64,000 nt of DNA from NCBI RefSeq assembly GCF_020880695.1, contig NZ_JAJIWO010000004.1:62001-126000 (forward strand), in the 5' to 3' direction. Position 1 is the stretch's first letter, and the number at the start of each line of letters is the position of its first letter. A program made the translations under genes and the position numbers. Below, one piece after another: positions 1 through 64,000 of this stretch. This DNA comes from Mucilaginibacter sp. UR6-11. Lineage in GTDB: Bacteria > Bacteroidota > Bacteroidia > Sphingobacteriales > Sphingobacteriaceae. The notes beneath the pieces are model-generated. The model had not been told where the DNA came from, ran no database searches, and saw nothing but the letters and a program-made list of their open reading frames with translations.

Positions 1-699
1 AAAAAACAGGTCACAGAAGACCTGAGTTTTTTGTCCGGGAAACTGGAACAGGAAGAGCGGGAGGGCTCCGCTACCGGCTCCTACCATCCGGTGGTAAGCT
101 ACGATAGCGCAGTTGGTACGGTCAAAGACATCGTCAGGAACCAAATGGACGAACAACAACTTAACCTGGTAGCGATGGGCATGTCCGGAGAGGGCGGGCT
201 CAGTCGTTTTTTCCTGGGCAGCCAGAGCCGGGACCTGATTGACGCCGCGCCATTCCCTGTCCTGCTGATCCCTAAAGAAGCGCATTTTGTGCCGATCCGG
301 AAAATTGCTTTTGCAACTGATCTGAGCCTTGAAGACGTCGAAGTGATCCATTCACTGGTAAGCCTGGCACGGTACCTGAATGCTGAAATACTGATCGCGC
401 ACTGTGCAGACGAAAAGTATGCGTCCGACGGTCATGTACGGGAAGCTAAAGATTTTTTAGCAGAAATAACCGAAAAGGCCGGCTATGACCATATCTATTA
501 CCGGCACGTAAAAAGCATAGATGTTGAACACGGGCTTGACTGGCTTTCAGAACATGGCCAGATAGATATCCTGTCAATGGTTCATCATCCGCGGCATTTC
601 CTTGCCAAACTATTAACCGGCAGCCATACCCAGGCTATGGCCCGCCATGTTCACATCCCGCTGCTGGTATTTCCACCGGGGTATTGCGCTGCATTTTAA
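1..699 (+). CDS. Universal stress protein, tandem UspA domains, 5' end outside window
   Basis: The frame is open from base 1, so the N-terminus lies outside the window and the TTG at 31 is not a convincing start. The visible part holds the end of a first UspA domain, with the nucleotide-binding signature G-x2-G-x9-G-S (GMSGEGG...LGS), and a complete second domain starting near 'VPIRKIAFATDL'. Two-domain Usp proteins of about 280 residues are cytoplasmic ATP-binding stress proteins without a defined reaction. The C-terminal domain closely resembles the Usp at 14047-14910: both have KS-x2-VE-x-GL-x-WL and GSHTQ. That makes them paralogues inside one stress island. An alcohol dehydrogenase follows 44 nt downstream and is probably co-transcribed. 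Confidence 0.93.
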   Translation, partial: KKQVTEDLSFLSGKLEQEEREGSATGSYHPVVSYDSAVGTVKDIVRNQMDEQQLNLVAMGMSGEGGLSRFFLGSQSRDLIDAAPFPVLLIPKEAHFVPIRKIAFATDLSLEDVEVIHSLVSLARYLNAEILIAHCADEKYASDGHVREAKDFLAEITEKAGYDHIYYRHVKSIDVEHGLDWLSEHGQIDILSMVHHPRHFLAKLLTGSHTQAMARHVHIPLLVFPPGYCAAF

Positions 700-743
700 A
701 ACAACAAGAGGTAGTTACTTATAATTACAGCTGCAAATAAGTC

Positions 744-1751
744 ATGACCTACCCGGATCATATGCATGCCATGGTGCTTAAAAAGACCGGCGGGCCGCTT
801 GTTTATCAACAGGTGCCCGTACCCCGGCCTGATGATCACCAGGTGCTGATTAAAATATTAGCCTGCGGGATTTGCCGTACCGACCTCCATATCCTGGATG
901 GAGAACTGGACCGGCCCAAACTGCCGCTGATCCCGGGTCACGAGATCGTGGGGACGGTAGTCAAAACGGGCGATGCGGTTAAAGGGCCTAAACCCGGGCA
1001 ACTGATTGGTGTCCCGTGGCTGGGCTATACCTGCGGGCAATGCAGGTTTTGTAAACAGGGCATGGAGAACCTGTGTGATAATGCCTTATTTACCGGTTAT
1101 ACAATTGACGGCGGCTATGCCGAATATACGGTATCCGACGCCCGCTTTTGCTTTGTGCTGGATGAGCGCTATCATCAGCCAGGTTCGGCGCCGTTATTAT
1201 GTGCCGGGCTGATCGGTTTCCGCTCCTACCGCATGATCATGCCCACGGCAAAAAATATCGGGATGTATGGTTTTGGCACAGCGGCACATATCCTGGTTCA
1301 GATAGCGGCGGCACAGGGAAAAAAAGTATTTGCACTTACCCGCGACGGGGATATCCGCGCACAGGAGTTCGCAAAAAAGATGGGAGCCTTTTGGACCGGC
1401 GGGAGTTCTGACAGTCCACCGGAAATGTTGGATGCAGCCATTATTTTCGCCAGCGCCGGCGAACTGGTTCCCAAGGCGTTGAAAGATGTAGGTAAGGGCG
1501 GTCAGGTAATCTGCGGCGGTATCCATATGAGTGACATCCCGGCCTTTTCCTACGACCTCCTCTGGGGCGAACGATCAGTCAGGTCGGTGGCTAATCTGAC
1601 ACGTCAGGACGGGCTGGACTTTTTTTCTGTACTGAAGGACGTTTCGGTACATACCCAAATTCAACTTTTTAAGCTCTCAGCAGCCAACGAGGCTATCGCC
1701 GGTTTCCGAAATGGTGAAGTCACCGGCGCAGCGGTTTTGGTGATGGATTGA
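744..1751 (+). CDS. Zinc-dependent alcohol dehydrogenase (MDR family)
   Basis: This 335-residue medium-chain dehydrogenase/reductase probably oxidises alcohols or reduces aldehydes with NAD(P)H in the cytoplasm. Likely catalytic zinc ligands are Cys41 (ACGICRTD), His66 and Glu67 (PGHEIVG). The structural zinc lobe is Cys97, Cys100, Cys103 and Cys111 (CGQCRFCKQGMENLC). The nucleotide-binding turn reads GFGTAAH rather than the classical GxGxxG, as in some AdhA-like relatives. The ATG at 744 lies 44 nt after the preceding Usp gene and I see no separate promoter, so an operon is likely. The substrate cannot be read from the sequence. A second, more distant zinc dehydrogenase is at 27447-28562. 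Confidence 0.93.
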   Translation: MTYPDHMHAMVLKKTGGPLVYQQVPVPRPDDHQVLIKILACGICRTDLHILDGELDRPKLPLIPGHEIVGTVVKTGDAVKGPKPGQLIGVPWLGYTCGQCRFCKQGMENLCDNALFTGYTIDGGYAEYTVSDARFCFVLDERYHQPGSAPLLCAGLIGFRSYRMIMPTAKNIGMYGFGTAAHILVQIAAAQGKKVFALTRDGDIRAQEFAKKMGAFWTGGSSDSPPEMLDAAIIFASAGELVPKALKDVGKGGQVICGGIHMSDIPAFSYDLLWGERSVRSVANLTRQDGLDFFSVLKDVSVHTQIQLFKLSAANEAIAGFRNGEVTGAAVLVMD

Positions 1752-1897
1752 GGGAAAATATTAACCGTTTATCTTCATGTCACTCCGCTTTCCGGCCCTT
1801 TTTGCAGTGAAAAAAAATATACGCATCTTAATTTAAGCATACTTTATCAGTGCGAATCCCGTTTTTATTAAACAGGAATATATTTTTGTTATACAAC

Positions 1898-1928
1898 TTG
1901 TTGGAATAATAATATATACCTAAATTTG
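1898..1928 (+). promoter_or_regulatory. Bacteroidota-type promoter for the PAS histidine kinase
   Basis: TTG at 1898-1900 (-33 element) is followed after 20 nt by TAAATTTG at 1921-1928, which matches the -7 consensus TAnnTTTG exactly. A second -7 match, TATTTTTG, lies at 1881-1888. Transcription would begin near 1935, about 90 nt before the start codon at 2027. Confidence 0.5.
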
Positions 1929-2012
1929 ATAGGATAATTGCTGCCAGTATAGCGAATCTTTGATCATAGCCCCGGCAACCCGGCGTGACGGTACGCCAGC
2001 GACAGCGCTAGT

Positions 2013-2050
2013 AATAATTTTAAATTATGTTATCAAATAATTTTAAATTA
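2013..2050 (+). repeat. 15-bp direct repeat straddling the kinase start codon
   Basis: AATAATTTTAAATTA occurs at 2013-2027 and again at 2036-2050. The first copy ends on the A of the ATG at 2027 and the second lies inside the first eight codons. Pairing or slippage here could affect initiation. Alternatively, the real start could be the in-frame ATG at 2078 or 2084. Confidence 0.6.
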
Positions 2051-3616
2051 GCGCCTAAACGTAAAAGACTTCCGGCCATGACGATGACCGAACACCGAAT
2101 CTCTCTGCTCAACTTTTATGAACAGTTGCCGGTCGCAGTTTATGTCTGCAACCGCAATGATGAACTGGTGGAATACAACTTGGCGGCAGCATCCCTGTTC
2201 GGCGTGACGCCATTAACCGGCAGCAGGGATTGGTATCCGTCTTTCAAAATACTCGACCATGAAGGGCACCAGATCGGTACCGGTCACAGACCGGTAACAA
2301 ACGCGATTAAGACAAATCCTGGAAGTCACCGGCGGGAACTTCGCTTCCGGCTGCCGGATGGTACTGACCGGTATATCCTGGTTTCCTCGGTAGCGATCCG
2401 CGATGGGGCCGGCGATTATGACGGCGCCATCCATACACTTAGTGATATCACTGCACAGCACAGTTCAGAAAGTCAGCAGTCTCTGCTGGCCGCTATCGTC
2501 GATTCATCCGAGGACGCCATTATAGGCAAGGACCTGGATGGGAACATAACCAGTTGGAACCGGGGCGCTGAACGCATATTTGGCTATACCGCCGCCGAAG
2601 CTATTGGGCAACACGTCAACCTGATCATTCCCGAAGAGCGGCTGGCGGAAGAAACCCGGATCATTAAGGCTATCCGTGAAGGCAAAAAGGTGGAACATTT
2701 TGAGACCATCCGGCGGACAAAGGCCGGGAAGGCTATTCCGATCTCACTAACGATTTCACCCGTGCGCGACGCTTCGGGCCGGATCACCGGCGCATCTAAA
2801 ATCGCCCGCGACATCACCCGGCAGAAACAGGTTGAGGAACAGGTTATCGCCTATACCAGCCACCTCGAAGATATGGTTGCACAACGCACTGCTGAACTTG
2901 ACCAGGCTCTGCAAAAAGAGCGGGAACTGGGTCAGTTAAAAAGCCGCTTCGTATCCATGGCCTCTCATGAGTTCCGGACGCCGCTTAGTTCAGTTAAACT
3001 TTCAGCCTCGCTTATTGAGAAATATGCCCAACCCTATGCAGACCAGCATATCGCCAAACATGTCAGCAAAATCAAGAACTCCGTTAATGACCTCTCGGCG
3101 ATCCTGGGCGATTTTCTGTCGCTGGAAAAACTGGAATCCGGGAAGATCAACGTTTCACTGACCGAATTCGACCTGCCGGAATTTTGCCAGGAAACCACTG
3201 GCGAAATGCAGTTGCTGGCCAAGCCGGGGCAACAGATGGTTTACAGGCATTCAGGGACATCAGACCGCGTAATACTTGACCAGCACTTACTCAAGAACTG
3301 CCTGCATAACCTTTTGTCTAACGCGATCAAATATTCCGGCGAAAACACACTCATCCGCCTGGATACGGAACTCAACACGGAGGAATGCCGCCTGTCAGTA
3401 GCTGACCAGGGGATCGGTATTCCGGAAGCGGATAAGCCACATTTGTTCAGCGCCTTTTTTCGCGCGGGCAATACCGGTACCATCCAGGGTACAGGGCTTG
3501 GACTGAATATTGTTGCCCGTTATGCTAGTCTGATGGGCGGATCGGTCGATTTTGAAAGCCGGTGCGGGCAGGGTACCACGTTTAGCTTATATTTTCCGCA
3601 ACCGCCGTACCAATAA
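2027..3616 (+). CDS. PAS-PAS hybridless sensor histidine kinase
   Basis: This 529-residue soluble sensor kinase has no membrane segment. The order is PAS1 (about 25-145), PAS2 (about 155-275, with 'DGNITSWNRGAERIFGY' and a PAC segment), a short coiled linker, HisKA with phospho-acceptor His314 (SHEFRTPLS), and a HATPase_c domain with N (NLLSNAIKYS), G1 (DQGIGIP) and G2 (GTGLGLNI) boxes. It has no receiver domain, so it must phosphorylate a separate regulator. The single-receiver Crp-type regulator at 5368-6420 is the nearest candidate. Its kinase core is a close paralogue of the membrane kinase at 6644-7624. The signal is unknown, and no haem or flavin ligand could be assigned by eye. The start at 2027 is plausible but the ATG at 2078 is possible. 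Confidence 0.95.
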   Translation: MLSNNFKLAPKRKRLPAMTMTEHRISLLNFYEQLPVAVYVCNRNDELVEYNLAAASLFGVTPLTGSRDWYPSFKILDHEGHQIGTGHRPVTNAIKTNPGSHRRELRFRLPDGTDRYILVSSVAIRDGAGDYDGAIHTLSDITAQHSSESQQSLLAAIVDSSEDAIIGKDLDGNITSWNRGAERIFGYTAAEAIGQHVNLIIPEERLAEETRIIKAIREGKKVEHFETIRRTKAGKAIPISLTISPVRDASGRITGASKIARDITRQKQVEEQVIAYTSHLEDMVAQRTAELDQALQKERELGQLKSRFVSMASHEFRTPLSSVKLSASLIEKYAQPYADQHIAKHVSKIKNSVNDLSAILGDFLSLEKLESGKINVSLTEFDLPEFCQETTGEMQLLAKPGQQMVYRHSGTSDRVILDQHLLKNCLHNLLSNAIKYSGENTLIRLDTELNTEECRLSVADQGIGIPEADKPHLFSAFFRAGNTGTIQGTGLGLNIVARYASLMGGSVDFESRCGQGTTFSLYFPQPPYQ

Positions 3617-3707
3617 ACGAAAATCCCCCGGAAACTTCCATAAGTACCTTGTCCCTGGCCCGGCTCTTGCCACAGATGCAGGTTCTGAGCAGCAGCAGCT
3701 TTTCACG

Positions 3708-3750
3708 TGATCCCGATCATTCATTTTCACCGGCCAGCCTGCGATCTTTG
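3708..3750 (+). promoter_or_regulatory. FNR-like box plus -7 element of the L,D-transpeptidase gene
   Basis: TGATCCCGATCA at 3708-3719 is a perfect TGAT-N4-ATCA palindrome, the core of an FNR site. After exactly 23 nt comes GATCTTTG (3743-3750), one base from TAnnTTTG. The expected start point near 3756 puts the box centre at about -42, the class II activator position, with a leader of only a few bases before the ATG at 3761. No -33 element was seen, which fits activator dependence. Confidence 0.55.
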
Positions 3751-3760
3751 AGCTTAGCTC

Positions 3761-5371
3761 ATGCAACAACCGGCTCGCATATCGATACTTATGGCACTGG
3801 TCAGTTTGGGCCTCTCCTGCAATAGTTGTGGACAGCAGCCGAACAGGAAGACCGCAGCCGGAGTGCTGAGCCGTGACATGACGGTGCCCGGTAACTTTAG
3901 CGGCCAGTCTGAAGTTGTTTTTGACAGTACGCAGATTGCCCCGTTTTTAAAACGTTACCCGGCTTTCCAAACCTATGCCGGAGAGATCGATCGTTTTTAT
4001 CATAACCGCAACTATGCCTATGCCTGGTTTGAAAATGGGGCACTGATTGAGCAAGCCGGTAATTTAGTCAACCGCATGCTTAACCTGGCGAACGAGGGCA
4101 TCGCTCCGCCCGCCCCTTATCCGAAGGAACTGGACTCACTGATTCATACCTGGACCAAAGGAAAACCCGATCTCCGAACAGAATTAATGCTAACCGCACA
4201 GTATTTTGTTTATGCGCGGCTGGCCTGGCAAGGCCTTGGCCCAGCAGTTAGCCGGTCCGCAGGTTGGTATCTCCCCCGTAAAAGGGTAGACTATGCTACT
4301 TACCTTGATAGCCTGTTAAAAGCGCCGGCAACGCCCGAGCCCGTTTATCGTCAATATGATTTGCTGCGTTCTTTCCTGAGGAAATACCGCAACCTGGACG
4401 AACAGTACCGCTGGGACAAACTTCCGATGCCTTTAAAAAGCCTGCGGCCCGGCGATACAGCGGCCGTCATCCCATCCGTCAGGGCACGTTTACATCACCT
4501 CGGGGACCTACGGGGCGATACGCTCAGTACAGCATTGAATTTGGAACTGCAAACCGCCCTTCGTCAATTTCAGGCACGGCACGGACTGGATACGGGCGGC
4601 TTGCTGACAAAAGAAACCATGGCCGAATTAAATGTACCGCTAAAAAGCCGCATTGAACAACTTATGGTTAATATGGAGCGCAGTCGCTGGCTGCCCGTCC
4701 GCCTGGATGCAGATTACCTCGGGGTCAATATCCCGGAATTCAAGCTCCACGTTTACCATGCAGACAGCCTGTTATGGAGCTGCAATGTGGTAGTTGGCCA
4801 AACAGTGCACCCTACCAGTGTATTTTACGGCGAAATAAAATATGTCGTGTTCAGCCCTTACTGGGATGTCCCTCAGAGTATTGTCCGTAAGGAGATCCTG
4901 CCGGCAATGAAAAAACACCCGGACTATTTGGCGGCCCACCACATGCAAATTACCGGCTATGCAGCGGGCCTGCCGGTAATCCGGCAACTTCCGGGGCCGG
5001 ACAATTCCCTTGGGCTGGTTAAGTTCCTGCTTCCAAACAGCTTCCATATTTACCTGCATGACACACCGGCCAAATCTTTATTCGGTGAAACCGCCCGCGC
5101 GTTTAGCCATGGCTGCATCCGCGTGCAGGAACCGGCCAAACTTGCCGCATTCCTGTTAAATGGACAGCAGGGCTGGGATGCCGAAAAGATCAGGCAGGCG
5201 ATGCACGCCGGGAAGGAACGATATGTGACACTTCCCCGAAAGGTCCCGGTCTTTATTGCCTACCTCACCGCCTTTACGGACCGGAACGGGCGGCTAAATT
5301 TTAGGAAAGATATCTATCAGCTTGATAAAGAGTTGGCAAGTATGCTTCTGATTAAAACTGTTGATTATTAA
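3761..5371 (+). CDS. L,D-transpeptidase, YcbB/LdtD-like
   Basis: This 536-residue secreted or lipid-anchored peptidoglycan enzyme forms 3-3 cross-links or attaches proteins to murein in the periplasm. A short hydrophobic N-terminus (SILMALVSLGLSC) ends in cysteines, but the lipobox is atypical. A scaffold domain follows (about 45-220), then a peptidoglycan-binding helical repeat (about 240-300, 'LRQFQARHGLDTGG'), then the YkuD catalytic domain (about 325-480) with the SHGCIRV motif and nucleophile Cys near residue 450. Length and order match the YcbB group. The stop overlaps that of the convergent regulator gene. The upstream FNR-like box suggests that cell-wall remodelling belongs to the island's stress response. 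Confidence 0.93.
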   Translation: MQQPARISILMALVSLGLSCNSCGQQPNRKTAAGVLSRDMTVPGNFSGQSEVVFDSTQIAPFLKRYPAFQTYAGEIDRFYHNRNYAYAWFENGALIEQAGNLVNRMLNLANEGIAPPAPYPKELDSLIHTWTKGKPDLRTELMLTAQYFVYARLAWQGLGPAVSRSAGWYLPRKRVDYATYLDSLLKAPATPEPVYRQYDLLRSFLRKYRNLDEQYRWDKLPMPLKSLRPGDTAAVIPSVRARLHHLGDLRGDTLSTALNLELQTALRQFQARHGLDTGGLLTKETMAELNVPLKSRIEQLMVNMERSRWLPVRLDADYLGVNIPEFKLHVYHADSLLWSCNVVVGQTVHPTSVFYGEIKYVVFSPYWDVPQSIVRKEILPAMKKHPDYLAAHHMQITGYAAGLPVIRQLPGPDNSLGLVKFLLPNSFHIYLHDTPAKSLFGETARAFSHGCIRVQEPAKLAAFLLNGQQGWDAEKIRQAMHAGKERYVTLPRKVPVFIAYLTAFTDRNGRLNFRKDIYQLDKELASMLLIKTVDY

Positions 5372-6420
5372 TTTTTCATCCGTTCCAGGCGCTGTGGGTC
5401 AAGTACCTGGATCAGGCTGCCGTTTCTTTCGATCAGCCCCTCGCTCCTGAAATCTGATAAGGTGCGACTAACCGTTTCGGTGGCCATACCGGCGAGTGCG
5501 GCAAGGTCCTCCCGCGAGATCCGCAATCCTTCTTCAACCGAATCTGTCTGGCGATATAGCCGCAAAATGGCCTCCGCCAGCTTTTTGCGGACAGAATGAT
5601 AAGCCAGTTGCAGTAATAGTTCTTCTTTCTCCCGCAGCTGAACTGCCATCAATTTGATAAACTGGCGGGCCACGTCGGGATATAAATTCAGCATTTCTTC
5701 CAGCTGTTCTTTAGGGATCAGGCAAACCTGGCTGTCTTCCAGTGCAATGGCGGTTTCTGCGTAGGCCTCATCAGCCAGCAACGCCTGTATGCCCAGGTAC
5801 TGATCAGCCGTATGCAGAGCGGTGATCAGTTCACGCCCGTCCTCTGCCAATTTACTGGTTTTTATTTTCCCGCTAAGCACAATATAAAGTCCGTTCCCCT
5901 TGTCGCCTTCATAATAAATAACCTGGTTCTTTTTAAAATGCCGGGTTTTTCGCTCCCGGATGATCCGCTGCAGCTCTGCCAGGCCATTGTTCCGCGCAAC
6001 CAGGCGGCCCAGTTCTTCCATAGCATGGCTGTAATATTCCTTTTGCTGTTCTTTCTTTTTTAGCCGGCTTTCAATAGCGTTTAGTAGCTCAACATCGTCG
6101 AATGGCTTGGTTAGGTAATCGTCGGCACCCATTTCCATTGCTTTACGCAGATCAACCCGGTCGGTCTTGGCAGTCAGGAAAATAAAAGGGATGTTAGCCG
6201 TTTCGGGAGTTTTCCCCAGCAGGTGCAAGACACCGTAACCATCAAGTTCAGGCATCATAATATCGCAAAGAATTATGTCTGGCAGATGCACCCTGGCCAT
6301 TTCTATCCCTTCTTTGCCATTACTGGCTGCATAGACCGTATGACCGGCCAGTTCCAGTATTTCCACGACGCCCTCCCGGATGTCAGCGGTGTCTTCAACG
6401 ATCAGAATTTTAATGCTCAT
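5368..6420 (-). CDS. Response regulator with Crp/Fnr-type output domain
   Basis: This 350-residue protein joins three modules. A receiver (1-125) has acidic Asp10, phospho-acceptor Asp53 (CDIMMP), Thr82 and the K of TKPF. A cyclic-nucleotide-fold domain (about 155-275) follows, then a Crp-type winged helix (about 278-345). The recognition helix reads TETVSR, so Glu315, Ser318 and Arg319 form the E-x-x-S-R pattern that FNR uses to read TTGAT/ATCAA. CRP itself uses R-E-x3-R. FNR's four iron-sulfur cysteines are absent; only Cys52 and one other Cys exist. The phosphate-binding cassette is not CRP-like, so cAMP is an unlikely ligand. I infer control by phosphorylation from the two neighbouring kinases. 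FNR-like palindromes in several island promoters are its likely targets. Confidence 0.95.
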   Translation of the reverse strand: MSIKILIVEDTADIREGVVEILELAGHTVYAASNGKEGIEMARVHLPDIILCDIMMPELDGYGVLHLLGKTPETANIPFIFLTAKTDRVDLRKAMEMGADDYLTKPFDDVELLNAIESRLKKKEQQKEYYSHAMEELGRLVARNNGLAELQRIIRERKTRHFKKNQVIYYEGDKGNGLYIVLSGKIKTSKLAEDGRELITALHTADQYLGIQALLADEAYAETAIALEDSQVCLIPKEQLEEMLNLYPDVARQFIKLMAVQLREKEELLLQLAYHSVRKKLAEAILRLYRQTDSVEEGLRISREDLAALAGMATETVSRTLSDFRSEGLIERNGSLIQVLDPQRLERMKN

Positions 6421-6441
6421 ATCCGGATATTAGCAATTACG

Positions 6442-6475
6442 TGATTTAAATCATCCACCTATCGCGCCAAAATTA
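6442..6475. promoter_or_regulatory. FNR-like box and -7 element between regulator and kinase genes
   Basis: TGATTTAAATCA at 6442-6453 is a perfect TGAT-N4-ATCA palindrome in the divergent gap. On the minus strand, TAATTTTG (complement of 6468-6475) matches the -7 consensus for the regulator gene and places its start near 6461. The box would then lie at about +14, a repressing position, which suggests autoregulation. It could also act on the kinase gene to the right. Confidence 0.5.
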
Positions 6476-6520
6476 TAGAAGTCAGGCCTGAAAAAAAATG
6501 ATCGCCGGCACATTCGCGGC

Positions 6521-6532
6521 TGATCGTCGTCA
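6521..6532. promoter_or_regulatory. Relaxed FNR-like box upstream of membrane kinase
   Basis: TGATCGTCGTCA fits the relaxed pattern TGAY-N4-RTCA. It lies upstream of the kinase reading frame. A weak -7-like GTTGTTTG occurs at 6546-6553, only 13 nt away, so the geometry differs from the other boxes and the assignment is tentative. Confidence 0.3.
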
Positions 6533-6643
6533 GGAAAGGATGTCGGTTGTTTGTCTTTAAAGATGATGAAGATTCTGCTCCGGCTTGTTAACAATCATTT
6601 CACAACCGGGAAGGAGCCGCTAAATTGTGCAAATAAGAAATAT

Positions 6644-7624
6644 ATGAAGAATAAAGAATTTGAAAGCAAATCAGTCCAGGATCCAAACGGCCGCCGAAAC
6701 AGTATATTATATCGTTTCCGCTTACTGTTTTACACCGGTGCTGCTGTATCTGTCGTTTTGGTAGCGATAATAGGGGTAATCTCTTATGCCTCCCTCAACC
6801 GGGAGCAAGCCGGCGGCATCAAGCTTATTGTAGCCGCAGGTACGCTCTCGGTGTTGGCGATCGTTGCCTTTTTGGTCTATATCGTCCTGAACGAGCTGAA
6901 CAGCCGATTTCAGGCCTATCAACAAGAGCATGAGCTAAATCAACTGAAAAGTAATTTCATCACCCTGGCCTCGCATGAATTCCGAACGCCCCTAAGCTCG
7001 ATCCTTCTCTCGACAGCGCTGGTAGAAAAATATGCAAACCAGCAGGACCTCGGAAAGGTTGCAAAACATAGCGTCAAAATCAAACAGGTAGTGCATAACC
7101 TGGAAAATATACTGGAAGATTTCCTGGCGCTCGAAAAGCTGGATGCGGGAGAGATCAGCGCGAACTGTGTTCCTTTCGATTTGCCGGCCTTGTGCCGGGA
7201 GATCATAGCCGAAACCAGGCTCTTGTCGAAGGCCGGCCAGCAACTCAGCTATGAACAAACCGGCAGTTGCACAATGGTCTCGCTGGACAGGCAGCTGATC
7301 CGCAACGCGGTTAACCACCTGCTCTTCAACGCCATTACTTATGCAGGCGAAAACGCCAGGATCCGCCTGATTACGGCTATCAGTGACGGGCGCCTAAGTA
7401 TCTGTGTCAAAGACAACGGCTTGGGTATTGCCGAAAAAGACCAGGAAAAATTATTTACGATATTCTACCGGGTTAATGAATCGGGCAATATCCCGGGAAC
7501 CGGCCTGGGATTGGCGATCGTGAAACGCTATGTGGAGCTTATGAACGGTAAGTTGCGTTTTTACAGCAAACCGCAGGAAGAAACGTGTTTTGAAATGATG
7601 TTTCCTATATCTGGTTCTGCCTGA
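6644..7624 (+). CDS. Membrane sensor histidine kinase
   Basis: Two membrane segments (about residues 20-45 and 55-78, numbered from the ATG at 6644) have only a very short loop between them. HisKA follows with phospho-acceptor His111 (LASHEFRTPLSS), then HATPase_c with N, G1 (DNGLGIA) and G2 (GTGLGLAI) boxes. There is no periplasmic sensor domain and no PAS, so the signal is probably sensed in or near the membrane. The core aligns well with the PAS kinase at 2027-3616; both carry EKYA and a DFL-x-LEKL-(E/D)-(S/A)-G motif. The gene diverges from the Crp-type regulator, its likely partner. The frame is open back to TTG 6551 (ATGs at 6563 and 6566). I prefer 6644 because the upstream peptide looks non-native, but this is uncertain. 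Confidence 0.9.
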   Translation: MKNKEFESKSVQDPNGRRNSILYRFRLLFYTGAAVSVVLVAIIGVISYASLNREQAGGIKLIVAAGTLSVLAIVAFLVYIVLNELNSRFQAYQQEHELNQLKSNFITLASHEFRTPLSSILLSTALVEKYANQQDLGKVAKHSVKIKQVVHNLENILEDFLALEKLDAGEISANCVPFDLPALCREIIAETRLLSKAGQQLSYEQTGSCTMVSLDRQLIRNAVNHLLFNAITYAGENARIRLITAISDGRLSICVKDNGLGIAEKDQEKLFTIFYRVNESGNIPGTGLGLAIVKRYVELMNGKLRFYSKPQEETCFEMMFPISGSA

Positions 7625-7667
7625 CATTGACAAAGCAATGTAGCATCACCATATTTCGATAGCGACA

Positions 7668-8246
7668 TTATACCGGCCGCCTTCTTTTAAACACCCAGTA
7701 CAGCCCTTTAACATTGGCCTCCCATTGCGGCAGCACCAGCGCCAGCAGGATCTCTTCAACCAGGTCAATGATGGTGGCACCGGCGGTCAGGTAAAACAAT
7801 GGCAGCACAGGTTTCGGTAAAAAGAAAAACAGCATCAGAAAACCACCCTGCAGCACGGCGGCCAGTTTAGCAGCATAGGTATGAAAACTGGTTAGCTTGC
7901 GATAACGGATCAGTGCGATGCCGTTTTGCGTTGCGTACAGCAGTATCATCACGCCAATTAACAGCCATTCACTGCGTAAAAAAACCGGCTGGTACAGGAC
8001 AATCCCGATGATTGCCACCAGGATGGTCAGATCGTCCGCTACCGAATCCATGCGGGCGCCCAGCAAACTGTTAACTTTAAACTTTCGCGCCAGCCAGCCG
8101 TCAATGGCGTCTGTAAAAAAACTCAGGGCCAGCAGCCATTTAAAGGCAGCGAATTGCCGGCCAATCAGCAACAGTACCAGAAATGGCGCGGCTGCCAGCC
8201 GATAAAAGGTGATCATATTCACCCATCTATAGACTTTTTTATTCAT
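7668..8246 (-). CDS. CDP-alcohol phosphatidyltransferase
   Basis: This 192-residue integral membrane enzyme transfers a phosphatidyl group from CDP-diacylglycerol to an alcohol such as glycerol phosphate, inositol phosphate or serine. The family signature is complete: D-x2-DG-x2-AR-x8-G-x3-D-x3-D, read in DAIDGWLARKF and GARMDSVAD. About six hydrophobic segments fit the fold. The ATG at 8246 overlaps the stop of the preceding cdsA-like gene as ATGA, so translation is probably coupled. A longer in-frame start at 8273 would lie deep inside cdsA and is rejected. The acceptor alcohol cannot be read from the sequence. Its position after a Usp and CdsA suggests stress-adapted phospholipid synthesis. 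Confidence 0.92.
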   Translation of the reverse strand: MNKKVYRWVNMITFYRLAAAPFLVLLLIGRQFAAFKWLLALSFFTDAIDGWLARKFKVNSLLGARMDSVADDLTILVAIIGIVLYQPVFLRSEWLLIGVMILLYATQNGIALIRYRKLTSFHTYAAKLAAVLQGGFLMLFFFLPKPVLPLFYLTAGATIIDLVEEILLALVLPQWEANVKGLYWVFKRRRPV

Positions 8247-9064
8247 CGCTCCAGCAAAATTACAAAAACACAAATAAAAGGTGCAGAACCCAGCAAACTA
8301 TCGAACCGGTCAAGCATCCCGCCGTGGCCGGGCAAAATGGTGCCGGAATCCTTAACTCCCCGGCTCCGTTTTAACATCGACTTGAGCAGGTCGCCATAAG
8401 TGCCGGTCACTACGATAATAAACGAAAGAATTTCCCATTCTGTTGTACTTAAAACTGTAAAATACCGGGAGAGGAACGAAGCCGTAACTAAGGCTGCCAC
8501 TGCACCGCCAAAACTGCCCTCCCAGGTTTTTTTGGGCGAGATCCGTCTAAACAACGGCTGCCTCCCCAGTTTCCGGCCAACCAGGTAAGCCGCTGTATCA
8601 TTTGCCCACAACAACAAAAAACAACCCATAGGCAGCTCGAAGTGATAGCCGGCCTGCGCAGATAAAAAAGGCAGAGCGATAAAAAAACAAAGGGGCAGAG
8701 CGGTCGCGGTGATCCCCAAAAACGTGAGCGCCAGGCTTTCAAACGGAAATTTTGCCCGTCGCCGGTAAAGTTCAGCTACAAAAACACCAAAAGCAACCGG
8801 CACATTTATTAACAACCATTTCCAGCTGAATAGTCCCGAGGCGGCCGCAAAGCAAGTAAGGATCAGGCTGGTGGCCAGCAATATCCCCCATCCGGGCGCA
8901 GGCCGGGCGCCGGGTATTTCAAGTAGCTGATAAAATTCCCGGAGGCAAAGCATGGCAATCAGCAGTACCAACGCCGCGAAACTGTATGGGCCGAACCAAA
9001 CGGCAGCCAGGATCACGGTGACAAGCCCGCTCCCGGTAAGCGTGCGGCGGATAAAATTAGTCAT
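8243..9064 (-). CDS. cdsA: Phosphatidate cytidylyltransferase (CdsA family)
   Basis: This enzyme makes CDP-diacylglycerol from phosphatidic acid and CTP in the inner membrane, providing the substrate for the enzyme encoded just downstream. The protein is about 273 residues with many hydrophobic helices. The family signature is intact near the C-terminus: SMLKRSRGVKDSG followed by LPGHGGMLDRFD. A second conserved stretch, PKKTWEGSFGG, lies near residue 165. Two ATGs (9070 and 9064) are possible; both overlap the 3' end of the upstream Usp gene at 9057, so the three genes form one tightly coupled operon. It may be a second, island-borne copy alongside a housekeeping cdsA elsewhere, which cannot be tested here. 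Confidence 0.94.
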   Translation of the reverse strand: MTNFIRRTLTGSGLVTVILAAVWFGPYSFAALVLLIAMLCLREFYQLLEIPGARPAPGWGILLATSLILTCFAAASGLFSWKWLLINVPVAFGVFVAELYRRRAKFPFESLALTFLGITATALPLCFFIALPFLSAQAGYHFELPMGCFLLLWANDTAAYLVGRKLGRQPLFRRISPKKTWEGSFGGAVAALVTASFLSRYFTVLSTTEWEILSFIIVVTGTYGDLLKSMLKRSRGVKDSGTILPGHGGMLDRFDSLLGSAPFICVFVILLER

Positions 9065-9926
9065 GACCATGGGAGGTTTCGGGGAAGATCAACAGCGGAA
9101 GTGTTCCCAGTTTGATCGCTTCTTTTAAGGGATTTTCATGGAATAGGTGGTAAAAACCAGGATGTTTTTGATACCGCAACGCAATCAGATCCGTTTGCTG
9201 GTCTTCGCTGGTTTTTTTCAACGCCGCCAGGGTGTTCGCGCCCCTGGCCGGGTAGTACCGGATTGCCGGATTAAGGCTTGTTATCTTTTCAATAAAGGCT
9301 GAGACCCGTATTTCTTCCGCAAAATCCGGGATCAGTACCGGCCGGGATACGTGGGTCACGCTGATCTGGACCTTTAAGCGGTTACAAAGACTGATCAGTT
9401 CGTTTAGCACTTTTTGATCTTCCTCCGCCAGGTCAGTTGCAAACAGTATATGCCTGATCTCACGCCGGTTCCAGGTTGCGGGTATAATAAGCACCGGTCT
9501 GACAGCTAGTTGAAGAACCGCTTTAATATTGCCGTCAAAAAACAAGTCGCCATAGGATTGCGCCGAAACGCCCATGGTAATCATTATGCAGTTCTTTCTC
9601 CGTACCAATTGTGAAACACGCTCGGCCAACAAACCTTCCAGCGGTATTGGGCGAATGTCCGGCTTGTGGCCGGGAACAGTGAGATCCTGTAAACGTTTTT
9701 CCAGCCGCCGAACCTCCCGGTTCAGGCGGGTGGTGCTTTCGCGCCTTTTCTCTCCCGGAGTACTTAACGGTAACACGGTTAAACCCACCGATGGTAAATA
9801 AGGCGTGATGGGGTACACATTCACCAGCAGCACATCAGCGCCGAGCTTTGCAGCTATACCCAACGCGCATTCAGCCGCGCGGGCGGCACTGGCAGAAAAA
9901 TCGGTCAGGACCAGGATATTTTTCAT
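9057..9926 (-). CDS. Universal stress protein, tandem UspA domains
   Basis: This 289-residue protein has two UspA domains (about 1-145 and 150-285). The first begins KNILVLTDFSASAARAAECAL and the second 'REIRHILFATDLAEEDQKVL'. The nucleotide-binding glycine signature is degenerate in both: domain 1 reads GVSAQ...FFDGN, so ATP binding is doubtful. It is the first gene of an operon with cdsA and a CDP-alcohol phosphatidyltransferase, overlapping cdsA by 8-14 nt. That ties a stress protein to phospholipid synthesis. A relaxed FNR-like box lies upstream at 9978-9989. Confidence 0.94.
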   Translation of the reverse strand: MKNILVLTDFSASAARAAECALGIAAKLGADVLLVNVYPITPYLPSVGLTVLPLSTPGEKRRESTTRLNREVRRLEKRLQDLTVPGHKPDIRPIPLEGLLAERVSQLVRRKNCIMITMGVSAQSYGDLFFDGNIKAVLQLAVRPVLIIPATWNRREIRHILFATDLAEEDQKVLNELISLCNRLKVQISVTHVSRPVLIPDFAEEIRVSAFIEKITSLNPAIRYYPARGANTLAALKKTSEDQQTDLIALRYQKHPGFYHLFHENPLKEAIKLGTLPLLIFPETSHGHD

Positions 9927-9946
9927 AGTAAACAGTAAACTCCATA

Positions 9947-9989
9947 CGAAGTTCAGTTTTATACATGTCTTTTAAAATGACAACAATCA
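9947..9989 (-). promoter_or_regulatory. Relaxed FNR-like box upstream of the Usp-cdsA operon
   Basis: TGACAACAATCA at 9978-9989 fits TGAY-N4-RTCA. On the minus strand, 23 nt further on, is GAACTTCG (complement of 9947-9954), four of six bases matching TAnnTTTG. The spacing equals that of the better boxes and would give a leader of about 14 nt before the ATG at 9926. Confidence 0.35.
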
Positions 9990-10125
9990 TATAACCAACT
10001 GATTAAGGGCAATAGCGTAAGTCCTCCCCGTCCCTACCTTGGTTATATATAATAGGTGGAAGTATCGCTTATGATTTATTACACAAGGGCCGGGCTTATT
10101 CCCGGAATTATTTAAAAATCGCAAT

Positions 10126-10611
10126 ATGTTAGGTGAACTTAATACTACTATGCTGGAAGACCTGTTAAGCACGCAACTGCTTGGCCGGATTGGCTGTCAT
10201 GCTGATGGCATCACCTATATTATACCGGTAAATTATGTTTATGAAGCGCCCTATATTTACGCTCATTCGGCAGACGGGTTAAAGGTCAGCCTGATGCGCA
10301 AAAATCCTGAAGTATGTTTCGAGGTTGACCGTGTGGAAAATTTCTTTAACTGGCAAAGCGCTGTCTGTTGGGGAACGTTTGAAGAAATTACCGGCGTGAA
10401 GGAATCGGAACAAGCCATGCAAAAGCTTATTGACCGCATCGAACCTTACCTATCCAAAGCCGAAGATGCACATCCTTCACACGGGATTGCTGACCGGGCC
10501 AGCGAAATCGGTACCAGCAAAAGACTGGTGCTCTACAGGATCCTGTTAAACAAAAAAACAGGCAGATTTGAACAAAGAGATGCCCCACCCGCTGAGACAC
10601 AGGAAGCCTGA
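10126..10611 (+). CDS. Pyridoxamine 5'-phosphate oxidase-like flavin-binding protein
   Basis: This 161-residue PPOX-type split-barrel protein is the kind often annotated as a flavin-nucleotide-binding protein. Visible family features are the N-terminal MLEDLLSTQLLGRIGC strand-helix start, IPVNYVYE and YAHSADGLKVSLMRKNP in the barrel, and CFEVDRVE followed by AVCWGTFEEI. Such proteins bind FMN or a deazaflavin and act in redox or stress responses; the actual substrate is unknown. It diverges from the Usp-cdsA operon and converges on katG, with a shared terminator between them. Confidence 0.9.
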   Translation: MLGELNTTMLEDLLSTQLLGRIGCHADGITYIIPVNYVYEAPYIYAHSADGLKVSLMRKNPEVCFEVDRVENFFNWQSAVCWGTFEEITGVKESEQAMQKLIDRIEPYLSKAEDAHPSHGIADRASEIGTSKRLVLYRILLNKKTGRFEQRDAPPAETQEA

Positions 10612-10635
10612 AAATGAGTCATGAACCTGACGTTG

Positions 10636-10673
10636 ATTAAAGAGACAGTCTCATTGAGCGCAGTCTCTTTAAT
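10636..10673. terminator. Bidirectional terminator between PPOX gene and katG
   Basis: TTAAAGAGAC at 10637-10646 pairs with GTCTCTTTAA at 10663-10672, with A-rich and T-rich flanks on both sides. It lies between convergent genes and can serve both. Confidence 0.65.
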
Positions 10674-10692
10674 TATTGCTTCTTTAAACCTG

Positions 10693-12978
<2,286 letters not shown>

Positions 12979-13126
12979 TTATTGGTTTGATAAATTGATA
13001 TTACAGGTTCTATCTGTCGTATAAAATTAAGGTACTTAAACAGCTGTTCAAAATCATTTAATTCTATACGCAATAACCAAAATCTATTAGGTGAAATGAT
13101 CTCGCTGAAGTCCCGGATCGCCGTGA

Positions 13127-13990
13127 TCATTTGACCACTATTCCGGCGGGAATGATCATTACGGGAAATTCCTGTTTTTCAAGTAACGACTTTGCATTGG
13201 AGCCATTGATCAGCCGGTCAAGCAAGCTATGTTTATCATGAACCAATACAAGCAGGTCCGAACCATTCTCTTCAACCAGCTTATTGAGCCTGTTAACCAG
13301 GTCTTTACCGCTGATGTTTTGATAGGCGATACCATCATAGTTAAATTTAGCGACATGCTTTGCAAAAGCCGCCTGCTGTGCTTCACCCCCACCTTCTTCA
13401 CCCCAAAGTTTCACATGGGTGATCTCGATCGTAAAATTAAACAAACGACCCAGCCTGGTGAGGTAATGTACTGCGTTGAGGTCGGCCTCGTCAAAATCCG
13501 TGGCAATAGTGACTTTTTTTAGACTTTTAAGCGGATGCCCGGCCGGGATGATCATTACCGGTCTGTCTGTATGATTGATCACAGATACTGTATCGCTGCC
13601 CATCAACAAATGATCCCAGGCACTGCCGGTGCGGGCACCCATGACGACCAGCTCAATAGTATCATTTTTGAGCATATCCTTTACTTGTGAGCCCAGGCTA
13701 CCCATGCCCTGGCGGCAATCAATACTTGCGCGATAGTCAGCGGTTGGTAAAGCTGCGATAAGGGGTTCCATATCTTCTTTTAAAAGGGCAAGTTTCCTTT
13801 TACTTTCATCTGCCCATAATAGTTCTTCTGCGGACCATGGATTTGTGCCATATTCGGACAATGCGGGCTGACTGACAAATGCATTTAATAAGATGAGGTT
13901 AGCGTGCAGTTTGCCGCTCAGTTTAACAGCAGCTTCGGTGATCTGGCCGGACTGGTCAGTAAAATCGGTAAGTACAAGAATCTTTTTCAT
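13127..13990 (-). CDS. Universal stress protein, tandem UspA domains
   Basis: This 287-residue cytoplasmic stress protein has two UspA domains (about 1-145 and 150-287). Domain 1 begins KKILVLTDFTDQSGQITEAA and carries VVMGARTGSAWDHLLMGS before the closing strand PVMIIPA. Domain 2 begins 'LKKVTIATDFDEADLNAVHY' and ends FPVMIIPAG. The glycine signature in domain 1 is recognisable but shifted from G-x2-G-x9-G. It lies 56 nt downstream of another Usp gene on the same strand and is probably co-transcribed with it; katG follows on the same strand. Confidence 0.95.
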   Translation of the reverse strand: MKKILVLTDFTDQSGQITEAAVKLSGKLHANLILLNAFVSQPALSEYGTNPWSAEELLWADESKRKLALLKEDMEPLIAALPTADYRASIDCRQGMGSLGSQVKDMLKNDTIELVVMGARTGSAWDHLLMGSDTVSVINHTDRPVMIIPAGHPLKSLKKVTIATDFDEADLNAVHYLTRLGRLFNFTIEITHVKLWGEEGGGEAQQAAFAKHVAKFNYDGIAYQNISGKDLVNRLNKLVEENGSDLLVLVHDKHSLLDRLINGSNAKSLLEKQEFPVMIIPAGIVVK

Positions 13991-14046
13991 TTTAAGTACC
14001 TTTTATATTGAACGTTCTATTATTAAAAAGCCTCATCACCCATGGT

Positions 14047-14910
14047 TTAACGGGCTACTTTTCTGTTGATTACCAATAAAGGAACTGACATTTTACCAGC
14101 GGCCTTTTGCGTGTGACTACCTTTAAACAGCTGGTCGAAAAAGCCGTGGTCACGATGTGCCATGGCGATCAGATCGATATGTGCGTGTCCGACCAGCCAG
14201 CTCAAGCCATCTTCAACACGGTTGCTTTTTACCACCTGATAACTTACTTCCTGATGATCAAGCCCGGCCGTTATTTCGGTTAATAACTGATTCGCGATGG
14301 TGTTGCATTCGGGATCATCATTACGCTGGTCGATATGTGCAAGCACCAACTCCGCACCCAGGGGCCTGGCAAACGCAACAAGTTCATTAATTGTTTTTAT
14401 ATCCTGACCCGGTTGTTTAAAGTCACTGGCAAAAGCAATTTTTTTTATGGGCTTAAAAGCGGCATCAGCAGGGATCAGCAGCAAGGGCCGCACAGCGCTA
14501 TCAATCATTTTCCGGCTATGGTTGCCTATCATCAGCGTTGTAAAGCCATCATTACCATGCATCCCGATCAGGATCATGTCCGCCCGGTGCGCATCCGCCT
14601 CGGCATTTACCACATCGGTCACAAAACCAGCCTCGTGCACACAAATAATTTCAGGCTGATAGCCGCCGGGGTCACCCTCGGCAATTAACCGGCATTTAAG
14701 TTTAGCCAGCTCATTATCGCTATCCTGCAGCATATCTTCATAAACATCGGCAGGCCAGGGTACCATACCCGTTTGCGGGATCTCCGCCGGAACATTCATT
14801 ACATGGCAAAGCAAAACCTTTGCTTTAAGCTGTTGGGCCAGATGATAACCATAAGTGGCAGCATGCCGTGCATTTTCGGAAAGGTCAGTGGCGATTAATA
14901 GTGTTTTCAT
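14047..14910 (-). CDS. Universal stress protein, tandem UspA domains
   Basis: This 287-residue two-domain Usp has an intact ATP-binding signature in domain 1: GMHGNDGFTTLMIGN, that is G-x2-G-x9-G. Domain 2 begins 'IKKIAFASDFKQPGQDIKTI' and ends with GSHTQKAAGKMSVPLLV. Its C-terminal half is the closest relative in the window of the truncated Usp at 1-699. It is the first gene of a minus-strand run (Usp, Usp, katG) and diverges from the patatin gene. The gap between them carries a perfect FNR-like palindrome at 14978-14989. Confidence 0.95.
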   Translation of the reverse strand: MKTLLIATDLSENARHAATYGYHLAQQLKAKVLLCHVMNVPAEIPQTGMVPWPADVYEDMLQDSDNELAKLKCRLIAEGDPGGYQPEIICVHEAGFVTDVVNAEADAHRADMILIGMHGNDGFTTLMIGNHSRKMIDSAVRPLLLIPADAAFKPIKKIAFASDFKQPGQDIKTINELVAFARPLGAELVLAHIDQRNDDPECNTIANQLLTEITAGLDHQEVSYQVVKSNRVEDGLSWLVGHAHIDLIAMAHRDHGFFDQLFKGSHTQKAAGKMSVPLLVINRKVAR

Positions 14911-14977
14911 CTCGAGCTTTTTGGTAAAGTTCTGTTATCCGCGCCGGAATAAAACTGACCCTTAACAAGCCAGGATA

Positions 14978-15020
14978 TGATCCTGATCATTTTCCGGGCG
15001 GTATAGGTTTCTCAATTTTG
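14978..15020 (+). promoter_or_regulatory. FNR-like box and -7 element, patatin/Usp divergent gap
   Basis: TGATCCTGATCA at 14978-14989 is a perfect TGAT-N4-ATCA palindrome. Exactly 23 nt later on the plus strand is CAATTTTG (15013-15020), one base from TAnnTTTG. This would start transcription near 15026, 11 nt before the patatin ATG, with the box centred at about -42. Whether the box also drives the minus-strand Usp is unclear: I see no good -7 element at the matching place. Confidence 0.55.
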
Positions 15021-15036
15021 CCGAATACAATAATTA

Positions 15037-15795
15037 ATGATTAAAGTAGGGTTAGTGTTGTCTGGTGGCGGTGCCCGCAGTGTTGCACATTTAGGCGTTT
15101 TACAGGGCCTGGAAGATTTGGGCATCCGGCCGGGGGCGATCGCCGGTGCCAGCGCGGGCGCAGTGATAGGGGCTTTATATGCGGCAGGACATTCGCCCAG
15201 GGAAATCCTTGAAACAATAAAAACAACGGCTTCTTCGGGTTTTATCAATAAGATATTCTCCGGGTCGGGGCTTTTTACCGTAGCCGGGTTAACACAACTT
15301 TTTAAAGATGCCAAGCTGCCGACTCATTTCGAAGATCTGGCCATGCCGTTATGGGTAACCGCTACCGACCTGTTAACCTGCCAGGAGATCACCTTATCAA
15401 AAGGCCCTCTTTACCAGCCGCTTATTGGCTCATGTGCTGTGCCGGGTATATTTATGCCGGTGCATTTTGACGGCGGCTATCTGGCTGACGGCGGCATCCT
15501 GGACAATCTCCCGGTGAGGGATATTCGTCCTGTATGTGAATCCCTTATTGGATCCAATGTTAATAAATTCCATCCATCTCTTTCCAGGAAAATGAGCCGA
15601 CTACAAGTGCTGGACCGATGTTTTCATTTGATAATCGCTCATCAGGTCGCCACCAGTGCAACTTTTTGTGATTATTACCTCGAACCAGATCTTCATCGGT
15701 TCCCAATGTTTGAATTAAAATATCCCGATCTCCTGTTTAAGGCTGGTTACCGGGCTGTGATGCAACAGGAAACAAACTTTTCTGACTTGCACTGA
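15037..15795 (+). CDS. Patatin-like phospholipase (RssA/YchK-like)
   Basis: This 252-residue serine hydrolase has the Ser-Asp dyad. The oxyanion loop GGGAR is at residues 10-14, nucleophile Ser39 lies in GASAG, and Asp151 in DGG (LADGGILDNLPV). The family cleaves acyl chains from phospholipids or other lipids in the cytoplasm or at the membrane. There is no signal peptide. It is a single-gene unit divergent from a Usp gene and has an FNR-like box at -42. With CdsA and the phosphatidyltransferase, it adds a lipid-turnover enzyme to the stress island. The true substrate is unknown. Confidence 0.93.
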   Translation: MIKVGLVLSGGGARSVAHLGVLQGLEDLGIRPGAIAGASAGAVIGALYAAGHSPREILETIKTTASSGFINKIFSGSGLFTVAGLTQLFKDAKLPTHFEDLAMPLWVTATDLLTCQEITLSKGPLYQPLIGSCAVPGIFMPVHFDGGYLADGGILDNLPVRDIRPVCESLIGSNVNKFHPSLSRKMSRLQVLDRCFHLIIAHQVATSATFCDYYLEPDLHRFPMFELKYPDLLFKAGYRAVMQQETNFSDLH

Positions 15796-15822
15796 CAGGC
15801 GCTTATAGCAGGAATGCAGTAA

Positions 15823-16665
15823 CTATTGATGATGCGCGATAAAAACCGGTACGTCCTCCACTGCGCTGATCAACTTGTCGGCCATACTGGTTTTAAACAT
15901 CCGTGAAACCGCGCCCCGGTTATAAGCACCCATCACCACCATAACGTTTGGCGACAATTTTTTAAGATACGTTGCAAGCGTTTGTTCCGGCTCGCCGGCC
16001 AACAGGGTGTAAGCAGCATCCGGATAATGGCAGCGGATAAATTCTTTTATGAGTTGGTCATCAGGAAGTTTTTTTAATGAAGTATCCTCCGAAACAAATA
16101 CGATCTCTGTTGGGAGCTTGCGCAGGAAAGGCATCAGGTAATTGAACATTTTAATAGCAAAAACCGAGGATGGGTGACCGTCATATAAGATCACTACCCG
16201 CTCAATGGCATGATAAGTACGCGGCAAAACCATTACCGGGCATGGGGTTCCGGCCAGCAGTTCCTTAACAAAAGGTGTTGGTTTTTCTGCCGGAAAATGG
16301 CTCAGTGTTTCTTGTGCCCCGATCAATACCAGGTCACTATAAATGCTTTCCTTCAGCAAATCGTCAATAGCAAAGCGGTCATCCTGATGGATTGTATAAT
16401 CAATGCCGGCATGCTCACAGCTTTGTTTGAACGATTCAACCGCCTGCTGCCGGGTTGCTTTGTCTTTTTCTACCAGGTGTTTCAACTTGGTTGAGGATAT
16501 GCCCTGACTACCGATCATGTCGTAGAGATTAAAACTATGATAGAGAAAATCTTCCAGGAAAACACCGGTTAGCATGGCCTGGCTTTGTGTAACCAGGTCA
16601 ATAGCATAGTCTAACGTAGCTTTTGAAAATTTCAAGCCGTCAAAGGCTGCACTGATCTTTTTCAT
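15823..16665 (-). CDS. Universal stress protein (two UspA domains, divergent)
   Basis: This protein of about 280 residues starts at ATG 16665 (MKKISAAFDGLKFSKATLDY). The open frame reaches back to 16749, but that extension would cover the promoter and is rejected. Domain 1 ends FVKELLAGTPCPVMVLP and domain 2 ends DKLISAVEDVPVFIAHH. The usual ATP-binding glycine motif is not visible in either domain, and domain 1 has a helical insertion (about 45-95) absent from the other Usps here. It belongs to the Usp subgroup that looks non-ATP-binding. An exact -7 element and an FNR-like box lie just upstream. Confidence 0.92.
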   Translation of the reverse strand: MKKISAAFDGLKFSKATLDYAIDLVTQSQAMLTGVFLEDFLYHSFNLYDMIGSQGISSTKLKHLVEKDKATRQQAVESFKQSCEHAGIDYTIHQDDRFAIDDLLKESIYSDLVLIGAQETLSHFPAEKPTPFVKELLAGTPCPVMVLPRTYHAIERVVILYDGHPSSVFAIKMFNYLMPFLRKLPTEIVFVSEDTSLKKLPDDQLIKEFIRCHYPDAAYTLLAGEPEQTLATYLKKLSPNVMVVMGAYNRGAVSRMFKTSMADKLISAVEDVPVFIAHHQ

Positions 16666-16683
16666 GATTAAAAGGTATGTAAG

Positions 16684-16726
16684 CAAAGATAGATGGGGGC
16701 GCCTATCCACGGGATGACGGCTGTCA
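16684..16726 (-). promoter_or_regulatory. Promoter with symmetric TGAC box upstream of Usp
   Basis: On the minus strand, TATCTTTG (complement of 16684-16691) matches TAnnTTTG exactly and lies 19 nt from the Usp start codon. Exactly 23 nt upstream is the palindrome TGACGGCTGTCA (16715-16726). A further related site, TGACAGGTATCA, lies at 16737-16748. The layout matches the patatin and L,D-transpeptidase promoters. Confidence 0.5.
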
Positions 16727-16833
16727 CCGCGATTAATGACAGGTATCATCTATCCGATGTACGCTAAACGCTGAGTGGTAATTTGAGTTCATAATCGCGC
16801 AAAGCGCAATACTGAGTGATTAATTCCAATCTG

Positions 16834-17271
16834 CTACTCTCCTGATCTTAAACTCTCTACCGGGTTTGCCATTGCCGCTTTAACAGACTGAAAACTTACC
16901 GTAATAAACGCAATCAACAGGGCAATAAATGCCGTCAATACAAATACCCACCATTGGATATCTATGCGGTAAGCAAAACTTTGCAGGTACTTACTCATCA
17001 TTAGCCAGGCTATGGGCGAGGCTATAATTACCGCCAACAATACCAGCTTTAAAAAGTCGGCAGAAAGCAAACCGGTTATGCTGGTTATAGAAGCCCCAAG
17101 TACCTTGCGGATACCTATTTCTTTGGTACGCTGCAGGGTAAGTAAAGATATCAATCCTAACAAACCAAGGCAGCTGATAAATATGGCAATGATGGCACTT
17201 GATGTGATCAGTTTATTTATCAATACTTCTTTCTGATAAAAATCGGCCATTTGCTCGTCCAGGAAACGGTA
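16834..17271 (-). pseudogene. C-terminal remnant of an FtsX/MacB-type ABC permease
   Basis: Only about the last 145 residues of a family that is normally near 790 residues remain. The segment reads YRFLDEQMADFYQKE into the FtsX domain with three membrane helices, RTKEIGIRKVLGAS and the terminal NPVESLRSGE, all typical of Bacteroidota MacB-like permeases. Going upstream, the frame meets a stop at 17272-17274, just before the Y-x-FLDEQ motif, and no upstream homology continues. The ATG at 17250 is internal to the old gene. It is probably a deletion scar at the edge of the stress island, and I infer it is not functional. Confidence 0.85.
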
Positions 17272-17427
17272 TTAAGCGAATGCCATTAATGCTATATCAG
17301 TTAATCCCGGCATGCACAGTCGCGTTAGTAGCAGCGTACCGGCCGCGAAGAGTCTCTGCTGTGGCCGTGCCCAACGCCTGAGGCCGTATAAGCGGATAAC
17401 CCGGGCCGCAGGCAACGCCCTTTTTTA

Positions 17428-17580
17428 AAGATTGGTATTTGAAGATTAAAGATCAGTCTTATCGCTTTGCTAACCCCTCCCTACACCCTCCCAAGGGAGA
17501 GATCCGATAGCTATCGGATCGCACAGACCGACCGCCATATCCCGCTAACCACTAATCTTTAATCTTCAACCACCAATCTT
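17428..17580. repeat. 153-bp inverted-repeat element with central palindromes
   Basis: The 26-bp ends (17428-17453 and 17555-17580) are inverted copies matching at 24 of 26 positions. Inside are the perfect 20-bp palindrome GATCCGATAGCTATCGGATC (17501-17520) and a short CTCCC-AA-GGGAG hairpin. No ORF is present. It resembles a miniature or REP-type mobile repeat. I saw no clear target-site duplication. Confidence 0.7.
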
Positions 17581-17600
17581 CATTAACAATCTCTATTCAC

Positions 17601-17608
17601 TATCTTTG
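17601..17608 (+). promoter_or_regulatory. -7 promoter element of tgt
   Basis: TATCTTTG matches TAnnTTTG exactly and lies 12 nt before the ATG at 17621. This argues against the upstream in-frame TTG at 17606, which would overlap the promoter. Confidence 0.55.
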
Positions 17609-17620
17609 CCCCTGCAAAAA

Positions 17621-18751
17621 ATGAAATTTAACTTAACAGCACACGATCCGCTATCAAAGGCTCGCGCGGGCGAGATCACAACCGATCACGGAACTATCGA
17701 AACGCCAATATTTATGCCTGTGGGTACCGCGGGCACAGTAAAAGCCGTTCATCAGCATGAGCTCAAGAACGATATTCAGGCGCAAATTATATTGGGGAAT
17801 ACCTACCATCTATACTTAAGGCCGGGACTGGACGTGATTGAAGGCGCCGGCGGCCTGCATAAATTTAACGGCTGGGATGGCCCGATATTGACTGATAGCG
17901 GCGGTTACCAGGTATACAGTTTAAGCGAAGTGCGTAAGATCAAGGAGGAAGGCGTAACGTTCCGCTCGCATATCGACGGCTCAAAACACCTGTTTACGCC
18001 CGAGAATGTGATGGACATACAGCGCACCATTGGTGCCGATATTATTATGGCATTTGATGAATGCACACCCTACCCGTGCGACTATAATTACGCTAAAAGA
18101 TCAATAGAAATGACGCACCGCTGGTTAAAGCGCTGCTGCGACAGGTTTGATAGCACCCAGCCAAAATATGGTTACGACCAAACTTTTTTTCCTATTGTAC
18201 AGGGGTCGGTTTATAAAGATCTGCGGGTGCGGTCGGCCGAGGTTATTGCTTCTTTCGAACGCGAAGGTAATGCCATAGGCGGCCTTTCGGTAGGTGAACC
18301 GGCCGAAGAAATGTACGCCATGACAGAATTAGTGTGCGATATATTACCAGAGCAAAAACCGCGTTATTTAATGGGTGTAGGCACACCTATTAATTTGCTG
18401 GAAAACATAGCTTTGGGTGTGGATATGTTTGACTGTGTAATGCCCACCCGTAACGCCCGCAACGGTATGTTATTTACCAAAAACGGCGTTATCAATATCA
18501 AGAATGAGAAGTGGAAAGCAGACTTTTCGCCTATTGAGGCTGATAGTGATCTGTTTGCCGATAAGAATTATACCAAGGCCTATTTAAGGCACTTGATCCA
18601 CAGCGGCGAAATGCTGGGCGCGCAAATTGCAACGCTGCACAACCTGCATTTTTACCTGTGGCTGGTTAAAGAAGCACGAAAAAAAATTATATCAGGCGAG
18701 TTTTACGACTGGAAAAAAATAATGGTTAACCGTTTGGGCCAACGACTATAA
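17621..18751 (+). CDS. tgt: Queuine/preQ1 tRNA-ribosyltransferase
   Basis: This 376-residue enzyme exchanges guanine-34 for preQ1 in tRNAs for Asp, Asn, His and Tyr. Visible family features are MPVGTAGTVKAV, substrate-binding DSGGYQVYSL, and GVDMFDCVMPTRNARNG with the catalytic Asp. The C-terminal zinc site is odd. The family normally has C-x-C-x2-C before YxRAYLRHL, but here that stretch reads SDLFADKNYTKAYLRHL, with no cysteine. Only the later histidine (TLHNLHFYLW) remains. Related Bacteroidota enzymes may share this. It is the first gene of an operon: its stop overlaps the next start as TAATG. Confidence 0.95.
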   Translation: MKFNLTAHDPLSKARAGEITTDHGTIETPIFMPVGTAGTVKAVHQHELKNDIQAQIILGNTYHLYLRPGLDVIEGAGGLHKFNGWDGPILTDSGGYQVYSLSEVRKIKEEGVTFRSHIDGSKHLFTPENVMDIQRTIGADIIMAFDECTPYPCDYNYAKRSIEMTHRWLKRCCDRFDSTQPKYGYDQTFFPIVQGSVYKDLRVRSAEVIASFEREGNAIGGLSVGEPAEEMYAMTELVCDILPEQKPRYLMGVGTPINLLENIALGVDMFDCVMPTRNARNGMLFTKNGVINIKNEKWKADFSPIEADSDLFADKNYTKAYLRHLIHSGEMLGAQIATLHNLHFYLWLVKEARKKIISGEFYDWKKIMVNRLGQRL

Positions 18752-19851
18752 TGAAGGATTTTTTAGACCGGTATTTAAAGATACTTGACTGGTATATCAT
18801 CAAAAAATACCTGGGGACGTTTGTGTTTACCCTGGGCATATTTATCGTGATATCGGTGGTGTTTGATATATCAGAACACCTGGACAATTTCCTGTCTCAT
18901 CATAATACTTTCTATGATGTCGCATTTAAATATTATGCCGGTTTTATTCCGTTTTATATCAATCTGCTCTCGCCATTAATTAACTTTCTGGCGGTAATTT
19001 TCTTTACGGCCAAGATGGCTAACCAGACTGAAATCGTCCCGATACTGAGTGGTAAGGCGAGCTTTAACCGCTTCCTGAGGCCCTACTTTGTGTCGGCTAC
19101 GCTGATATTTATTGTGTCATTATTTGCCAATTTATACCTCATACCTTTTACCAATAACCTAAAGGTGAAGTTTGAAAATGCCAACGGTTTTAACGGTGAT
19201 CAGCAAAAAAACCAGGTACATTTAAAGCTGGATAACCGCACTTATGTATACGTAGATTCATACGATAATACGTCGCATACGGGCTACCAGTTTGTGCTTG
19301 AAAAGTTTGACGGCGATAAGCTGCGCGAGAAGACCGTAGCCAATACGGTTACCTACGATTCATTAAAAAGGAAGTGGATCCTGCACGATTATTCGGTACG
19401 ATATATTAACGGTTTGCGGGAAAAACTACTGCAAAATCTGCCCCAAAAAGATACCACTCTGGAGCTCTACCCCGCCGATTTTGAGGCCCATGACAATGTA
19501 TATTCAGCCATGTCATTAAGCGATTTAAACAGGAATATTGTCAAAGAAAAGATTCGCGGAGCGGGCAATTTAAGAGACATGCAGTACGAAAAATGGCGCC
19601 GTTTTCTGTACCCGTTCGCGTCGTTCGTGCTTACTTTAATTGGTGTTTCTATCTCGTCCAGGCGCGTCAGAGGCGGCATAGGTTTGCCCCTGGGGATCGG
19701 TCTTTTTTTATGTTTCGGATACATTGTGGTTGATAAATTCGCCCTGGTTTTTGCGATAAAAAGCGGACTGCCGCCAATGATTGCAGCAGGTTTACCCAAC
19801 TTCCTGTTCGGCTTACTGGGCTGTTATTTACTGTATAAAGCGCCTAAATAA
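18751..19851 (+). CDS. LptF/LptG (YjgP/YjgQ) family permease
   Basis: This 366-residue inner-membrane protein belongs to the LPS-export permease family, which works with LptB to pull lipopolysaccharide from the inner membrane. The N-terminal half has three hydrophobic helices (about 20-45, 60-90 and 105-130). A soluble beta-jellyroll domain (about 135-270) follows, then three C-terminal helices (about 285-365) with the typical SFVLTLIGVSISSRRVRGG. The start overlaps the tgt stop by one base. Only one such permease is in this window; the partner is presumably elsewhere. I cannot say whether it is the F or G subunit. Confidence 0.92.
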   Translation: MKDFLDRYLKILDWYIIKKYLGTFVFTLGIFIVISVVFDISEHLDNFLSHHNTFYDVAFKYYAGFIPFYINLLSPLINFLAVIFFTAKMANQTEIVPILSGKASFNRFLRPYFVSATLIFIVSLFANLYLIPFTNNLKVKFENANGFNGDQQKNQVHLKLDNRTYVYVDSYDNTSHTGYQFVLEKFDGDKLREKTVANTVTYDSLKRKWILHDYSVRYINGLREKLLQNLPQKDTTLELYPADFEAHDNVYSAMSLSDLNRNIVKEKIRGAGNLRDMQYEKWRRFLYPFASFVLTLIGVSISSRRVRGGIGLPLGIGLFLCFGYIVVDKFALVFAIKSGLPPMIAAGLPNFLFGLLGCYLLYKAPK

Positions 19852-19853
19852 GC

Positions 19854-20759
19854 ATGGCACAGCGCAGTGTAAATACTCCGGAGCTCAATAAAAACCTGCT
19901 TATACTTCATTTTACGGTCTTTATTTGGGGCTTTACCAGCATTTTAGGCGCTTTAATAAGCATTTCGGCCGTACAATTGGTCTGGTATCGCGTATTAATA
20001 GCCTTGATCTCGCTATTTTTGTACTTTAAATTCAACAAAACAGCCTTTAAAGTAAGCCGCAAAACCTTCCTGAAATTGTTCTTTACGGGTGCGTTGGTTG
20101 GCGGGCACTGGATACTTTTCTTTGCTTCTATCAAGCTTTCTACCGTGCCGGTAACGCTGGTTTGCCTGTCATCAATGACATTATTTACCGCGGTTTTAGA
20201 GCCGGTAATCAGCAAAAAACGGATCTCGAAACTCGAAATTATTGCCGGTTTATTAATCATAACAGGCATCGTTTTGATCTTTAAATTTGAAACTCAATAC
20301 ACTAAGGGGATCATAGCAGGATTATTGAGCGCGTTGTTTGCCAGCCTGTTTTCTATCATTAACTCCAAACAAGTACAGCAAACCGAGCCCGCCGTGATCT
20401 CATTTTTTGAGCTGACCGGCGCCTTTTTCTGGGCCACATTATACCTTGTTTTTACCGGCGGGTTTAACCAGGCCATGCTTTTAAAGCATAGCGATATAGG
20501 CTATCTGATATTGCTTGGCACCATCTGTACGTCCTTGGCTTACGTGGCCGGAGTATCAGTAATGCGCGAACTTTCTGCCTTCAGAGTGGCCCTCATCACC
20601 AACCTTGAGCCGGTATACGGCATCCTGATGTCGTTTCTTTTTTTTGGCGATATGAATAAAATGACCGCCGGATTTTGGGTTGGCGCTCTCCTAATTCTAT
20701 CTACTATCTTCCTGTTTCCGGTGGCCCAAAGGCAAATTCAGAAACGTAAAAACCGTTAA
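19854..20759 (+). CDS. EamA/DMT family transporter
   Basis: This 301-residue inner-membrane protein has ten predicted helices arranged as two EamA repeats (about 15-145 and 155-290). The start lies two bases after the lptF/G stop, so it is the third gene of the tgt operon. Family members export metabolites or amino acids; the substrate is not readable. Typical features are HFTVFIWGFTSILGALIS at the start and LEPVYGILMSFLFFGD in the second repeat. A hairpin with a T-run follows the gene. Confidence 0.92.
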   Translation: MAQRSVNTPELNKNLLILHFTVFIWGFTSILGALISISAVQLVWYRVLIALISLFLYFKFNKTAFKVSRKTFLKLFFTGALVGGHWILFFASIKLSTVPVTLVCLSSMTLFTAVLEPVISKKRISKLEIIAGLLIITGIVLIFKFETQYTKGIIAGLLSALFASLFSIINSKQVQQTEPAVISFFELTGAFFWATLYLVFTGGFNQAMLLKHSDIGYLILLGTICTSLAYVAGVSVMRELSAFRVALITNLEPVYGILMSFLFFGDMNKMTAGFWVGALLILSTIFLFPVAQRQIQKRKNR

Positions 20760-20785
20760 AAATTCTTTATCATCTACCCTTGGGC

Positions 20786-20808
20786 AACGACTTCTAAGGT
20801 CGTTTTTT
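20786..20808 (+). terminator. Terminator after the tgt operon
   Basis: AACGAC at 20786-20791 pairs with GTCGTT at 20799-20804, extended by two inner pairs over a 3-nt loop, and is followed by TTTT. Confidence 0.65.
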
Positions 20809-21595
20809 CGTGATAATAACCGGTAGGGGATAATACCACACCCTATCCAAACGAATTTTAAGCCCCTCTCACGCACGCTGTAATTTTAGCCTATCCACAT
20901 ACATATTTAAAATTTCGATCAATTACAGGGCAAATTTCAAAAGTAGATTTGTGTATCGGATCTATGTTTTATTTTACCCTTAAAAAGCAGCTTAATCAAT
21001 ACAAAAAACGAATGGATTTTCAATTAAAAAAAGTTTATGATCGCCTTAAATAAATAATTTAATACATTGAAAATCAGATCATTATAGATATTAACTAAAT
21101 TAAAAATTGATATTATATTGATTTTTAATTTAATTTTTAACTAATAAATTTAGCAAATATTCGATTTAGTGTGATTTTTTTAATTTAAATCACTGTAATT
21201 CAAAGCATTTATGACGATTATATTGACAAATTTATCACTATCGATACTTTTGGCCTAAATTAAGACAGTTAGTGTACTGAAACCGTGAAATTAGATTAAG
21301 CCCGAAAAAGGCATGATGGAGAGCGGAAGAGAATTAGAAAAAAATAAACCCTGAAACTGTGTTTTAAAAAAAAGCATTTGATTATAGGCATTGGCGTCGA
21401 TGTTACGGCTTGCCCCAAAACAGAATTTGACAATCACGATTTTCTGATTTTTAAAAAGGGCTCAGCTCCCTTCCTGTTTTTTACTTTAACATTTACGGGA
21501 TTTTTATTTAGCCCCCTATCCTGTTTTTTGAAATGGATTTTTATTCCATCTATAAAAATCGGATATTAGCTAAAACTGTAAACTCCCAAAAAGTT
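20809..21595. other. AT-rich stretch without a recognisable gene
   Basis: About 790 bases hold no convincing coding sequence. The part from about 20,940 to 21,370 is extremely A+T-rich, with runs of TTTAATTT and a 7-bp inverted repeat GTGATTT/AAATCAC at 21171-21193. A 63-codon frame at 21378-21569 has no family resemblance and unusual codon use. An untranslated RNA, a regulatory region or a decayed insertion are all possible. Confidence 0.5.
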
Positions 21596-21880
21596 ATGCG
21601 CATAAAAACAATGGTTATCATTTTAGTTACCGTGTTGCTCACGATAATCCTGATGCAAAACACCGAGCCTGTAAAATTCACCATTTTGTTTGGCACGTTT
21701 TACATTTCAAAACTGGTAGCCCTGGCGGCCTTCGCACTGGTGGCATTTATTTTGGGCGTGCTGGTTGGCCGTCCCAAAAAAGTAAGGACCCTGGGCGGCG
21801 GGTTTAATGACGGCGATTACGACGGCGACAAACCCGATACACTAAGTGACGAGGACAGGGATTACATCAGCCATCCCTAA
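21596..21880 (+). CDS. LapA (DUF1049)-like small membrane protein
   Basis: This 94-residue protein has two hydrophobic helices (about 5-22 and 38-60) around the LapA-like core MQNTEPVKFTILFGTFYISK. A basic turn (GRPKKVRT) and an acidic tail follow (GDYDGDKPDTLSDEDRD). LapA-domain proteins sit in the inner membrane and have been linked to lipopolysaccharide assembly, but the family match here is by pattern only. The ATG at 21596 is preferred over the open frame back to 21533, because the extra residues are not hydrophobic or conserved-looking. It converges on ispE with 13 nt between stops. Confidence 0.75.
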   Translation: MRIKTMVIILVTVLLTIILMQNTEPVKFTILFGTFYISKLVALAAFALVAFILGVLVGRPKKVRTLGGGFNDGDYDGDKPDTLSDEDRDYISHP

Positions 21881-21893
21881 AAAGAAATTTCTG

Positions 21894-22697
21894 CTAGATA
21901 TTATAGAACACCTGGTTGTCGTGTTCCAAAGCGCTAAGGTCAGGTGTTTTGTCAAAGATGCCAAACACAGATGCCCCGCTCCCGCTCATGCTGGCATAGA
22001 GAGCGCCGGCCTCATAAAGTGCGGCCTTTACCCCTCTTATCTCGAGATGGTTTTTGAAGATGTTATTTTCAAAATCATTTTTGATGAATTTTTTCCATTC
22101 TCCAATCGGCTCATAAATCAGGTCGAGCAATGACTCTTTAACCGGCGCCGGTTTTACGCCGCCATAGGCTTCGGATGTCGAGATATGGATGTCTGGCATC
22201 ACCAACGCAATTGAGTAATCTGAGAGGTCTAATTTTATCGTCTCAAACTCGTCGCCTTTCTCAAAAGCAAACACGGGCTTGTTCTCGATAAAGAAGGCGC
22301 AGTCTGCACCCAGTTTGCGGGCATAGTTTAGTTGTTCGCTGACGGATAGTTCAAGCCCAAATTTATCATTCATCAGCCTGATAAAAAAAGCGGCATCGGC
22401 CGAGCCACCGCCAAGCCCCGCGCCTATCGGGATATTTTTGTGCAGGTGTATTTTTACCGGCGGCAGGTCGAAATCTTTTTTAAGCAGCTGATATCCTTTT
22501 AGACAAAGGTTGTCTTCCTCAAGGCCGGGGATATCCAGGCCCGATGATTCGAAACTTAATTGGGCAGCCTCGATAGCTTCCAGGGCGTCGTTTATTTTTA
22601 CGGGATAAAAAATGGTTTCCAGATTATGATAACCGTCAGGTCGGCGTTCGGTAATATTGAGGCCTATGTTTATCTTTGCGTTTGGGAAATTAATCAT
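21894..22697 (-). CDS. ispE: 4-diphosphocytidyl-2-C-methyl-D-erythritol kinase
   Basis: This 267-residue GHMP kinase phosphorylates CDP-methylerythritol in the non-mevalonate isoprenoid pathway. The substrate loop NAKINIGLNITERRPDGYHN is at the N-terminus, with Lys and Asp positions as in IspE. The ATP-binding motif is PIGAGLGGGSADAAF (about residue 90), and the third motif is SGSGASVFGIF near the C-terminus. Size and motif order are normal. It diverges from thyA, and a promoter element for each was found in the gap. Confidence 0.95.
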   Translation of the reverse strand: MINFPNAKINIGLNITERRPDGYHNLETIFYPVKINDALEAIEAAQLSFESSGLDIPGLEEDNLCLKGYQLLKKDFDLPPVKIHLHKNIPIGAGLGGGSADAAFFIRLMNDKFGLELSVSEQLNYARKLGADCAFFIENKPVFAFEKGDEFETIKLDLSDYSIALVMPDIHISTSEAYGGVKPAPVKESLLDLIYEPIGEWKKFIKNDFENNIFKNHLEIRGVKAALYEAGALYASMSGSGASVFGIFDKTPDLSALEHDNQVFYNI

Positions 22698-22742
22698 ATA
22701 ACAATTAACAACGGCAGGTATTTATACACATCCGTAGGATAC

Positions 22743-22766
22743 CAAAAATAGATTATTTTTATTTGT
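22743..22766. promoter_or_regulatory. Divergent promoter elements for ispE and thyA
   Basis: On the minus strand, TATTTTTG (complement of 22743-22750) matches TAnnTTTG exactly for ispE. On the plus strand, TTTATTTG at 22758-22765 is one base from consensus for thyA, whose ATG is at 22822. Confidence 0.45.
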
Positions 22767-22821
22767 ACAGGAATAAACGTTTTACACATTCCATCATTCA
22801 CACCATCACTCATTCAGAAAA

Positions 22822-23616
22822 ATGAAACAGTATCTTGACCTTATGCGCCATGTCATGGAAACCGGCACCCAGAAACACGACCGCACCGGCACCGGCACCA
22901 TCAGTGTATTTGGTTACCAGATGCGTTTTAACCTGCAGGAAGGCTTCCCACTGGTAACCACAAAAAAGCTGCACCTGAAATCAATCATCCATGAGTTGAT
23001 ATGGTTTTTACAGGGCGATACCAATATTAAATATTTAAAAGATAACGGGGTGCGCATTTGGGACGAGTGGGCCGATGCTGACGGCAATCTTGGCCCGGTG
23101 TACGGTTACCAATGGCGCTCATGGCCCACCCCTGATGGCGGGCACATCGACCAGATCAGTCAGGTGATTAACCAGATCAAAAACAATCCGGACTCGCGCC
23201 GCATTATTGTTTCGGCCTGGAACGTTGCCGATGTTAACCAAATGGCGCTGCCACCCTGCCACATGCTGTTTCAGTTTTATGTGGCCGATGGTAAATTATC
23301 CTGCCAGTTATATCAGCGCAGCGCCGACATTTTTTTAGGCGTGCCATTTAACATCGCCTCCTACGCTTTATTGACGATGATGGTAGCACAGGTCTGCAAC
23401 CTTCAGCTAGGCGATTTTGTACACACTTTTGGCGACGCGCATTTATACAACAACCATCTGGAGCAAACCAAACTGCAATTGAGTCGCGAGCCGCGCCCAT
23501 TGCCAACTATGAAGATCAACCCGGATGTTAAAAACATCTTTGATTTTAAATTTGAGGATTTTGAACTGGAGAATTATGATCCGTGGCCGCATATTAAGGG
23601 AGTGGTTGCTGTTTAG
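22822..23616 (+). CDS. thyA: Thymidylate synthase
   Basis: This 264-residue cytoplasmic enzyme methylates dUMP to dTMP using methylene-tetrahydrofolate. The nucleophile is Cys146 in [11 protein letters not shown]. Phosphate-binding Arg21 (HDRTGTGT) and the paired arginines [11 protein letters not shown] are present, as is the folate-binding C-terminus IKGVVAV. Length and numbering match E. coli ThyA. The dihydrofolate reductase gene follows about 180 nt downstream on the same strand, separated by a REP-like hairpin, giving the classic dTMP-cycle pair. Confidence 0.98.
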
Positions 23617-23677
23617 TTTTTTGATTTAATTGATAATGACAACCGAAGAATGCGCTTCGAATAGCTACCTGTTTTCG

Positions 23678-23772
23678 TGCGTCATTGCAAGGAACGAAGC
23701 AATGACGCACTTGCTAATCAACCTCTCAATTAATTGTCCTATATAGAGATGCTTCGTCCCTCGCAATGACGG
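23678..23772. repeat. REP-like palindromic repeat between thyA and folA
   Basis: GTGCGTCATTGC (23678-23689) and GCAATGACGCAC (23700-23711) form a perfect 12-bp stem with a 10-nt loop. A second inverted copy of the module, GCTTCGTCCCTCGCAATGAC (23752-23771), matches the first at 18 of 20 positions. This GTCATTGCnAGGnACGAAGC module looks like a dispersed chromosomal repeat. Confidence 0.75.
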
Positions 23773-23800
23773 CTTAATTAAATAAAATTCAACAATTCCC

Positions 23801-24283
23801 ATGACCGTATCCATAGTAGTAGCCATCGCCGAAAACAACGCCATCGGCAAAAACAATAAATTGCTTTGGCATTTGCCTAAGGACCTGAAACACTTTAAAG
23901 AGATCACCACCGGCGGTACGGTTATCATGGGACGAAAAACCTATGACTCGGTGGGCAGGCCGTTGCCCAACCGGAGAAACATCGTTATAACGCGCCAGCA
24001 AATTGAAATTGCGGGCTGCGAGGTGGTTAATTCCATCGGGGCTGCACTGGCCCTATGCGCCGACGAATTGGAAGTATTTATTGTTGGCGGTGCCGAAATT
24101 TACAAACAGGCAATGCATCTTACAGATCGCATTTATCTGACGATAGTCCACGAAAATTTCGAGGCCGATACCTACTTCCCTGAAGTAAAGAAGGATATAT
24201 GGAAAGAGACCGAAAGACAGGACCATGAACCGGACGAAAAAAACCCGCTTCCTTACTCCTTCATCACGCTTGAACGCACATAA
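23801..24283 (+). CDS. folA: Dihydrofolate reductase
   Basis: This 160-residue enzyme regenerates tetrahydrofolate with NADPH, recycling the dihydrofolate made by ThyA. Visible motifs are VVAIAENNAIGKNNKLLWHLP (Met20-type loop), the acidic active-site residue in LPKDLKHFK, GRKTYDSVGRPLPNR (cofactor phosphate binding), and VFIVGGAEIY for the nicotinamide. Size is normal. It is probably co-transcribed with thyA or driven from within the short gap. Confidence 0.97.
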   Translation: MTVSIVVAIAENNAIGKNNKLLWHLPKDLKHFKEITTGGTVIMGRKTYDSVGRPLPNRRNIVITRQQIEIAGCEVVNSIGAALALCADELEVFIVGGAEIYKQAMHLTDRIYLTIVHENFEADTYFPEVKKDIWKETERQDHEPDEKNPLPYSFITLERT

Positions 24284-24338
24284 CAACGAGCCATTTAATT
24301 TTGTTTCAATTTAAAATTTCAGGGTTGCAAAATTTTGT

Positions 24339-24346
24339 TAGATTTG
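24339..24346 (+). promoter_or_regulatory. -7 promoter element of secDF
   Basis: TAGATTTG matches TAnnTTTG exactly, 52 nt before the ATG at 24399. No well-spaced -33 element was identified. Confidence 0.45.
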
Positions 24347-24398
24347 CCGTCTTGTTTAAAATGCTTATAAACTAATTAATTACATATTATAATTTACA

Positions 24399-27350
24399 AT
24401 GCAAGGTAAAGGGGTTATTAAATTTTTCGCCATAGTGCTAACGATTGTGTGTATTTACCAATTGTCTTTTACATGGGTGGCGCGCAAAGTTGAGAAAGAT
24501 GCTGAAGTATATGCGAAAGGCGATACTGCAAAAGTAAAGGCTTATCTGGATTCTGTTTCAGGATTGCCGGCCTATCCGGTGCTGGGCCATACTTATCAAT
24601 ACTGCCTTGAAAGAGAGCTTGCACTGGGTCTTGACCTTAAGGGCGGCATGAACGTTACCATGCAGATCTCGTTAGCTGAACTGGTAAAGGCATTGTCAAA
24701 CAACAATCCGGACCCTGCTTTTAACCAGGCATTGGTTAATGCAACAGCTGATACAAGGACCAGCCAGTCTGACTACATCACGTTATTTGTTAACGAGTAT
24801 GAGAAACTGGCCCCTAACGGAAAGCTGGCTGCCATATTTTCAACCAAAGACAACCAGGCTCATTTAAAATACAACGCCTCAAACAGCGAAGTAGAGAAAT
24901 ACCTGAAAGACGAGGCTGATGTTGCGGTAAAACAATCATACACGGTATTAAACACCCGTATTGACCAATTTGGCGTTACGCAGCCCAACATCCAGTTAGA
25001 GACTAACACCAACCGTATACTTATCGAATTACCTGGTGTTAAAGACCCTGAACGGGTACGCAAGCTTTTATCAGGATCAGCCAAGTTAGAGTTTTACCAG
25101 ACTTTTGAGAGCCAGGAAGTATATCCTATGTTTACCAGCATAGACAACATCTTAGCCGCTAAAACAAAAAACGCTGCCAAAGACACTGCCAAAACTACAG
25201 CTGGGGCAGCCACTAAGGATACCGTTGCTAAAAAAGGTGCGTTAGCTTTATTAAATAAAGTTGAAAAAACCGCAGCCAAGGATACTTCACTGGCTGCCAA
25301 ATCTAAATTAAACGCAGCTCATCCGCTTTTTACTGTATTACAGATCCCAACTTACCAGGATCAAAGCGGTCAGCAGCAATTGCGCCCCGGTGCGGTTGTG
25401 GGCTGGGCAATGCAAAAAGATACTGCCAAAGTAAACAGCTATTTACATAGTGCTGATGTGCAGGGATCATTACCACGCAACATTAAATTTGCATGGGGCG
25501 TTAAACCATTTGATAAAAAAATATTTGAATTGTATGCGCTTAAACTGTCGGGTGCAGAAAATGGCCCGGTATTAGGCGGCGATGTTATCAACGATGCACA
25601 AAATGACGTGGATCAAAAAGGCAGCCCCGAAGTTAGAATGGTCATGAACTCGCAAGGTGCCGAAAAATGGCGCGCGATAACTGCCGAAGCGGCACAAGGC
25701 AAAAAAGCAATCGCTATTGTTTTGGATGACAATGTTTACTCTGCCCCAAGCGTACAGAATGAAATATCAGGTGGCGTATCATCAATCTCGGGTAACTTTA
25801 AAGTTGAAGATACCAAGGATTTGGCCAACGTATTAAAAGCCGGCCGTTTACCAGCTCCCGCCCGTATAGTTGGCGAGGACGTGGTAGGTCCGTCATTAGG
25901 CCAGGAATCAATTAACGCCGGTTTAATCTCATGTTTAATGGGTTTACTGGTAGTATTGGTGTTCATGGTTGCTTATTATAACCGTGCAGGTACCGTAGCG
26001 GTTGTTGCGGTAATCATCAACGTATTCTTCCTGATGGGCGTGTTAACCAGCCTACGTGCTGTATTAACCTTGCCTGGTGTTGCCGGTATCGTGTTATTGT
26101 TCGGTATGTCGGTTGATGCCAACGTATTGATTTATGAACGTGTGCGTGAAGAGCTGGCATTAGGTAAGTCGGTCCGTTTAGCGGTTAGCGATGGTTTTAA
26201 ACATGCTTTATCATCTATCCTTGACTCAAACATAAGTACCTTCTTAACAGGTGTTATCCTGTTTGTATTTGGCAGCGGGCCCATCCAGGGTTTTGCAACC
26301 ACTTTGATGATCGGTATTATCACTTCCTTATTCTGTTCATTATTAATTTCAAGATTAATATTTGAGTGGATGATTGAAAAAGGCTGGGATATTAAATTCT
26401 CAAACCCATGGAGCTCACATACCTTTAAAAATGCAAACTTCGCATTCGTTAAAAAACGTTTCAGGTTCTATATTTTCTCAGGTACGTTTATCACCGCGGG
26501 TATTATATCGATGTTTGTGCAGGGCTTTAACTATGGTGTTGATTTCCAGGGTGGCCGTACTTATATCCTTAGGTTTCCTAATAAAAACGCCACTGTTGAA
26601 GATGCACGTGGGGCTGTAGAAGAAGTATTGGGTCATGGCACTTTGGTTAAAAAATTAGGATCAGACAAAATAAGTGTAACTACCAACTATCTAATTGAAG
26701 ATAACTCAACCACTGCTGATGCAAAAGTTGAAAACACTTTGTTGGATTTATTAAACAAAAAGGCAGTTACACAGATAAATAAAAAAGATATTTTAGGTTC
26801 GCAAAAAGTACAGGCTACTATTGCTGATGGTTTGAAAAAATCAGCTGTCTGGACCGTATTGTTTGCCATATTGGTTATATCGGCTTATATCTTATTACGT
26901 TTCCGCAAATGGCAATTTAGCCTGGCGGCGATGGTTGCAACTGCGCATGATGCTTTAATGGTGCTTTCATTCTACTCATTGTTCAGACATGTGTTGCCGT
27001 TCCTTGATATTGACCAGTCATTCGTGGCGGCTATATTAACGGTAATAGGTTACTCCATTAACGATACCGTGGTTGTATTTGACCGTATCCGTGAGTTCCT
27101 GCATTTACACCATGCAAAAACTGACGAGCCTAAAGAGGTTATCAACAACGCCATCAACAATACATTAAGCCGTACCATTATTACCGCTTTAACAGTATTG
27201 TTTGTATTGGTTATCCTGTTCATATTCGGTGGCGACGTTTTACGTGGCTTCTCGTTCTCGTTATTAATTGGGGTATGTTTTGGTACCTACTCATCAATTT
27301 GTATCGCGACACCGGTTATTATCGACTTCGGAAAGAAAGACCTGAGATAA
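24399..27350 (+). CDS. secDF: Fused protein translocase subunit SecDF
   Basis: This 983-residue inner-membrane protein uses the proton gradient to pull exported proteins out of the SecYEG channel. The SecD half (about 1-660) has an N-terminal helix, LGLDLKGGMNVTMQ, a large periplasmic domain, and five helices including GMSVDANVLIYERVREE. The SecF half (about 670-983) begins at FRFYIFSGTF, carries YGVDFQGGRTY, and has the matching helix GYSINDTVVVFDRIREF. The fusion is common in Bacteroidota. An Ala/Lys/Thr-rich low-complexity insert lies in the SecD periplasmic domain (about residues 250-305). A strong terminator follows. Confidence 0.97.
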   Translation: MQGKGVIKFFAIVLTIVCIYQLSFTWVARKVEKDAEVYAKGDTAKVKAYLDSVSGLPAYPVLGHTYQYCLERELALGLDLKGGMNVTMQISLAELVKALSNNNPDPAFNQALVNATADTRTSQSDYITLFVNEYEKLAPNGKLAAIFSTKDNQAHLKYNASNSEVEKYLKDEADVAVKQSYTVLNTRIDQFGVTQPNIQLETNTNRILIELPGVKDPERVRKLLSGSAKLEFYQTFESQEVYPMFTSIDNILAAKTKNAAKDTAKTTAGAATKDTVAKKGALALLNKVEKTAAKDTSLAAKSKLNAAHPLFTVLQIPTYQDQSGQQQLRPGAVVGWAMQKDTAKVNSYLHSADVQGSLPRNIKFAWGVKPFDKKIFELYALKLSGAENGPVLGGDVINDAQNDVDQKGSPEVRMVMNSQGAEKWRAITAEAAQGKKAIAIVLDDNVYSAPSVQNEISGGVSSISGNFKVEDTKDLANVLKAGRLPAPARIVGEDVVGPSLGQESINAGLISCLMGLLVVLVFMVAYYNRAGTVAVVAVIINVFFLMGVLTSLRAVLTLPGVAGIVLLFGMSVDANVLIYERVREELALGKSVRLAVSDGFKHALSSILDSNISTFLTGVILFVFGSGPIQGFATTLMIGIITSLFCSLLISRLIFEWMIEKGWDIKFSNPWSSHTFKNANFAFVKKRFRFYIFSGTFITAGIISMFVQGFNYGVDFQGGRTYILRFPNKNATVEDARGAVEEVLGHGTLVKKLGSDKISVTTNYLIEDNSTTADAKVENTLLDLLNKKAVTQINKKDILGSQKVQATIADGLKKSAVWTVLFAILVISAYILLRFRKWQFSLAAMVATAHDALMVLSFYSLFRHVLPFLDIDQSFVAAILTVIGYSINDTVVVFDRIREFLHLHHAKTDEPKEVINNAINNTLSRTIITALTVLFVLVILFIFGGDVLRGFSFSLLIGVCFGTYSSICIATPVIIDFGKKDLR

Positions 27351-27370
27351 CCACTAAAATACTTTTTACT

Positions 27371-27407
27371 AAAAAGCCGTCTTCAATGTTATTGAAGACG
27401 GCTTTTT
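27371..27407. terminator. Strong bidirectional terminator after secDF
   Basis: A perfect 17-bp stem (27371-27387 with 27391-27407) with a 3-nt loop is A-rich on the left and T-rich on the right. It separates convergent secDF and the alcohol dehydrogenase gene. Confidence 0.9.
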
Positions 27408-27446
27408 TTATTACAAAAAACCTATATAGCACTATTTTAAAAATGA

Positions 27447-28562
27447 TCAATTTTCAAGGATCACTTTTAAAGCCTTTTCTTTGGCAGCATTGCCAAAAGT
27501 TTCATACGCCGCCATTATCTGATCCAGTTTAAAATGATGAGTGATCAATTTATTAGGTTCAATCTTTTTCGACTGAACTGTTTTTAGCAGCAATGGAGTA
27601 GTTACCGTATCAACCAATCGCGTGGTGATCGTTATATTTTTAGACCAAAGCGTTTCCAAATGCAGCGTAACGCTTTTGCCGTGAACACCAATATTAGCTA
27701 TATGGCCGCCGGCGGTAATTATATCAGCGCACAGTTCAAAGGTAGCAGGTATACCTACTGCTTCAATGGCTACATCAACCCCCTTGTTATTGGTAAGGCT
27801 CATTATCTTTTCAATAACATTTTCATTTGCACCATTAATGGTATGCGTTGCCCCAAATTTCTTTGCCACACTCAGCCTGTTATCATCCTGGTCAATCATA
27901 ATAATTTCTGCCGGGGTATAAAACTGGGCTGTCAATAATGCGGCTATACCTATCGGCCCTGAGCCTACAATGGCTACTACGTCTCCGGGTTTAACCTGTC
28001 CGTTTAGCACACCGCATTCAAAACCGGTTGGCAAAATATCGCTCAGCATCACCAGTGCCTCTTCATCCGCGCCCGCAGGTATATGGTAAAGGCTGTTATC
28101 GGCATAAGGTATCCTCACAAATTCGGCCTGGGTGCCATCAATGGTATTGCCCAGTATCCATCCGCCATCTTCGCAATGCGAGTACATGCCTTTTTTACAA
28201 TATTCGCATTTGCCGCATGATGTGATACATGATATAATGACATGGTCGCCCGGTTTAAAACTGCTTACGGCAGATCCTACATCCTGGATAACGCCAACAC
28301 CTTCATGACCAATTATCCTTCCGTCTGTAACCGTTGGGACATCTCCTTTCATAATGTGGAGGTCGGTGCCGCATATGGTAGTCTTTGAAATCTTAATGAT
28401 CGCGTCAGTTGGTTTTATGATTGCCGGTTTTGGCTTGTCTTCCCACGATTTTTTTCCCGGCCCATGATAAACCAGCGCTTTCATTGTTGATATTTTGTTT
28501 GCTACATTAACGTCAGGTGCGTCAACTAACAACTCTTCTTTGTTTGAAATTATATTTCCCAT
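27447..28562 (-). CDS. Zinc-dependent alcohol dehydrogenase
   Basis: This medium-chain dehydrogenase of 371 residues resembles class III/AdhB-type enzymes. Catalytic zinc ligands include the Cys in KTTICGTDLH and the His-Glu of IGHEGVG. The structural zinc lobe is CGKCEYCKKGMYSHC. The NAD fold reads VAIVGSGPIGIAALL. An N-terminal extension of about 27 residues precedes the usual start MKALVYHGPG, so the ATG at 28482 is an alternative start. It diverges from NDH-2, and the gap carries a perfect FNR-like box placed near -40 for this gene. That suggests the enzyme disposes of or uses alcohols under the same regulator as the stress island. Confidence 0.93.
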   Translation of the reverse strand: MGNIISNKEELLVDAPDVNVANKISTMKALVYHGPGKKSWEDKPKPAIIKPTDAIIKISKTTICGTDLHIMKGDVPTVTDGRIIGHEGVGVIQDVGSAVSSFKPGDHVIISCITSCGKCEYCKKGMYSHCEDGGWILGNTIDGTQAEFVRIPYADNSLYHIPAGADEEALVMLSDILPTGFECGVLNGQVKPGDVVAIVGSGPIGIAALLTAQFYTPAEIIMIDQDDNRLSVAKKFGATHTINGANENVIEKIMSLTNNKGVDVAIEAVGIPATFELCADIITAGGHIANIGVHGKSVTLHLETLWSKNITITTRLVDTVTTPLLLKTVQSKKIEPNKLITHHFKLDQIMAAYETFGNAAKEKALKVILEN

Positions 28563-28619
28563 GGTATTAAATTTTAATAGGTTTTAAGAATGTCTAAAAT
28601 TACCGCTATTTAAAAAGCG

Positions 28620-28659
28620 CAAAAATGACAGCAGATCGGGTTTAATCTGATATGAATCA
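28620..28659 (-). promoter_or_regulatory. FNR-like box in the gap between alcohol dehydrogenase and NDH-2
   Basis: TGATATGAATCA at 28648-28659 is a perfect TGAT-N4-ATCA palindrome outside the stress island. On the minus strand, CATTTTTG (complement of 28620-28627), one base from TAnnTTTG, lies 20 nt further on and would put the box at about -40 for the dehydrogenase. No good -7 element was seen for NDH-2. The box is flanked by ATGACAG/CTGTCAT arms. Confidence 0.5.
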
Positions 28660-28780
28660 CTTATTCCTGTCATTATCTGGTTAACTAACTATATGCGGAA
28701 TGATTTTTGTATTTAAAGGCCTGGATCAACACAAACCTTCAATTAATTATTACTGGTTTGCGTTCTTTATATTATATCAA

Positions 28781-30094
28781 ATGAAGGAACCAAAAAAATC
28801 AAAATTCCCGCAGGTAGTTATCATAGGCGGCGGCTTCGGCGGACTGGAAGTTGCCAAACAGCTGGCTGACAAGCCGGTAGATGTTTTAATGCTGGATAAA
28901 CATAATTATCATACTTTTCAGCCCCTGCTGTATCAGGTTGCCACGGGCAGCCTGGAGTCTGAATCCATCGCATTTTCATTGCGTAAGAATTTCGCTTCGC
29001 AAAAAAACTTCCGGTTTCGCATTGCTGAGGTTTCAGGTGTGGATATGGAGAAAAATATCGTTAGTACAGACATTGGCGATGTGCCGTATGATTACCTGGT
29101 GATCGCCACCGGGTCGACCACCAACTTCTTTGGCAACAAAGAGATTGAGCGCTACGCCATGCCAATGAAATCAATCCCCGAAGCGCTAAATTTAAGGTAC
29201 CTTATCCTTCAGAACCTGGAAGAGGCCTCTTTAAAGACCACCAGGGAAGAAAAGGAACCTTACCTGTCCTTTGTACTGGTTGGTGCCGGCCCTACCGGTG
29301 TAGAGCTTGCAGGTGCGCTGGCAGAACTGCGTAATCATATCCTGACCCGTGATTATCCCGACCTGGAAAAAAATCACATGAAGGTTTACCTGGTAGATTT
29401 TTTACCAAAGGTGCTGGGGCCGTTCTCTGACCAGGGATCAAAAGCGGCCAAAAAGTTTTTAACCGATATGGGGGTTGAAGTTTTACTAAACGTAAAGGTT
29501 GAAAGTTATAACGGTGAAGAGATAAAGTTTGAAGGCGGTAAATCCATCAGGACAAAAAATGTAATATGGAGCGCCGGGGTTATGGGCGTTGTACCTGATG
29601 GCATTGGCAAAGATAAAATTGTTGGCGGCAACCGGATCAGCGTTGACGCTATAAACCGGGTAAAAGGCGCCGAAAATGTATTTGCTATCGGTGATGTTGC
29701 CGCCATGATTACCGAGGAAATGCCGAAAGGTCATCCCGGGGTGGCGCAGGTTGCTATTCAACAGGGCGCGCTGGCGGGTAAAAACATTATGCACCTGATT
29801 AAAGACGAAGCGGTAGTGCCTTTTAAATACAGGGATAAAGGCTCATTGGCCACCGTAGGCCGTAATAAAGCCATTGCCGACCTGGGCAAAATCAGGTTCC
29901 AGGGCTTTTTTGCCTGGCTGATCTGGATGTTCGTCCACCTGATATCCCTTTTAGGTTTCCGCAATAAGGTAATTGTATTCATTAACTGGATAGGCAGCTA
30001 TGTAACGTTTAACGGGGGCAGCAGGCTAATCATACGCAGATTTAAAAGAGAGGAATTACCAAAAAAACATACGCAGGAAGCAAAAGCTGATTAA
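28781..30094 (+). CDS. ndh: Type II NADH:quinone oxidoreductase (NDH-2)
   Basis: This 437-residue FAD enzyme passes electrons from NADH to quinone at the inner face of the membrane without pumping protons. The FAD Rossmann motif VVIIGGGFGGLE begins at residue 12, the NADH motif is LVGAGPTGVELAGALAEL, and the second FAD contact is VFAIGDVAAM. The C-terminus has hydrophobic and amphipathic helices (FFAWLIWMFVHLISLLGF) that anchor the protein. The ATG at 28781 is preferred; the open frame starts at 28700 but adds a non-conserved 27-residue leader. It diverges from a zinc alcohol dehydrogenase. Quinone reduction and NADH-producing alcohol oxidation make a plausible redox pair. Confidence 0.93.
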   Translation: MKEPKKSKFPQVVIIGGGFGGLEVAKQLADKPVDVLMLDKHNYHTFQPLLYQVATGSLESESIAFSLRKNFASQKNFRFRIAEVSGVDMEKNIVSTDIGDVPYDYLVIATGSTTNFFGNKEIERYAMPMKSIPEALNLRYLILQNLEEASLKTTREEKEPYLSFVLVGAGPTGVELAGALAELRNHILTRDYPDLEKNHMKVYLVDFLPKVLGPFSDQGSKAAKKFLTDMGVEVLLNVKVESYNGEEIKFEGGKSIRTKNVIWSAGVMGVVPDGIGKDKIVGGNRISVDAINRVKGAENVFAIGDVAAMITEEMPKGHPGVAQVAIQQGALAGKNIMHLIKDEAVVPFKYRDKGSLATVGRNKAIADLGKIRFQGFFAWLIWMFVHLISLLGFRNKVIVFINWIGSYVTFNGGSRLIIRRFKREELPKKHTQEAKAD

Positions 30095-30105
30095 CTTGCA
30101 TCATT

Positions 30106-30966
30106 ATGGCCGGTACGCAAATTAAACTTACTGAATGCCCGCGCGATGCCATGCAGGGTTTACCTGGCTTTGTGCCAACCGTTGTCAAAGCTGCGTATAT
30201 CAACCTGTTATTGCAGATAGGTTTTGATACCATAGATTTTGGAAGTTTTGTATCGCCTAAGGCTATACCGCAAATGCGGGATACGGCGGATGTACTGGCC
30301 AAACTTGATTTGCGTAATACACAATCAAAATTACTGGCCATTGTAGCTAATTACAGAGGCGCTGAGGAAGCCGTGTCGCACGACGCGATAACTTACCTCG
30401 GATATCCGTTCTCTATCTCAGAAACCTTTCAATTGCGTAATGCCAACGCTACCTTAATTGACGCGTTTGAAACCGTGAAACGGATTAAACAATTATGTGC
30501 CGATAAAGGCAAGGAACTGATAGTTTACCTTTCTATGGGATTTGGTAATCCTTACGGTGACGAATGGAATATTGAAATTGTAAAATATTGGACCGGGAAG
30601 CTGGTTTACGAGGGGATCAAGATTGTGGCTTTGTCTGATACGATAGGCATTGCAACCGCTGAACAGATAGCCGGTATTTACCCGGTGCTTTGCCAGGCAT
30701 TCCCTCAAACCGAATTTGGCGTACACCTGCATAGCACACCAACTACCTGGCATGAAAAAGTAGAAGCAGCTTACCAAAGCGGTTGCAGGCGTTTTGATAG
30801 TGCATTAAAAGGCTACGGTGGCTGCCCAATGGCCAAAGACGACCTTACGGGCAACATCGCTACGGAAAACCTGATAGGTTACCTCGAAACACAAAACGTG
30901 CTTAGCAGGCTTAATTATGATAAATTACAGGAAGCGCTGGATTATTCCGTCCGGGTGTTTGGTTAA
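30106..30966 (+). CDS. Hydroxymethylglutaryl-CoA lyase
   Basis: This 286-residue TIM-barrel enzyme splits HMG-CoA to acetyl-CoA and acetoacetate, the last step of leucine breakdown. Typical features are LTECPRDAMQG at the N-terminus with the catalytic Arg-Asp pair, DTIDFGSFVSPKAIPQM, VHLHSTP (metal-binding His pair) and the signature region SGCRRFDSALKGYGGCP with its conserved Cys. The ATG lies 11 nt after the NDH-2 stop, so the two are probably co-transcribed. A leucine dehydrogenase occurs at 45163-46248, in keeping with branched-chain amino-acid catabolism. Confidence 0.92.
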   Translation: MAGTQIKLTECPRDAMQGLPGFVPTVVKAAYINLLLQIGFDTIDFGSFVSPKAIPQMRDTADVLAKLDLRNTQSKLLAIVANYRGAEEAVSHDAITYLGYPFSISETFQLRNANATLIDAFETVKRIKQLCADKGKELIVYLSMGFGNPYGDEWNIEIVKYWTGKLVYEGIKIVALSDTIGIATAEQIAGIYPVLCQAFPQTEFGVHLHSTPTTWHEKVEAAYQSGCRRFDSALKGYGGCPMAKDDLTGNIATENLIGYLETQNVLSRLNYDKLQEALDYSVRVFG

Positions 30967-31065
30967 TATATTCTTACCGCCAGGGCGCGCTACCTTTTAG
31001 TCTCTTTAGCAGTCATTGATTACTTTACAAATCCGAATCGAACGTCCGGACTCCGACATTCAAAA

Positions 31066-31497
31066 TCATTTTCTCACCATTTTAAAATGCGGGATCCCGG
31101 CCTCTTCAAACTGGGGGCCCTCTTTTACAAAACCAAATTTTTCGTAAAGGCCCATCGCTAATAATTGCGCATTAAGGTAGATATAATCCGCATCCGGCGG
31201 CAGATCGGCCAGTACCGTTTTAACCAGCTGCTGTGCCACGCCCAATCCCCTGAATGGTTTCAGGACGGCAAAACGCTCCAGTTTATAACCATTTTCGGTT
31301 TTGCGCCAGCGCGAGGCGCCGGCCGGTATATCATCAACAGTGGCTAAAAAATGGGTTGATTCATCTTCATGCTCCCACTCCAGTTCGGGTGGGCAATTTT
31401 GTTCGCCAACAAAAACCTCGCGGCGGATGGCAAAAACCTTTTCAAGGCTGGCCGGGTCACTTACTTTTTTTACTTGAATCTTTCCTGGTTCGGGCAT
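31066..31497 (-). CDS. GNAT family N-acetyltransferase
   Basis: This cytoplasmic acetyl-CoA-dependent acetyltransferase has about 143 residues from the ATG at 31497. Motif A is LKPFRGLGVAQQLV with the R/Q-x2-G-x-G/A pyrophosphate loop. Earlier it has RREVFVGEQNCPPELEWE, and late LLAMGLYEKFGFVKEG, as in ElaA-like members. The open frame extends to 31563, but that would overlap the upstream iron-permease gene by over 100 nt; even from 31497 the overlap is 41 nt in another frame. The substrate is unknown. Confidence 0.88.
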   Translation of the reverse strand: MPEPGKIQVKKVSDPASLEKVFAIRREVFVGEQNCPPELEWEHEDESTHFLATVDDIPAGASRWRKTENGYKLERFAVLKPFRGLGVAQQLVKTVLADLPPDADYIYLNAQLLAMGLYEKFGFVKEGPQFEEAGIPHFKMVRK

Positions 31498-31960
31498 CGG
31501 TATAATGCTTTTTTGCTTTATAGGTAGAAAGTTTAAAGTTATGGTTTTCTTCGGCAGCATCAATAGAGTGTGTACAGGTTAGGTCATCTTCCTTCTCGGC
31601 CAGATCTGACAGCTGTACATAAAATTTATGAAGATGATCAAGCTCGTCTTCGGTAATATCCTCAATATCAACCATACGGTTACTTGCACCCTGGTGTGAG
31701 GCCAGCAACTCATTTAATTTTAAATGGATTGCTTTTGAATCCTTGTTCTGCGACTTTTGGATCAGGAACACCATTAAAAAGGTTATGATAGTTGTACCTG
31801 TATTAATAATTAATTGCCAGGTATCTGAGTACTTAAATACCGGCCCGGTCACCAACCATATGATTATTACGGATATAGCTATTAAAAACGCAGCTGAGCT
31901 GCCTGTAGCGGCCGTAGCCCAATTAGAGAACCGTTCGAAAAAATTTTTCTTTTTTGCCAT
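31457..31960 (-). CDS. Low-affinity iron permease family protein
   Basis: This 167-residue protein matches the bacterial relatives of yeast Fet4-type low-affinity iron permease. It has two hydrophobic helices (about 22-42 and 50-68), with the recognisable FSNWATAATGSSAAFLIA and NTGTTIITFLMVFLIQKSQNKDSKAIHLKLNE split around them. The remainder is a charged cytoplasmic tail. With only two helices it is much shorter than Fet4, so transport is unproven. Its 3' end overlaps the GNAT gene in another frame, suggesting translational coupling. Confidence 0.85.
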   Translation of the reverse strand: MAKKKNFFERFSNWATAATGSSAAFLIAISVIIIWLVTGPVFKYSDTWQLIINTGTTIITFLMVFLIQKSQNKDSKAIHLKLNELLASHQGASNRMVDIEDITEDELDHLHKFYVQLSDLAEKEDDLTCTHSIDAAEENHNFKLSTYKAKKHYTDARTRKDSSKKSK

Positions 31961-31997
31961 ATATATTATTATGAGTAATTATGGTTTTATAACTAAA

Positions 31998-32030
31998 AAA
32001 AAGCGCCAATGTTTTGCATTGGCGCTTTTT
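31998..32030. terminator. Bidirectional terminator
   Basis: AAAAAGCGCCAATG (31998-32011) pairs fully with CATTGGCGCTTTTT (32017-32030). On the minus strand it ends the aldolase transcript at the downstream side. Confidence 0.85.
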
Positions 32031-32049
32031 AAGGTTATGAGGCTGCTGA

Positions 32050-33129
32050 TTATAGTTTATCTGTAGCGTTGATGCAATTCAGGTCGTCAAAAGCAGCCGT
32101 TAAGCGTTTAACAAAGTTCTCTTCGCCTTTACGTAACCATACGCGCGGGTCGTAGTATTTTTTGTTTGGCGAATCGGTTCCCTGCGGGTTACCAATCTGC
32201 TCTTGCAAATAAGCTTCGTTAGCCTTATAGTAATCTTTAATGCCTTCCCAGTATGCCCATTGCATATCAGTATCAATATTCATTTTGATTGCTCCGTAAC
32301 CAATAGCTTCGCGTATTTCTTCCTGCGTTGAACCAGATCCGCCATGAAATACAAAGTTTATTGGTTTTTGAGCCGACAGGTTAAATTTCTGTTTAACGTA
32401 CTCTTGTGAGTTATGTAAAATAACCGGTTGTAATTTAACATTACCCGGTTTGTAAACACCATGCACATTGCCAAAAGCAGCTGCAACAGTAAAGCGCGGG
32501 CTAACTTTTAACAGGTTCTCGTACGAGTAGGCTACGTCTTCAGGCTGGGTATATAAACGTGAGCTGTCAACATCGCTGTTGTCAACGCCATCTTCCTCGC
32601 CACCGGTAACACCTAATTCAATTTCAAGCGTCATGCCCATTTTGGCCATACGCGCCAGGTACCTGGCCGAAATCTCTATATTTTCTTCTAATGATTCTTC
32701 AGAAAGATCAAGCATATGCGATGAGAACAACGGTTTGCCGGTTTCAGCAAAAAATTTCTCGCCGTAATCCAATAAACCGTCTATCCAGGGTAATAATTTT
32801 TTAGCAGCATGATCGGTATGTAAAATAACCGCGACACCATAATGCTCTGCCAATAAATGCACGTGCCTTGCAGCAGATACCGCGCCTAAAATACAGGCTT
32901 GCAACTTAGAGTTATCTAATGATTTGCCCGCATAAAACTGCGCACCGCCATGTGATAACTGAATAATTACCGGCGAGTTAACCGCCTTTGCAGTTTCCAT
33001 AACAGCATTAACTGTATTGGTACCTATTACGTTTACTGCAGGTAAAGCAAATTTATGCTCTTTTGCTGCTTCAAATAATGCCTGCACCTGATCGCCGTGC
33101 AAAACACCTTTATAATTTTTTAAATCCAT
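32050..33129 (-). CDS. fbaA: Class II fructose-bisphosphate aldolase
   Basis: This 359-residue zinc enzyme splits fructose 1,6-bisphosphate in glycolysis and joins the trioses in gluconeogenesis. The metal-ligand motif is ILHTDHAAKK, with further ligands in EIELGVTGGEEDG and the FGNVHG and FHGGSGS loops that bind phosphate. The length equals that of E. coli FbaA (class IIA). The ATG at 33129 gives MDLKNYKGVLHG. The open frame back to 33216 would overlap a TACCTTCG promoter-like element on the minus strand (33148-33155) and is rejected. Confidence 0.95.
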   Translation of the reverse strand: MDLKNYKGVLHGDQVQALFEAAKEHKFALPAVNVIGTNTVNAVMETAKAVNSPVIIQLSHGGAQFYAGKSLDNSKLQACILGAVSAARHVHLLAEHYGVAVILHTDHAAKKLLPWIDGLLDYGEKFFAETGKPLFSSHMLDLSEESLEENIEISARYLARMAKMGMTLEIELGVTGGEEDGVDNSDVDSSRLYTQPEDVAYSYENLLKVSPRFTVAAAFGNVHGVYKPGNVKLQPVILHNSQEYVKQKFNLSAQKPINFVFHGGSGSTQEEIREAIGYGAIKMNIDTDMQWAYWEGIKDYYKANEAYLQEQIGNPQGTDSPNKKYYDPRVWLRKGEENFVKRLTAAFDDLNCINATDKL

Positions 33130-33446
33130 TGACTTTTGTTTGGGCCTCGAAGGTAAAAAATTTATCGGTTTTATATAGAAAAAATGTCTATATAAGTGAT
33201 AGGGTATTGATGACATTGGTCAAATGCCTGAAGGCGTATGAATGGACAGCCCGGCCCGAAGGGAAACGCCCGTATACAACCGCAGTATTAAAGTACGGGT
33301 TATTATCCTGTTTCTTTAAAAACGATCCAAATCATCCCTGCTCTGATTCCTGTTTCCTGATTCTAAAGCTTCGTTTCTAAAATTTAGCAAACATCTAACA
33401 AAATAATTCGTTTCTTTGCAGTATATTGAAAGAGCTAGACATAGAT

Positions 33447-34292
33447 ATGGCGTGGTTTAAACGTGAAATAAAAGGGATCATTACGACTACCGAGGAGAAG
33501 AAAGACACCCCTGAAGGGATCTGGAACAAATGCCCTCAATGTAAAAAACCTTTACATTACTCAGAACAGGTTGAAAATCAATACGTGTGTCATTACTGCG
33601 GGTTTCACCTGCGGATAGGATCAAAAGAATATTTTTCTGTATTGTTTGATAATAACGAATTTACCGAGTTATTCCCTGACCTGGTGTCGGGCGACCCGCT
33701 GAATTTTACCGACACCAAGAAATATACCGAGCGTTTGGTTGAAACCCAGTTTAAAACCGGGTTAAAGGACGCGATAAGGGCCGGCGTTGGTAAAATAAAC
33801 GAGCAGGACCTGGTAATTGCCTGTATGGATTTCAATTTCATAGGCGGATCAATGGGATCGGTAGTGGGCGAAAAGATTGCCCGGTCTATTGATTATTGCA
33901 TTGAGCATAAGGTACCTTTCCTGATGATATCAAAATCGGGCGGTGCACGGATGATGGAAGCAGCGTTCTCTTTAATGCAAATGGCCAAAACGTCGGCCAA
34001 GCTGGCGCTGCTGTCACAAGCTAAGATCCCTTATATCTCTTTATTAACAGACCCGACTACCGGGGGTGTAACCGCATCGTACGCCATGCTGGGTGATATT
34101 AACATTGCCGAGCCGGGTGCGCTGATAGGTTTTGCCGGCCCAAGGGTTATCAAAGAAACTATTAAGAAAGACCTGCCAAAAGGGTTCCAGACTGCCGAGT
34201 TTGTGCAGGAACACGGTTTCCTTGATTTTATAGTCGACCGCCGTGAAATGAAAGAAGAGCTGGCGGCATTTTTAAAAATGATGAAAAATTAA
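33447..34292 (+). CDS. accD: Acetyl-CoA carboxylase carboxyltransferase subunit beta
   Basis: This subunit of about 281 residues transfers the carboxyl group from biotin to acetyl-CoA in the first step of fatty-acid synthesis. A four-cysteine zinc finger (CPQC...CHYC, about residues 27-50) precedes the crotonase-like carboxyltransferase fold with [10 protein letters not shown] and [16 protein letters not shown]. The start at ATG 33447 ([11 protein letters not shown]) is the family start; the TTG at 33426 is too long. A near-consensus -7 element, TTTCTTTG (33411-33418), lies upstream. The alpha subunit gene is not in this window. Confidence 0.96.
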
Positions 34293-34310
34293 AAGCCATA
34301 AGCATAAACA

Positions 34311-34343
34311 AAAAAAGGGCGAACTTGATGTTCGCCCTTTTTT
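34311..34343. terminator. Terminator after accD (bidirectional)
   Basis: AAAAAAGGGCGAAC (34311-34324) pairs fully with GTTCGCCCTTTTTT (34330-34343) across a 5-nt loop. It also ends the small minus-strand gene at 34360-34524. Confidence 0.88.
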
Positions 34344-34359
34344 GTTGCCTGTTTTGCGC

Positions 34360-34524
34360 CTATATCACGCCTGGCCTGGCACCATCTATCGGCGGCATAT
34401 CTTTAATATAAACCGGCTTTTTGCCCGATGGGTTATTAGTTTTTTGCGGCTGGTCAACCTGTTGTTGCTTAACCGCAGTTTTTTGTTGATTACCGTTTCC
34501 GGAGTTTCGATTGTTAGGTTTCAT
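34360..34524 (-). CDS. Small hydrophilic protein (54 aa), unknown
   Basis: A 54-codon frame begins MKPNNRNSGNGNQQKTAV and ends KPVYIKDMPPIDGARPGVI. It is rich in Asn, Gln, Lys and Pro, lacks hydrophobic segments, and is probably disordered. Its first dozen residues and the DNA around its start (GTTACCGTTTCCGG read on the plus strand) closely match those of the neighbouring gene at 34592-34873, so the two are likely paralogues. It ends beside a strong terminator on its 3' side, which supports a real transcript. I do not recognise a function. Confidence 0.6.
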   Translation of the reverse strand: MKPNNRNSGNGNQQKTAVKQQQVDQPQKTNNPSGKKPVYIKDMPPIDGARPGVI

Positions 34525-34591
34525 AGCTTTAATTTTTAAGTAAAAACGCTACCTTTTCAGATAGCCCTTATTATAAATAAGACTATAACTT

Positions 34592-34873
34592 TTACAAGCT
34601 TTCTGTACCCGGCTCATGGCCTACCATACGGCCGGTGGTACGGCCTTGCGGGCGGCTTTCAAAATCGGCCTTGCCCGGGCCACGTACGGGAAATTCTTTA
34701 TGATTTGGCGGGGTCACGTCATTTTGCTCGCTGTATGAAGCATCGTTACCTTTATTATGTTGTTGCTGCTCGCGTTGCGGAGCATAACCTGAACCTTCTT
34801 GTTCTGATTGATGTCTTTCAGGAGTTTCGTCTGGTCTGTTACCGTTTCCGGGATTTTGATTGTTCGTTTCCAT
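34592..34873 (-). CDS. Small disordered hydrophilic protein (about 93 aa), unknown
   Basis: The protein begins METNNQNPGNGNRPDE and is highly polar throughout, with a Gln/His/Asn-rich middle (QREQQQHNKGND) and a Gly/Arg-rich C-terminus (PQGRTTGRMVGHEPGTESL). There is no membrane segment or signal peptide. An ATG three codons upstream (34882) is an alternative. The N-terminal M-x2-NN-x-N-x-GNGN motif is shared with the 54-residue protein 70 nt downstream on the same strand, so they may be co-transcribed. It resembles small stress-associated hydrophilins in composition only. The function is unknown. Confidence 0.7.
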   Translation of the reverse strand: METNNQNPGNGNRPDETPERHQSEQEGSGYAPQREQQQHNKGNDASYSEQNDVTPPNHKEFPVRGPGKADFESRPQGRTTGRMVGHEPGTESL

Positions 34874-35055
34874 GATTTTCATTGTTTACTAGTAATGATA
34901 TAACCCCGAAAACCGTGCCAGTAATTCACCTTATGCTAAACGGCACAGCTGTCCTAAACACATTAAAACACAAAACAAGTTGAATAACCTCCCGTCGGCA
35001 AGGCTTAAAAATTTAAACTTGATACCTTAATGTGTCCACTCCTTCGGGAAGGCAT

Positions 35056-36192
35056 TTAAGCGTTCACTACAAACAACTCGCGCACCTTATTTACTACAAA
35101 ATCAATCTCTTCTTTAGTATTGTACTTAGAGAAAGAAAAGCGTACCGAAGGCCGGGTACTGCTTGCGCCTATACCGGTAAGCACATGTGAGCCGATGTCT
35201 GTACCCGAGCTGCAGGCACTGCCGCCCGATGCAGAAATGCCGGCGATATCCAGGTTAAATAACAGCATGTCGGCCATGTCCGTTTCTGGGAACGAAACGT
35301 TCAGTACAGTATACAGGCTGTTATCCTCATCCGTTTCGCCGTTAAATAAAACACCCGGGATATTTTCGGTCAGCTGCTCTTTAAGGTACGATTTCAGGCC
35401 CTGTATGTAAGTTTGATGTTGTTCCATATCTGCATAAGCCAGTTCAAGTGCTTTAGCCAGGCCAACTATACCATAAACATTTTCGGTACCGCCACGCATG
35501 TTACGTTCCTGCGATCCACCGTAAATAAATGGTTTAATTTTTATTTTATGGTTGATATGCAAAAAACCTACACCCTTGGGCCCATGAAATTTATGTGCGG
35601 CGCAAACCAAAAAATGAACCTTTAGTTTGGTCAGGTCATGCGGATAGTGTCCCATGGTCTGCACCGTATCGCAATGAAAAATAGCGTTATACTGCTCGCA
35701 TAGGTTTCCTACCCTTTCAATATCAGTAAGGGTGCCTATTTCGTTATTGGCATGCATCAGCGACACAAAGCTGCGCTCATTATCCTGCAATAGTTTTTCA
35801 AGGTGGGTATAATCAACATTGCCTTTACTGTCAACATCAACAAAGCTAAGTTTGATAGTGCCTGCTTTTGCCATCGCCTCAAGCGTATGAATAACCGCAT
35901 GATGTTCTATACGCGTGGTAATAGCATGGGTGATATTGTTGTCGATGATACCGCAACGGATGGCCGTATTATCAGCCTCGGTACCGCTGCTGGTAAAGAA
36001 GATCTCGGCGGGCGAGGTATGCAGCAGGTTGGCAATAGTTTTACGTGATTTTTCGATTAATGCCCTGGCTTCACGTCCGTGCGCATGTATAGACGATGGG
36101 TTACCGTAATTATTTTCCATTACCGTACACATAGCTTTCATCACTGCTGCATCCAGCGGTGTGGTGGCAGCATTATCAAGGTAAATCCTCAT
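35056..36192 (-). CDS. Cysteine desulfurase (IscS/NifS family)
   Basis: This 378-residue PLP enzyme removes sulfur from cysteine for iron-sulfur clusters and thiolated tRNA. The start is YLDNAATTPLD, the PLP lysine lies in CAAHKFHGPKGVGF, and the active-site cysteine loop is SGGSACSSGTDIGSHVL. This loop has the long form seen in IscS-type (group I) enzymes. There is no adjacent iscU or mnm gene, so the partner cannot be deduced. The cofactor-binding TSSGTEADNTAI is also present. Confidence 0.95.
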   Translation of the reverse strand: MRIYLDNAATTPLDAAVMKAMCTVMENNYGNPSSIHAHGREARALIEKSRKTIANLLHTSPAEIFFTSSGTEADNTAIRCGIIDNNITHAITTRIEHHAVIHTLEAMAKAGTIKLSFVDVDSKGNVDYTHLEKLLQDNERSFVSLMHANNEIGTLTDIERVGNLCEQYNAIFHCDTVQTMGHYPHDLTKLKVHFLVCAAHKFHGPKGVGFLHINHKIKIKPFIYGGSQERNMRGGTENVYGIVGLAKALELAYADMEQHQTYIQGLKSYLKEQLTENIPGVLFNGETDEDNSLYTVLNVSFPETDMADMLLFNLDIAGISASGGSACSSGTDIGSHVLTGIGASSTRPSVRFSFSKYNTKEEIDFVVNKVRELFVVNA

Positions 36193-36206
36193 CAGTTAGT
36201 TTTTTT

Positions 36207-36458
36207 AATGAGTGAATGAGTGTTTGTGTGAACGAGGGAATGTTTCGTCGCCCGGTCACCAGTTATCTTTCACTATTTGTTTTTATCAGTTATATTTTCT
36301 GGCAGATGACGTTACTTTTAATATTTCGTTACCTTCTGTCAGTAAACTCCTTATTGCATTTTTTGTAATTATATCCGCATCTATCAAAATTCCCAACCGG
36401 AAAATGCTTTCGTCAGCTTCTATATTCACTCACCCGCTAATTCACTCAATCACTCATT
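36207..36458. repeat. Inverted pair of AGTGAATG-type repeats
   Basis: AATGAGTGAATGAGTG (36207-36222) and CACTCAATCACTCATT (36443-36458) are inverted copies matching at 15 of 16 positions. They lie at the two ends of the gap between the cysteine desulfurase and phosphohexomutase genes. The right copy runs into the phosphohexomutase stop codon at 36457-36459. The remaining bases of this gap hold no gene. Confidence 0.55.
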
Positions 36459-37845
36459 AGCGAAGCTGAAGTATTTCTTTTATATCCGCGATGATCTTAT
36501 TGGCCAAATTATCGGCAACCGTTTCAGAATCACCTTCAGAATAGATCCGGATAATCGGCTCTGTATTTGAACGGCGCAGATGTACCCATTGTTTCTCAAA
36601 CTCAATTTTAAGTCCGTCGATGGTTGAATGTGGCTGATCTTTGTATTTATCCTCAACTTTCAATAACAACGCATCGATGTCCATCTCCGGCGTAAGTGTG
36701 ATTTTATTTTTGGAGATGAAGTAGCCCGGATATGAGCTGCGCAAATTTGATATGGGTTTCCCATATTTAGCCAGGTGCGTTAAAAACAAAGCTATTCCGG
36801 CCAAGGCATCACGGCCGTAGTGTAGCCCGGGATAAATTACCCCGCCGTTACCTTCGCCGCCTATAACGGCGCCAACTTCTTTCATTTTATTCACCACGTT
36901 CACCTCGCCTACCGCGGCTGCATAATATTCGCCGCCTACTTGTTCGGTAACATCGCGTAAAGCACGGGTTGATGACAGGTTAGACACTGTATTACCCTTA
37001 TTGTTTTTCAGGATATAATCTGCAACGGCAACCAGCGTGTACTCCTCGCCAAACATATTGCCATCCTCGCACACAAAGCAAAGGCGGTCGACATCCGGGT
37101 CGACGGCTATGCCCAGGTCCGCACCCTTATCCAGCACTTCTGCTGATAAGGCTACCAGGTTCTCCGGCAACGGCTCGGGGTTATGGGCGAACTCGCCGTC
37201 AGGTTCACAAAATAACCGATGTACGGTTTTAACGCCCAGCGCTTGCAGCAAAGCAGGTACAAATATACCACCCGTAGAGTTTACGCAATCAATCACTACT
37301 TTAAAATTGGCTTTGACAATGGCGTCAACATCAACCAGTGGCAGGGCCAATATCTGGTCGATATGTTTTTGCATATAGGTATCGTCAAATTTCACTTTAC
37401 CCAAAGCACTAACATCAGCATAGGTAAAATCGCTGTTCTCTGCTATTTCCAATACTTCTTTGCCATCGGCATCGTTAATAAATTCGCCATCGGCATTTAA
37501 CAGCTTAAGCGCGTTCCACTGCTTTGGATTATGGCTGGCTGTAAGGATAATTCCACCGGCTGCTTTTTCCAAAGGCACCGCTATTTCAACGGTTGGTGTG
37601 GTTGACAGGCCTATATCAACCACATCAATACCCAAACCCATTAACGTACCGGTAACTAGATTATTAACCATGTTGCCCGATATGCGTGCATCACGGCCCA
37701 GTACGATCTTTTTTATGCCGGTTTTTTTAACCGCCCAGGCGCCATAAGCCGAGGTGAATTTTACAATATCCAATGGTGTTAAACCATCACCTGCAGCACC
37801 GCCAATGGTACCGCGTATACCTGAAATCGATTTTATTAAAGTCAA
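36457..37845 (-). CDS. glmM: Phosphoglucosamine mutase / phosphohexomutase
   Basis: This 462-residue alpha-D-phosphohexomutase has the catalytic serine loop TASHNPKQWNALK, the magnesium loop DPDVDRL, the sugar-binding loop GEGNGGVIYP, and the phosphate-binding C-terminal LRRSNTEPIIRIYSEG. The Bacteroidota enzymes of this length are usually called GlmM, which makes glucosamine-1-phosphate for peptidoglycan and LPS; a phosphomannomutase role cannot be excluded. An exact -7 element lies 24 nt upstream of its ATG. Confidence 0.92.
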   Translation of the reverse strand: MTLIKSISGIRGTIGGAAGDGLTPLDIVKFTSAYGAWAVKKTGIKKIVLGRDARISGNMVNNLVTGTLMGLGIDVVDIGLSTTPTVEIAVPLEKAAGGIILTASHNPKQWNALKLLNADGEFINDADGKEVLEIAENSDFTYADVSALGKVKFDDTYMQKHIDQILALPLVDVDAIVKANFKVVIDCVNSTGGIFVPALLQALGVKTVHRLFCEPDGEFAHNPEPLPENLVALSAEVLDKGADLGIAVDPDVDRLCFVCEDGNMFGEEYTLVAVADYILKNNKGNTVSNLSSTRALRDVTEQVGGEYYAAAVGEVNVVNKMKEVGAVIGGEGNGGVIYPGLHYGRDALAGIALFLTHLAKYGKPISNLRSSYPGYFISKNKITLTPEMDIDALLLKVEDKYKDQPHSTIDGLKIEFEKQWVHLRRSNTEPIIRIYSEGDSETVADNLANKIIADIKEILQLR

Positions 37846-37868
37846 AATATATATTCTTAATTATGCTG

Positions 37869-37876
37869 CAAAAGTA
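37869..37876 (-). promoter_or_regulatory. -7 promoter element of glmM
   Basis: The minus strand reads TACTTTTG here, an exact match to TAnnTTTG, 23 nt before the ATG at 37845. Confidence 0.5.
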
Positions 37877-38014
37877 ACGATATTTATTGATTTTGTCTGA
37901 ACAAGCTGTCGGCGGGATAATGCATTTCATGATTATTTTACACTTGCTGTATTAATCTTAAAATCCTTAAATCCACAAAATCTTAGTTTATATTTACACC
38001 TTGTTTAAACGCCA

Positions 38015-38584
38015 ATGCCCGACTACCTGCTACAGTTTGACCGTCAGTTATTCCATTTCATTAACCATGACCTGGGCAATACGTTTTTTGATCTGCTGAT
38101 GCCGGTTTTACGCAACCGGTTAGTTTGGATACCGCTGTATATTTTTATTTTTGTTTTTTGCCTTTGGCGATACCGGAAGCGGGGCGCTGTAATCATTATT
38201 TTACTGGCCCTTACTTTTGGCCTTGCTGATTTTGGCAGCGCTACCATTATTAAATCATTTTACCAGCGGGTAAGGCCCTGTAATGACCCGGCTATGGCGG
38301 CAACCATTGTCCGCAGGGTTGATTGCGGGCCGGGCTACAGCTTCCCTTCAACCCATGCCAGCGACCATTTTGCCATAGCGGTGTTTTTGATCATCGTGTT
38401 TTATAAACGCCATAAATGGATATTGCCTGTGGGTTTATTATGGGCCGCGTCCATAAGTTTTGCGCAGGTATATGTTGGCGTACATTATCCGGTTGATGTA
38501 ACGGCAGGAGCGATATACGGCAGCCTGGTGGGCCTTTTATTCGGCTGGATATTTTGGAAAGCTAATTTGATGCATAGCCTCTGA
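38015..38584 (+). CDS. PAP2-family membrane phosphatase
   Basis: This 189-residue inner-membrane phosphatase has five or six helices and the three-part acid-phosphatase motif: K-x6-RP (KSFYQRVRP), PSTHASDH, and QVYVGVHYPVDV with the catalytic His and Asp. Such enzymes dephosphorylate undecaprenyl pyrophosphate, phosphatidylglycerol phosphate or lipid A; the substrate here is open. A Thr replaces the Gly of the usual PSGH, which is common in this subgroup. It begins close to a Bacteroidota-like promoter region but stands alone. Confidence 0.92.
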   Translation: MPDYLLQFDRQLFHFINHDLGNTFFDLLMPVLRNRLVWIPLYIFIFVFCLWRYRKRGAVIIILLALTFGLADFGSATIIKSFYQRVRPCNDPAMAATIVRRVDCGPGYSFPSTHASDHFAIAVFLIIVFYKRHKWILPVGLLWAASISFAQVYVGVHYPVDVTAGAIYGSLVGLLFGWIFWKANLMHSL

Positions 38585-38620
38585 GGCTTTACCCCCGCTT
38601 TTCAGAAAAATGTAGCGGTT

Positions 38621-38642
38621 GTCGAAGTTTACCAACTCCGAC
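38621..38642. repeat. Short hairpin downstream of the PAP2 gene
   Basis: GTCGAAGTT (38621-38629) pairs with AACTCCGAC (38634-38642) with one mismatch and a 4-nt loop. There is no T-run, so it may be a repeat rather than a terminator. Confidence 0.35.
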
Positions 38643-38680
38643 CCGTGCCGGGCAACATCAATAAGGGCGTTAAAGTATAA

Positions 38681-40036
38681 TTACCGGATTAACTCTTTTA
38701 ACGTATAATTCAATGCGTCCCTTCTGTTAACTTCCAGATCAGGTCGCACACCATGCCAATCATTTTTAGTAACACCAATATCAAAATCTTTGCTTGAAGA
38801 TATATGAAATTCTAATTGTGAGTTTGGCAACCTTGTCGTGATATCTTCTCCCGGTGAAATGACATACCCTCCGGTTTCCTCCCCGATTATTTTTCCGAGC
38901 TTATAAAACTTAAAGGCATTTGCAAAGTCGGCAGCGGATGAAAAAGTAGACTGGCTCGTAAGTAAAAAAACGGCACCCAAAAACTGCTCTTTTCCCGGAA
39001 TGACTAATTGCTTTGACTTGTCGATAGTATCCATTGTGCCGTCCGGCTTATTTAGATATTCTTTTAGCTCCTCACTATCAGCTGGTGCATCCGTTTTAAA
39101 AGATGCTTTACTGATTTTGCTGTATCTCAATATCGTTTTTTCATATTGCGTAAACGGAACCGGACAAATGTATTTTAAAAGCTCATCACCGAGGTCAGAA
39201 TTGCCACCTCCATTATTCCTGATATCAATAATTAAATTTTTGATGTGCTTTTGTCTTAATGAAGAAAACATCTCTGACAAAAACGATTTAAATCTCTTCA
39301 AACCTGAAAAACTATTAAAAGTTAAGGTAGCGGTTCTCTCATCTTTACTTATTTGATAAGAGTAATCAGGGGTTCCCGGATCCGCTGAAGCGGTATTTTT
39401 AATTTCTGATTTTTTTACAGCGATTAAGTGTAAACTGGTGTTGTCGTTAAATTGGATGTTTAATTCTTTTTCTTTACTAAAGAAGAGATTAAAAATTGTG
39501 TTAAACAGATATCCGCTAAGTGCTAAACGGCTGTTTTTGCTTTCTCCGCTACAATATTTATTAATCGTATTCAGAATTTCTTGCGAGGAATAACCATTAA
39601 TTGAAACCAGCTTCTTATCAATAACATTTAGAGGAACAGAGGTTTGATAACCGGAATTTATACCAGTGACCTGCAAGCCATTTGTTGAAATGGAGAGGTT
39701 GAAGGGAAATACAAAATAGTCTGTTTTATCAATGTAAGAGTTAAGATATAGTTCTGTATGGCCATCTTCTAATTTCACGATTACCGGCTGCAGAAAGGTA
39801 TATAAGTCAATAATATTTACTTGTGGTTTACGTAATAATTTACTTTCCGCTTTATCAATTTCTCTTAAAAACTGAGCTTTTGATATTCTTAAATAAGGAT
39901 TAACGGTTATTTCATCAACAGCAGATTTCAAATAACTAACATCAGTTATAATCTCCTGCCTTAGCGGCCGAACTAATGGCTGCCCGGCCAAATTAAGAGA
40001 CATTAAAATTGTAATAATTAAAATAGAAAGACGCAT
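38681..40036 (-). CDS. S41-family (C-terminal-processing-like) peptidase, secreted
   Basis: This 451-residue protein has a Sec signal peptide (LSILIITILMSLNLAGQ). The C-terminal half matches the S41 tail-specific-protease fold: NLIIDIRNNGGGNSDLG and the nucleophile region LLTSQSTFSSAADFANAF, where a serine acts, plus GEETGGYVISPGE. No clear PDZ domain is visible between about 100 and 220. Bacteroidota have many such secreted S41 proteins, and the target is unknown. Base composition is more A+T-rich than in its neighbours. It stands alone, upstream of no obvious partner. Confidence 0.88.
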   Translation of the reverse strand: MRLSILIITILMSLNLAGQPLVRPLRQEIITDVSYLKSAVDEITVNPYLRISKAQFLREIDKAESKLLRKPQVNIIDLYTFLQPVIVKLEDGHTELYLNSYIDKTDYFVFPFNLSISTNGLQVTGINSGYQTSVPLNVIDKKLVSINGYSSQEILNTINKYCSGESKNSRLALSGYLFNTIFNLFFSKEKELNIQFNDNTSLHLIAVKKSEIKNTASADPGTPDYSYQISKDERTATLTFNSFSGLKRFKSFLSEMFSSLRQKHIKNLIIDIRNNGGGNSDLGDELLKYICPVPFTQYEKTILRYSKISKASFKTDAPADSEELKEYLNKPDGTMDTIDKSKQLVIPGKEQFLGAVFLLTSQSTFSSAADFANAFKFYKLGKIIGEETGGYVISPGEDITTRLPNSQLEFHISSSKDFDIGVTKNDWHGVRPDLEVNRRDALNYTLKELIR

Positions 40037-40162
40037 AGTTTAGGTATTAAAACGAAGATTGGATATTATAGGCCAAGCTAATATTATAACCCAGGTGTAT
40101 TCAATTCAATGGCAAATCCAAGGGAGGCGGTGGTAAATCCGACTACAAAATTCAAATTCGTC

Positions 40163-40612
40163 TCACCCCCGCAACTTATCCAGCAGATCACTTAACTGGC
40201 CGGCTTCTTCGTTGGTAAGGTTATTCTTAATAAAATCTTTGGTTTTAAATTCGGCATCCATTTTTGCCAGCGTATCAAGGCCCTTTTCGCTGATGCGGAT
40301 ATCAACCGCGCGCCTGTCCTTATTATTGGTACAACGGGTTATCATTTCTTTTTGCACCAGCCTGTCAACAATGCGCGATGCATCGCTCATTTTATCTATC
40401 ATGCGTTCCTTAAGCAGGTTAACTGTTGCCGGTTTTGGATATTGGCCCCTTAAAATGCGCAAAATATTAAACTGTTGCTGCGTTAAATTATGTTTCTCGA
40501 AATGGCAGTTAAAAGTATTTTTTAACCAGCCATCGGTATACGCGATGTTGATAACCGCCTTATGGTAGTTATCTTCAAACTTTGAACTTTGTATTTCGTC
40601 GTCTATCCGCAT
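40163..40612 (-). CDS. MarR-family transcriptional regulator
   Basis: This 149-residue winged-helix regulator has an N-terminal dimerisation helix, then LTQQQFNILRILRGQ, the recognition region KMSDASRIVDRLVQKEMITR and the wing NKDRRAVDIRISEKGL. MarR proteins usually repress stress or efflux genes and release DNA on binding a small molecule. No target operator was identified. The closest genes are an S41 peptidase downstream and the long housekeeping operon upstream. Confidence 0.93.
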   Translation of the reverse strand: MRIDDEIQSSKFEDNYHKAVINIAYTDGWLKNTFNCHFEKHNLTQQQFNILRILRGQYPKPATVNLLKERMIDKMSDASRIVDRLVQKEMITRCTNNKDRRAVDIRISEKGLDTLAKMDAEFKTKDFIKNNLTNEEAGQLSDLLDKLRG

Positions 40613-40642
40613 TGCTAATATTACTTCAAAGATGCAAATATC

Positions 40643-40801
40643 TTATTTTTTCTCTGATTTGTTATTTTCTTCTGTTTTTCCGAAGTTCCAGGGGCAGTGC
40701 AGGCATTTGTTTTTACAGCAATAACCGCGTTTTAAATGATAGGCTTCAGTAAAAACAAAGTTGCCGTCCTTATTTATATAATAGTCTTCGCCTTCCTTCA
40801 T
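40643..40801 (-). CDS. Small Cys-rich protein (52 aa), DUF5522-like
   Basis: The frame begins MKEGEDYYINKDGNFVFTEAY, then HLKRGYCCKNKCLHCPWNF, and ends in a charged tail. The pattern (M/D)YY-x-N-x-(D/E)-G...FT-x2-YHLKRGYCC-x-N-x-C-x-HCP is that of DUF5522, a small family in Bacteroidota and other bacteria, with four cysteines that could bind a metal. It begins 5 nt after the MBL exonuclease stop, so it is the last gene of the nusB-yajC-coaE operon. The function is unknown. Confidence 0.8.
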   Translation of the reverse strand: MKEGEDYYINKDGNFVFTEAYHLKRGYCCKNKCLHCPWNFGKTEENNKSEKK

Positions 40802-40806
40802 CACGG

Positions 40807-41745
40807 TTAATTTAGCAGTTTAACCACAATATCCGTCCCCAGATGCGCCTTCAGCCGGGCGCCATTGCCATGCAGGGTCCATACCTGTTTTGGGTTAACC
40901 AGCTTAATGGCCTGCAAAATATCGTTCCAGTCTACGTGGTCTGATATAAACAGCGTGTCCTCATTGTTCACCTGGAGGTTTTTCCAGCCGGACGCAAACA
41001 ATCTTTTCACACCGGTAGCCTTTATATAACTATTAAAAGTGAAAGGCGGCACTATATAAACAAACTCCTTTTGCTCTTTCATTAGCTTGCGGCCGTATAG
41101 CTGGTGCTTTCCTAACTTAAACCCTGCCAGCTCATAAATTTGGTTTAGGGGCATTATTTTATGGTGCACCAGCACTGTTTTCTGCGGAGCGTATTCATTT
41201 ATCATTTGTATTAAACGCTGGCTCTTACCCAATCCATACGCCCCCAGCAGAATATTGGTTTTAATATCATTTAATTTTTTTATCTCGGCCACCGGATCCG
41301 GGTGGATAATATCAGGATTAGCAAACGTGCTCTCTGTGATCAGTACATCGGCATGCACCCATTCAACCGGGTCGCAGGTAGCATCGGGTTGCAGCTTATA
41401 ATCACCGGTATACAGGTAGCTGGCGCCCTGATATTCCATCAGTACCATTGCCGACCCCAGCATGTGGCCGGCCGATATAAAAGTAAGCTTTACATCCCTG
41501 ATCATAAACGGCTGGCTGTAGCCGACGATATTGAACACCTGCGCCGCCGACCGGTGGTACCTCAGGTGCATAAACTCGCGCGTTGGGCGGGTACAATAAA
41601 CCTCCTTATTGCCGCTGACAGCATGATCTGCATGTGCGTGCGATATAACCGCCGTTGCCACCGGCTGTTGCGGATCAAGATAAAAATCACCGTAACTGCA
41701 ATAAATGCCGTTGGCATTAATAAAAATAAAATCGTCAAGTATCAT
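40807..41745 (-). CDS. Metallo-beta-lactamase-fold exonuclease-like protein
   Basis: This 312-residue zinc hydrolase has the HAHADH metal motif (ISHAHADHAVSGN), a further His in AGHMLGSAM, and the Asp in YTGDYKLQPDATC. The C-terminus ends WTLHGNGARLK, as in the group of putative exonucleases that often pair with a DNA ligase and helicase in Bacteroidota and other phyla. No ligase gene is adjacent here. The start codon overlaps the coaE stop as ATGA, so the two are coupled. A nuclease role is inferred from the family. Confidence 0.85.
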   Translation of the reverse strand: MILDDFIFINANGIYCSYGDFYLDPQQPVATAVISHAHADHAVSGNKEVYCTRPTREFMHLRYHRSAAQVFNIVGYSQPFMIRDVKLTFISAGHMLGSAMVLMEYQGASYLYTGDYKLQPDATCDPVEWVHADVLITESTFANPDIIHPDPVAEIKKLNDIKTNILLGAYGLGKSQRLIQMINEYAPQKTVLVHHKIMPLNQIYELAGFKLGKHQLYGRKLMKEQKEFVYIVPPFTFNSYIKATGVKRLFASGWKNLQVNNEDTLFISDHVDWNDILQAIKLVNPKQVWTLHGNGARLKAHLGTDIVVKLLN

Positions 41746-42341
41746 CCGCCGCTTGCTAGCTGTAAAAACGCATGGTGCAGCTGGAGTACCTGCGGAATAA
41801 TCAAATGCATTTCGTCGTTTTCAATCAGGTAATCTGCCAGTTCGCGCTTTTTGGCCTCGGTAAACTGTTTGGCCTCGCGCGCCTCTACTTCGGCCGGGGT
41901 GATATGGTCGCGCCTGGTTACGCGCTGTATCCGCAAATCCAGCGGCGCTGTAACCAGTAAGGAATAATCGCACATTTTATAAGAAGCGCTTTCAAAAAGC
42001 AAAGCAGCCTCCTTCATTACATAGGGTGCATTTTTAATATCGGCAACCCAATTATCAAAAGCCCTGAATACGGCGGGGTGTGTTAAAGCATTAAGCTTTG
42101 CCAGTTCTTCATCATTATTAAAAACAATGTTGGCTATATATTTTCTGTCGAGGCTGCCGTCCGGCAGATAGGCCGCATCGCCAAAGGCCTTCTTTATAGC
42201 AGCAACCAGCACAGGGTCGGTGGTCATTACCTTTTTGGCCTCGGCATCAGCATAAAATACGGGGATGCCCAGTACCTCAAACATTTTGCTGATGGTAGTT
42301 TTACCACTGCCTATATTGCCGGTTATCCCTATTTTTAGCAT
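41742..42341 (-). CDS. coaE: Dephospho-CoA kinase
   Basis: This 199-residue P-loop kinase performs the last step of coenzyme A synthesis. Walker A is GITGNIGSGKTTISKMF, the substrate region is YADAEAKKVM, and KEAALLFES and RVTRRDHIT (lid arginines) follow in order. It is in an operon: it overlaps ybbR by one base upstream and the MBL gene by four bases downstream. Size is normal. Confidence 0.96.
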   Translation of the reverse strand: MLKIGITGNIGSGKTTISKMFEVLGIPVFYADAEAKKVMTTDPVLVAAIKKAFGDAAYLPDGSLDRKYIANIVFNNDEELAKLNALTHPAVFRAFDNWVADIKNAPYVMKEAALLFESASYKMCDYSLLVTAPLDLRIQRVTRRDHITPAEVEAREAKQFTEAKKRELADYLIENDEMHLIIPQVLQLHHAFLQLASGG

Positions 42342-43288
42342 TACTTTTTAACAATGAAATCAATATTCTGCGGCTCTATATTCACCACTTTGCAAAATGC
42401 CGGCAGCCGGGTAATTTTAACCGGCAGTGTATTATAGCCATACACACGCCATAAATTAAGGTCGGCCTGGGCCTCAAAAAGCGTTTCATTTATATCGGCA
42501 AAACTGCTTAAAGCTGTTGTAAAAGTGACATTTACTTTTTGCGGAAACAGCTTCACATTAAAAAAATCGATATTGCCAATCAACTTAACAGGCAGGGCCA
42601 GCGTTTTTTCTGTAAACTCATCAACCGGAATGTTTACCTGCACCGTTTTAGGATAGATGCTGATATTCCCTTCTTCAGAAGCTTCAAGGTTTACCTGTGT
42701 GCTGATATTTTCGCCGATGTTTTTTAGCGATAATGAATCGGTTCGCCAGTATTTTATTTTATCGATACGGTTACTTGGGCCGCTGATGGTAACGTAAGCC
42801 GGTTTAATAACCGCATTGCCCGACTGGGCAAATTGCTGCTGGTACCGGATTGATTTTACCAGTTGTACAGGCACCCGGCGTACGCTGCGATTTGTAAAAT
42901 CAAAATAAAGTGTGTCAGGGGTTATGGCGGTAATTACGTTATCAACCGCTTTTTCTGCATTTATAGCTGCCAGCTGCGTACTTAATACTACATAGGCTTC
43001 GCTGTCTAACTTACTCAGGTCAACTTTAATTACCCGGTTTTGCTCGTTTATTTTTGAAAGCAGCATTTGCCAGCCGCTTCCTTTAACCGTCACCAAAACG
43101 GTATCAGACTGTAACGAATGAAATGCCCGTTTTTGAGGGGCGTTTTTAAAAATAAGTATTTCTTTTACCTTGTAATTATAGGAGCTGGACAAAACAGTAG
43201 CTACCCACGCGAAAAGCGCCAGCCCCAGGCAGGTAACAAATGCCGATGCCCGCCTGCGTTCTGTTGTTGATAGTTTTACTATTGCCAT
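42341..43288 (-). CDS. YbbR-domain protein (CdaR-like)
   Basis: This 315-residue protein has one N-terminal membrane helix (FVTCLGLALFAWVATVLSSS) and a long beta-rich periplasmic part with YbbR-like repeats, for example KTVQVNIPVDEFTEKTLALPVKL. In Firmicutes, YbbR/CdaR regulates diadenylate cyclase; in Bacteroidota the role is less clear. It overlaps coaE by one base and follows yajC after a 140-nt gap that holds a hairpin. The long-conserved coaE neighbourhood supports a housekeeping role. Confidence 0.85.
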   Translation of the reverse strand: MAIVKLSTTERRRASAFVTCLGLALFAWVATVLSSSYNYKVKEILIFKNAPQKRAFHSLQSDTVLVTVKGSGWQMLLSKINEQNRVIKVDLSKLDSEAYVVLSTQLAAINAEKAVDNVITAITPDTLYFDFTNRSVRRVPVQLVKSIRYQQQFAQSGNAVIKPAYVTISGPSNRIDKIKYWRTDSLSLKNIGENISTQVNLEASEEGNISIYPKTVQVNIPVDEFTEKTLALPVKLIGNIDFFNVKLFPQKVNVTFTTALSSFADINETLFEAQADLNLWRVYGYNTLPVKITRLPAFCKVVNIEPQNIDFIVKK

Positions 43289-43306
43289 ATTGAGGTGAAA
43301 GGTAAA

Positions 43307-43344
43307 AGGCGAAAGATAAAAGGTATAAACCTTTACTTTCGCCT
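43307..43344. repeat. Hairpin repeat between yajC and ybbR genes
   Basis: AGGCGAAAGATAAAAGGT (43307-43324) pairs imperfectly with ACCTTTACTTTCGCCT (43329-43344). It has no T-run, and its AAAGGnGAAAG units suggest a dispersed repeat in the intergenic gap. Confidence 0.45.
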
Positions 43345-43428
43345 ATTAATAATGTTTTCAGTCCCGGGCTTAATAAAGAGAAGGCAATAAGCCTTTAACC
43401 CTTTACCTCCAGCTTAACCTTAATGCGC

Positions 43429-43749
43429 TTATTTAGTTGAAGCCGGCGCGTTTAACGCTTTTGAATCATCTAAAGAAATTGCCGACTTGTTGAAACGTAC
43501 TTTATGACCGCCTTCGGTCTCAATTAAAAAAGTGGTATCAGCAACTTCAACAATTTTACCGTGCATACCTGCTGTGGTAATGATCTTGTCGCCTTTTTTC
43601 AAATCGTTAACAAAGTTTTTCTGATCTTTTTGTTTTTTTATCTGCGGGCGGATCATAAAGAAATAAAACACCACTATAATTAATCCAAATACGATCAATT
43701 GTTTAGGGTCAAAGCCGCCGGCGGCCTGTAGTAAAATAGTTGCTATCAT
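43429..43749 (-). CDS. yajC: Preprotein translocase subunit YajC
   Basis: This 106-residue protein has one membrane helix (LIVFGLIIVVFYFFMIRPQ) followed by the typical small cytoplasmic domain KKQKDQKNFVNDLKKGDKI, VTTAGMHGKIVEV and VRFNKSAI. YajC associates with SecDF, whose gene is elsewhere in this window at 24399. It lies 2 nt from the DUF1573 gene, in the operon that begins with nusB. Confidence 0.94.
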   Translation of the reverse strand: MIATILLQAAGGFDPKQLIVFGLIIVVFYFFMIRPQIKKQKDQKNFVNDLKKGDKIITTAGMHGKIVEVADTTFLIETEGGHKVRFNKSAISLDDSKALNAPASTK

Positions 43750-43751
43750 TT

Positions 43752-44162
43752 TTATTTATTGTTTGTAAGTACTTCGCCAATTAAATGCACAATACTTTGT
43801 GCCGGTTGGCTATTTGCGGTAACGGTTATTAACTTATCCTGTAAGCCTGATTTACCGGCGCTGTTAAAAGTCACGGCTATTGAACCTGTATCGCCGGGCA
43901 GAACCGGGGTTTTAGGCCAGACAGGCGTTGTGCAACCACATGATGCCGTTGCATTTGTTATAATCAATGGTGATTTTCCGGTATTGGTAAACTTAAAGCG
44001 GTGAGAAACTTTTTCGCTTTGCTTTATTTTACCAAAATCAAACGTTGGGGCGTCATATTTAATGTCAGACCCATCCGTAGTGAAAGCTACCGGTTTTTTA
44101 CTTGTGTTGTTACAGGCCATTAAAGCGCCTGCCATTAAAATACCTAAAAAAAGTTTTTTCAT
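43752..44162 (-). CDS. DUF1573 lipoprotein
   Basis: This 136-residue protein has a lipobox (ILMAGALMACNN, Cys about 17) and so is predicted to be lipid-anchored in the envelope. The body is a DUF1573 Ig-like domain with DFGKIKQSEKVSHRFKFTN and the conserved ASCGCTTP-x-WPK loop. Such proteins are widespread in Bacteroidota and their function is unknown. It is co-transcribed with nusB upstream and yajC downstream. Confidence 0.93.
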   Translation of the reverse strand: MKKLFLGILMAGALMACNNTSKKPVAFTTDGSDIKYDAPTFDFGKIKQSEKVSHRFKFTNTGKSPLIITNATASCGCTTPVWPKTPVLPGDTGSIAVTFNSAGKSGLQDKLITVTANSQPAQSIVHLIGEVLTNNK

Positions 44163-44171
44163 TTTTGATTA

Positions 44172-45119
44172 TTATTCAATTAATCCTCTACCTATTTTAT
44201 TTATTTTCTTTTCTGCTTTCAGCTCAAATAAAATCTTGTCCAAGATACCGTTTATAAACGAATTACTTTTTGGCGTGCTGTATTCTTTTGATATTTCCAG
44301 ATACTCATTAATAGTAACCTTAACCGGGATAGATGTAAAATTAATAAACTCGGCAATGGCCATTTTCATCAATAAGGTATCCATCATGGCAATACGTTCA
44401 GGCTCCCAATTTTTTGTTTTGGCGCTTATCAGTTCCTGGTAATCTTTATCATAACGCACGGTAGTGTCTAAAAGCTTCACTATAAACTCGCGGTCCTCTT
44501 CCCAGTTACCGGTTACTTCGGCCAGTTTATTTTTTTCAGGTTCGTCAAAGGCAAAGTTTTTAAATGTTTTGGCTATCAATGCCTGTAAAACATCTTTATC
44601 AACCGGCCAAAAGATAAATTTCTCTTCAAAAACCTGGTCGGCCAGGCTTGATTTCAGGATGATCTTTTTGAAAATAAACTTGATGATGTCTTTATCGGTC
44701 TGGATAGTATCGCCGGTCTTTTCTAAATATTCAGCATATTCGGGCGCTGCTTTCAGATTCGTAAAAAGCGTTTTAACCAGTTCCGGCTCAAAGCTCCACT
44801 CAACTTTATATTTTTTTAGCCCGGCTAAAAACTCTTTGTTTTGATTTAAGGAGATGGTGAACCTGTTGGTTAAAAGTTTAAGGTTCGCGTTCAGGTCATC
44901 GGCAGTGGGTAAATGCTTGTGTGCCCTTTCATTAGCGTCTATATCGGCATAGCCAACTACTTCTGATATCAGGGAAAGCATCCAAATATACATTTCGTAT
45001 ACCTGGTCTATACTTTGCAATAAGTTTTTTTCCTGTTGTTTAATATTTGCCGCGCTTGTTTGATGATATGCGTACAATGACTGTAATACTTTTACCCGTA
45101 GGTGCCTTCTGTTTAACAT
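44172..45119 (-). CDS. nusB: Transcription antitermination factor NusB, long Bacteroidota form
   Basis: This 315-residue protein is about twice the usual NusB length, as is common in Bacteroidota. The N-terminus RRHLRVKVLQSLYAYHQT is the BoxA-binding face, and the C-terminal NusB domain (about 180-310) has IAMMDTLLMKMAIAEF, IPVKVTINEYLEISKEY and FINGILDKI. The middle helices are an insertion. It acts in rRNA antitermination with NusE. It is the first gene of a minus-strand operon running through yajC and coaE to the small DUF5522 gene. Confidence 0.93.
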   Translation of the reverse strand: MLNRRHLRVKVLQSLYAYHQTSAANIKQQEKNLLQSIDQVYEMYIWMLSLISEVVGYADIDANERAHKHLPTADDLNANLKLLTNRFTISLNQNKEFLAGLKKYKVEWSFEPELVKTLFTNLKAAPEYAEYLEKTGDTIQTDKDIIKFIFKKIILKSSLADQVFEEKFIFWPVDKDVLQALIAKTFKNFAFDEPEKNKLAEVTGNWEEDREFIVKLLDTTVRYDKDYQELISAKTKNWEPERIAMMDTLLMKMAIAEFINFTSIPVKVTINEYLEISKEYSTPKSNSFINGILDKILFELKAEKKINKIGRGLIE

Positions 45120-45162
45120 TTTGTAAGAACGATTTAGGAAATGAATCCTGTTTGTGATTTAT

Positions 45163-46248
45163 TTAATAGCTTGATTTTACTTTGTTAATGTCTGTAATAC
45201 GTTTTTCAACAATTTTGTTTGCCGCAACAATGGTAGAAATGTTCTCGGCTTTTGAAAGCCTTAAAACATTGCGCGTTGCCTCATAAATATTTTCTGTTAA
45301 TTGCAGCGAGCGTTTTTTACTAAAACCCATCAGCTCAGAATAACAGTTTATAACACCACCGGCATTGATAACGTAATCAGGGGCAAATATAATACCTTTA
45401 TCAAGTAATAATTGTCCGTGTACCTCTTCGTCCTCTAACTGGTTATTTGCCGACCCTGCTATTATAGCACATTTAAGCTTATTTATAGTTTGGGTATTAA
45501 TGGTGCCCCCTAATGCACAGGGCGAATAAATATCAGCGTCAATATCAAAGATATTATTGTTTGATATCGCTTCGGCACCGTATTTTTTTGATACCTGCCG
45601 GGTCCGTTCTTCATTAATATCGCTGATGTAAACTTTTACATTCTCATCGCGCAACAGTTTAACCAGGTTTTCGCCCACATGGCCAATACCCTGTACAATG
45701 ACTGATTTACCGGTAAGGCTATCTGTGCCAAAAACCTCTTTTACCGACGCCTTGATACCCATAAAAACGCCCATTGCAGCAATCGGGGCCGGGTCGCCGC
45801 TGCCGCCTATGGTTTCAGGCAGGCCCGCAACATGCTCGGTCTCCATGCGGATATATTCCATATCGCGCAAATTTGTGCCTACATCCTCGCCGGCTATAAA
45901 TTCGCCGTTAAAGTTTTTAACAAAACGGCCAAATTTACGCATAAGGGCCTCGGTTTTATGCTTTCTCGAGTCGCCGATGATCACTGCGCTGCCCCCACCC
46001 AGGTTAAGCCCGGAGATAGCCGCCTTATAGGTCATGCTCCTTGACAAACGCAAAACGTCCGCCAGCGCCTCAGCCTCGGTTTTATAGGTCCACATACGTA
46101 CGCCACCCAGTGCGGGGCCTAGTATGGTATTATGAATGGCTATGATTGCTTTCAGGCCGGTATCCGGATCACTGCAATAAACAACTTTTTTGTGCCCGCA
46201 ATCTTCCAGCTGGCTAAAAATTGAATCTGTGGTTTTTGTGATCGGCAT
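45163..46248 (-). CDS. Leucine dehydrogenase (Glu/Leu/Phe/Val dehydrogenase family)
   Basis: This 361-residue enzyme deaminates branched-chain amino acids with NAD. Residues seen are ALGGVRMWTYKTEAEA (active-site loop), the catalytic Lys of MTYKAAISGLNLGGGSAV, Asp in AGEDVGT, and VIVQGIGHVGENL for NAD. The ATG at 46248 is preferred: the alternative at 46272 overlaps an exact -7 element (46270-46277). Leucine dehydrogenase supplies the carbon skeleton for HMG-CoA lyase (30106), so branched-chain breakdown is supported by both. Size is normal. Confidence 0.93.
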   Translation of the reverse strand: MPITKTTDSIFSQLEDCGHKKVVYCSDPDTGLKAIIAIHNTILGPALGGVRMWTYKTEAEALADVLRLSRSMTYKAAISGLNLGGGSAVIIGDSRKHKTEALMRKFGRFVKNFNGEFIAGEDVGTNLRDMEYIRMETEHVAGLPETIGGSGDPAPIAAMGVFMGIKASVKEVFGTDSLTGKSVIVQGIGHVGENLVKLLRDENVKVYISDINEERTRQVSKKYGAEAISNNNIFDIDADIYSPCALGGTINTQTINKLKCAIIAGSANNQLEDEEVHGQLLLDKGIIFAPDYVINAGGVINCYSELMGFSKKRSLQLTENIYEATRNVLRLSKAENISTIVAANKIVEKRITDINKVKSSY

Positions 46249-46269
46249 CTGTAGTTTATTGAGGCGCAA

Positions 46270-46277
46270 CAAAAGTA
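46270..46277 (-). promoter_or_regulatory. -7 promoter element of leucine dehydrogenase
   Basis: The minus strand reads TACTTTTG, matching TAnnTTTG exactly, 21 nt before the ATG at 46248. It helps to decide that start. Confidence 0.5.
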
Positions 46278-46390
46278 GGTATTTTTTTTTCGCAACTAAT
46301 GTTTTTTAGTCCCAAAAGTCAGGAAAGTATTAAGCAGCCGGCATATCGTACTGTAAGCATAGATTTTAAAATGAATTTTTACATTTGATT

Positions 46391-46891
46391 ATGAATATTA
46401 TTGCCCAAACTTTAAGGATGATTATCCGTGAATTTTTACCCGAAGAGCTGGAAACCTACCTAACCCATTTTACCGATGATGAGGTTGCCCGGTATTTGCC
46501 AAAGCGCAGCCGCGATGAGCGTATTGTTATTTTCAACAACGCCTTAAGTCAGTATTTAACAACCAAAGCGACAGGGATTTGGGGAATATTTGACAATGCT
46601 ACCGGCGAATTTATAGGCAGCTGCCTTTTACGCCCGTTTAATGATGAGCCGGGCATACTTGAAGTGGGCTATAGCATGGAAAAGAAATATTGGGGAAGAG
46701 GTATTGGTACTGAAATGGCGCTGGCGATGATTACCCATGGTTTTGCCGATATAAATATTACCGAAATTGTAGCCTGCACTACGTTTGAAAACGTGGCATC
46801 GCAGCGGGTGCTGCAAAAAGCCGGGCTTAAACCGGTTGAAAATTTGATACGCAATGGCGAAGAGCTGGCATTTTTTAGATTGAAACGATAA
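46391..46891 (+). CDS. GNAT family N-acetyltransferase (RimJ/RimL-like)
   Basis: This protein of about 166 residues is of the type that acetylates ribosomal proteins or small amines. It has a GNAT fold with LRMIIREFLPEE at the start, GYSMEKKYWGRGIGTEMA (motif A with the R-G-x-G-T loop), and TFENVASQRVLQKAGLKPV (motif B). The -7 element TACATTTG (46380-46387) ends 3 nt before the ATG at 46391. Translation may therefore begin with almost no leader, or at the internal ATG 46418. The substrate is unknown. Confidence 0.88.
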   Translation: MNIIAQTLRMIIREFLPEELETYLTHFTDDEVARYLPKRSRDERIVIFNNALSQYLTTKATGIWGIFDNATGEFIGSCLLRPFNDEPGILEVGYSMEKKYWGRGIGTEMALAMITHGFADINITEIVACTTFENVASQRVLQKAGLKPVENLIRNGEELAFFRLKR

Positions 46892-46928
46892 AGCGGGGTT
46901 TCCTTAAAAAAATCAAATCCATTTAATG

Positions 46929-46936
46929 TATTTTTG
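46929..46936 (+). promoter_or_regulatory. -7 promoter element of ABC exporter gene
   Basis: TATTTTTG matches TAnnTTTG exactly, 51 nt before the ATG at 46988. Confidence 0.45.
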
Positions 46937-46987
46937 CTTTACCCGCAACCCCGGATACTATCCGGATTTGGGGCCTAAGAACTATCA

Positions 46988-48781
46988 ATGAAAGATCTAG
47001 CTTATCTTAATAAATTCTTTGTAAAATATCGCTGGCACCTGATACCCGGCATATTGTTCGTTGTTATATCGAATATTTTCAGCGTTTTGCCCGCGCAGGT
47101 TATCCGGATAGCGTTTGATTTGGTTACCGAAAACATTGGTGTTTACCAGCTTTTTTCGGGCTTTAACAGGCAGTCCATGGTTTATGAGATATTTGGGTCG
47201 AGCCTGCTGTTATTTGGCGTATTGGTATTGGCGCTTTCATTGATCAGGGGTTTGTTTTTGTTTTTTATGCGGCAAACTATCATATTGATGTCGCGCCATA
47301 TCGAGTATGATCTGAAAAATGAAATTTACAGTCATTACCAGGATCTTTCACTTGCTTTTTACCGCCGCCACAATACCGGCGACCTGATGAACCGTGTAAC
47401 CGAAGACGTGAGCCGCGTACGCATGTACCTGGGGCCGGGCATTATGTACGCGCTAAATACAGTTGTGTTGTTTACCATGGCTATCATTTTTATGTTGATG
47501 GTAAACGTGCGGCTGGCTATTTTTTCTATACTGCCAATGCCTATACTGGCAGTTATGATATACTATGTAAATAATATCATCAATTTTCGTAGTGAAAAAA
47601 TACAGGAACGGTTATCAGCCCTGTCCAGCTTTGTTCAGGAAAACTTCTCCGGTATCCGGATCATGAAATCGTATGTGCGCGAAGGGTCTGTACGTGCTAA
47701 ATTTGCATTGGAGAGCGACGATTATAAAACCCACTCTATGGCTCTGGCTAAAGTACAGGCCGCATTTTATCCGCTGGTGTTGCTTTTGGTTGGCGTAAGT
47801 AATGTTATCACCGTATTTATTGGTGGTATTGAGGTGATGAAGGGCAACATCACCCCCGGCAATATAGCCGAGTTTTTAGTTTATCTTAACCTGCTTACCT
47901 TCCCGGTAATGGCGCTGGGTTGGGTGACGTCGTTAATACAACGCGCCGCGGCCTCACAAAAACGCATTAATGAATTCCTGGATACCAGGCCTGAGATTAT
48001 ATCGCCTGATACACCTAAGCGAGTTATAAATGGCCGGATAGAATTTAAAAATGTATCCTTCACTTATCCTGATACCGGTATCCAGGCTTTAAAAAATGTA
48101 TCGTTCACCGCAAATCCCGGCGAAATGGTGGCTATTATCGGGCGTACCGGTTCGGGCAAATCAACCATTGCCAACTTATTACTGCGGATGTACGATACCA
48201 CCGGTGGCGAGATCCTGATTGATAACGAGCCTGTTAAACAACTTAACCTGGAAGGTTACCGCTCACAAATAGGCGTTGTACCGCAGGAAGTGTTCTTATT
48301 CTCGGACACTATCGCAAATAATATCGCGTTTAGCGCCGATGTATTAAATATGCCGATAGTTGAGCAAGCTGCCAAAGATGCCGCCGTGTATAATAATATT
48401 ATAGAGCTTGAAAAGGGTTTTGAAACCTTGATAGGCGAGCGCGGCGTAACTTTATCGGGTGGACAAAAGCAGCGGGTATCTATTGCCCGGGCAATAGTTA
48501 AACATCCACAGATATTGATTTTTGATGATTGCCTGTCGGCGGTTGATACCCGTACCGAAGAAGAAATACTACAAAACCTGGGGCATATTATGCAGGGCAA
48601 AACAAATATTATTATCGCGCACCGCATCTCGACCATAAAAAATGCTGATAAAATATTAGTGATAGATAACGGCGAAATTATTGAGCAGGGCGACCACGAT
48701 TACCTGATGCAGCGCAAAAGAACCTACTTTGAACTGTATGAAAAACAACTACTTGAGGAAGAAGAAGTACCGGGCAACTAG
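46988..48781 (+). CDS. ABC exporter, fused membrane and ATPase domains (MsbA/BmrCD-like)
   Basis: This 597-residue half-transporter has six helices in the first 320 residues and an ATPase domain at about 345-590. Walker A is GRTGSGKST, the signature is LSGGQKQRVSIARA, and the Walker B region is ILIFDDCLSAVD. An Asp stands where the catalytic Glu normally sits (usually DEATSALD), as in the degenerate site of heterodimeric exporters such as BmrC/BmrD. No second half-transporter gene is adjacent. The substrate may be lipid or drug. It is driven by a TAnnTTTG promoter and followed by the DUF3276 gene. Confidence 0.94.
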   Translation: MKDLAYLNKFFVKYRWHLIPGILFVVISNIFSVLPAQVIRIAFDLVTENIGVYQLFSGFNRQSMVYEIFGSSLLLFGVLVLALSLIRGLFLFFMRQTIILMSRHIEYDLKNEIYSHYQDLSLAFYRRHNTGDLMNRVTEDVSRVRMYLGPGIMYALNTVVLFTMAIIFMLMVNVRLAIFSILPMPILAVMIYYVNNIINFRSEKIQERLSALSSFVQENFSGIRIMKSYVREGSVRAKFALESDDYKTHSMALAKVQAAFYPLVLLLVGVSNVITVFIGGIEVMKGNITPGNIAEFLVYLNLLTFPVMALGWVTSLIQRAAASQKRINEFLDTRPEIISPDTPKRVINGRIEFKNVSFTYPDTGIQALKNVSFTANPGEMVAIIGRTGSGKSTIANLLLRMYDTTGGEILIDNEPVKQLNLEGYRSQIGVVPQEVFLFSDTIANNIAFSADVLNMPIVEQAAKDAAVYNNIIELEKGFETLIGERGVTLSGGQKQRVSIARAIVKHPQILIFDDCLSAVDTRTEEEILQNLGHIMQGKTNIIIAHRISTIKNADKILVIDNGEIIEQGDHDYLMQRKRTYFELYEKQLLEEEEVPGN

Positions 48782-48905
48782 AAAAATTTAATAATTTTAT
48801 ATATAAATGTTTAAAAAAGTGGTAATAATATTTGTTTTAATACTTGCACTTTGAAAAATTATTTATATTTATGCCTGACAAACTAAACTACAACAATTAC
48901 GAAGC

Positions 48906-49241
48906 ATGGGAGATTTTGACAACAGAGAGCGCGAAGAGGTTTTTTCAAAGAAAGTAAGAGCGGGCAAAAGGACTTATTTTTTTGATGTAAAGGCAACACG
49001 GTCAAACGATTATTACGTTACAATTACTGAAAGCAAAAAAAGACTGGAAGACGGAGTTTTTATTAAACACAAAATATTTTTATACAAAGAAGATTTTGAA
49101 AAATTTGTTGAAGGACTAAACGGAACCATCGACTACATCAAAGAGAACCAGGAAGTTGTTGAAAAACGTTACGAGTTTAGCGATGCTCCGGAAGCTGCTA
49201 AAGCAATTACAGATGATGATTTTTCATTCGAGAATTTATAA
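48906..49241 (+). CDS. PUR-family DNA/RNA-binding protein (DUF3276)
   Basis: This 111-residue protein has the PUR-alpha-like single repeat: EEVFSKKVRAGKRTYFFDV, YYVTITESKKRLEDG and KIFLYKEDFEKFVEGL. Family members from Bacteroidota and spirochaetes bind single-stranded nucleic acid as dimers. The C-terminus is acidic (EAAKAITDDDFSFE). The gene is short and the motif order is standard. A strong terminator follows. Confidence 0.93.
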   Translation: MGDFDNREREEVFSKKVRAGKRTYFFDVKATRSNDYYVTITESKKRLEDGVFIKHKIFLYKEDFEKFVEGLNGTIDYIKENQEVVEKRYEFSDAPEAAKAITDDDFSFENL

Positions 49242-49280
49242 AAAGAACCCAAACTAAAACTTTATTATAAACCTAAAAGT

Positions 49281-49310
49281 AAAGACCTGCCGGCTGGCGG
49301 GTCTTTTTTT
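49281..49310 (+). terminator. Terminator after DUF3276 gene
   Basis: AAAGACCTGCC (49281-49291) pairs with GGCGGGTCTTT (49296-49306) over a GGCT loop and is followed by a T-run. Confidence 0.9.
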
Positions 49311-49411
49311 GTTTAACCTGCCGGCTGCCCTGCCCGGATTAGCGCGCCGGATGGATCCCCGCAAACTTATTTTGATCTGCTTTGTTAAGCTAGCATCAAA
49401 ACGATAATCTT

Positions 49412-49597
49412 ATGAAAATCTTAACAGTTCCCGGCGACCCGCATTCATTAACCGCAATTATGGTACCTAAAACAGAGGAATTTCATGACCATGAAATAGT
49501 GCGCATCAATTCGTCTGACAGCGATAAAACTGTAGAAAAGAAAATCTTTCGCGTGGTGGACGCGGGCGATGACCAATGGGAACTGCAGTTTGAGTAA
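49412..49597 (+). CDS. Small protein (61 aa), unknown
   Basis: The frame begins MKILTVPGDPHSLTAIMVPK and ends DAGDDQWELQFE. It has no membrane segment and a mixed polar make-up typical of a folded small protein. Codon choice is like that of its neighbours. I do not recognise a family. It lies between a terminator and mgtE in the opposite direction, so it would be a stand-alone unit. Confidence 0.5.
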   Translation: MKILTVPGDPHSLTAIMVPKTEEFHDHEIVRINSSDSDKTVEKKIFRVVDAGDDQWELQFE

Positions 49598-49645
49598 TTC
49601 GGCTGCGTAAAGCTTTCCACTCCCGGACGACAGCTAAGCGACAAC

Positions 49646-51019
49646 CTATTTCCCCAGCAAATCGCTCATTATAATTACCGCGATACTGAAATAAATAATC
49701 AGCCCGGTAACATCCACCAGGGTAGCCACAAAGGGTGCGGAAGAGGTTGCAGGGTCGGCGCCCAACTTTTTGAGCAACAGCGGCAGCATAGATCCGGCCA
49801 ATGAGCCCCATAACACCACTCCTACCAATGATACGCCTACCGTCAATGCCACCAAAGGCCAATGCGGGCCGTAAATATTGCTAAACCCGCTCCACACGGC
49901 TATACGTAAAAAGCCGATGATACCGAGGGTAGCACCCAGCATCAGGCCAGATATGATTTCGCGGCGCATAACGCGCCACCAGTCCTCAACTGTTAATTCG
50001 CCTAAGGCCATAGCTTGTATGATGAGCGTTGAGGCCTGCGAACCGCTGTTACCACCGCTGGATATGATCAGCGGAATAAACAGGGCCAGCACTACTGCCT
50101 TTTCTATCTCCAGTTGAAAATAACCCATCGCGGTAGCGGTAAGCATCTCGCCTAAAAACAGGACTATAAGCCAGCCTACCCGTTTTTTGACCAGCTTAAA
50201 CAGGTTGATATCAAGGTAAGGCTCATCCAGCGCTTCAGTACCACCTATCTTCTGGATATCCTCGGTGTATTCTTCGTTTGCTATCCAAAGGATATCGTCA
50301 ACCGTCACAATCCCCAGCAGTATATTTTCATCATCGGTAACCGGCAAAGCGGTACGGTTATTCATCCTGAACACATTAATGGCCTCTTCCTGCGGATCAG
50401 TAGCTTTAAGGGCAATGAGCCGGCCATCCATTAACTGGCTTATCTTGGTATCCGGGTCAACCAGTAAGATCTCGCGGATCCGGATATCATCCAGCAAAAC
50501 TCCCTTGTCGCCCAGTACATAAATAACGTCAATGGTCTCAGAGTTTTTACCAAACTGGCGGATATGGGCCAGCACGCGGTTAACGTCCCAGCTTTTTTTA
50601 ACAGCGATATAATCGGGCGTCATTAAACGGCCAACGCTGTCCTCTTTATAGCCTAACAGTGATAATGCTTCTTTTCGATCGGCGGCTGACAGGTGAAGGA
50701 TCAGCGCTTTCACCGCGTCGCCGTGCAGTTCGGCGAAGAACGCAGTACGGTCATCCGGCGGGAGCCCGGTAATGATCTCGGCGATTTTTTTACCCGGAAG
50801 TTTTTTAATGATGCGTTCCTGCGTAGGGAAATCAAGGATCCTGAAAACGTTTACCGCACGGTTAAGCGACAAAGTTTCAATAAAACGGGGGCCATATTGC
50901 GGAAGTTCGTCTATCAGTTCTTCAACATCTGATATATTAAGGTTGTTAAGGTAATCCTGTAATTGCTGCTCGTCTTTTTGCTCCAGCAACAATTCTATTT
51001 GTTCAACCATTTCTTCCAT
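49646..51019 (-). CDS. mgtE: Magnesium transporter MgtE
   Basis: This 457-residue protein is a magnesium-gated magnesium channel of the inner membrane. In order it has an N-terminal superhelical domain (1-130), two CBS domains (about 135-260, RLMTPDYIAVKK and ALPVTDDENILLGIVTVDDI), a connecting helix, and five membrane helices (about 285-455) with the pore signature IPLIISSGGNSGSQAST. All parts are in place. It converges on the small protein at 49412 and is divergent from ychF. Confidence 0.95.
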   Translation of the reverse strand: MEEMVEQIELLLEQKDEQQLQDYLNNLNISDVEELIDELPQYGPRFIETLSLNRAVNVFRILDFPTQERIIKKLPGKKIAEIITGLPPDDRTAFFAELHGDAVKALILHLSAADRKEALSLLGYKEDSVGRLMTPDYIAVKKSWDVNRVLAHIRQFGKNSETIDVIYVLGDKGVLLDDIRIREILLVDPDTKISQLMDGRLIALKATDPQEEAINVFRMNNRTALPVTDDENILLGIVTVDDILWIANEEYTEDIQKIGGTEALDEPYLDINLFKLVKKRVGWLIVLFLGEMLTATAMGYFQLEIEKAVVLALFIPLIISSGGNSGSQASTLIIQAMALGELTVEDWWRVMRREIISGLMLGATLGIIGFLRIAVWSGFSNIYGPHWPLVALTVGVSLVGVVLWGSLAGSMLPLLLKKLGADPATSSAPFVATLVDVTGLIIYFSIAVIIMSDLLGK

Positions 51020-51109
51020 AATACGCCGCTTTTTACATGGGTTTACCGTTCCTGTTTAATTGCGACAAAAGTCGTTTATTTTTTCAAATTATAAGGCAGT
51101 ATTTTCTCT

Positions 51110-51117
51110 TATCTTTG
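51110..51117 (+). promoter_or_regulatory. -7 promoter element of ychF
   Basis: TATCTTTG matches TAnnTTTG exactly. Transcription would start near 51124, giving a leader of about 100 nt before the ATG at 51226. Confidence 0.5.
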
Positions 51118-51130
51118 CGCTTTTTAGAGC

Positions 51131-51214
51131 GTGGTTTATTGGGTTGAATAAGTTGATTGAGTTTTTCACACTTATCAGGATTTAACTTAACCAACCACTC
51201 ACATAATCAACTTA
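51131..51214 (+). promoter_or_regulatory. Structured leader of ychF with crossing stems
   Basis: GTGGTT (51131-51136) can pair with AACCAC (51193-51198). TAAGTTGATT (51149-51158) can pair with AATCAACTTA (51205-51214). The two stems cross, so they may form a pseudoknot or switch between alternatives. The second ends 11 nt before the start codon. Confidence 0.35.
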
Positions 51215-51225
51215 ATAACTAATAA

Positions 51226-52329
51226 ATGGCTTTACAATGTGGTATAGTAGGTTTGCCAAACGTGGGTAAATCAACTCTTTTTAATTGCTTATCAAACGCC
51301 AAGGCGCAGGCGGCTAACTTCCCGTTTTGCACTATTGAACCAAATGTGGGCGTAATAACCGTGCCCGACGAGCGCCTGGTGAAACTAACGGAGATAGTAC
51401 AGCCAAAATCAATCGTCCCCAATACAATCGAGATTGTGGATATAGCCGGACTGGTAAAAGGCGCCAGCAAGGGTGAAGGATTGGGTAACCAGTTTTTAGG
51501 TAATATACGTTCAACCAACGCCATACTGCACGTATTGCGCTGTTTTGACAATGATAATGTTATCCACGTTGACGGCAGCGTTGACCCCATCCGCGATAAA
51601 GAAATCATTGATACCGAGCTCCAGTTAAAGGATCTTGACAGTATTGAAAAGAAGATCCAGAAGGTTGAAAAAATGGCTAAAACCGGCGGCGACAAAGAGG
51701 CAAAGAAAACCTTTGATGTGCTTACAGTTTATAAAGAGCATTTGCTTCAGGGTAAATCTGCCCGGACTGCGCCGGTTGCCGAAGAAGATAAAGAATACAT
51801 TGCCGACTTATGGTTGTTAACCGCAAAACCCGTATTGTACGTTTGTAATGTTGACGAAGCATCGGTAGACACCGGCAACGCTTATGTCGACAAAGTGCGC
51901 GAGGCAGTTAAGGATGAGAACGCGGGTGTACTGGTCATATCGGCACAGATTGAAGCCGAGATTGCCGAACTCGAATCATTTGAAGAACGCGAAATGTTTT
52001 TGAACGATATGGGTCTGACCGAATCGGGTGTAAATAAGTTGATTAAAGCTGCTTACAAACTGCTTAACCTGGCCACCTACTTTACAGCCGGTGTGCAGGA
52101 AGTACGCGCCTGGACCATCACCCAGGGCTTTACCGCGCCGCAGGCCGCGGGCGTTATCCACACCGATTTTGAAAAAGGCTTTATCCGCGCCGAGGTGATT
52201 AAGTATGACGAATTTGTAAAGTATAACGGTTCTGAAGCCGCTATTAAAGAGGCCGGTAAGCTGGGAATTGAAGGCAAGACCTACATTGTTGAAGATGGCG
52301 ACATCATGCACTTCAGGTTTAATGTTTAA
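51226..52329 (+). CDS. ychF: Redox-regulated ATPase YchF (OBG family)
   Basis: This 367-residue P-loop NTPase hydrolyses ATP rather than GTP and binds ribosomes. G1 is GLPNVGKSTLFN at residue 8, followed by PFCTIEPNVG, DIAGLVKGASKGEGLGNQFL (G3) and a C-terminal TGS domain with TAGVQEVRAWTI and GVIHTDFEKGFIRAEV. Size and motifs are normal. It is preceded by a leader with crossing inverted repeats. Confidence 0.96.
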   Translation: MALQCGIVGLPNVGKSTLFNCLSNAKAQAANFPFCTIEPNVGVITVPDERLVKLTEIVQPKSIVPNTIEIVDIAGLVKGASKGEGLGNQFLGNIRSTNAILHVLRCFDNDNVIHVDGSVDPIRDKEIIDTELQLKDLDSIEKKIQKVEKMAKTGGDKEAKKTFDVLTVYKEHLLQGKSARTAPVAEEDKEYIADLWLLTAKPVLYVCNVDEASVDTGNAYVDKVREAVKDENAGVLVISAQIEAEIAELESFEEREMFLNDMGLTESGVNKLIKAAYKLLNLATYFTAGVQEVRAWTITQGFTAPQAAGVIHTDFEKGFIRAEVIKYDEFVKYNGSEAAIKEAGKLGIEGKTYIVEDGDIMHFRFNV

Positions 52330-52366
52330 CCCCCCGGCCACTGAAAGGTGAATTTAATAGCATAAA

Positions 52367-52401
52367 CAAAAAGCGTCTTAATTATCACAAGGCACTTTTT
52401 G
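52367..52401. terminator. Weak hairpin between ychF and the phosphoesterase gene
   Basis: AAAAAGCGTCTT pairs with AAGGCACTTTTT with one mismatch and one G-T pair, and ends in a T-run. It may serve both convergent genes. Confidence 0.45.
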
Positions 52402-52457
52402 CTTATATAGTTACCATCTGTTATTTCAAAAGTACCCCCTTTAGGGGGCGGAGGGCG

Positions 52458-53633
52458 TTAACCTTTCTTCAAAGTAATCACCGTAATCTCCGGCCAGATC
52501 CCTATGCGGCCCTTCAGACCCAGGAAACCGAAGCCGCGGTTTACGTATAGGTAGCGGTCCTTTAGTTTATACAGGCCGGCCCATTGTTTGTAAACATATT
52601 TAATCGGGCTCCATTTAAAGTTAAACAGCTCAATGCCGAACTGCGCGCCGTGGGTATGCCCCGCCAGCGTAAGGTGGATATGTTTTAGGTGGTTCAGCGT
52701 TTTGGCTTCCCAGTGCGATGGATCGTGCGACAGCAGGATCTTAACCTGGCTGTCGTCTATCTCCAGGATAGCTTTATCAAGGTCGCCGTATTTGTGAAAG
52801 CCGCCTTTGCCCCAGTTTTCAACGCCTATCAGCGTAATGCTCTGGCCGTCCTTTTCAATCTTTACGGCTTCGTCCAGTAATAAGCGAAAGCCTATCTTTT
52901 TATGCACACCCTTTAAATCGTCAAGATTAGCGGCTTTGACTTCCTCGCTGTCCCAATGGGTGTAGTCGCCGTAGTCGTGGTTGCCTAATACAGAGTATTT
53001 GCCGTATGGCGCCTGCAAGCGTGCAAATGTAGAGATCCAGGGATCCATCTCGGTGGCCTTGTTATTTACCAGGTCGCCGGTGAACAGAATAACGTCGCTT
53101 TGCTGCGCGTTTACCAGGTCAATGCCTTTGTTAACCCCTTTGGCGTCGGTAAAGCTGCCGGCGTGGATATCTGATAGTTGGGTTAAGGTAAACCCGTCAA
53201 AAGCCGCGGGCAGGTCGGGGAAGTATAAGGTTTCTTTGTGGATGGTATAATGGTGCCTCCCCTTGGTCAGCCCAAACAACAGCGCCAGGAACGGGACAGC
53301 GGCAACAGCCAGCGCCAGTTCGCTCACCCACATACTGCGCGGCGGGAAACCCCTGAACAGCCGCACGATATCCTCGATTATTAAAACCGGCGCGCCTATT
53401 AGCTTGGGGACCGCAGATAGTAACAACAACGACATCAGCCAGGAAAGGGCCCGGTGTGCCTCGCCCCTTTTGCGGCCGAAGATGGTGAACACCACACCTA
53501 CCAAAATCAAAGTATCAGCCAACCAATAGGCCCAGTGCACAATCGGATTTGCAGTTAACGTTTTAACCGCTGTAAAAAAATAAACATCGGCAAACAGCCA
53601 AAGTAATATTGTATAGAGAACTCTTTTCTTCAT
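52458..53633 (-). CDS. Membrane metallophosphoesterase
   Basis: This 391-residue protein has four N-terminal helices (about 5-135) and a calcineurin-like phosphoesterase domain (about 145-391). Metal-binding motifs run in order: LSDIHAGS, FTGDLVNN, LGNHDYGDY, SHDPSHW, and AGHTHGAQ. YkuE/YaeI-like proteins of this kind may act on UDP-diacylglucosamine or other phospho-compounds at the membrane; the substrate is open. The motif set is complete. Confidence 0.93.
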   Translation of the reverse strand: MKKRVLYTILLWLFADVYFFTAVKTLTANPIVHWAYWLADTLILVGVVFTIFGRKRGEAHRALSWLMSLLLLSAVPKLIGAPVLIIEDIVRLFRGFPPRSMWVSELALAVAAVPFLALLFGLTKGRHHYTIHKETLYFPDLPAAFDGFTLTQLSDIHAGSFTDAKGVNKGIDLVNAQQSDVILFTGDLVNNKATEMDPWISTFARLQAPYGKYSVLGNHDYGDYTHWDSEEVKAANLDDLKGVHKKIGFRLLLDEAVKIEKDGQSITLIGVENWGKGGFHKYGDLDKAILEIDDSQVKILLSHDPSHWEAKTLNHLKHIHLTLAGHTHGAQFGIELFNFKWSPIKYVYKQWAGLYKLKDRYLYVNRGFGFLGLKGRIGIWPEITVITLKKG

Positions 53634-53712
53634 TATATAGGGGTAGACGACTGACTACCGATAATATTTTAAATTAAATCAAAAACTTGGTCACACCTGT
53701 GTCATTGCTTTT

Positions 53713-53852
53713 ACCGGTAGTAAAAATTACCCTTTTTCGGGTATCAGGCATTTTACCGGTAGTAAAAAATGGCGTTTTCCAGGTATCGGCACTAATACCG
53801 GTAGTAAAATCTGCCATTTATCGTGTATCGGCGTTTATACCGGTAGTAATAT
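53713..53852. repeat. 42-bp tandem minisatellite (four units, last partial)
   Basis: ACCGGTAGTAA begins at 53713, 53755, 53797 and 53839, exactly 42 bp apart each time. A second conserved block, GTATC(A/G)GGC-like, recurs at the same phase in the first three units, while the rest diverges. The 60-codon frame over it is a shadow. It lies between the phosphoesterase and D-lactate dehydrogenase genes. Apart from these units, the gap 53634-54025 holds no gene. Confidence 0.85.
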
Positions 53853-54025
53853 TTTATCTAATTAATTAACAATCAGCAAATTATAAAAACAAACCGAATA
53901 TTTTGCCCATTTTCCAGATTTTTAAAACCGATAGATTAAATCATGCAAAGCACGGTTGCTGTAGGTATCAAAGATACGAAAAATGGATAGTTTAACCAAT
54001 TCGACACCTGATAAACCTACCTTTC

Positions 54026-55024
54026 TCAGACCAACATTACCGCCGCATCGGGCTCTGCACCTTTGCTTAGTTGGTCAATACTCGTCAGGGTAATTTCTGC
54101 GATCTGGTCTAATGCTTCTTCGGTAAAAAAGCCCTGGTGCCCGGTGACCAGCACATTCGGGAAACCTGTTAATCGCTGGATCGTATCGTCATCAATGATA
54201 GTGCCCGACAGGTCCTTGAAAAACAGCTTTTCTTCCTGTTCATACACATCTATCCCCAGGTAGCCGATATTCCGCGCTTTTAACCCTGTAATTACATCTT
54301 CGGTATTGATCAGTCCGCCGCGGCTGGTATTGATGAGCGTTACGCCTTTCTTCATCAGTGCGATCACTTCCCTGTTAACCAGGTGGTGGTTATCTGCCGT
54401 AAGCGGGCAATGCAGTGAAATGATATCTGCCGAACTTATTACGTCCTCAAAAGTACCATAGCTTACGCCTGCTGCACGCAACGTTTCATCCACCACCGGG
54501 TCAAACGCCATAACCTTACAGCCAAAGCCCAGCATGATCTTACAAAACGCTTTACCGATCTTACCCGTACCTATCACGCCTACCGTTTTGCCATGCAGGT
54601 TAAAACCCAGTAACCCGTTAAGCGAATAATTTTGCTCGCGCACCCGGTTGTAAGCTTTATGCGTTTTGCGGTTAAGCGTCAGCAGCATAGCTACGGCATG
54701 CTCGGCCACCGCCTCGGGCGAATAAGCCGGAACCCGGCATACCCTTATCCCCAATTTACGCGCGGTTTCAAGCTGCACATTGTTAAAGCCCGCGCAACGC
54801 AGCGCAATTACTTTTACCCCTTTGGTGGCCAGGGTTGTTATCACCTCAATTGTAAGTTTGTCGTTCACAAAAACGCATACCGCATAGGTGTGCTCGTTAA
54901 CCGCGTTCACAATATGCGGCCCCAGGTGGGTTTCCAGGTAGTCAAGCTCAAAGCCAAAAGTTTTGTTATGCTTGTTAAAAAACTGAATATCGTATGGCTT
55001 GGCCGAAAAGAAAAGAATTTTCAT
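54026..55024 (-). CDS. ldhA: D-lactate dehydrogenase (2-hydroxyacid dehydrogenase)
   Basis: This 332-residue NAD-dependent enzyme reduces pyruvate to D-lactate during fermentation. The NAD motif is GVIGTGKIGKAF. The catalytic residues are Arg in NTSRGGLINTEDV, Glu in GIDVYEQEE and His in VTGHQGFFT. N-terminal IALRCAGFNNVQLETA is typical of the LdhA group. It has room for a promoter upstream, but no exact FNR-like box or TAnnTTTG was found there. An acceptor other than pyruvate cannot be excluded. Confidence 0.93.
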   Translation of the reverse strand: MKILFFSAKPYDIQFFNKHNKTFGFELDYLETHLGPHIVNAVNEHTYAVCVFVNDKLTIEVITTLATKGVKVIALRCAGFNNVQLETARKLGIRVCRVPAYSPEAVAEHAVAMLLTLNRKTHKAYNRVREQNYSLNGLLGFNLHGKTVGVIGTGKIGKAFCKIMLGFGCKVMAFDPVVDETLRAAGVSYGTFEDVISSADIISLHCPLTADNHHLVNREVIALMKKGVTLINTSRGGLINTEDVITGLKARNIGYLGIDVYEQEEKLFFKDLSGTIIDDDTIQRLTGFPNVLVTGHQGFFTEEALDQIAEITLTSIDQLSKGAEPDAAVMLV

Positions 55025-55160
55025 GGTGATAATCGATTAAATAGCTGCGCCTGAATTAATTATCCCGGGAAATTTTATCATATCGGGGCACGCAACTAAC
55101 CGGCAATAAAGCTAACCATATTATAAGCAAAACTTTTAACTAAGATAACAGCGGTTTAAT

Positions 55161-55168
55161 TATATTTG
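55161..55168 (+). promoter_or_regulatory. -7 promoter element of tRNA-Arg
   Basis: TATATTTG matches TAnnTTTG exactly, 10 nt before the tRNA, with the start point expected near 55174. Confidence 0.55.
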
Positions 55169-55178
55169 CCCAATAATT

Positions 55179-55250
55179 GCTCCCGTAGTTCAATGGATAG
55201 AATTATGGTTTCCGGTACCATCGATATGAGTTCGAATCTCGTCGGGAGCA
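55179..55250 (+). tRNA. tRNA-Arg (anticodon CCG)
   Basis: This 72-nt cloverleaf has acceptor GCTCCCG/CGGGAGC with discriminator A, D stem GTTC/GAAT with an 8-nt loop containing GG, and anticodon stem ATGGT/ACCAT with loop TTCCGGT (anticodon CCG, reading CGG). The variable loop has 4 nt, and the T arm is ATGAG-TTCGAAT-CTCGT. No CCA is encoded. A terminator hairpin follows at once. Confidence 0.95.
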
Positions 55251-55251
55251 C

Positions 55252-55286
55252 AAAACGGCCTTTACAATATTTGTAAAGGCCGTTTT
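55252..55286 (+). terminator. Terminator after tRNA-Arg
   Basis: AAAACGGCCTTTACAA (55252-55267) pairs perfectly with TTGTAAAGGCCGTTTT (55271-55286) around a 3-nt loop, followed by TATT. Confidence 0.92.
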
Positions 55287-55338
55287 TATTTGGCCATTTT
55301 TGGAATTAGCATTTAAAGAAAGACCGAGGCTAATTTAG

Positions 55339-55566
55339 CTATTGCGGCGGTACACACTTTTGGCAATCCCATAACCCCCATACTTGATGTGAATTAAAAC
55401 AGGCACAGAGTCCAAACCTTAATTCCGCACCCGAAGGATGAGTTAAGTGAAAAGACATTTTAAACGCTTCATTTTGTAACGCTTCAGGCATCGCATCATT
55501 TACGGCCTTTGCGATGCGCTCCTTTGATTCTTCAAAGTAAGCATCCAATTCTTTTTGTGTTGGCAT
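55339..55566 (-). CDS. Small Cys-containing protein (75 aa), unknown
   Basis: The protein begins MPTQKELDAYFEESKERIAK and ends CACFNSHQVWGLWDCQKCVPPQ. The C-terminal part has C-x-C and C-x2-C, a possible metal site. It has no signal peptide. It starts 6 nt after the stop of the secreted 552-residue protein on the same strand, so the two are co-transcribed. No family is recognised. Confidence 0.65.
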   Translation of the reverse strand: MPTQKELDAYFEESKERIAKAVNDAMPEALQNEAFKMSFHLTHPSGAELRFGLCACFNSHQVWGLWDCQKCVPPQ

Positions 55567-55572
55567 AATTTA

Positions 55573-57231
55573 TTAATTTGAGGTTGTCGGTGGTGGTGGA
55601 TTATATCGTTTTGGTGCCGAAGAAAAAACATCCTGGACACCATTTAAAAGGTCTTTAAGGGCAAGATCAAGGGATAACCCAACAAATGGCCAGGCCTTTA
55701 GATGCCTTTTATCATAAAAGGCAGGTGTCGCGGGGTTGGTCGCTTCATATTGGAAATAGTACATCGAACCAAATGTGATCCGAACAGCATTTCCAAGACG
55801 ATAACCTAACCCGGTCATTAAAGTTCCCTTCGTATTGTTAAAAAATCCGCCGATGGAGTCTGCTTTCGCTTCAAGATGAGGCCCATTGGCTACATTTACC
55901 AGGCTCCATCCAAAAAATAACGACCAATAGCTTATAAATTTATGGTTATATGTCTTCCAGGCTACATCGCGGTTCAACGGCCGGAAATTAACATGAAAAC
56001 CCAGATAAGGTACGAAGGGATAAGGGTTGTTTCCTTTAACAAGCTTGGTGGTAACCACGCCAAAATCCGGGGCAATGCTGAGTTTGTTCCTGGAATCAAA
56101 ATTCTTAATTATGCTGGTACCGGTAACAAGTTGGGCATTACCTAATTTAAGATCATTAATTCCATCCAATATTGGTTTTCGGGCAATTTGCAAAGTTGTC
56201 AGTGCTGCGCTTGAATTATTCAGGTCTGCGATCATCGTTGTAAATATTGGCAAAGCGGTGGGTATGTCGGGCACATGCCCTAGCGCCAGGGACAAACTGT
56301 TTAGCTCATTAATTCCTGCGATGGCATTTTTAATATTTTGTAATTGTGCATCATAGTCTCTTGGTTCAGCAGGCTTACAATTATCACAATCAAGTGGCAT
56401 TATACCTGCTATTAAATTTTGATAATCTGCTAATTGCATAATTGCTAAAAGCCGGTTTAAGCGGATCATGGTTGACTTGGGGTCTTTCAACAGTATCGAT
56501 TTCATTTGCGGATCAAGGTCATTGGTCCTTTGTACGATAAGCTGTAATAATTTTTTCAAACCTGCATTAGTGGAAAGTGCAGGTAAGTTACGCACTGCAA
56601 ATCCCTGGTATGCTGATAGAGCAGCCTCGAATGCTGTATATCTCGCCGGCAGGCCAATTAACTGCTGCTCGTAAAAACTCTTTAAGTTCTCCATATTAGT
56701 TGCCGATTGATTTCGTTCAAAGATCACCTTAAAACCAAATTGATCATAAGCTTTCTGTCCCATATCGTCGATCAACTTTTGAGCTTTGGCCTTTGCAGCC
56801 ATATCACCATTTTTGGCAAATTCCCTGTAATTATCAAGTGCTGAGACAATATCCGATACCCCCGAAATATAGATGAATGAATAGATCTTACCTGGGTTTA
56901 GCAGATGAGGGTTTTCAATCGTGATCAGCAGGTAATTCTGTGTCCCCTGCTTTTTAACAGTAAACGTATTGATTGGTACAGGCTCGAGCGGCAATCCGGA
57001 TTGAAATGATTGTTTGAGCGTTTGTGCCCCGTGGTGTTCAATATACATTACATACGAAACGCTACTACTTGCAATTGGCACTTTAAGAATAAATGACTCA
57101 TCAAACGGCAACGGAGCTGATGGCGTTAAGGTCAGCGTATCCAGTTCGATGATTGTTTTCTGTGCGCTTGCTTTATGGCAAAAAGCTAATAACCCGAATA
57201 GCATGGCCAAGCAAAATGAGTGAGATTTCAT
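55573..57231 (-). CDS. Secreted unknown protein (552 aa)
   Basis: The N-terminus is a Sec signal peptide (FCLAMLFGLLAFCHKASAQ). The first part (about 25-140) is beta-rich, the middle (about 140-370) is helical with few motifs, and the last 150 residues have alternating hydrophobic strands (GVVTTKLVKGN, PYLGFHVNFRPLNR, GLGYRLGNAVRITFGSMYYF) like an outer-membrane beta-barrel. The C-terminus is proline-rich (RYNPPPPTTSN). I do not recognise a family. It shares an operon with a small Cys-containing protein, which hints at a two-part system. Function unknown. Confidence 0.72.
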   Translation of the reverse strand: MKSHSFCLAMLFGLLAFCHKASAQKTIIELDTLTLTPSAPLPFDESFILKVPIASSSVSYVMYIEHHGAQTLKQSFQSGLPLEPVPINTFTVKKQGTQNYLLITIENPHLLNPGKIYSFIYISGVSDIVSALDNYREFAKNGDMAAKAKAQKLIDDMGQKAYDQFGFKVIFERNQSATNMENLKSFYEQQLIGLPARYTAFEAALSAYQGFAVRNLPALSTNAGLKKLLQLIVQRTNDLDPQMKSILLKDPKSTMIRLNRLLAIMQLADYQNLIAGIMPLDCDNCKPAEPRDYDAQLQNIKNAIAGINELNSLSLALGHVPDIPTALPIFTTMIADLNNSSAALTTLQIARKPILDGINDLKLGNAQLVTGTSIIKNFDSRNKLSIAPDFGVVTTKLVKGNNPYPFVPYLGFHVNFRPLNRDVAWKTYNHKFISYWSLFFGWSLVNVANGPHLEAKADSIGGFFNNTKGTLMTGLGYRLGNAVRITFGSMYYFQYEATNPATPAFYDKRHLKAWPFVGLSLDLALKDLLNGVQDVFSSAPKRYNPPPPTTSN

Positions 57232-57724
57232 GTGATAAAGTTTAGTTTGCTAAATATCGCTACCAATAAGAATATTTCAAAGTTTTTTTTAGAAAAAATT
57301 TAACTAAACTATTGATTTTCTATTAGTTAAAAGACGATATACCGCTCATGGATTTTTTTGAAATCTGAGGCAGATTAAGTAAAATTCAGAGCGTTTTACA
57401 ACTGTCGGCACAATAAAAAATCGGTTAACCCAGAAAGGAAGCATACCCAGAAAACTGTTTAACTAATTGCAACTTAATAGTAATTTCAATGATTAAGGGC
57501 TTTTTAAATGTTGGTGTAACTACCCCCCCTTTTGATAATGTTTGCAGTATCCCACATCCTTAAAGTGGAAATAACTATTACAAGTCAATATATGGTGATC
57601 TAAGCAACTATGTCACAAAGAACCAAAGCAAATTGCACATTGCCGGTAAAACAGAGACGCTCTTCAATAACTTTAAATAAATCTCATTTATTTAATTAAT
57701 TTCGATTTATATTATATTCATTAT
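57232..57724. other. Intergenic stretch without a recognisable gene
   Basis: About 490 A+T-rich bases lie between divergent genes. No ORF with family resemblance, no exact promoter element and no hairpin with a T-run was seen by eye. It probably holds the promoters of both neighbours. Confidence 0.4.
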
Positions 57725-58459
57725 ATGAATTTTAAATCATTGATCCCCAATTCAGTTAAGCAGGAGGGCAAATATTTTCTTTATTATTTATTAAAAATTC
57801 CTTTTAACCGGGCTGGCGTACCCTCAGAGATCGTTAAATTCCTGCCAAATGATAAACCCATAAATATAATTGATATCGGTGCATCAGAAGGAAAGTTTAC
57901 AGGCATTATTAATAACCACTATAAAATTAATAAGGCTATTTTAGTTGAACCAATTGCCGACCTTAAATCAACTTTAGAAAACAAGTTTCCGGACAGATCG
58001 CGCTTCCGGGTTGAAACAATTGTTATTTCTGAAAGTACCGGAGATGTTGATTTTTATTATTCAAAGGATGCCAGTGTTTTAAGTTCTATACTCAAGGTTA
58101 AAAATGACTTTTTCGACGCTGGTTTAGCTCAGCCGGTAAAAATTAAAATCAAGTCGGAAACGCTGGATAATGTTGTGGAAAAATCCGGGCTTGAAATTAT
58201 TGATCTTCTAAAAATAGATGTACAGGGCGTTGAACATCTGGTGTTAAATTCAGGTCTTAATGCATTAAAGAAAACCCGGTTAGTTTATACCGAATTTTCG
58301 TACAAACCCATGTATGAAGGATCTTCCACATTTTTTGATCTGTTTAAAATTTTAACCGAAAACAATTTCCGGCTTGTAAGTACCACTACCGGCTGGATTA
58401 ATCCGGATGGCGAAATCATACAAGGGGATGCACTTTTCGTTAATAACCTTTTCGGGTAA
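57725..58459 (+). CDS. FkbM-family methyltransferase
   Basis: This 244-residue SAM-dependent enzyme has IIDIGASEGKFTGII (SAM motif I), AILVEPIADLKSTL, VISESTGDVDFYY and LLKIDVQGVEHLVLNSG (motif IV). FkbM enzymes methylate hydroxyls on polyketides, sugars or glycolipids. No glycosyltransferase gene is adjacent, so the substrate is unknown. It is a stand-alone gene, upstream of the alpha-2-macroglobulin gene in the same direction. Confidence 0.92.
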   Translation: MNFKSLIPNSVKQEGKYFLYYLLKIPFNRAGVPSEIVKFLPNDKPINIIDIGASEGKFTGIINNHYKINKAILVEPIADLKSTLENKFPDRSRFRVETIVISESTGDVDFYYSKDASVLSSILKVKNDFFDAGLAQPVKIKIKSETLDNVVEKSGLEIIDLLKIDVQGVEHLVLNSGLNALKKTRLVYTEFSYKPMYEGSSTFFDLFKILTENNFRLVSTTTGWINPDGEIIQGDALFVNNLFG

Positions 58460-58550
58460 AGACAAAAAATCTGCTAAGGCTATTTTATAATCTTCAGACC
58501 ACACGTCATTAAAAAAATACTTTTTTCGATAAAGCATTTTATAATTAAAA

Positions 58551-58572
58551 TTTTATAATTTTCATTATAAAA
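58551..58572. repeat. AT hairpin before the alpha-2-macroglobulin gene
   Basis: TTTTATAAT (58551-58559) and ATTATAAAA (58564-58572) form a 9-bp stem, 11 nt before the ATG at 58584. It may end the FkbM transcript or affect translation. Confidence 0.4.
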
Positions 58573-58583
58573 TCTCATCACCT

Positions 58584-61500
58584 ATGTCAACCTTAAAAAC
58601 CTTTTTTACCAGTAAAAAAGGCATCCTTATTACTGTGTCATCACTTATTTTAGTAGCGGTGGCAGCTTTTGCGATAAAGCATTTCTCAAAACCCAAAACT
58701 ATTGACAGGGCTTTTGGCAAATACATAGAATCCTATACTTCCGGTATTATTTCTAAAGAGAGCAGCATCCGTATCAAGTTGGTATCGCATGTGCAGGGCA
58801 CGCATGCGCAAAATGAGGTACTGCCCGACGGAACTTTCAGCTTCAGCCCCTCTATAAATGGAAAAGCCTACTGGGTAGATGCATTAACTATAGAATTTAA
58901 GCCCGACAAACCGCTTGATCCGGATAAAGCCTATACTGCTACATTTAAACTGGGCAAAGTGATAGCTGTTACCGATCATTTCGACAAATTTCAGTTTGGG
59001 TTTCAAACTATGGCGCCCGATTTTACGGTGATCTTTAACGGCTTACAAACCTCGCCCCGTACATCACTTGATAAAATGAAGCTTGAAGGTGTTGTACAAA
59101 CGGCCGATGCCGAAAAAAATGAGCTCGTCGAAAAGCTTATCTCGGTAAACTATCCGTCAGATACACATATTAGCTGGCAGCATAATACTTATAATCATAC
59201 CCACATTTTTACAGTTGATAAAATTACCCGTGCAACAAATGCTACCACACCATTAGGCATAACCTGGGATGGCAGTCCGCTAAATGTAAATAAGAAAGGC
59301 AATAAAAGCTACAATATACCGGCTACAGGCGATTTCAGGGTATTGGATATCCGTGCCGTACAAGACCAGGAACAGTACGTATTGGTGCAATTTTCTGACG
59401 CCATAATGGTGGGCCAGGAATTAAACGGACTGATAGGCATTGGCAATACCAGCGAGCCGGCTTACACCATTGAGGGCAGCATGGTGAAAATTTATGCGCC
59501 CGAACGTTTGGATGGCAATTACAATGTATTTGTAAACGCGGGGGTAGAAAACATATCGCACCAAAAAATCAAAAAGACATATAAGGCCAACGTATTTTTC
59601 GAGAATAAACTTCCGGCCGTTACCATACCCGGCAAAGGGGTTATTTTACCCAGTGCGGGCAAATTAATGATGCCGTTTGAAGCCGTAAACCTAAACGCGG
59701 TTGATGTAAGCATCATCAAAGTTTATGAAGACAATGTAGCTCAATATTTCCAGCAGAATGACTTTAACGGAGGCAGCGAATTAAGGCGTGTTGGCCGGCC
59801 GGTAGTAGAAAAGACCATACGGTTGGATGCTGATAAGTCTGTAAACCTGAACAGGAAAACCCGCTTTATGCTTGATCTGGATAAACTGATCCGCACAGAA
59901 CCCGGCGCTATTTACAGGGTGATCATTGGCTTCCGTAAAGAATATTCCTTATACAATTGCAGTGCAGGCGGCCCTGTTAAAACACAGAATGGTGATGAAA
60001 ATTACGGGGAAGACGAAGAAGGTTACAATGAATACGGCGGCGGCAAATCTATAAGTGATGACGATGATGATTTCTGGTCGAAGTACGATAACTATTACCC
60101 CACTAATTATAACTGGGCCGATAAGGATAACCCTTGCACCAACTCCTATTTCACCAAAGACAAATGGGCTACCCGTAATATCATAGCTTCAAACATTGGT
60201 TTGGTGGCCAAACGTGGTGCCGATAACAGTATGGTAGTTATTGCTACTGATATTTTAACGGCACAACCTATAGCGGGTTTAGAGCTGGATCTGCAGGATT
60301 ACCAGAAACAGATCATCACCCGGCAAACTACAGATGCTTATGGTTTGGCTAAATTTGATATCAAACGAAAACCTTATTTGTTAGTTGCCAGGCGGGGTGA
60401 CGAACGCGGATATTTAAAGCTGGACGATGGCAATGCCCTGCCCCTAACCCGCTTTGATATTGGCGGCGACCAGGTGCAAAGCGGCATTAAAGGTTTCATA
60501 TATGCCGAACGCGGTGTATGGCGCCCGGGGGATAGTATCTACGTTTCATTTATACTGGAAGACAAGGGCAAAAAACTACCACCGGATATGCCGCTGGAAT
60601 TTAATTTTTATAACCCGATGGGGCAAATTTATAGCCGCATTACCAAAAACAAATCTGTCGACAACTTTTATAGTTTCCATACCGCAACCCAGGTTACCGA
60701 TGTTACAGGCAACTGGACGGCTAAAATTAAAGTCGGCGGAGCCACGTTCACCAAAAACATCAAGATTGAAACCATAATGCCTAACCGCTTAAAGATAAAT
60801 CTTGACTTTAAGGGGCAGACAGAACTTACCAAAGGCGAAAATACCGAGGGCACCCTTAGTGCAAGGTGGTTATTTGGGGGGACAGCACAAAATTTAAAAG
60901 CAAAGGTTGATGCTTACCTGTCGCCGCAGGCAACGGTTTTTAAAGGCTTTGATGATTATGCGTTTGATGACCCTACCAAAACGTTTGACACCCAGGTAAG
61001 CACCGTTTTTGACGGCCGTTTGGATGCCGAAGGTAATACCGGCATAAAAGCTGATATTGAAGCAGAAAAGGAAGCTCCGGGCCAGCTCCGGGCCAATTTC
61101 CTGACAAAAGTATTTGAGCCGGGCGGCAATTTCAGTATCAACCAAATTAGCCTGCCGTATAATGTTTACAAGGGCTATGTTGGTATTAAAGCGCCAAAAG
61201 GCAATGCGTTGTCTGGTATGTTGGTTACCGGGCAGGACCACATTTTTGATATTGCCGATGTAGATACCAAAGGCAACCTGTTTAAAGGCACACGCACCGT
61301 ACAGGTTGAATTATACAAGGTTAAATGGCATTGGTGGTGGGATAATACCAGCAACCAGAGCAGCAATTTCACCCAGGATAAATACAATAAACTGATCAAA
61401 ACCGAAACCATTACACTGGTTAATGGCCGTGGTAAATGGAAAATGCGCGTTGACCAGCCGGAATGGGGACAATTTTTGGTCAAGGTTAAAGATGATGAAA

Positions 61501-64000
61501 CCGGCCACACTACGGGCAGAGAGGTTTATATTGACTGGCCAAACTGGGCGCAAAGGCTGCAGCAGGATAATCCAAGTGAAGCGGCCATGCTATCATTTAC
61601 TGCCGATAAAAAGAATTATAAGGTTGGCGAAGAAGCTACATTAACCATCCCTACGCCGGCAAACGGCAGGGCTCTGATCAGTTTTGAAAACGGCACAAAA
61701 GTTTTAAAGACAGATTGGGTAAATACCAATAAGGGCCAAACGCAATATAAATTTAAGGTAGATGAAAGTATGTCGCCAAATATTTTCATCAACGTTACCT
61801 TACTGCAGCCGCACTCACAAACCATTAACGATTTGCCTATACGCATGTATGGCGCTATACCGCTATTGGTTGACAACCCGGCAACCATATTAAAACCATT
61901 GATCAGCATGCCGGATAAGATCAGGCCCGAAACTAAGTCGGCGGTAACTATAGCAGAAGCATCCGGTAAAGAGATGACCTATACGGTGGCTATTGTTGAT
62001 GAAGGGCTATTGGATATCACCAATTATAAAACACCTGATCCGCATGAAATATTTTATGCACGGGAAGCATTGGGCGTTAAAACCTGGGACCTTTTCGATT
62101 ATGTGATAGGTGCCTATGGCGGCGACCTGGAACGCATATTAAGTATAGGCGGCGACGCCGGCGAGCGTAATTTAAACAAAAACATCACGGTTAACCGCTT
62201 TAAGCCTGTTGTGAAGTTTATGGGGCCTTATCATCTTGATGCCGGGCAGAAACAAACGCTTCCGTTTACACTGCCGCAATATATAGGCGCTGTTAAAGTA
62301 ATGGTTATTGCCGGGCATGACGGCAGCTATGGTTCTGCAGAAAAGACCGTGGCCGTTAAAAAACCATTGATGATACTGGCGACCCTTCCGCGGGTATTAG
62401 GACCTTCAGAAAAGATACAATTACCGGTAACTGTTTTTGCTACCGAGAATAATATAAAGAGCGTTAACGTAACTATCCAATCAAATGCGTTTAGCAACTT
62501 AGGCGCTAACAGCCATCAAACCCTAACGTTTGCCAAACCGGGCGACCAATTGGTGACGTTTGCGTTGGATGTTAAAAACTTTATTGGTGTAGGTAAAATA
62601 AAAGTAATAGCCCGCAGCGGTAACGAAACCGCTGAATATGATGTTGAATTATCCGTACGAAACCCAAATCCCGGCATTACCCGTGTGCTGGAAAAAGAAT
62701 TAAACGCAGGCGAGACCTGGAGTACTGCTTACAATGCAGTTGGCATGAATGGAACCAATAAAACCACGCTTGAGGCATCGAGTATCCCGCCACTTAACCT
62801 GGCGAAAAGACTGGATTATTTGATAGGCTACCCGCATGGTTGTGTTGAGCAAACTACATCCGCCGTATTCCCGCAATTATATTTAGATCAGGTAACAGAC
62901 CTTTCACCGGCACAAAAGGCGTATATAAACCGGAATATACAGGCCGGTATCCGCAGGTTATCAAGTGGCTTTCAATTACCCAACGGAGGCTTAAGTTATT
63001 GGCCGGACGGCAGCCAGGCCGATGATTGGGGAACCAATTATGCCGGGCATTTTATGCTGGCTGCACAAGCAGCAGGTTATGCGCTGCCGTTTGGATTTAT
63101 AGAACACTGGAAAACCTATCAGCGCCAAAAAGCCCTGGCCTGGGCGCCTGATACCCGCAGCTTTTACGGCGCTGACCTTGACCAGGCTTATCGCTTATAC
63201 CTTTTGGCTTTAGCGCATGCACCCGAGTTAGGCGCCATGAACAGGCTGAAAGAATTCCCATACCTAAGTCCGGAAGCTAAATGGCGGTTGGCAGCTGCCT
63301 ATAAACTGGCCGGGCAGCCCGAAATTGGTCTGCGCATGATAGCAGGTTTACCACTTACTATTAAACCATACAATAGCATGTGGGGCACTTACGGGTCTGA
63401 CTTACGCGATGAAGCGATGATATTAGAGACCTTAACCTTATTGGGTAAACCACAACAAGCTGCTGCCATGCTACGTACTGTTGCGGCCCGTTTATCGCAG
63501 GACAGTTGGTATAGCACACAAACTACCGCTTACAGTTTGATCGCTATTGCGCAATACTGCGGTAAAAACACATCGCATAGTAAACTGATGTTCAACTACC
63601 GTGCTGGTGCATCGCTGGGTAATATTAATTCCGGCTCTTATATCTCACAAATAAAAATTGCCGGTAACGCTGGTAACCTGGTGCTAAAAAACAACGGCAA
63701 CGCTAAATTATATATCAGGCTGATCCAATATGGGCAACCTGTAACCGGCGAAGAGGTCAAACCAATAAACAACCCTGATATCCTGCAAATGCGGGTAAGT
63801 TATTTTACACTCAAGGGTGCGCAGGTCGACCCATCGCAATTAAAACAGGGCGCTGATTTTGTAGCGCAGGTAAATATTAAAAACCCGGGGCATAGGGGAC
63901 GGTATGATAACATGGCGCTTACGCAGATATTTCCTTCGGGTTGGGAGATATTGAACACCAGGTTAATGGAGGGCGATGACGCGTTTAAGTCTTCAGAATC
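58584..64000 (+). CDS. Bacterial alpha-2-macroglobulin, 3' end outside window
   Basis: At least 1,805 codons are open from ATG 58584 to the window edge. After an N-terminal membrane anchor (about 13-27, ILITVSSLILVAVAAFAI) comes a long chain of MG domains, including ERGVWRPGDSIYV of MG3. An acidic, tyrosine-rich linker (about 465-520, ISDDDDDFWSKYDNYY) follows. The thioester motif is intact: CVEQ at Cys1420 within YPHGCVEQTTS, followed by the TED helices. Such proteins trap host or competitor proteases in the periplasm. There is no lipobox, unlike E. coli YfhM. In many genomes a penicillin-binding protein 1C gene follows, but here that would be beyond the window. Confidence 0.95.
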   Translation, partial: MSTLKTFFTSKKGILITVSSLILVAVAAFAIKHFSKPKTIDRAFGKYIESYTSGIISKESSIRIKLVSHVQGTHAQNEVLPDGTFSFSPSINGKAYWVDALTIEFKPDKPLDPDKAYTATFKLGKVIAVTDHFDKFQFGFQTMAPDFTVIFNGLQTSPRTSLDKMKLEGVVQTADAEKNELVEKLISVNYPSDTHISWQHNTYNHTHIFTVDKITRATNATTPLGITWDGSPLNVNKKGNKSYNIPATGDFRVLDIRAVQDQEQYVLVQFSDAIMVGQELNGLIGIGNTSEPAYTIEGSMVKIYAPERLDGNYNVFVNAGVENISHQKIKKTYKANVFFENKLPAVTIPGKGVILPSAGKLMMPFEAVNLNAVDVSIIKVYEDNVAQYFQQNDFNGGSELRRVGRPVVEKTIRLDADKSVNLNRKTRFMLDLDKLIRTEPGAIYRVIIGFRKEYSLYNCSAGGPVKTQNGDENYGEDEEGYNEYGGGKSISDDDDDFWSKYDNYYPTNYNWADKDNPCTNSYFTKDKWATRNIIASNIGLVAKRGADNSMVVIATDILTAQPIAGLELDLQDYQKQIITRQTTDAYGLAKFDIKRKPYLLVARRGDERGYLKLDDGNALPLTRFDIGGDQVQSGIKGFIYAERGVWRPGDSIYVSFILEDKGKKLPPDMPLEFNFYNPMGQIYSRITKNKSVDNFYSFHTATQVTDVTGNWTAKIKVGGATFTKNIKIETIMPNRLKINLDFKGQTELTKGENTEGTLSARWLFGGTAQNLKAKVDAYLSPQATVFKGFDDYAFDDPTKTFDTQVSTVFDGRLDAEGNTGIKADIEAEKEAPGQLRANFLTKVFEPGGNFSINQISLPYNVYKGYVGIKAPKGNALSGMLVTGQDHIFDIADVDTKGNLFKGTRTVQVELYKVKWHWWWDNTSNQSSNFTQDKYNKLIKTETITLVNGRGKWKMRVDQPEWGQFLVKVKDDETGHTTGREVYIDWPNWAQRLQQDNPSEAAMLSFTADKKNYKVGEEATLTIPTPANGRALISFENGTKVLKTDWVNTNKGQTQYKFKVDESMSPNIFINVTLLQPHSQTINDLPIRMYGAIPLLVDNPATILKPLISMPDKIRPETKSAVTIAEASGKEMTYTVAIVDEGLLDITNYKTPDPHEIFYAREALGVKTWDLFDYVIGAYGGDLERILSIGGDAGERNLNKNITVNRFKPVVKFMGPYHLDAGQKQTLPFTLPQYIGAVKVMVIAGHDGSYGSAEKTVAVKKPLMILATLPRVLGPSEKIQLPVTVFATENNIKSVNVTIQSNAFSNLGANSHQTLTFAKPGDQLVTFALDVKNFIGVGKIKVIARSGNETAEYDVELSVRNPNPGITRVLEKELNAGETWSTAYNAVGMNGTNKTTLEASSIPPLNLAKRLDYLIGYPHGCVEQTTSAVFPQLYLDQVTDLSPAQKAYINRNIQAGIRRLSSGFQLPNGGLSYWPDGSQADDWGTNYAGHFMLAAQAAGYALPFGFIEHWKTYQRQKALAWAPDTRSFYGADLDQAYRLYLLALAHAPELGAMNRLKEFPYLSPEAKWRLAAAYKLAGQPEIGLRMIAGLPLTIKPYNSMWGTYGSDLRDEAMILETLTLLGKPQQAAAMLRTVAARLSQDSWYSTQTTAYSLIAIAQYCGKNTSHSKLMFNYRAGASLGNINSGSYISQIKIAGNAGNLVLKNNGNAKLYIRLIQYGQPVTGEEVKPINNPDILQMRVSYFTLKGAQVDPSQLKQGADFVAQVNIKNPGHRGRYDNMALTQIFPSGWEILNTRLMEGDDAFKSSE

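Follow-up and report, generated by a model that had tools for sequence, protein, structure and literature searches.

To our knowledge, little is known about how aerobic Bacteroidota respond to oxygen shortage in soil, in water or on plant roots. Among the closest described systems is the rhizobial FixL-FixJ-FixK cascade, in which a FixL-type haem-PAS kinase, a receiver domain and a Crp/Fnr module lead to targets such as the cbb3 oxidase. FNR and ANR are proteins of the Crp/Fnr fold with the FNR-like E-x-x-S-R recognition helix and the TGAT-N4-ATCA core, acting from class I and class II positions, and their regulons typically target cbb3, cytochrome c peroxidase and Usp proteins. DosR of mycobacteria is, as far as we know, not a Crp/Fnr protein, and we know of no receiver-Crp/Fnr regulator for the lxa locus of Burkholderia cenocepacia. 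DosR itself is a response regulator with a haem kinase (PMC4082495), its regulon includes genes for Usp, HSP20, PfkB, the ribonucleotide reductase NrdZ and a cation ATPase (PMC4090907), and lxa, a low-oxygen-induced locus, combines a cluster of Usp genes with genes for a heat-shock protein and for a protein with a BON domain (PMC6127331, PMC9104464).

We analyzed a stretch of 64,000 nucleotides from Mucilaginibacter sp. UR6-11 (hereafter the window) whose palindromes are likely operators of a low-oxygen-type survival regulon, activated by a receiver-Crp/Fnr response regulator. All the components named above for the rhizobial cascade recur here, the cbb3 oxidase as a predicted target. By contrast, receiver and Crp/Fnr module form one protein, which bypasses the FixJ step, RTGAY-N4-RTCAY takes the place of the operator and the promoters are of the Bacteroidota TAnnTTTG type; the Crp/Fnr module matched FixK partially, below the cut-off. 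Fold, helix, core and both positions are those of FNR/ANR, and cbb3, cytochrome c peroxidase and Usp are among the predicted targets, but the FNR cysteine set is absent, the outer T is disfavoured and a receiver domain is present. The system shares with DosR a response regulator, a haem kinase and the Usp, HSP20, PfkB, ribonucleotide reductase and cation ATPase kinds of genes, but no regulator or operator; baeRF/Rv2629 and erythromycin-esterase/Rv2030c are presumably further parallels. It shares with lxa the Usp, heat-shock and BON-domain kinds, the latter lying behind sites in related loci (11 of 29 genes), although B. cenocepacia belongs to another phylum.

The receiver-Crp/Fnr regulator is common in its class, and no description of its regulon in Bacteroidota was found in the open-access literature searched. 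For the class as a whole, we regard the following reading as evenly balanced: in Bacteroidia, FixL-FixJ-FixK would have collapsed into a FixL-type kinase and a receiver-Crp/Fnr activator on tandem RTGAY-N4-RTCAY dimers (-63.5 and -41.5), the class-wide cis code would have outlived a change of reader to a stand-alone Crp/Fnr protein, and the targets would have converged on those of DosR and lxa. Nature may thus offer an example in which the cis code stayed the same while its regulator was fused or exchanged. The outcome is a predicted master regulator with its operator, promoter positions given to the base pair and a list of candidate targets for cultured strains.

Sites, promoters and predicted targets

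Each of the seven palindromes first reported (TGAY-N4-RTCA at 3708, 6442, 6521, 9978, 14978, 16715 and 16737) was found at its coordinate. All had been described as intergenic; two of them, 16715 and 16737, fall within the longest ORF (15823-16749), yet precede position 16665, where the Usp gene probably starts, the -7 box being 18 bp ahead of this ATG. As presented in Table 1, the promoter geometry of the window fits six genes: the L,D-transpeptidase, the regulator, the pyridoxamine-oxidase-like gene, the patatin, one Usp and the alcohol dehydrogenase.

Table 1. Features of the window, in order of position
Feature	Position	Strand	Remarks
PAS histidine kinase	2027..3616	+	Glu at FixL haem His position
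Site TGATCCCGATCA	3708..3719		class II, centre -41.5, L,D-transpeptidase promoter
-7 box GATCTTTG	3743..3750	+	TAnnTTTG with 1 mismatch; L,D-transpeptidase promoter
L,D-transpeptidase	3761..5371	+	predicted target; Scaffold + YkuD, weak PG_binding_1
Regulator	5368..6420	-	REC + cNMP_binding + HTH_Crp_2; recognition helix TETVSR
Perfect site TGATTTAAATCA	6442..6453		would fall at +11 to +22 of regulator transcript
-7 box TAATTTTG	6468..6475	-	regulator promoter
Degenerate tandem site	6499..6510		class II, regulator promoter; 1 mismatch
Site TGATCGTCGTCA	6521..6532		class I, centre -63.5, regulator promoter
Histidine kinase	6551..7624	+	no PAS match; divergent from regulator
Site TGACAACAATCA	9978..9989		class I towards pyridoxamine-oxidase-like gene
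Degenerate tandem copy of TGACAACAATCA site	10000..10011		
-7 box TACCTTGG	10035..10042		pyridoxamine-oxidase-like gene
Pyridoxamine-5'-phosphate-oxidase-like protein	10126..10611	+	predicted target
Palindrome	12222		coding DNA; not in original list
Degenerate tandem copy	14956..14967		patatin promoter
Site TGATCCTGATCA	14978..14989		class II, patatin promoter
-7 box CAATTTTG	15013..15020		patatin promoter
Patatin-like phospholipase	15037..15795	+	predicted target
Usp-domain protein	15823..16665	-	predicted target; start corrected from 16749
-7 box TATCTTTG	16684..16691	-	common to both Usp-promoter sites
Usp-promoter site	16715..16726		class II position
Second Usp-promoter site	16737..16748		class I position; 22 bp from 16715 site
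Palindrome	22627		coding DNA; not in original list
Palindrome	25604		coding DNA; not in original list
Zinc-type alcohol dehydrogenase	27447..28562	-	predicted target
-7 box TAATTTTA	28595..28602		alcohol dehydrogenase promoter
Site	28648..28659		class I, alcohol dehydrogenase promoter; intergenic, fits regulon; not in original list, beyond its interval
Palindrome	33211		intergenic; not in original list

The original prediction had united an L,D-transpeptidase, two Usp units, a patatin lipase and the regulatory genes in one regulon. Well-placed sites retain the L,D-transpeptidase, the patatin, one Usp and the regulator, while among the window promoters examined no site stood at the right distance from the Usp units 9057-9926 and 13127-14910 and none was correctly placed for the kinases at 2027 and 6551. 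A well-placed site was also absent from katG, which had a two-mismatch candidate only. The regulon appears real, and the interval given to it was too narrow, with predicted members well beyond. The perfect site at 6442 lacks promoter geometry and is a possible autorepression site of the regulator. In the similarity cluster of the L,D-transpeptidase, a site is present before 12 of 22 genes, the window gene counted.

In 80 related loci the motif reads RTGAY-N4-RTCAY. The FNR-like motif was borne out as a conserved palindrome but not as the classical FNR box TTGAT-N4-ATCAA: T is rare at the outer position (position -1; 6-8%), and the intergenic DNA of these loci holds two TTGAY-N4-RTCAA against 323 TGAY-N4-RTCA. 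Over 434 site-gene pairs, an exact -7 box most often started 51 bp past the site centre, in 64 cases, with 16 cases at 29 bp, 11 at 52 bp and 6 at 50 bp, against at most two at any distance in the upstream control. With one mismatch tolerated in the sigma-A -7 box TAnnTTTG, 207 of the 323 intergenic sites had their centre at precisely one of the two main distances, 29 or 51 bp, from a box (background 4.4%), as did 45 of 62 sites (background 4.1%) in 19 loci of a set of 20 from 20 families, the remaining one (L153) duplicating L049 of the 80 loci. Five scrambled versions of the palindrome matched 34 times in the 80 loci, with this spacing in 5 cases. The sites therefore lie at -41.5 and -63.5, with the fixed operator-promoter spacing of a class I/II Crp-type activator, and 49 of 64 exact class I promoters carried a second site (at most one mismatch) exactly 22 bp downstream. 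A site followed after 23 or 45 bp by TAnnTTTG makes a rule sharp enough for regulon members to be proposed across the genomes of this class.

The regulator, its presumed kinases and the proposed oxygen signal

A regulator with an FNR-like helix had been placed among the sites, and this was confirmed: its helix is E-T-V-S-R, with E315, S318 and R319 identical in 81 of 81 aligned rows. It is not an iron-sulphur FNR, being a response regulator (receiver plus Crp/Fnr) without the N-terminal cysteine set; the sole conserved cysteines are C233 and, within the receiver, C52, and 74 of 81 proteins have 2-3 cysteines in total. The window regulator matched Response_reg (Pfam) at 5e-28, and the receiver is intact, with its phospho-acceptor Asp (E9, D10, D53 and K105 in 81/81 rows, T83 in 80/81). 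CRP binds the cAMP phosphate via an Arg-Ser/Thr cassette; at the position aligned by eye to the CRP Arg, we observed Asp or Glu in all 81 rows.

We rejected a conserved autoregulation site directly ahead of the regulator gene, as only 8 of 80 related genes had a site within 260 bp (L059 offering 16 bp of upstream sequence), 7 of these 8 sites being 182-225 bp away. The conserved, putatively autoregulatory site precedes the kinase of the operon, not the regulator gene: 52 of 73 kinase-regulator operons have a site in the interval that runs from 250 bp ahead of the kinase gene to 60 bp into it.

The second regulator locus of the genome shows the usual arrangement, with a FixL-type haem-PAS kinase gene directly upstream, and the PAS of this partner kinase (L139:10916-11308) matched FixL at E 2.8e-34. 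The haem His is kept in 71 of 74 adjacent kinases and the GRxV-position Arg in 73 of 76 kinase rows, at what we take to be the proximal-His and distal-Arg positions of FixL. Class-wide, 17 of 20 loci have a kinase matching the PAS profile; in our reading, 13 of these 17 lack the full FixL signature and retain the His. Upon oxygen shortage, the FixL-type kinase would phosphorylate the receiver, and the Crp/Fnr dimer would then occupy RTGAY-N4-RTCAY at -63.5, at -41.5 or at both, in the last case as tandem dimers 22 bp apart, and would activate sigma-A promoters bearing the TAnnTTTG -7 box. Of this scheme, the sites, the way they are spaced and conserved, and the homologies of the domains are observed; binding, phosphotransfer, activation and oxygen control are inferred.

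The predicted targets across the genome include the cbb3 oxidase CcoNO, a neighbouring heavy-metal ATPase, the B12-dependent ribonucleotide reductase NrdJ and the [NiFe] hydrogenase small subunit, and also hemerythrin/ScdA, cytochrome c peroxidase, two HSP20, PfkB, a nitroreductase and Usp. With cbb3, NrdJ, hydrogenase, HSP20 and Usp among them, the set points to a low-oxygen survival regulon, and the regulator looks tied to oxygen shortage.

It is possible, but doubtful in our view, that the regulon is real and the window copy senses starvation, envelope or redox stress instead of oxygen. The two window kinases have Glu and Asn in place of the haem His, the Glu having led us to reject a haem PAS in kinase 2027-3616. 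Envelope and stress functions (L,D-transpeptidase, patatin, Usp) are represented among the predicted targets of the window, and the window regulator groups with two Mucilaginibacter sequences in a paralogue clade of their own (100/100). Against this, its recognition helix equals that of its relatives and its sites look alike, the wider predicted regulon contains the cbb3 oxidase, the class II ribonucleotide reductase and the hydrogenase, and a FixL-type partner is encoded in the same genome. In the preferred reading, that of a low-oxygen regulon, the window regulator is a diverged second copy; because its neighbouring kinases are without the haem histidine, its input may differ or may come from the FixL-type kinase.

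Candidate readers of the shared sites

The shared sites are most likely read by the unusual two-part receiver-Crp/Fnr regulator. We consider it unlikely that a stand-alone Crp/Fnr protein, for example the one at C3 (L141:17871-18563) or at C19 (L143:10054-10746), is the main reader, with receiver-Crp one among several readers of a shared Bacteroidota box. In a survey of the 30 best-scoring of 85 CcoNO genomes, which tolerated one box mismatch and a spacing one base off (2 of 28 were one base off), the search for receiver-Crp came out negative in 9 examined genomes, 8 of which had a correctly spaced ccoNO site; this code is therefore probably read by other Crp/Fnr proteins as well. In each of these nine genomes a TATETxIR helix occurs in a stand-alone Crp/Fnr protein (extraction covering 10 of 26 loci), with an N-terminal C-x2-C in 8 and the gene about 4-6 kb from ccoNO in two (G116, G002). 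The motif is therefore not exclusive to receiver-Crp; we rejected such exclusivity on the evidence of the ccoNO promoters of genomes lacking the regulator. The Mucilaginibacter genome itself holds six further HTH_Crp_2 matches, three above the cut-off; two stand-alone paralogues that were read have an N-terminal Cys and a YETVFR helix, and could share sites with receiver-Crp, but carry F where the receiver-Crp helix has S.

The stand-alone reader is further opposed by the clustering of sites at the receiver-Crp gene. We observed 62 intergenic sites in the 19 family loci against 10 in their same-contig controls (p 3e-10), most of which were bare, 9 of the 10 coming from 2 of 20 control stretches. 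Sites do also occur away from the regulator, because 8 of these 10 show promoter geometry. Moreover, the kinase-regulator operon mostly has a site of its own, and a genome with receiver-Crp has 2-3 times as many exact composite promoters. In comparisons uncorrected for kinship and genome size, motif density alone set regulator-bearing genomes only weakly apart from the others (15.3 versus 12.7 per Mb, p 0.025) and was too blunt a measure, so we used the composite of site and exact -7 box, which gave 170 class I promoters in 74 regulator-bearing genomes versus 52 in 75 without it (p 4e-8; reversed-pattern controls 28 versus 12, one genome supplying 8 of the 28) and 364 versus 165 class II promoters (p 4e-7; reversed-pattern controls 6 and 6).

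Palindrome frequency against background

The excess claimed for the palindromes was reproduced, with 12 TGAY-N4-RTCA in the window, whereas 100 dinucleotide shuffles averaged 2.74 and never gave more than 7. The odds first attached to it, one perfect site per 65 kb, were wrong: perfect TGAT-N4-ATCA occurs 208 times in the 4.62 Mb genome, one per 22 kb. The excess proved to be local: 18 sampled 20-kb stretches from elsewhere in the genome hold no relaxed site in 36,753 intergenic bases and 13 in 323,247 coding bases, with gene boundaries from a simple ORF caller. Stretches near either copy of the regulator (window 1-18000, L112, L139 and L140) have 7,118 intergenic bases with 22 sites, compared with 2 sites in the 42,523 bases farther away (the 18 stretches and the remaining window; Fisher p 6e-17), some near stretches having been chosen with sites already known, so that the bias-free test is the class-wide one.

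That a short palindrome should cluster by chance where intergenic DNA is rich in AT is negligibly probable, and this reading was rejected: the genome does have perfect sites at three times the frequency first assumed, but shuffles, background stretches, scrambled controls, the exact 29/51-bp promoter spacing and a ranking of all 256 palindromic half-sites stand against it. In that ranking, by intergenic/coding density, TGAC and TGAT came first and second in the 80 regulator loci. They held the same two ranks in the 20 loci from 20 families, compared with ranks 129 and 19 in the same-contig controls.

The island of predicted operators and its members

The palindromes most likely belong to an FNR-like box regulon run by a receiver-Crp/Fnr activator that is coupled to a FixL-type kinase. 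All seven TGAY-N4-RTCA sites of the original prediction were found at their positions, and the window holds 12 such sites against a shuffle mean of 2.74 and a maximum of 7. The base odds assigned to perfect sites (TGAT-N4-ATCA) were too generous, as the 4.62 Mb genome has 208 of them, one per 22 kb. The local excess is real despite these mended odds: no intergenic site was found in 36.8 kb of intergenic DNA from eighteen 20-kb stretches elsewhere in the genome. The 20 kb directly upstream (L112) carry seven intergenic sites in 1.4 kb, so the island reaches beyond the window, with genes for a LOG protein, HSP20, PEP synthase, DUF308, MlaE permease, glucan phosphorylase, P-type ATPases and a second transpeptidase-like protein. 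The signal noted in the original prediction was a true one. The predicted membership is supported for the L,D-transpeptidase, the patatin, one Usp gene and the regulator, whereas no correctly placed site was found for the Usp genes at 9057 and 13127-14910 or for either window kinase. For katG, nothing correctly placed was found beyond a two-mismatch candidate. In the regulator transcript, the perfect site 6442 would cover +11 to +22; conservation of this site was not found, and a role in autorepression is our guess.

Coordinates of sites, genes and neighbouring features (bare numbers are window positions)
Feature	Position	Observation
L,D-transpeptidase	site 3708	correctly placed
Regulator gene	5368-6420
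Regulator promoter	site 6521, degenerate partner 6499	correctly placed
Pyridoxamine-oxidase-like gene	site 9978	correctly placed
Patatin	site 14978	correctly placed
Usp gene starting 16665	sites 16715 and 16737	correctly placed; one common -7 box
FtsX-like C-terminal fragment	16834-17250	138 aa; probably remnant of a longer ABC permease
Perfect 18-bp palindrome ATCCGATAGCTATCGGAT	17502-17519	intergenic, single copy in window
Alcohol dehydrogenase	site 28648	correctly placed; beyond the interval of the original prediction
Island continuation, L112:1-20000	C15:42001-62000	directly upstream of window; 9 strict sites, 5 intergenic
Second regulator copy	C12:656100-657149	67% identical to window copy
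595-aa protein, L140:2552-4339	C12:666552-668339	exact class II promoter, predicted regulon member; searches of Pfam and NCBIfam at E 0.001 gave no match
Region with ccoNO and a stand-alone Crp/Fnr gene, genome G116	C20:105657 and C20:109565	about 4-6 kb apart
Region with ccoNO and a stand-alone Crp/Fnr gene, genome G002	C111:43043 and C111:35355	about 4-6 kb apart

Motif and promoter geometry

Across 80 related loci, retrieved by way of the regulator protein, the intergenic motif was RTGAY-N4-RTCAY with A-rich outer flanks. Among all 256 palindromic half-sites, TGAC ranked first for intergenic enrichment (51 intergenic, 7 coding) and TGAT second (127 and 75). The same two took ranks 1 and 2 in a second set of 20 loci, one per family from 20 families and selected by the regulator alone, compared with ranks 129 and 19 in control stretches of the same contigs. 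One locus of this set, L153, is the same stretch as L049 and was left out with its control, leaving 62 intergenic sites in 19 loci versus 10 in the controls (p 3e-10). Nine of the ten control sites fall in two of the 20 control stretches, L169 and L181 (five and four intergenic sites), and eight of the ten have the promoter geometry, so these two stretches probably represent additional regulon islands that lie apart from the regulator. In the kinase-regulator operon, a site precedes the kinase gene in 52 of 73 loci; among L019-L048, nearly all from Mucilaginibacter, 26 loci have one, and 19 of these 26 show a copy 96-100 bp upstream whose central bases vary.

When exact TAnnTTTG boxes were mapped in the 80 loci (434 site-gene pairs), the box started 51 bp after the site centre in 64 cases and 29 bp after it in 16, followed by 52 bp (11) and 50 bp (6), with at most two at any distance in the upstream direction. 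In Flavobacterium psychrophilum, according to a passage of PMC9723704, TAnnTTTG is the sigma-A -7 box and spans -12 to -5. With these spacings, the sites are therefore centred at -63.5 and -41.5. We take these, from work on CRP and FNR, to be the class I and class II activator positions. When one box mismatch was allowed, 207/323 sites of the 80 loci fitted the geometry in either direction (background 4.4%), as did 45/62 in the 19 new loci (background 4.1%). For five scrambled control palindromes, pooled, the 80 loci contained 34 sites, of which 5 fitted. In the own genome (window start, L112, L139 and L140), 19 of 31 sites fitted versus 3.8% of intergenic positions, and genome-wide composites of site and box with one mismatch numbered 47 for class I versus 6 in the reversed control and 43 versus 11 for class II. 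Of the exact class I promoters, 49/64 have a second site (≤1 mismatch) exactly 22 bp downstream. In tandem promoters, the site at -41.5, the proximal one, often deviates from the motif in the same manner and reads TGAY-N4-CTCA (28/64 exact class I promoters, 80 regulator loci), as if the fourth base of the promoter-side half-site were free there.

The regulator and its partner kinase

Since it combines a receiver domain, a cNMP-binding fold and a Crp-type helix-turn-helix, the window regulator is a response regulator of the Crp/Fnr superfamily and not FNR proper. It was a sensible choice in the original prediction, and its FNR-like recognition helix is indeed present as a conserved E-T-V-S-R, with E, S and R in 81/81 alignment rows. 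In the same alignment, receiver residues E9, D10, D53 and K105 are invariant, T83 is kept in 80/81, Cys conservation is limited to two residues, and the position that we assign to the cAMP-binding Arg of CRP is filled by Asp or Glu. None of the 25 best NCBIfam matches shown was above cut-off; Fnr led them, over the C-terminal part, ahead of response regulators over the N-terminal part, and FixK was also listed. The closest regulator sequences point to Mucilaginibacter or a near relative as the source of the window. A 42-row tree joins the window copy to one M. gossypiicola and one M. endophyticus sequence in a 100/100 clade that leaves out the C12 copy; a further M. gossypiicola copy also falls outside this clade.

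In 74/80 loci, the gene immediately upstream of the regulator encodes a histidine kinase. The PAS domain of this kinase is of the FixL type: the own-genome copy matches FixL structures (E 2.8e-34) with the His-containing stretch aligned, and the haem His is present in 71/74 adjacent kinases. Class-wide, a kinase matching this PAS profile was found in 17/20 loci (repeated L153 included), 16 adjoining the regulator by coordinates and one 2 kb off; the His is kept in 17/17, and the fuller FixL signature is missing in 13, the four having it including L153. The two window kinases carry Glu and Asn at the haem His position. On this pattern, predicted oxygen sensing by the partner kinase is well supported in Sphingobacteriaceae and near relatives, less well supported outside them, and possible for the window copy. 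No recognised earlier account of such a regulon was found in the open-access literature searched; it is a variant of already known kinds, itself new.

Predicted targets and distribution in the class

Within the own-genome stretches, composite promoters (≤1 box mismatch) yielded 50 site-gene pairs for 41 genes, some pairs being expected by chance. Predicted targets include the cbb3 oxidase CcoNO, a neighbouring heavy-metal P-type ATPase (CcoI-like, as inferred from gene position), a cytochrome c and a di-haem cytochrome c peroxidase. Also among them are an adenosylcobalamin-dependent ribonucleotide reductase (NrdJ_Z, above cut-off), the [NiFe] hydrogenase small subunit, hemerythrin/ScdA, two HSP20 (a PEP-synthase gene directly behind the first), PfkB, nitroreductase, flavodoxin, erythromycin-esterase-like, baeRF, YceI and Usp proteins. 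In the related loci, a short protein carrying the catalytic domain of 2-hydroxyacid dehydrogenases (53/57) is among the clusters found most often within 300 bp behind a site, as are the kinase (52/82), Usp (21/29) and CcoNO (16/25). The predicted set resembles the DosR list of Usp, PfkB, HspX, NrdZ and CtpF in an excerpt of PMC4090907, and the lxa locus with Usp, heat-shock and BON proteins in part of PMC6127331.

At E ≤ 1e-50, the regulator was found in 74 of the 149 genomes from the class, presumed to be Bacteroidia. Exact class I composites numbered 170 in these versus 52 in the 75 others (reversed controls 28 versus 12, a single genome contributing 8 of the 28) and class II composites 364 versus 165 (controls 6 and 6), all uncorrected for kinship or size. 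CcoNO promoters, read in the best-scoring 30 of 85 genomes, have a correctly spaced site in 28/30: 20/21 with the regulator and 8/9 without. All nine regulator-less genomes encode a stand-alone Crp/Fnr protein whose helix reads TATETxIR, eight with an N-terminal C-x2-C. Because of these sites and proteins, the cis code is older or broader than the receiver-Crp/Fnr regulator, and in the own genome stand-alone Crp/Fnr paralogues may share part of the regulon with it. In G116 and G002, Bacteroidia without the receiver-Crp protein, ccoNO retains the same spaced operators near a stand-alone Crp/Fnr gene; the regulator may have been swapped there while the cis code stayed fixed.
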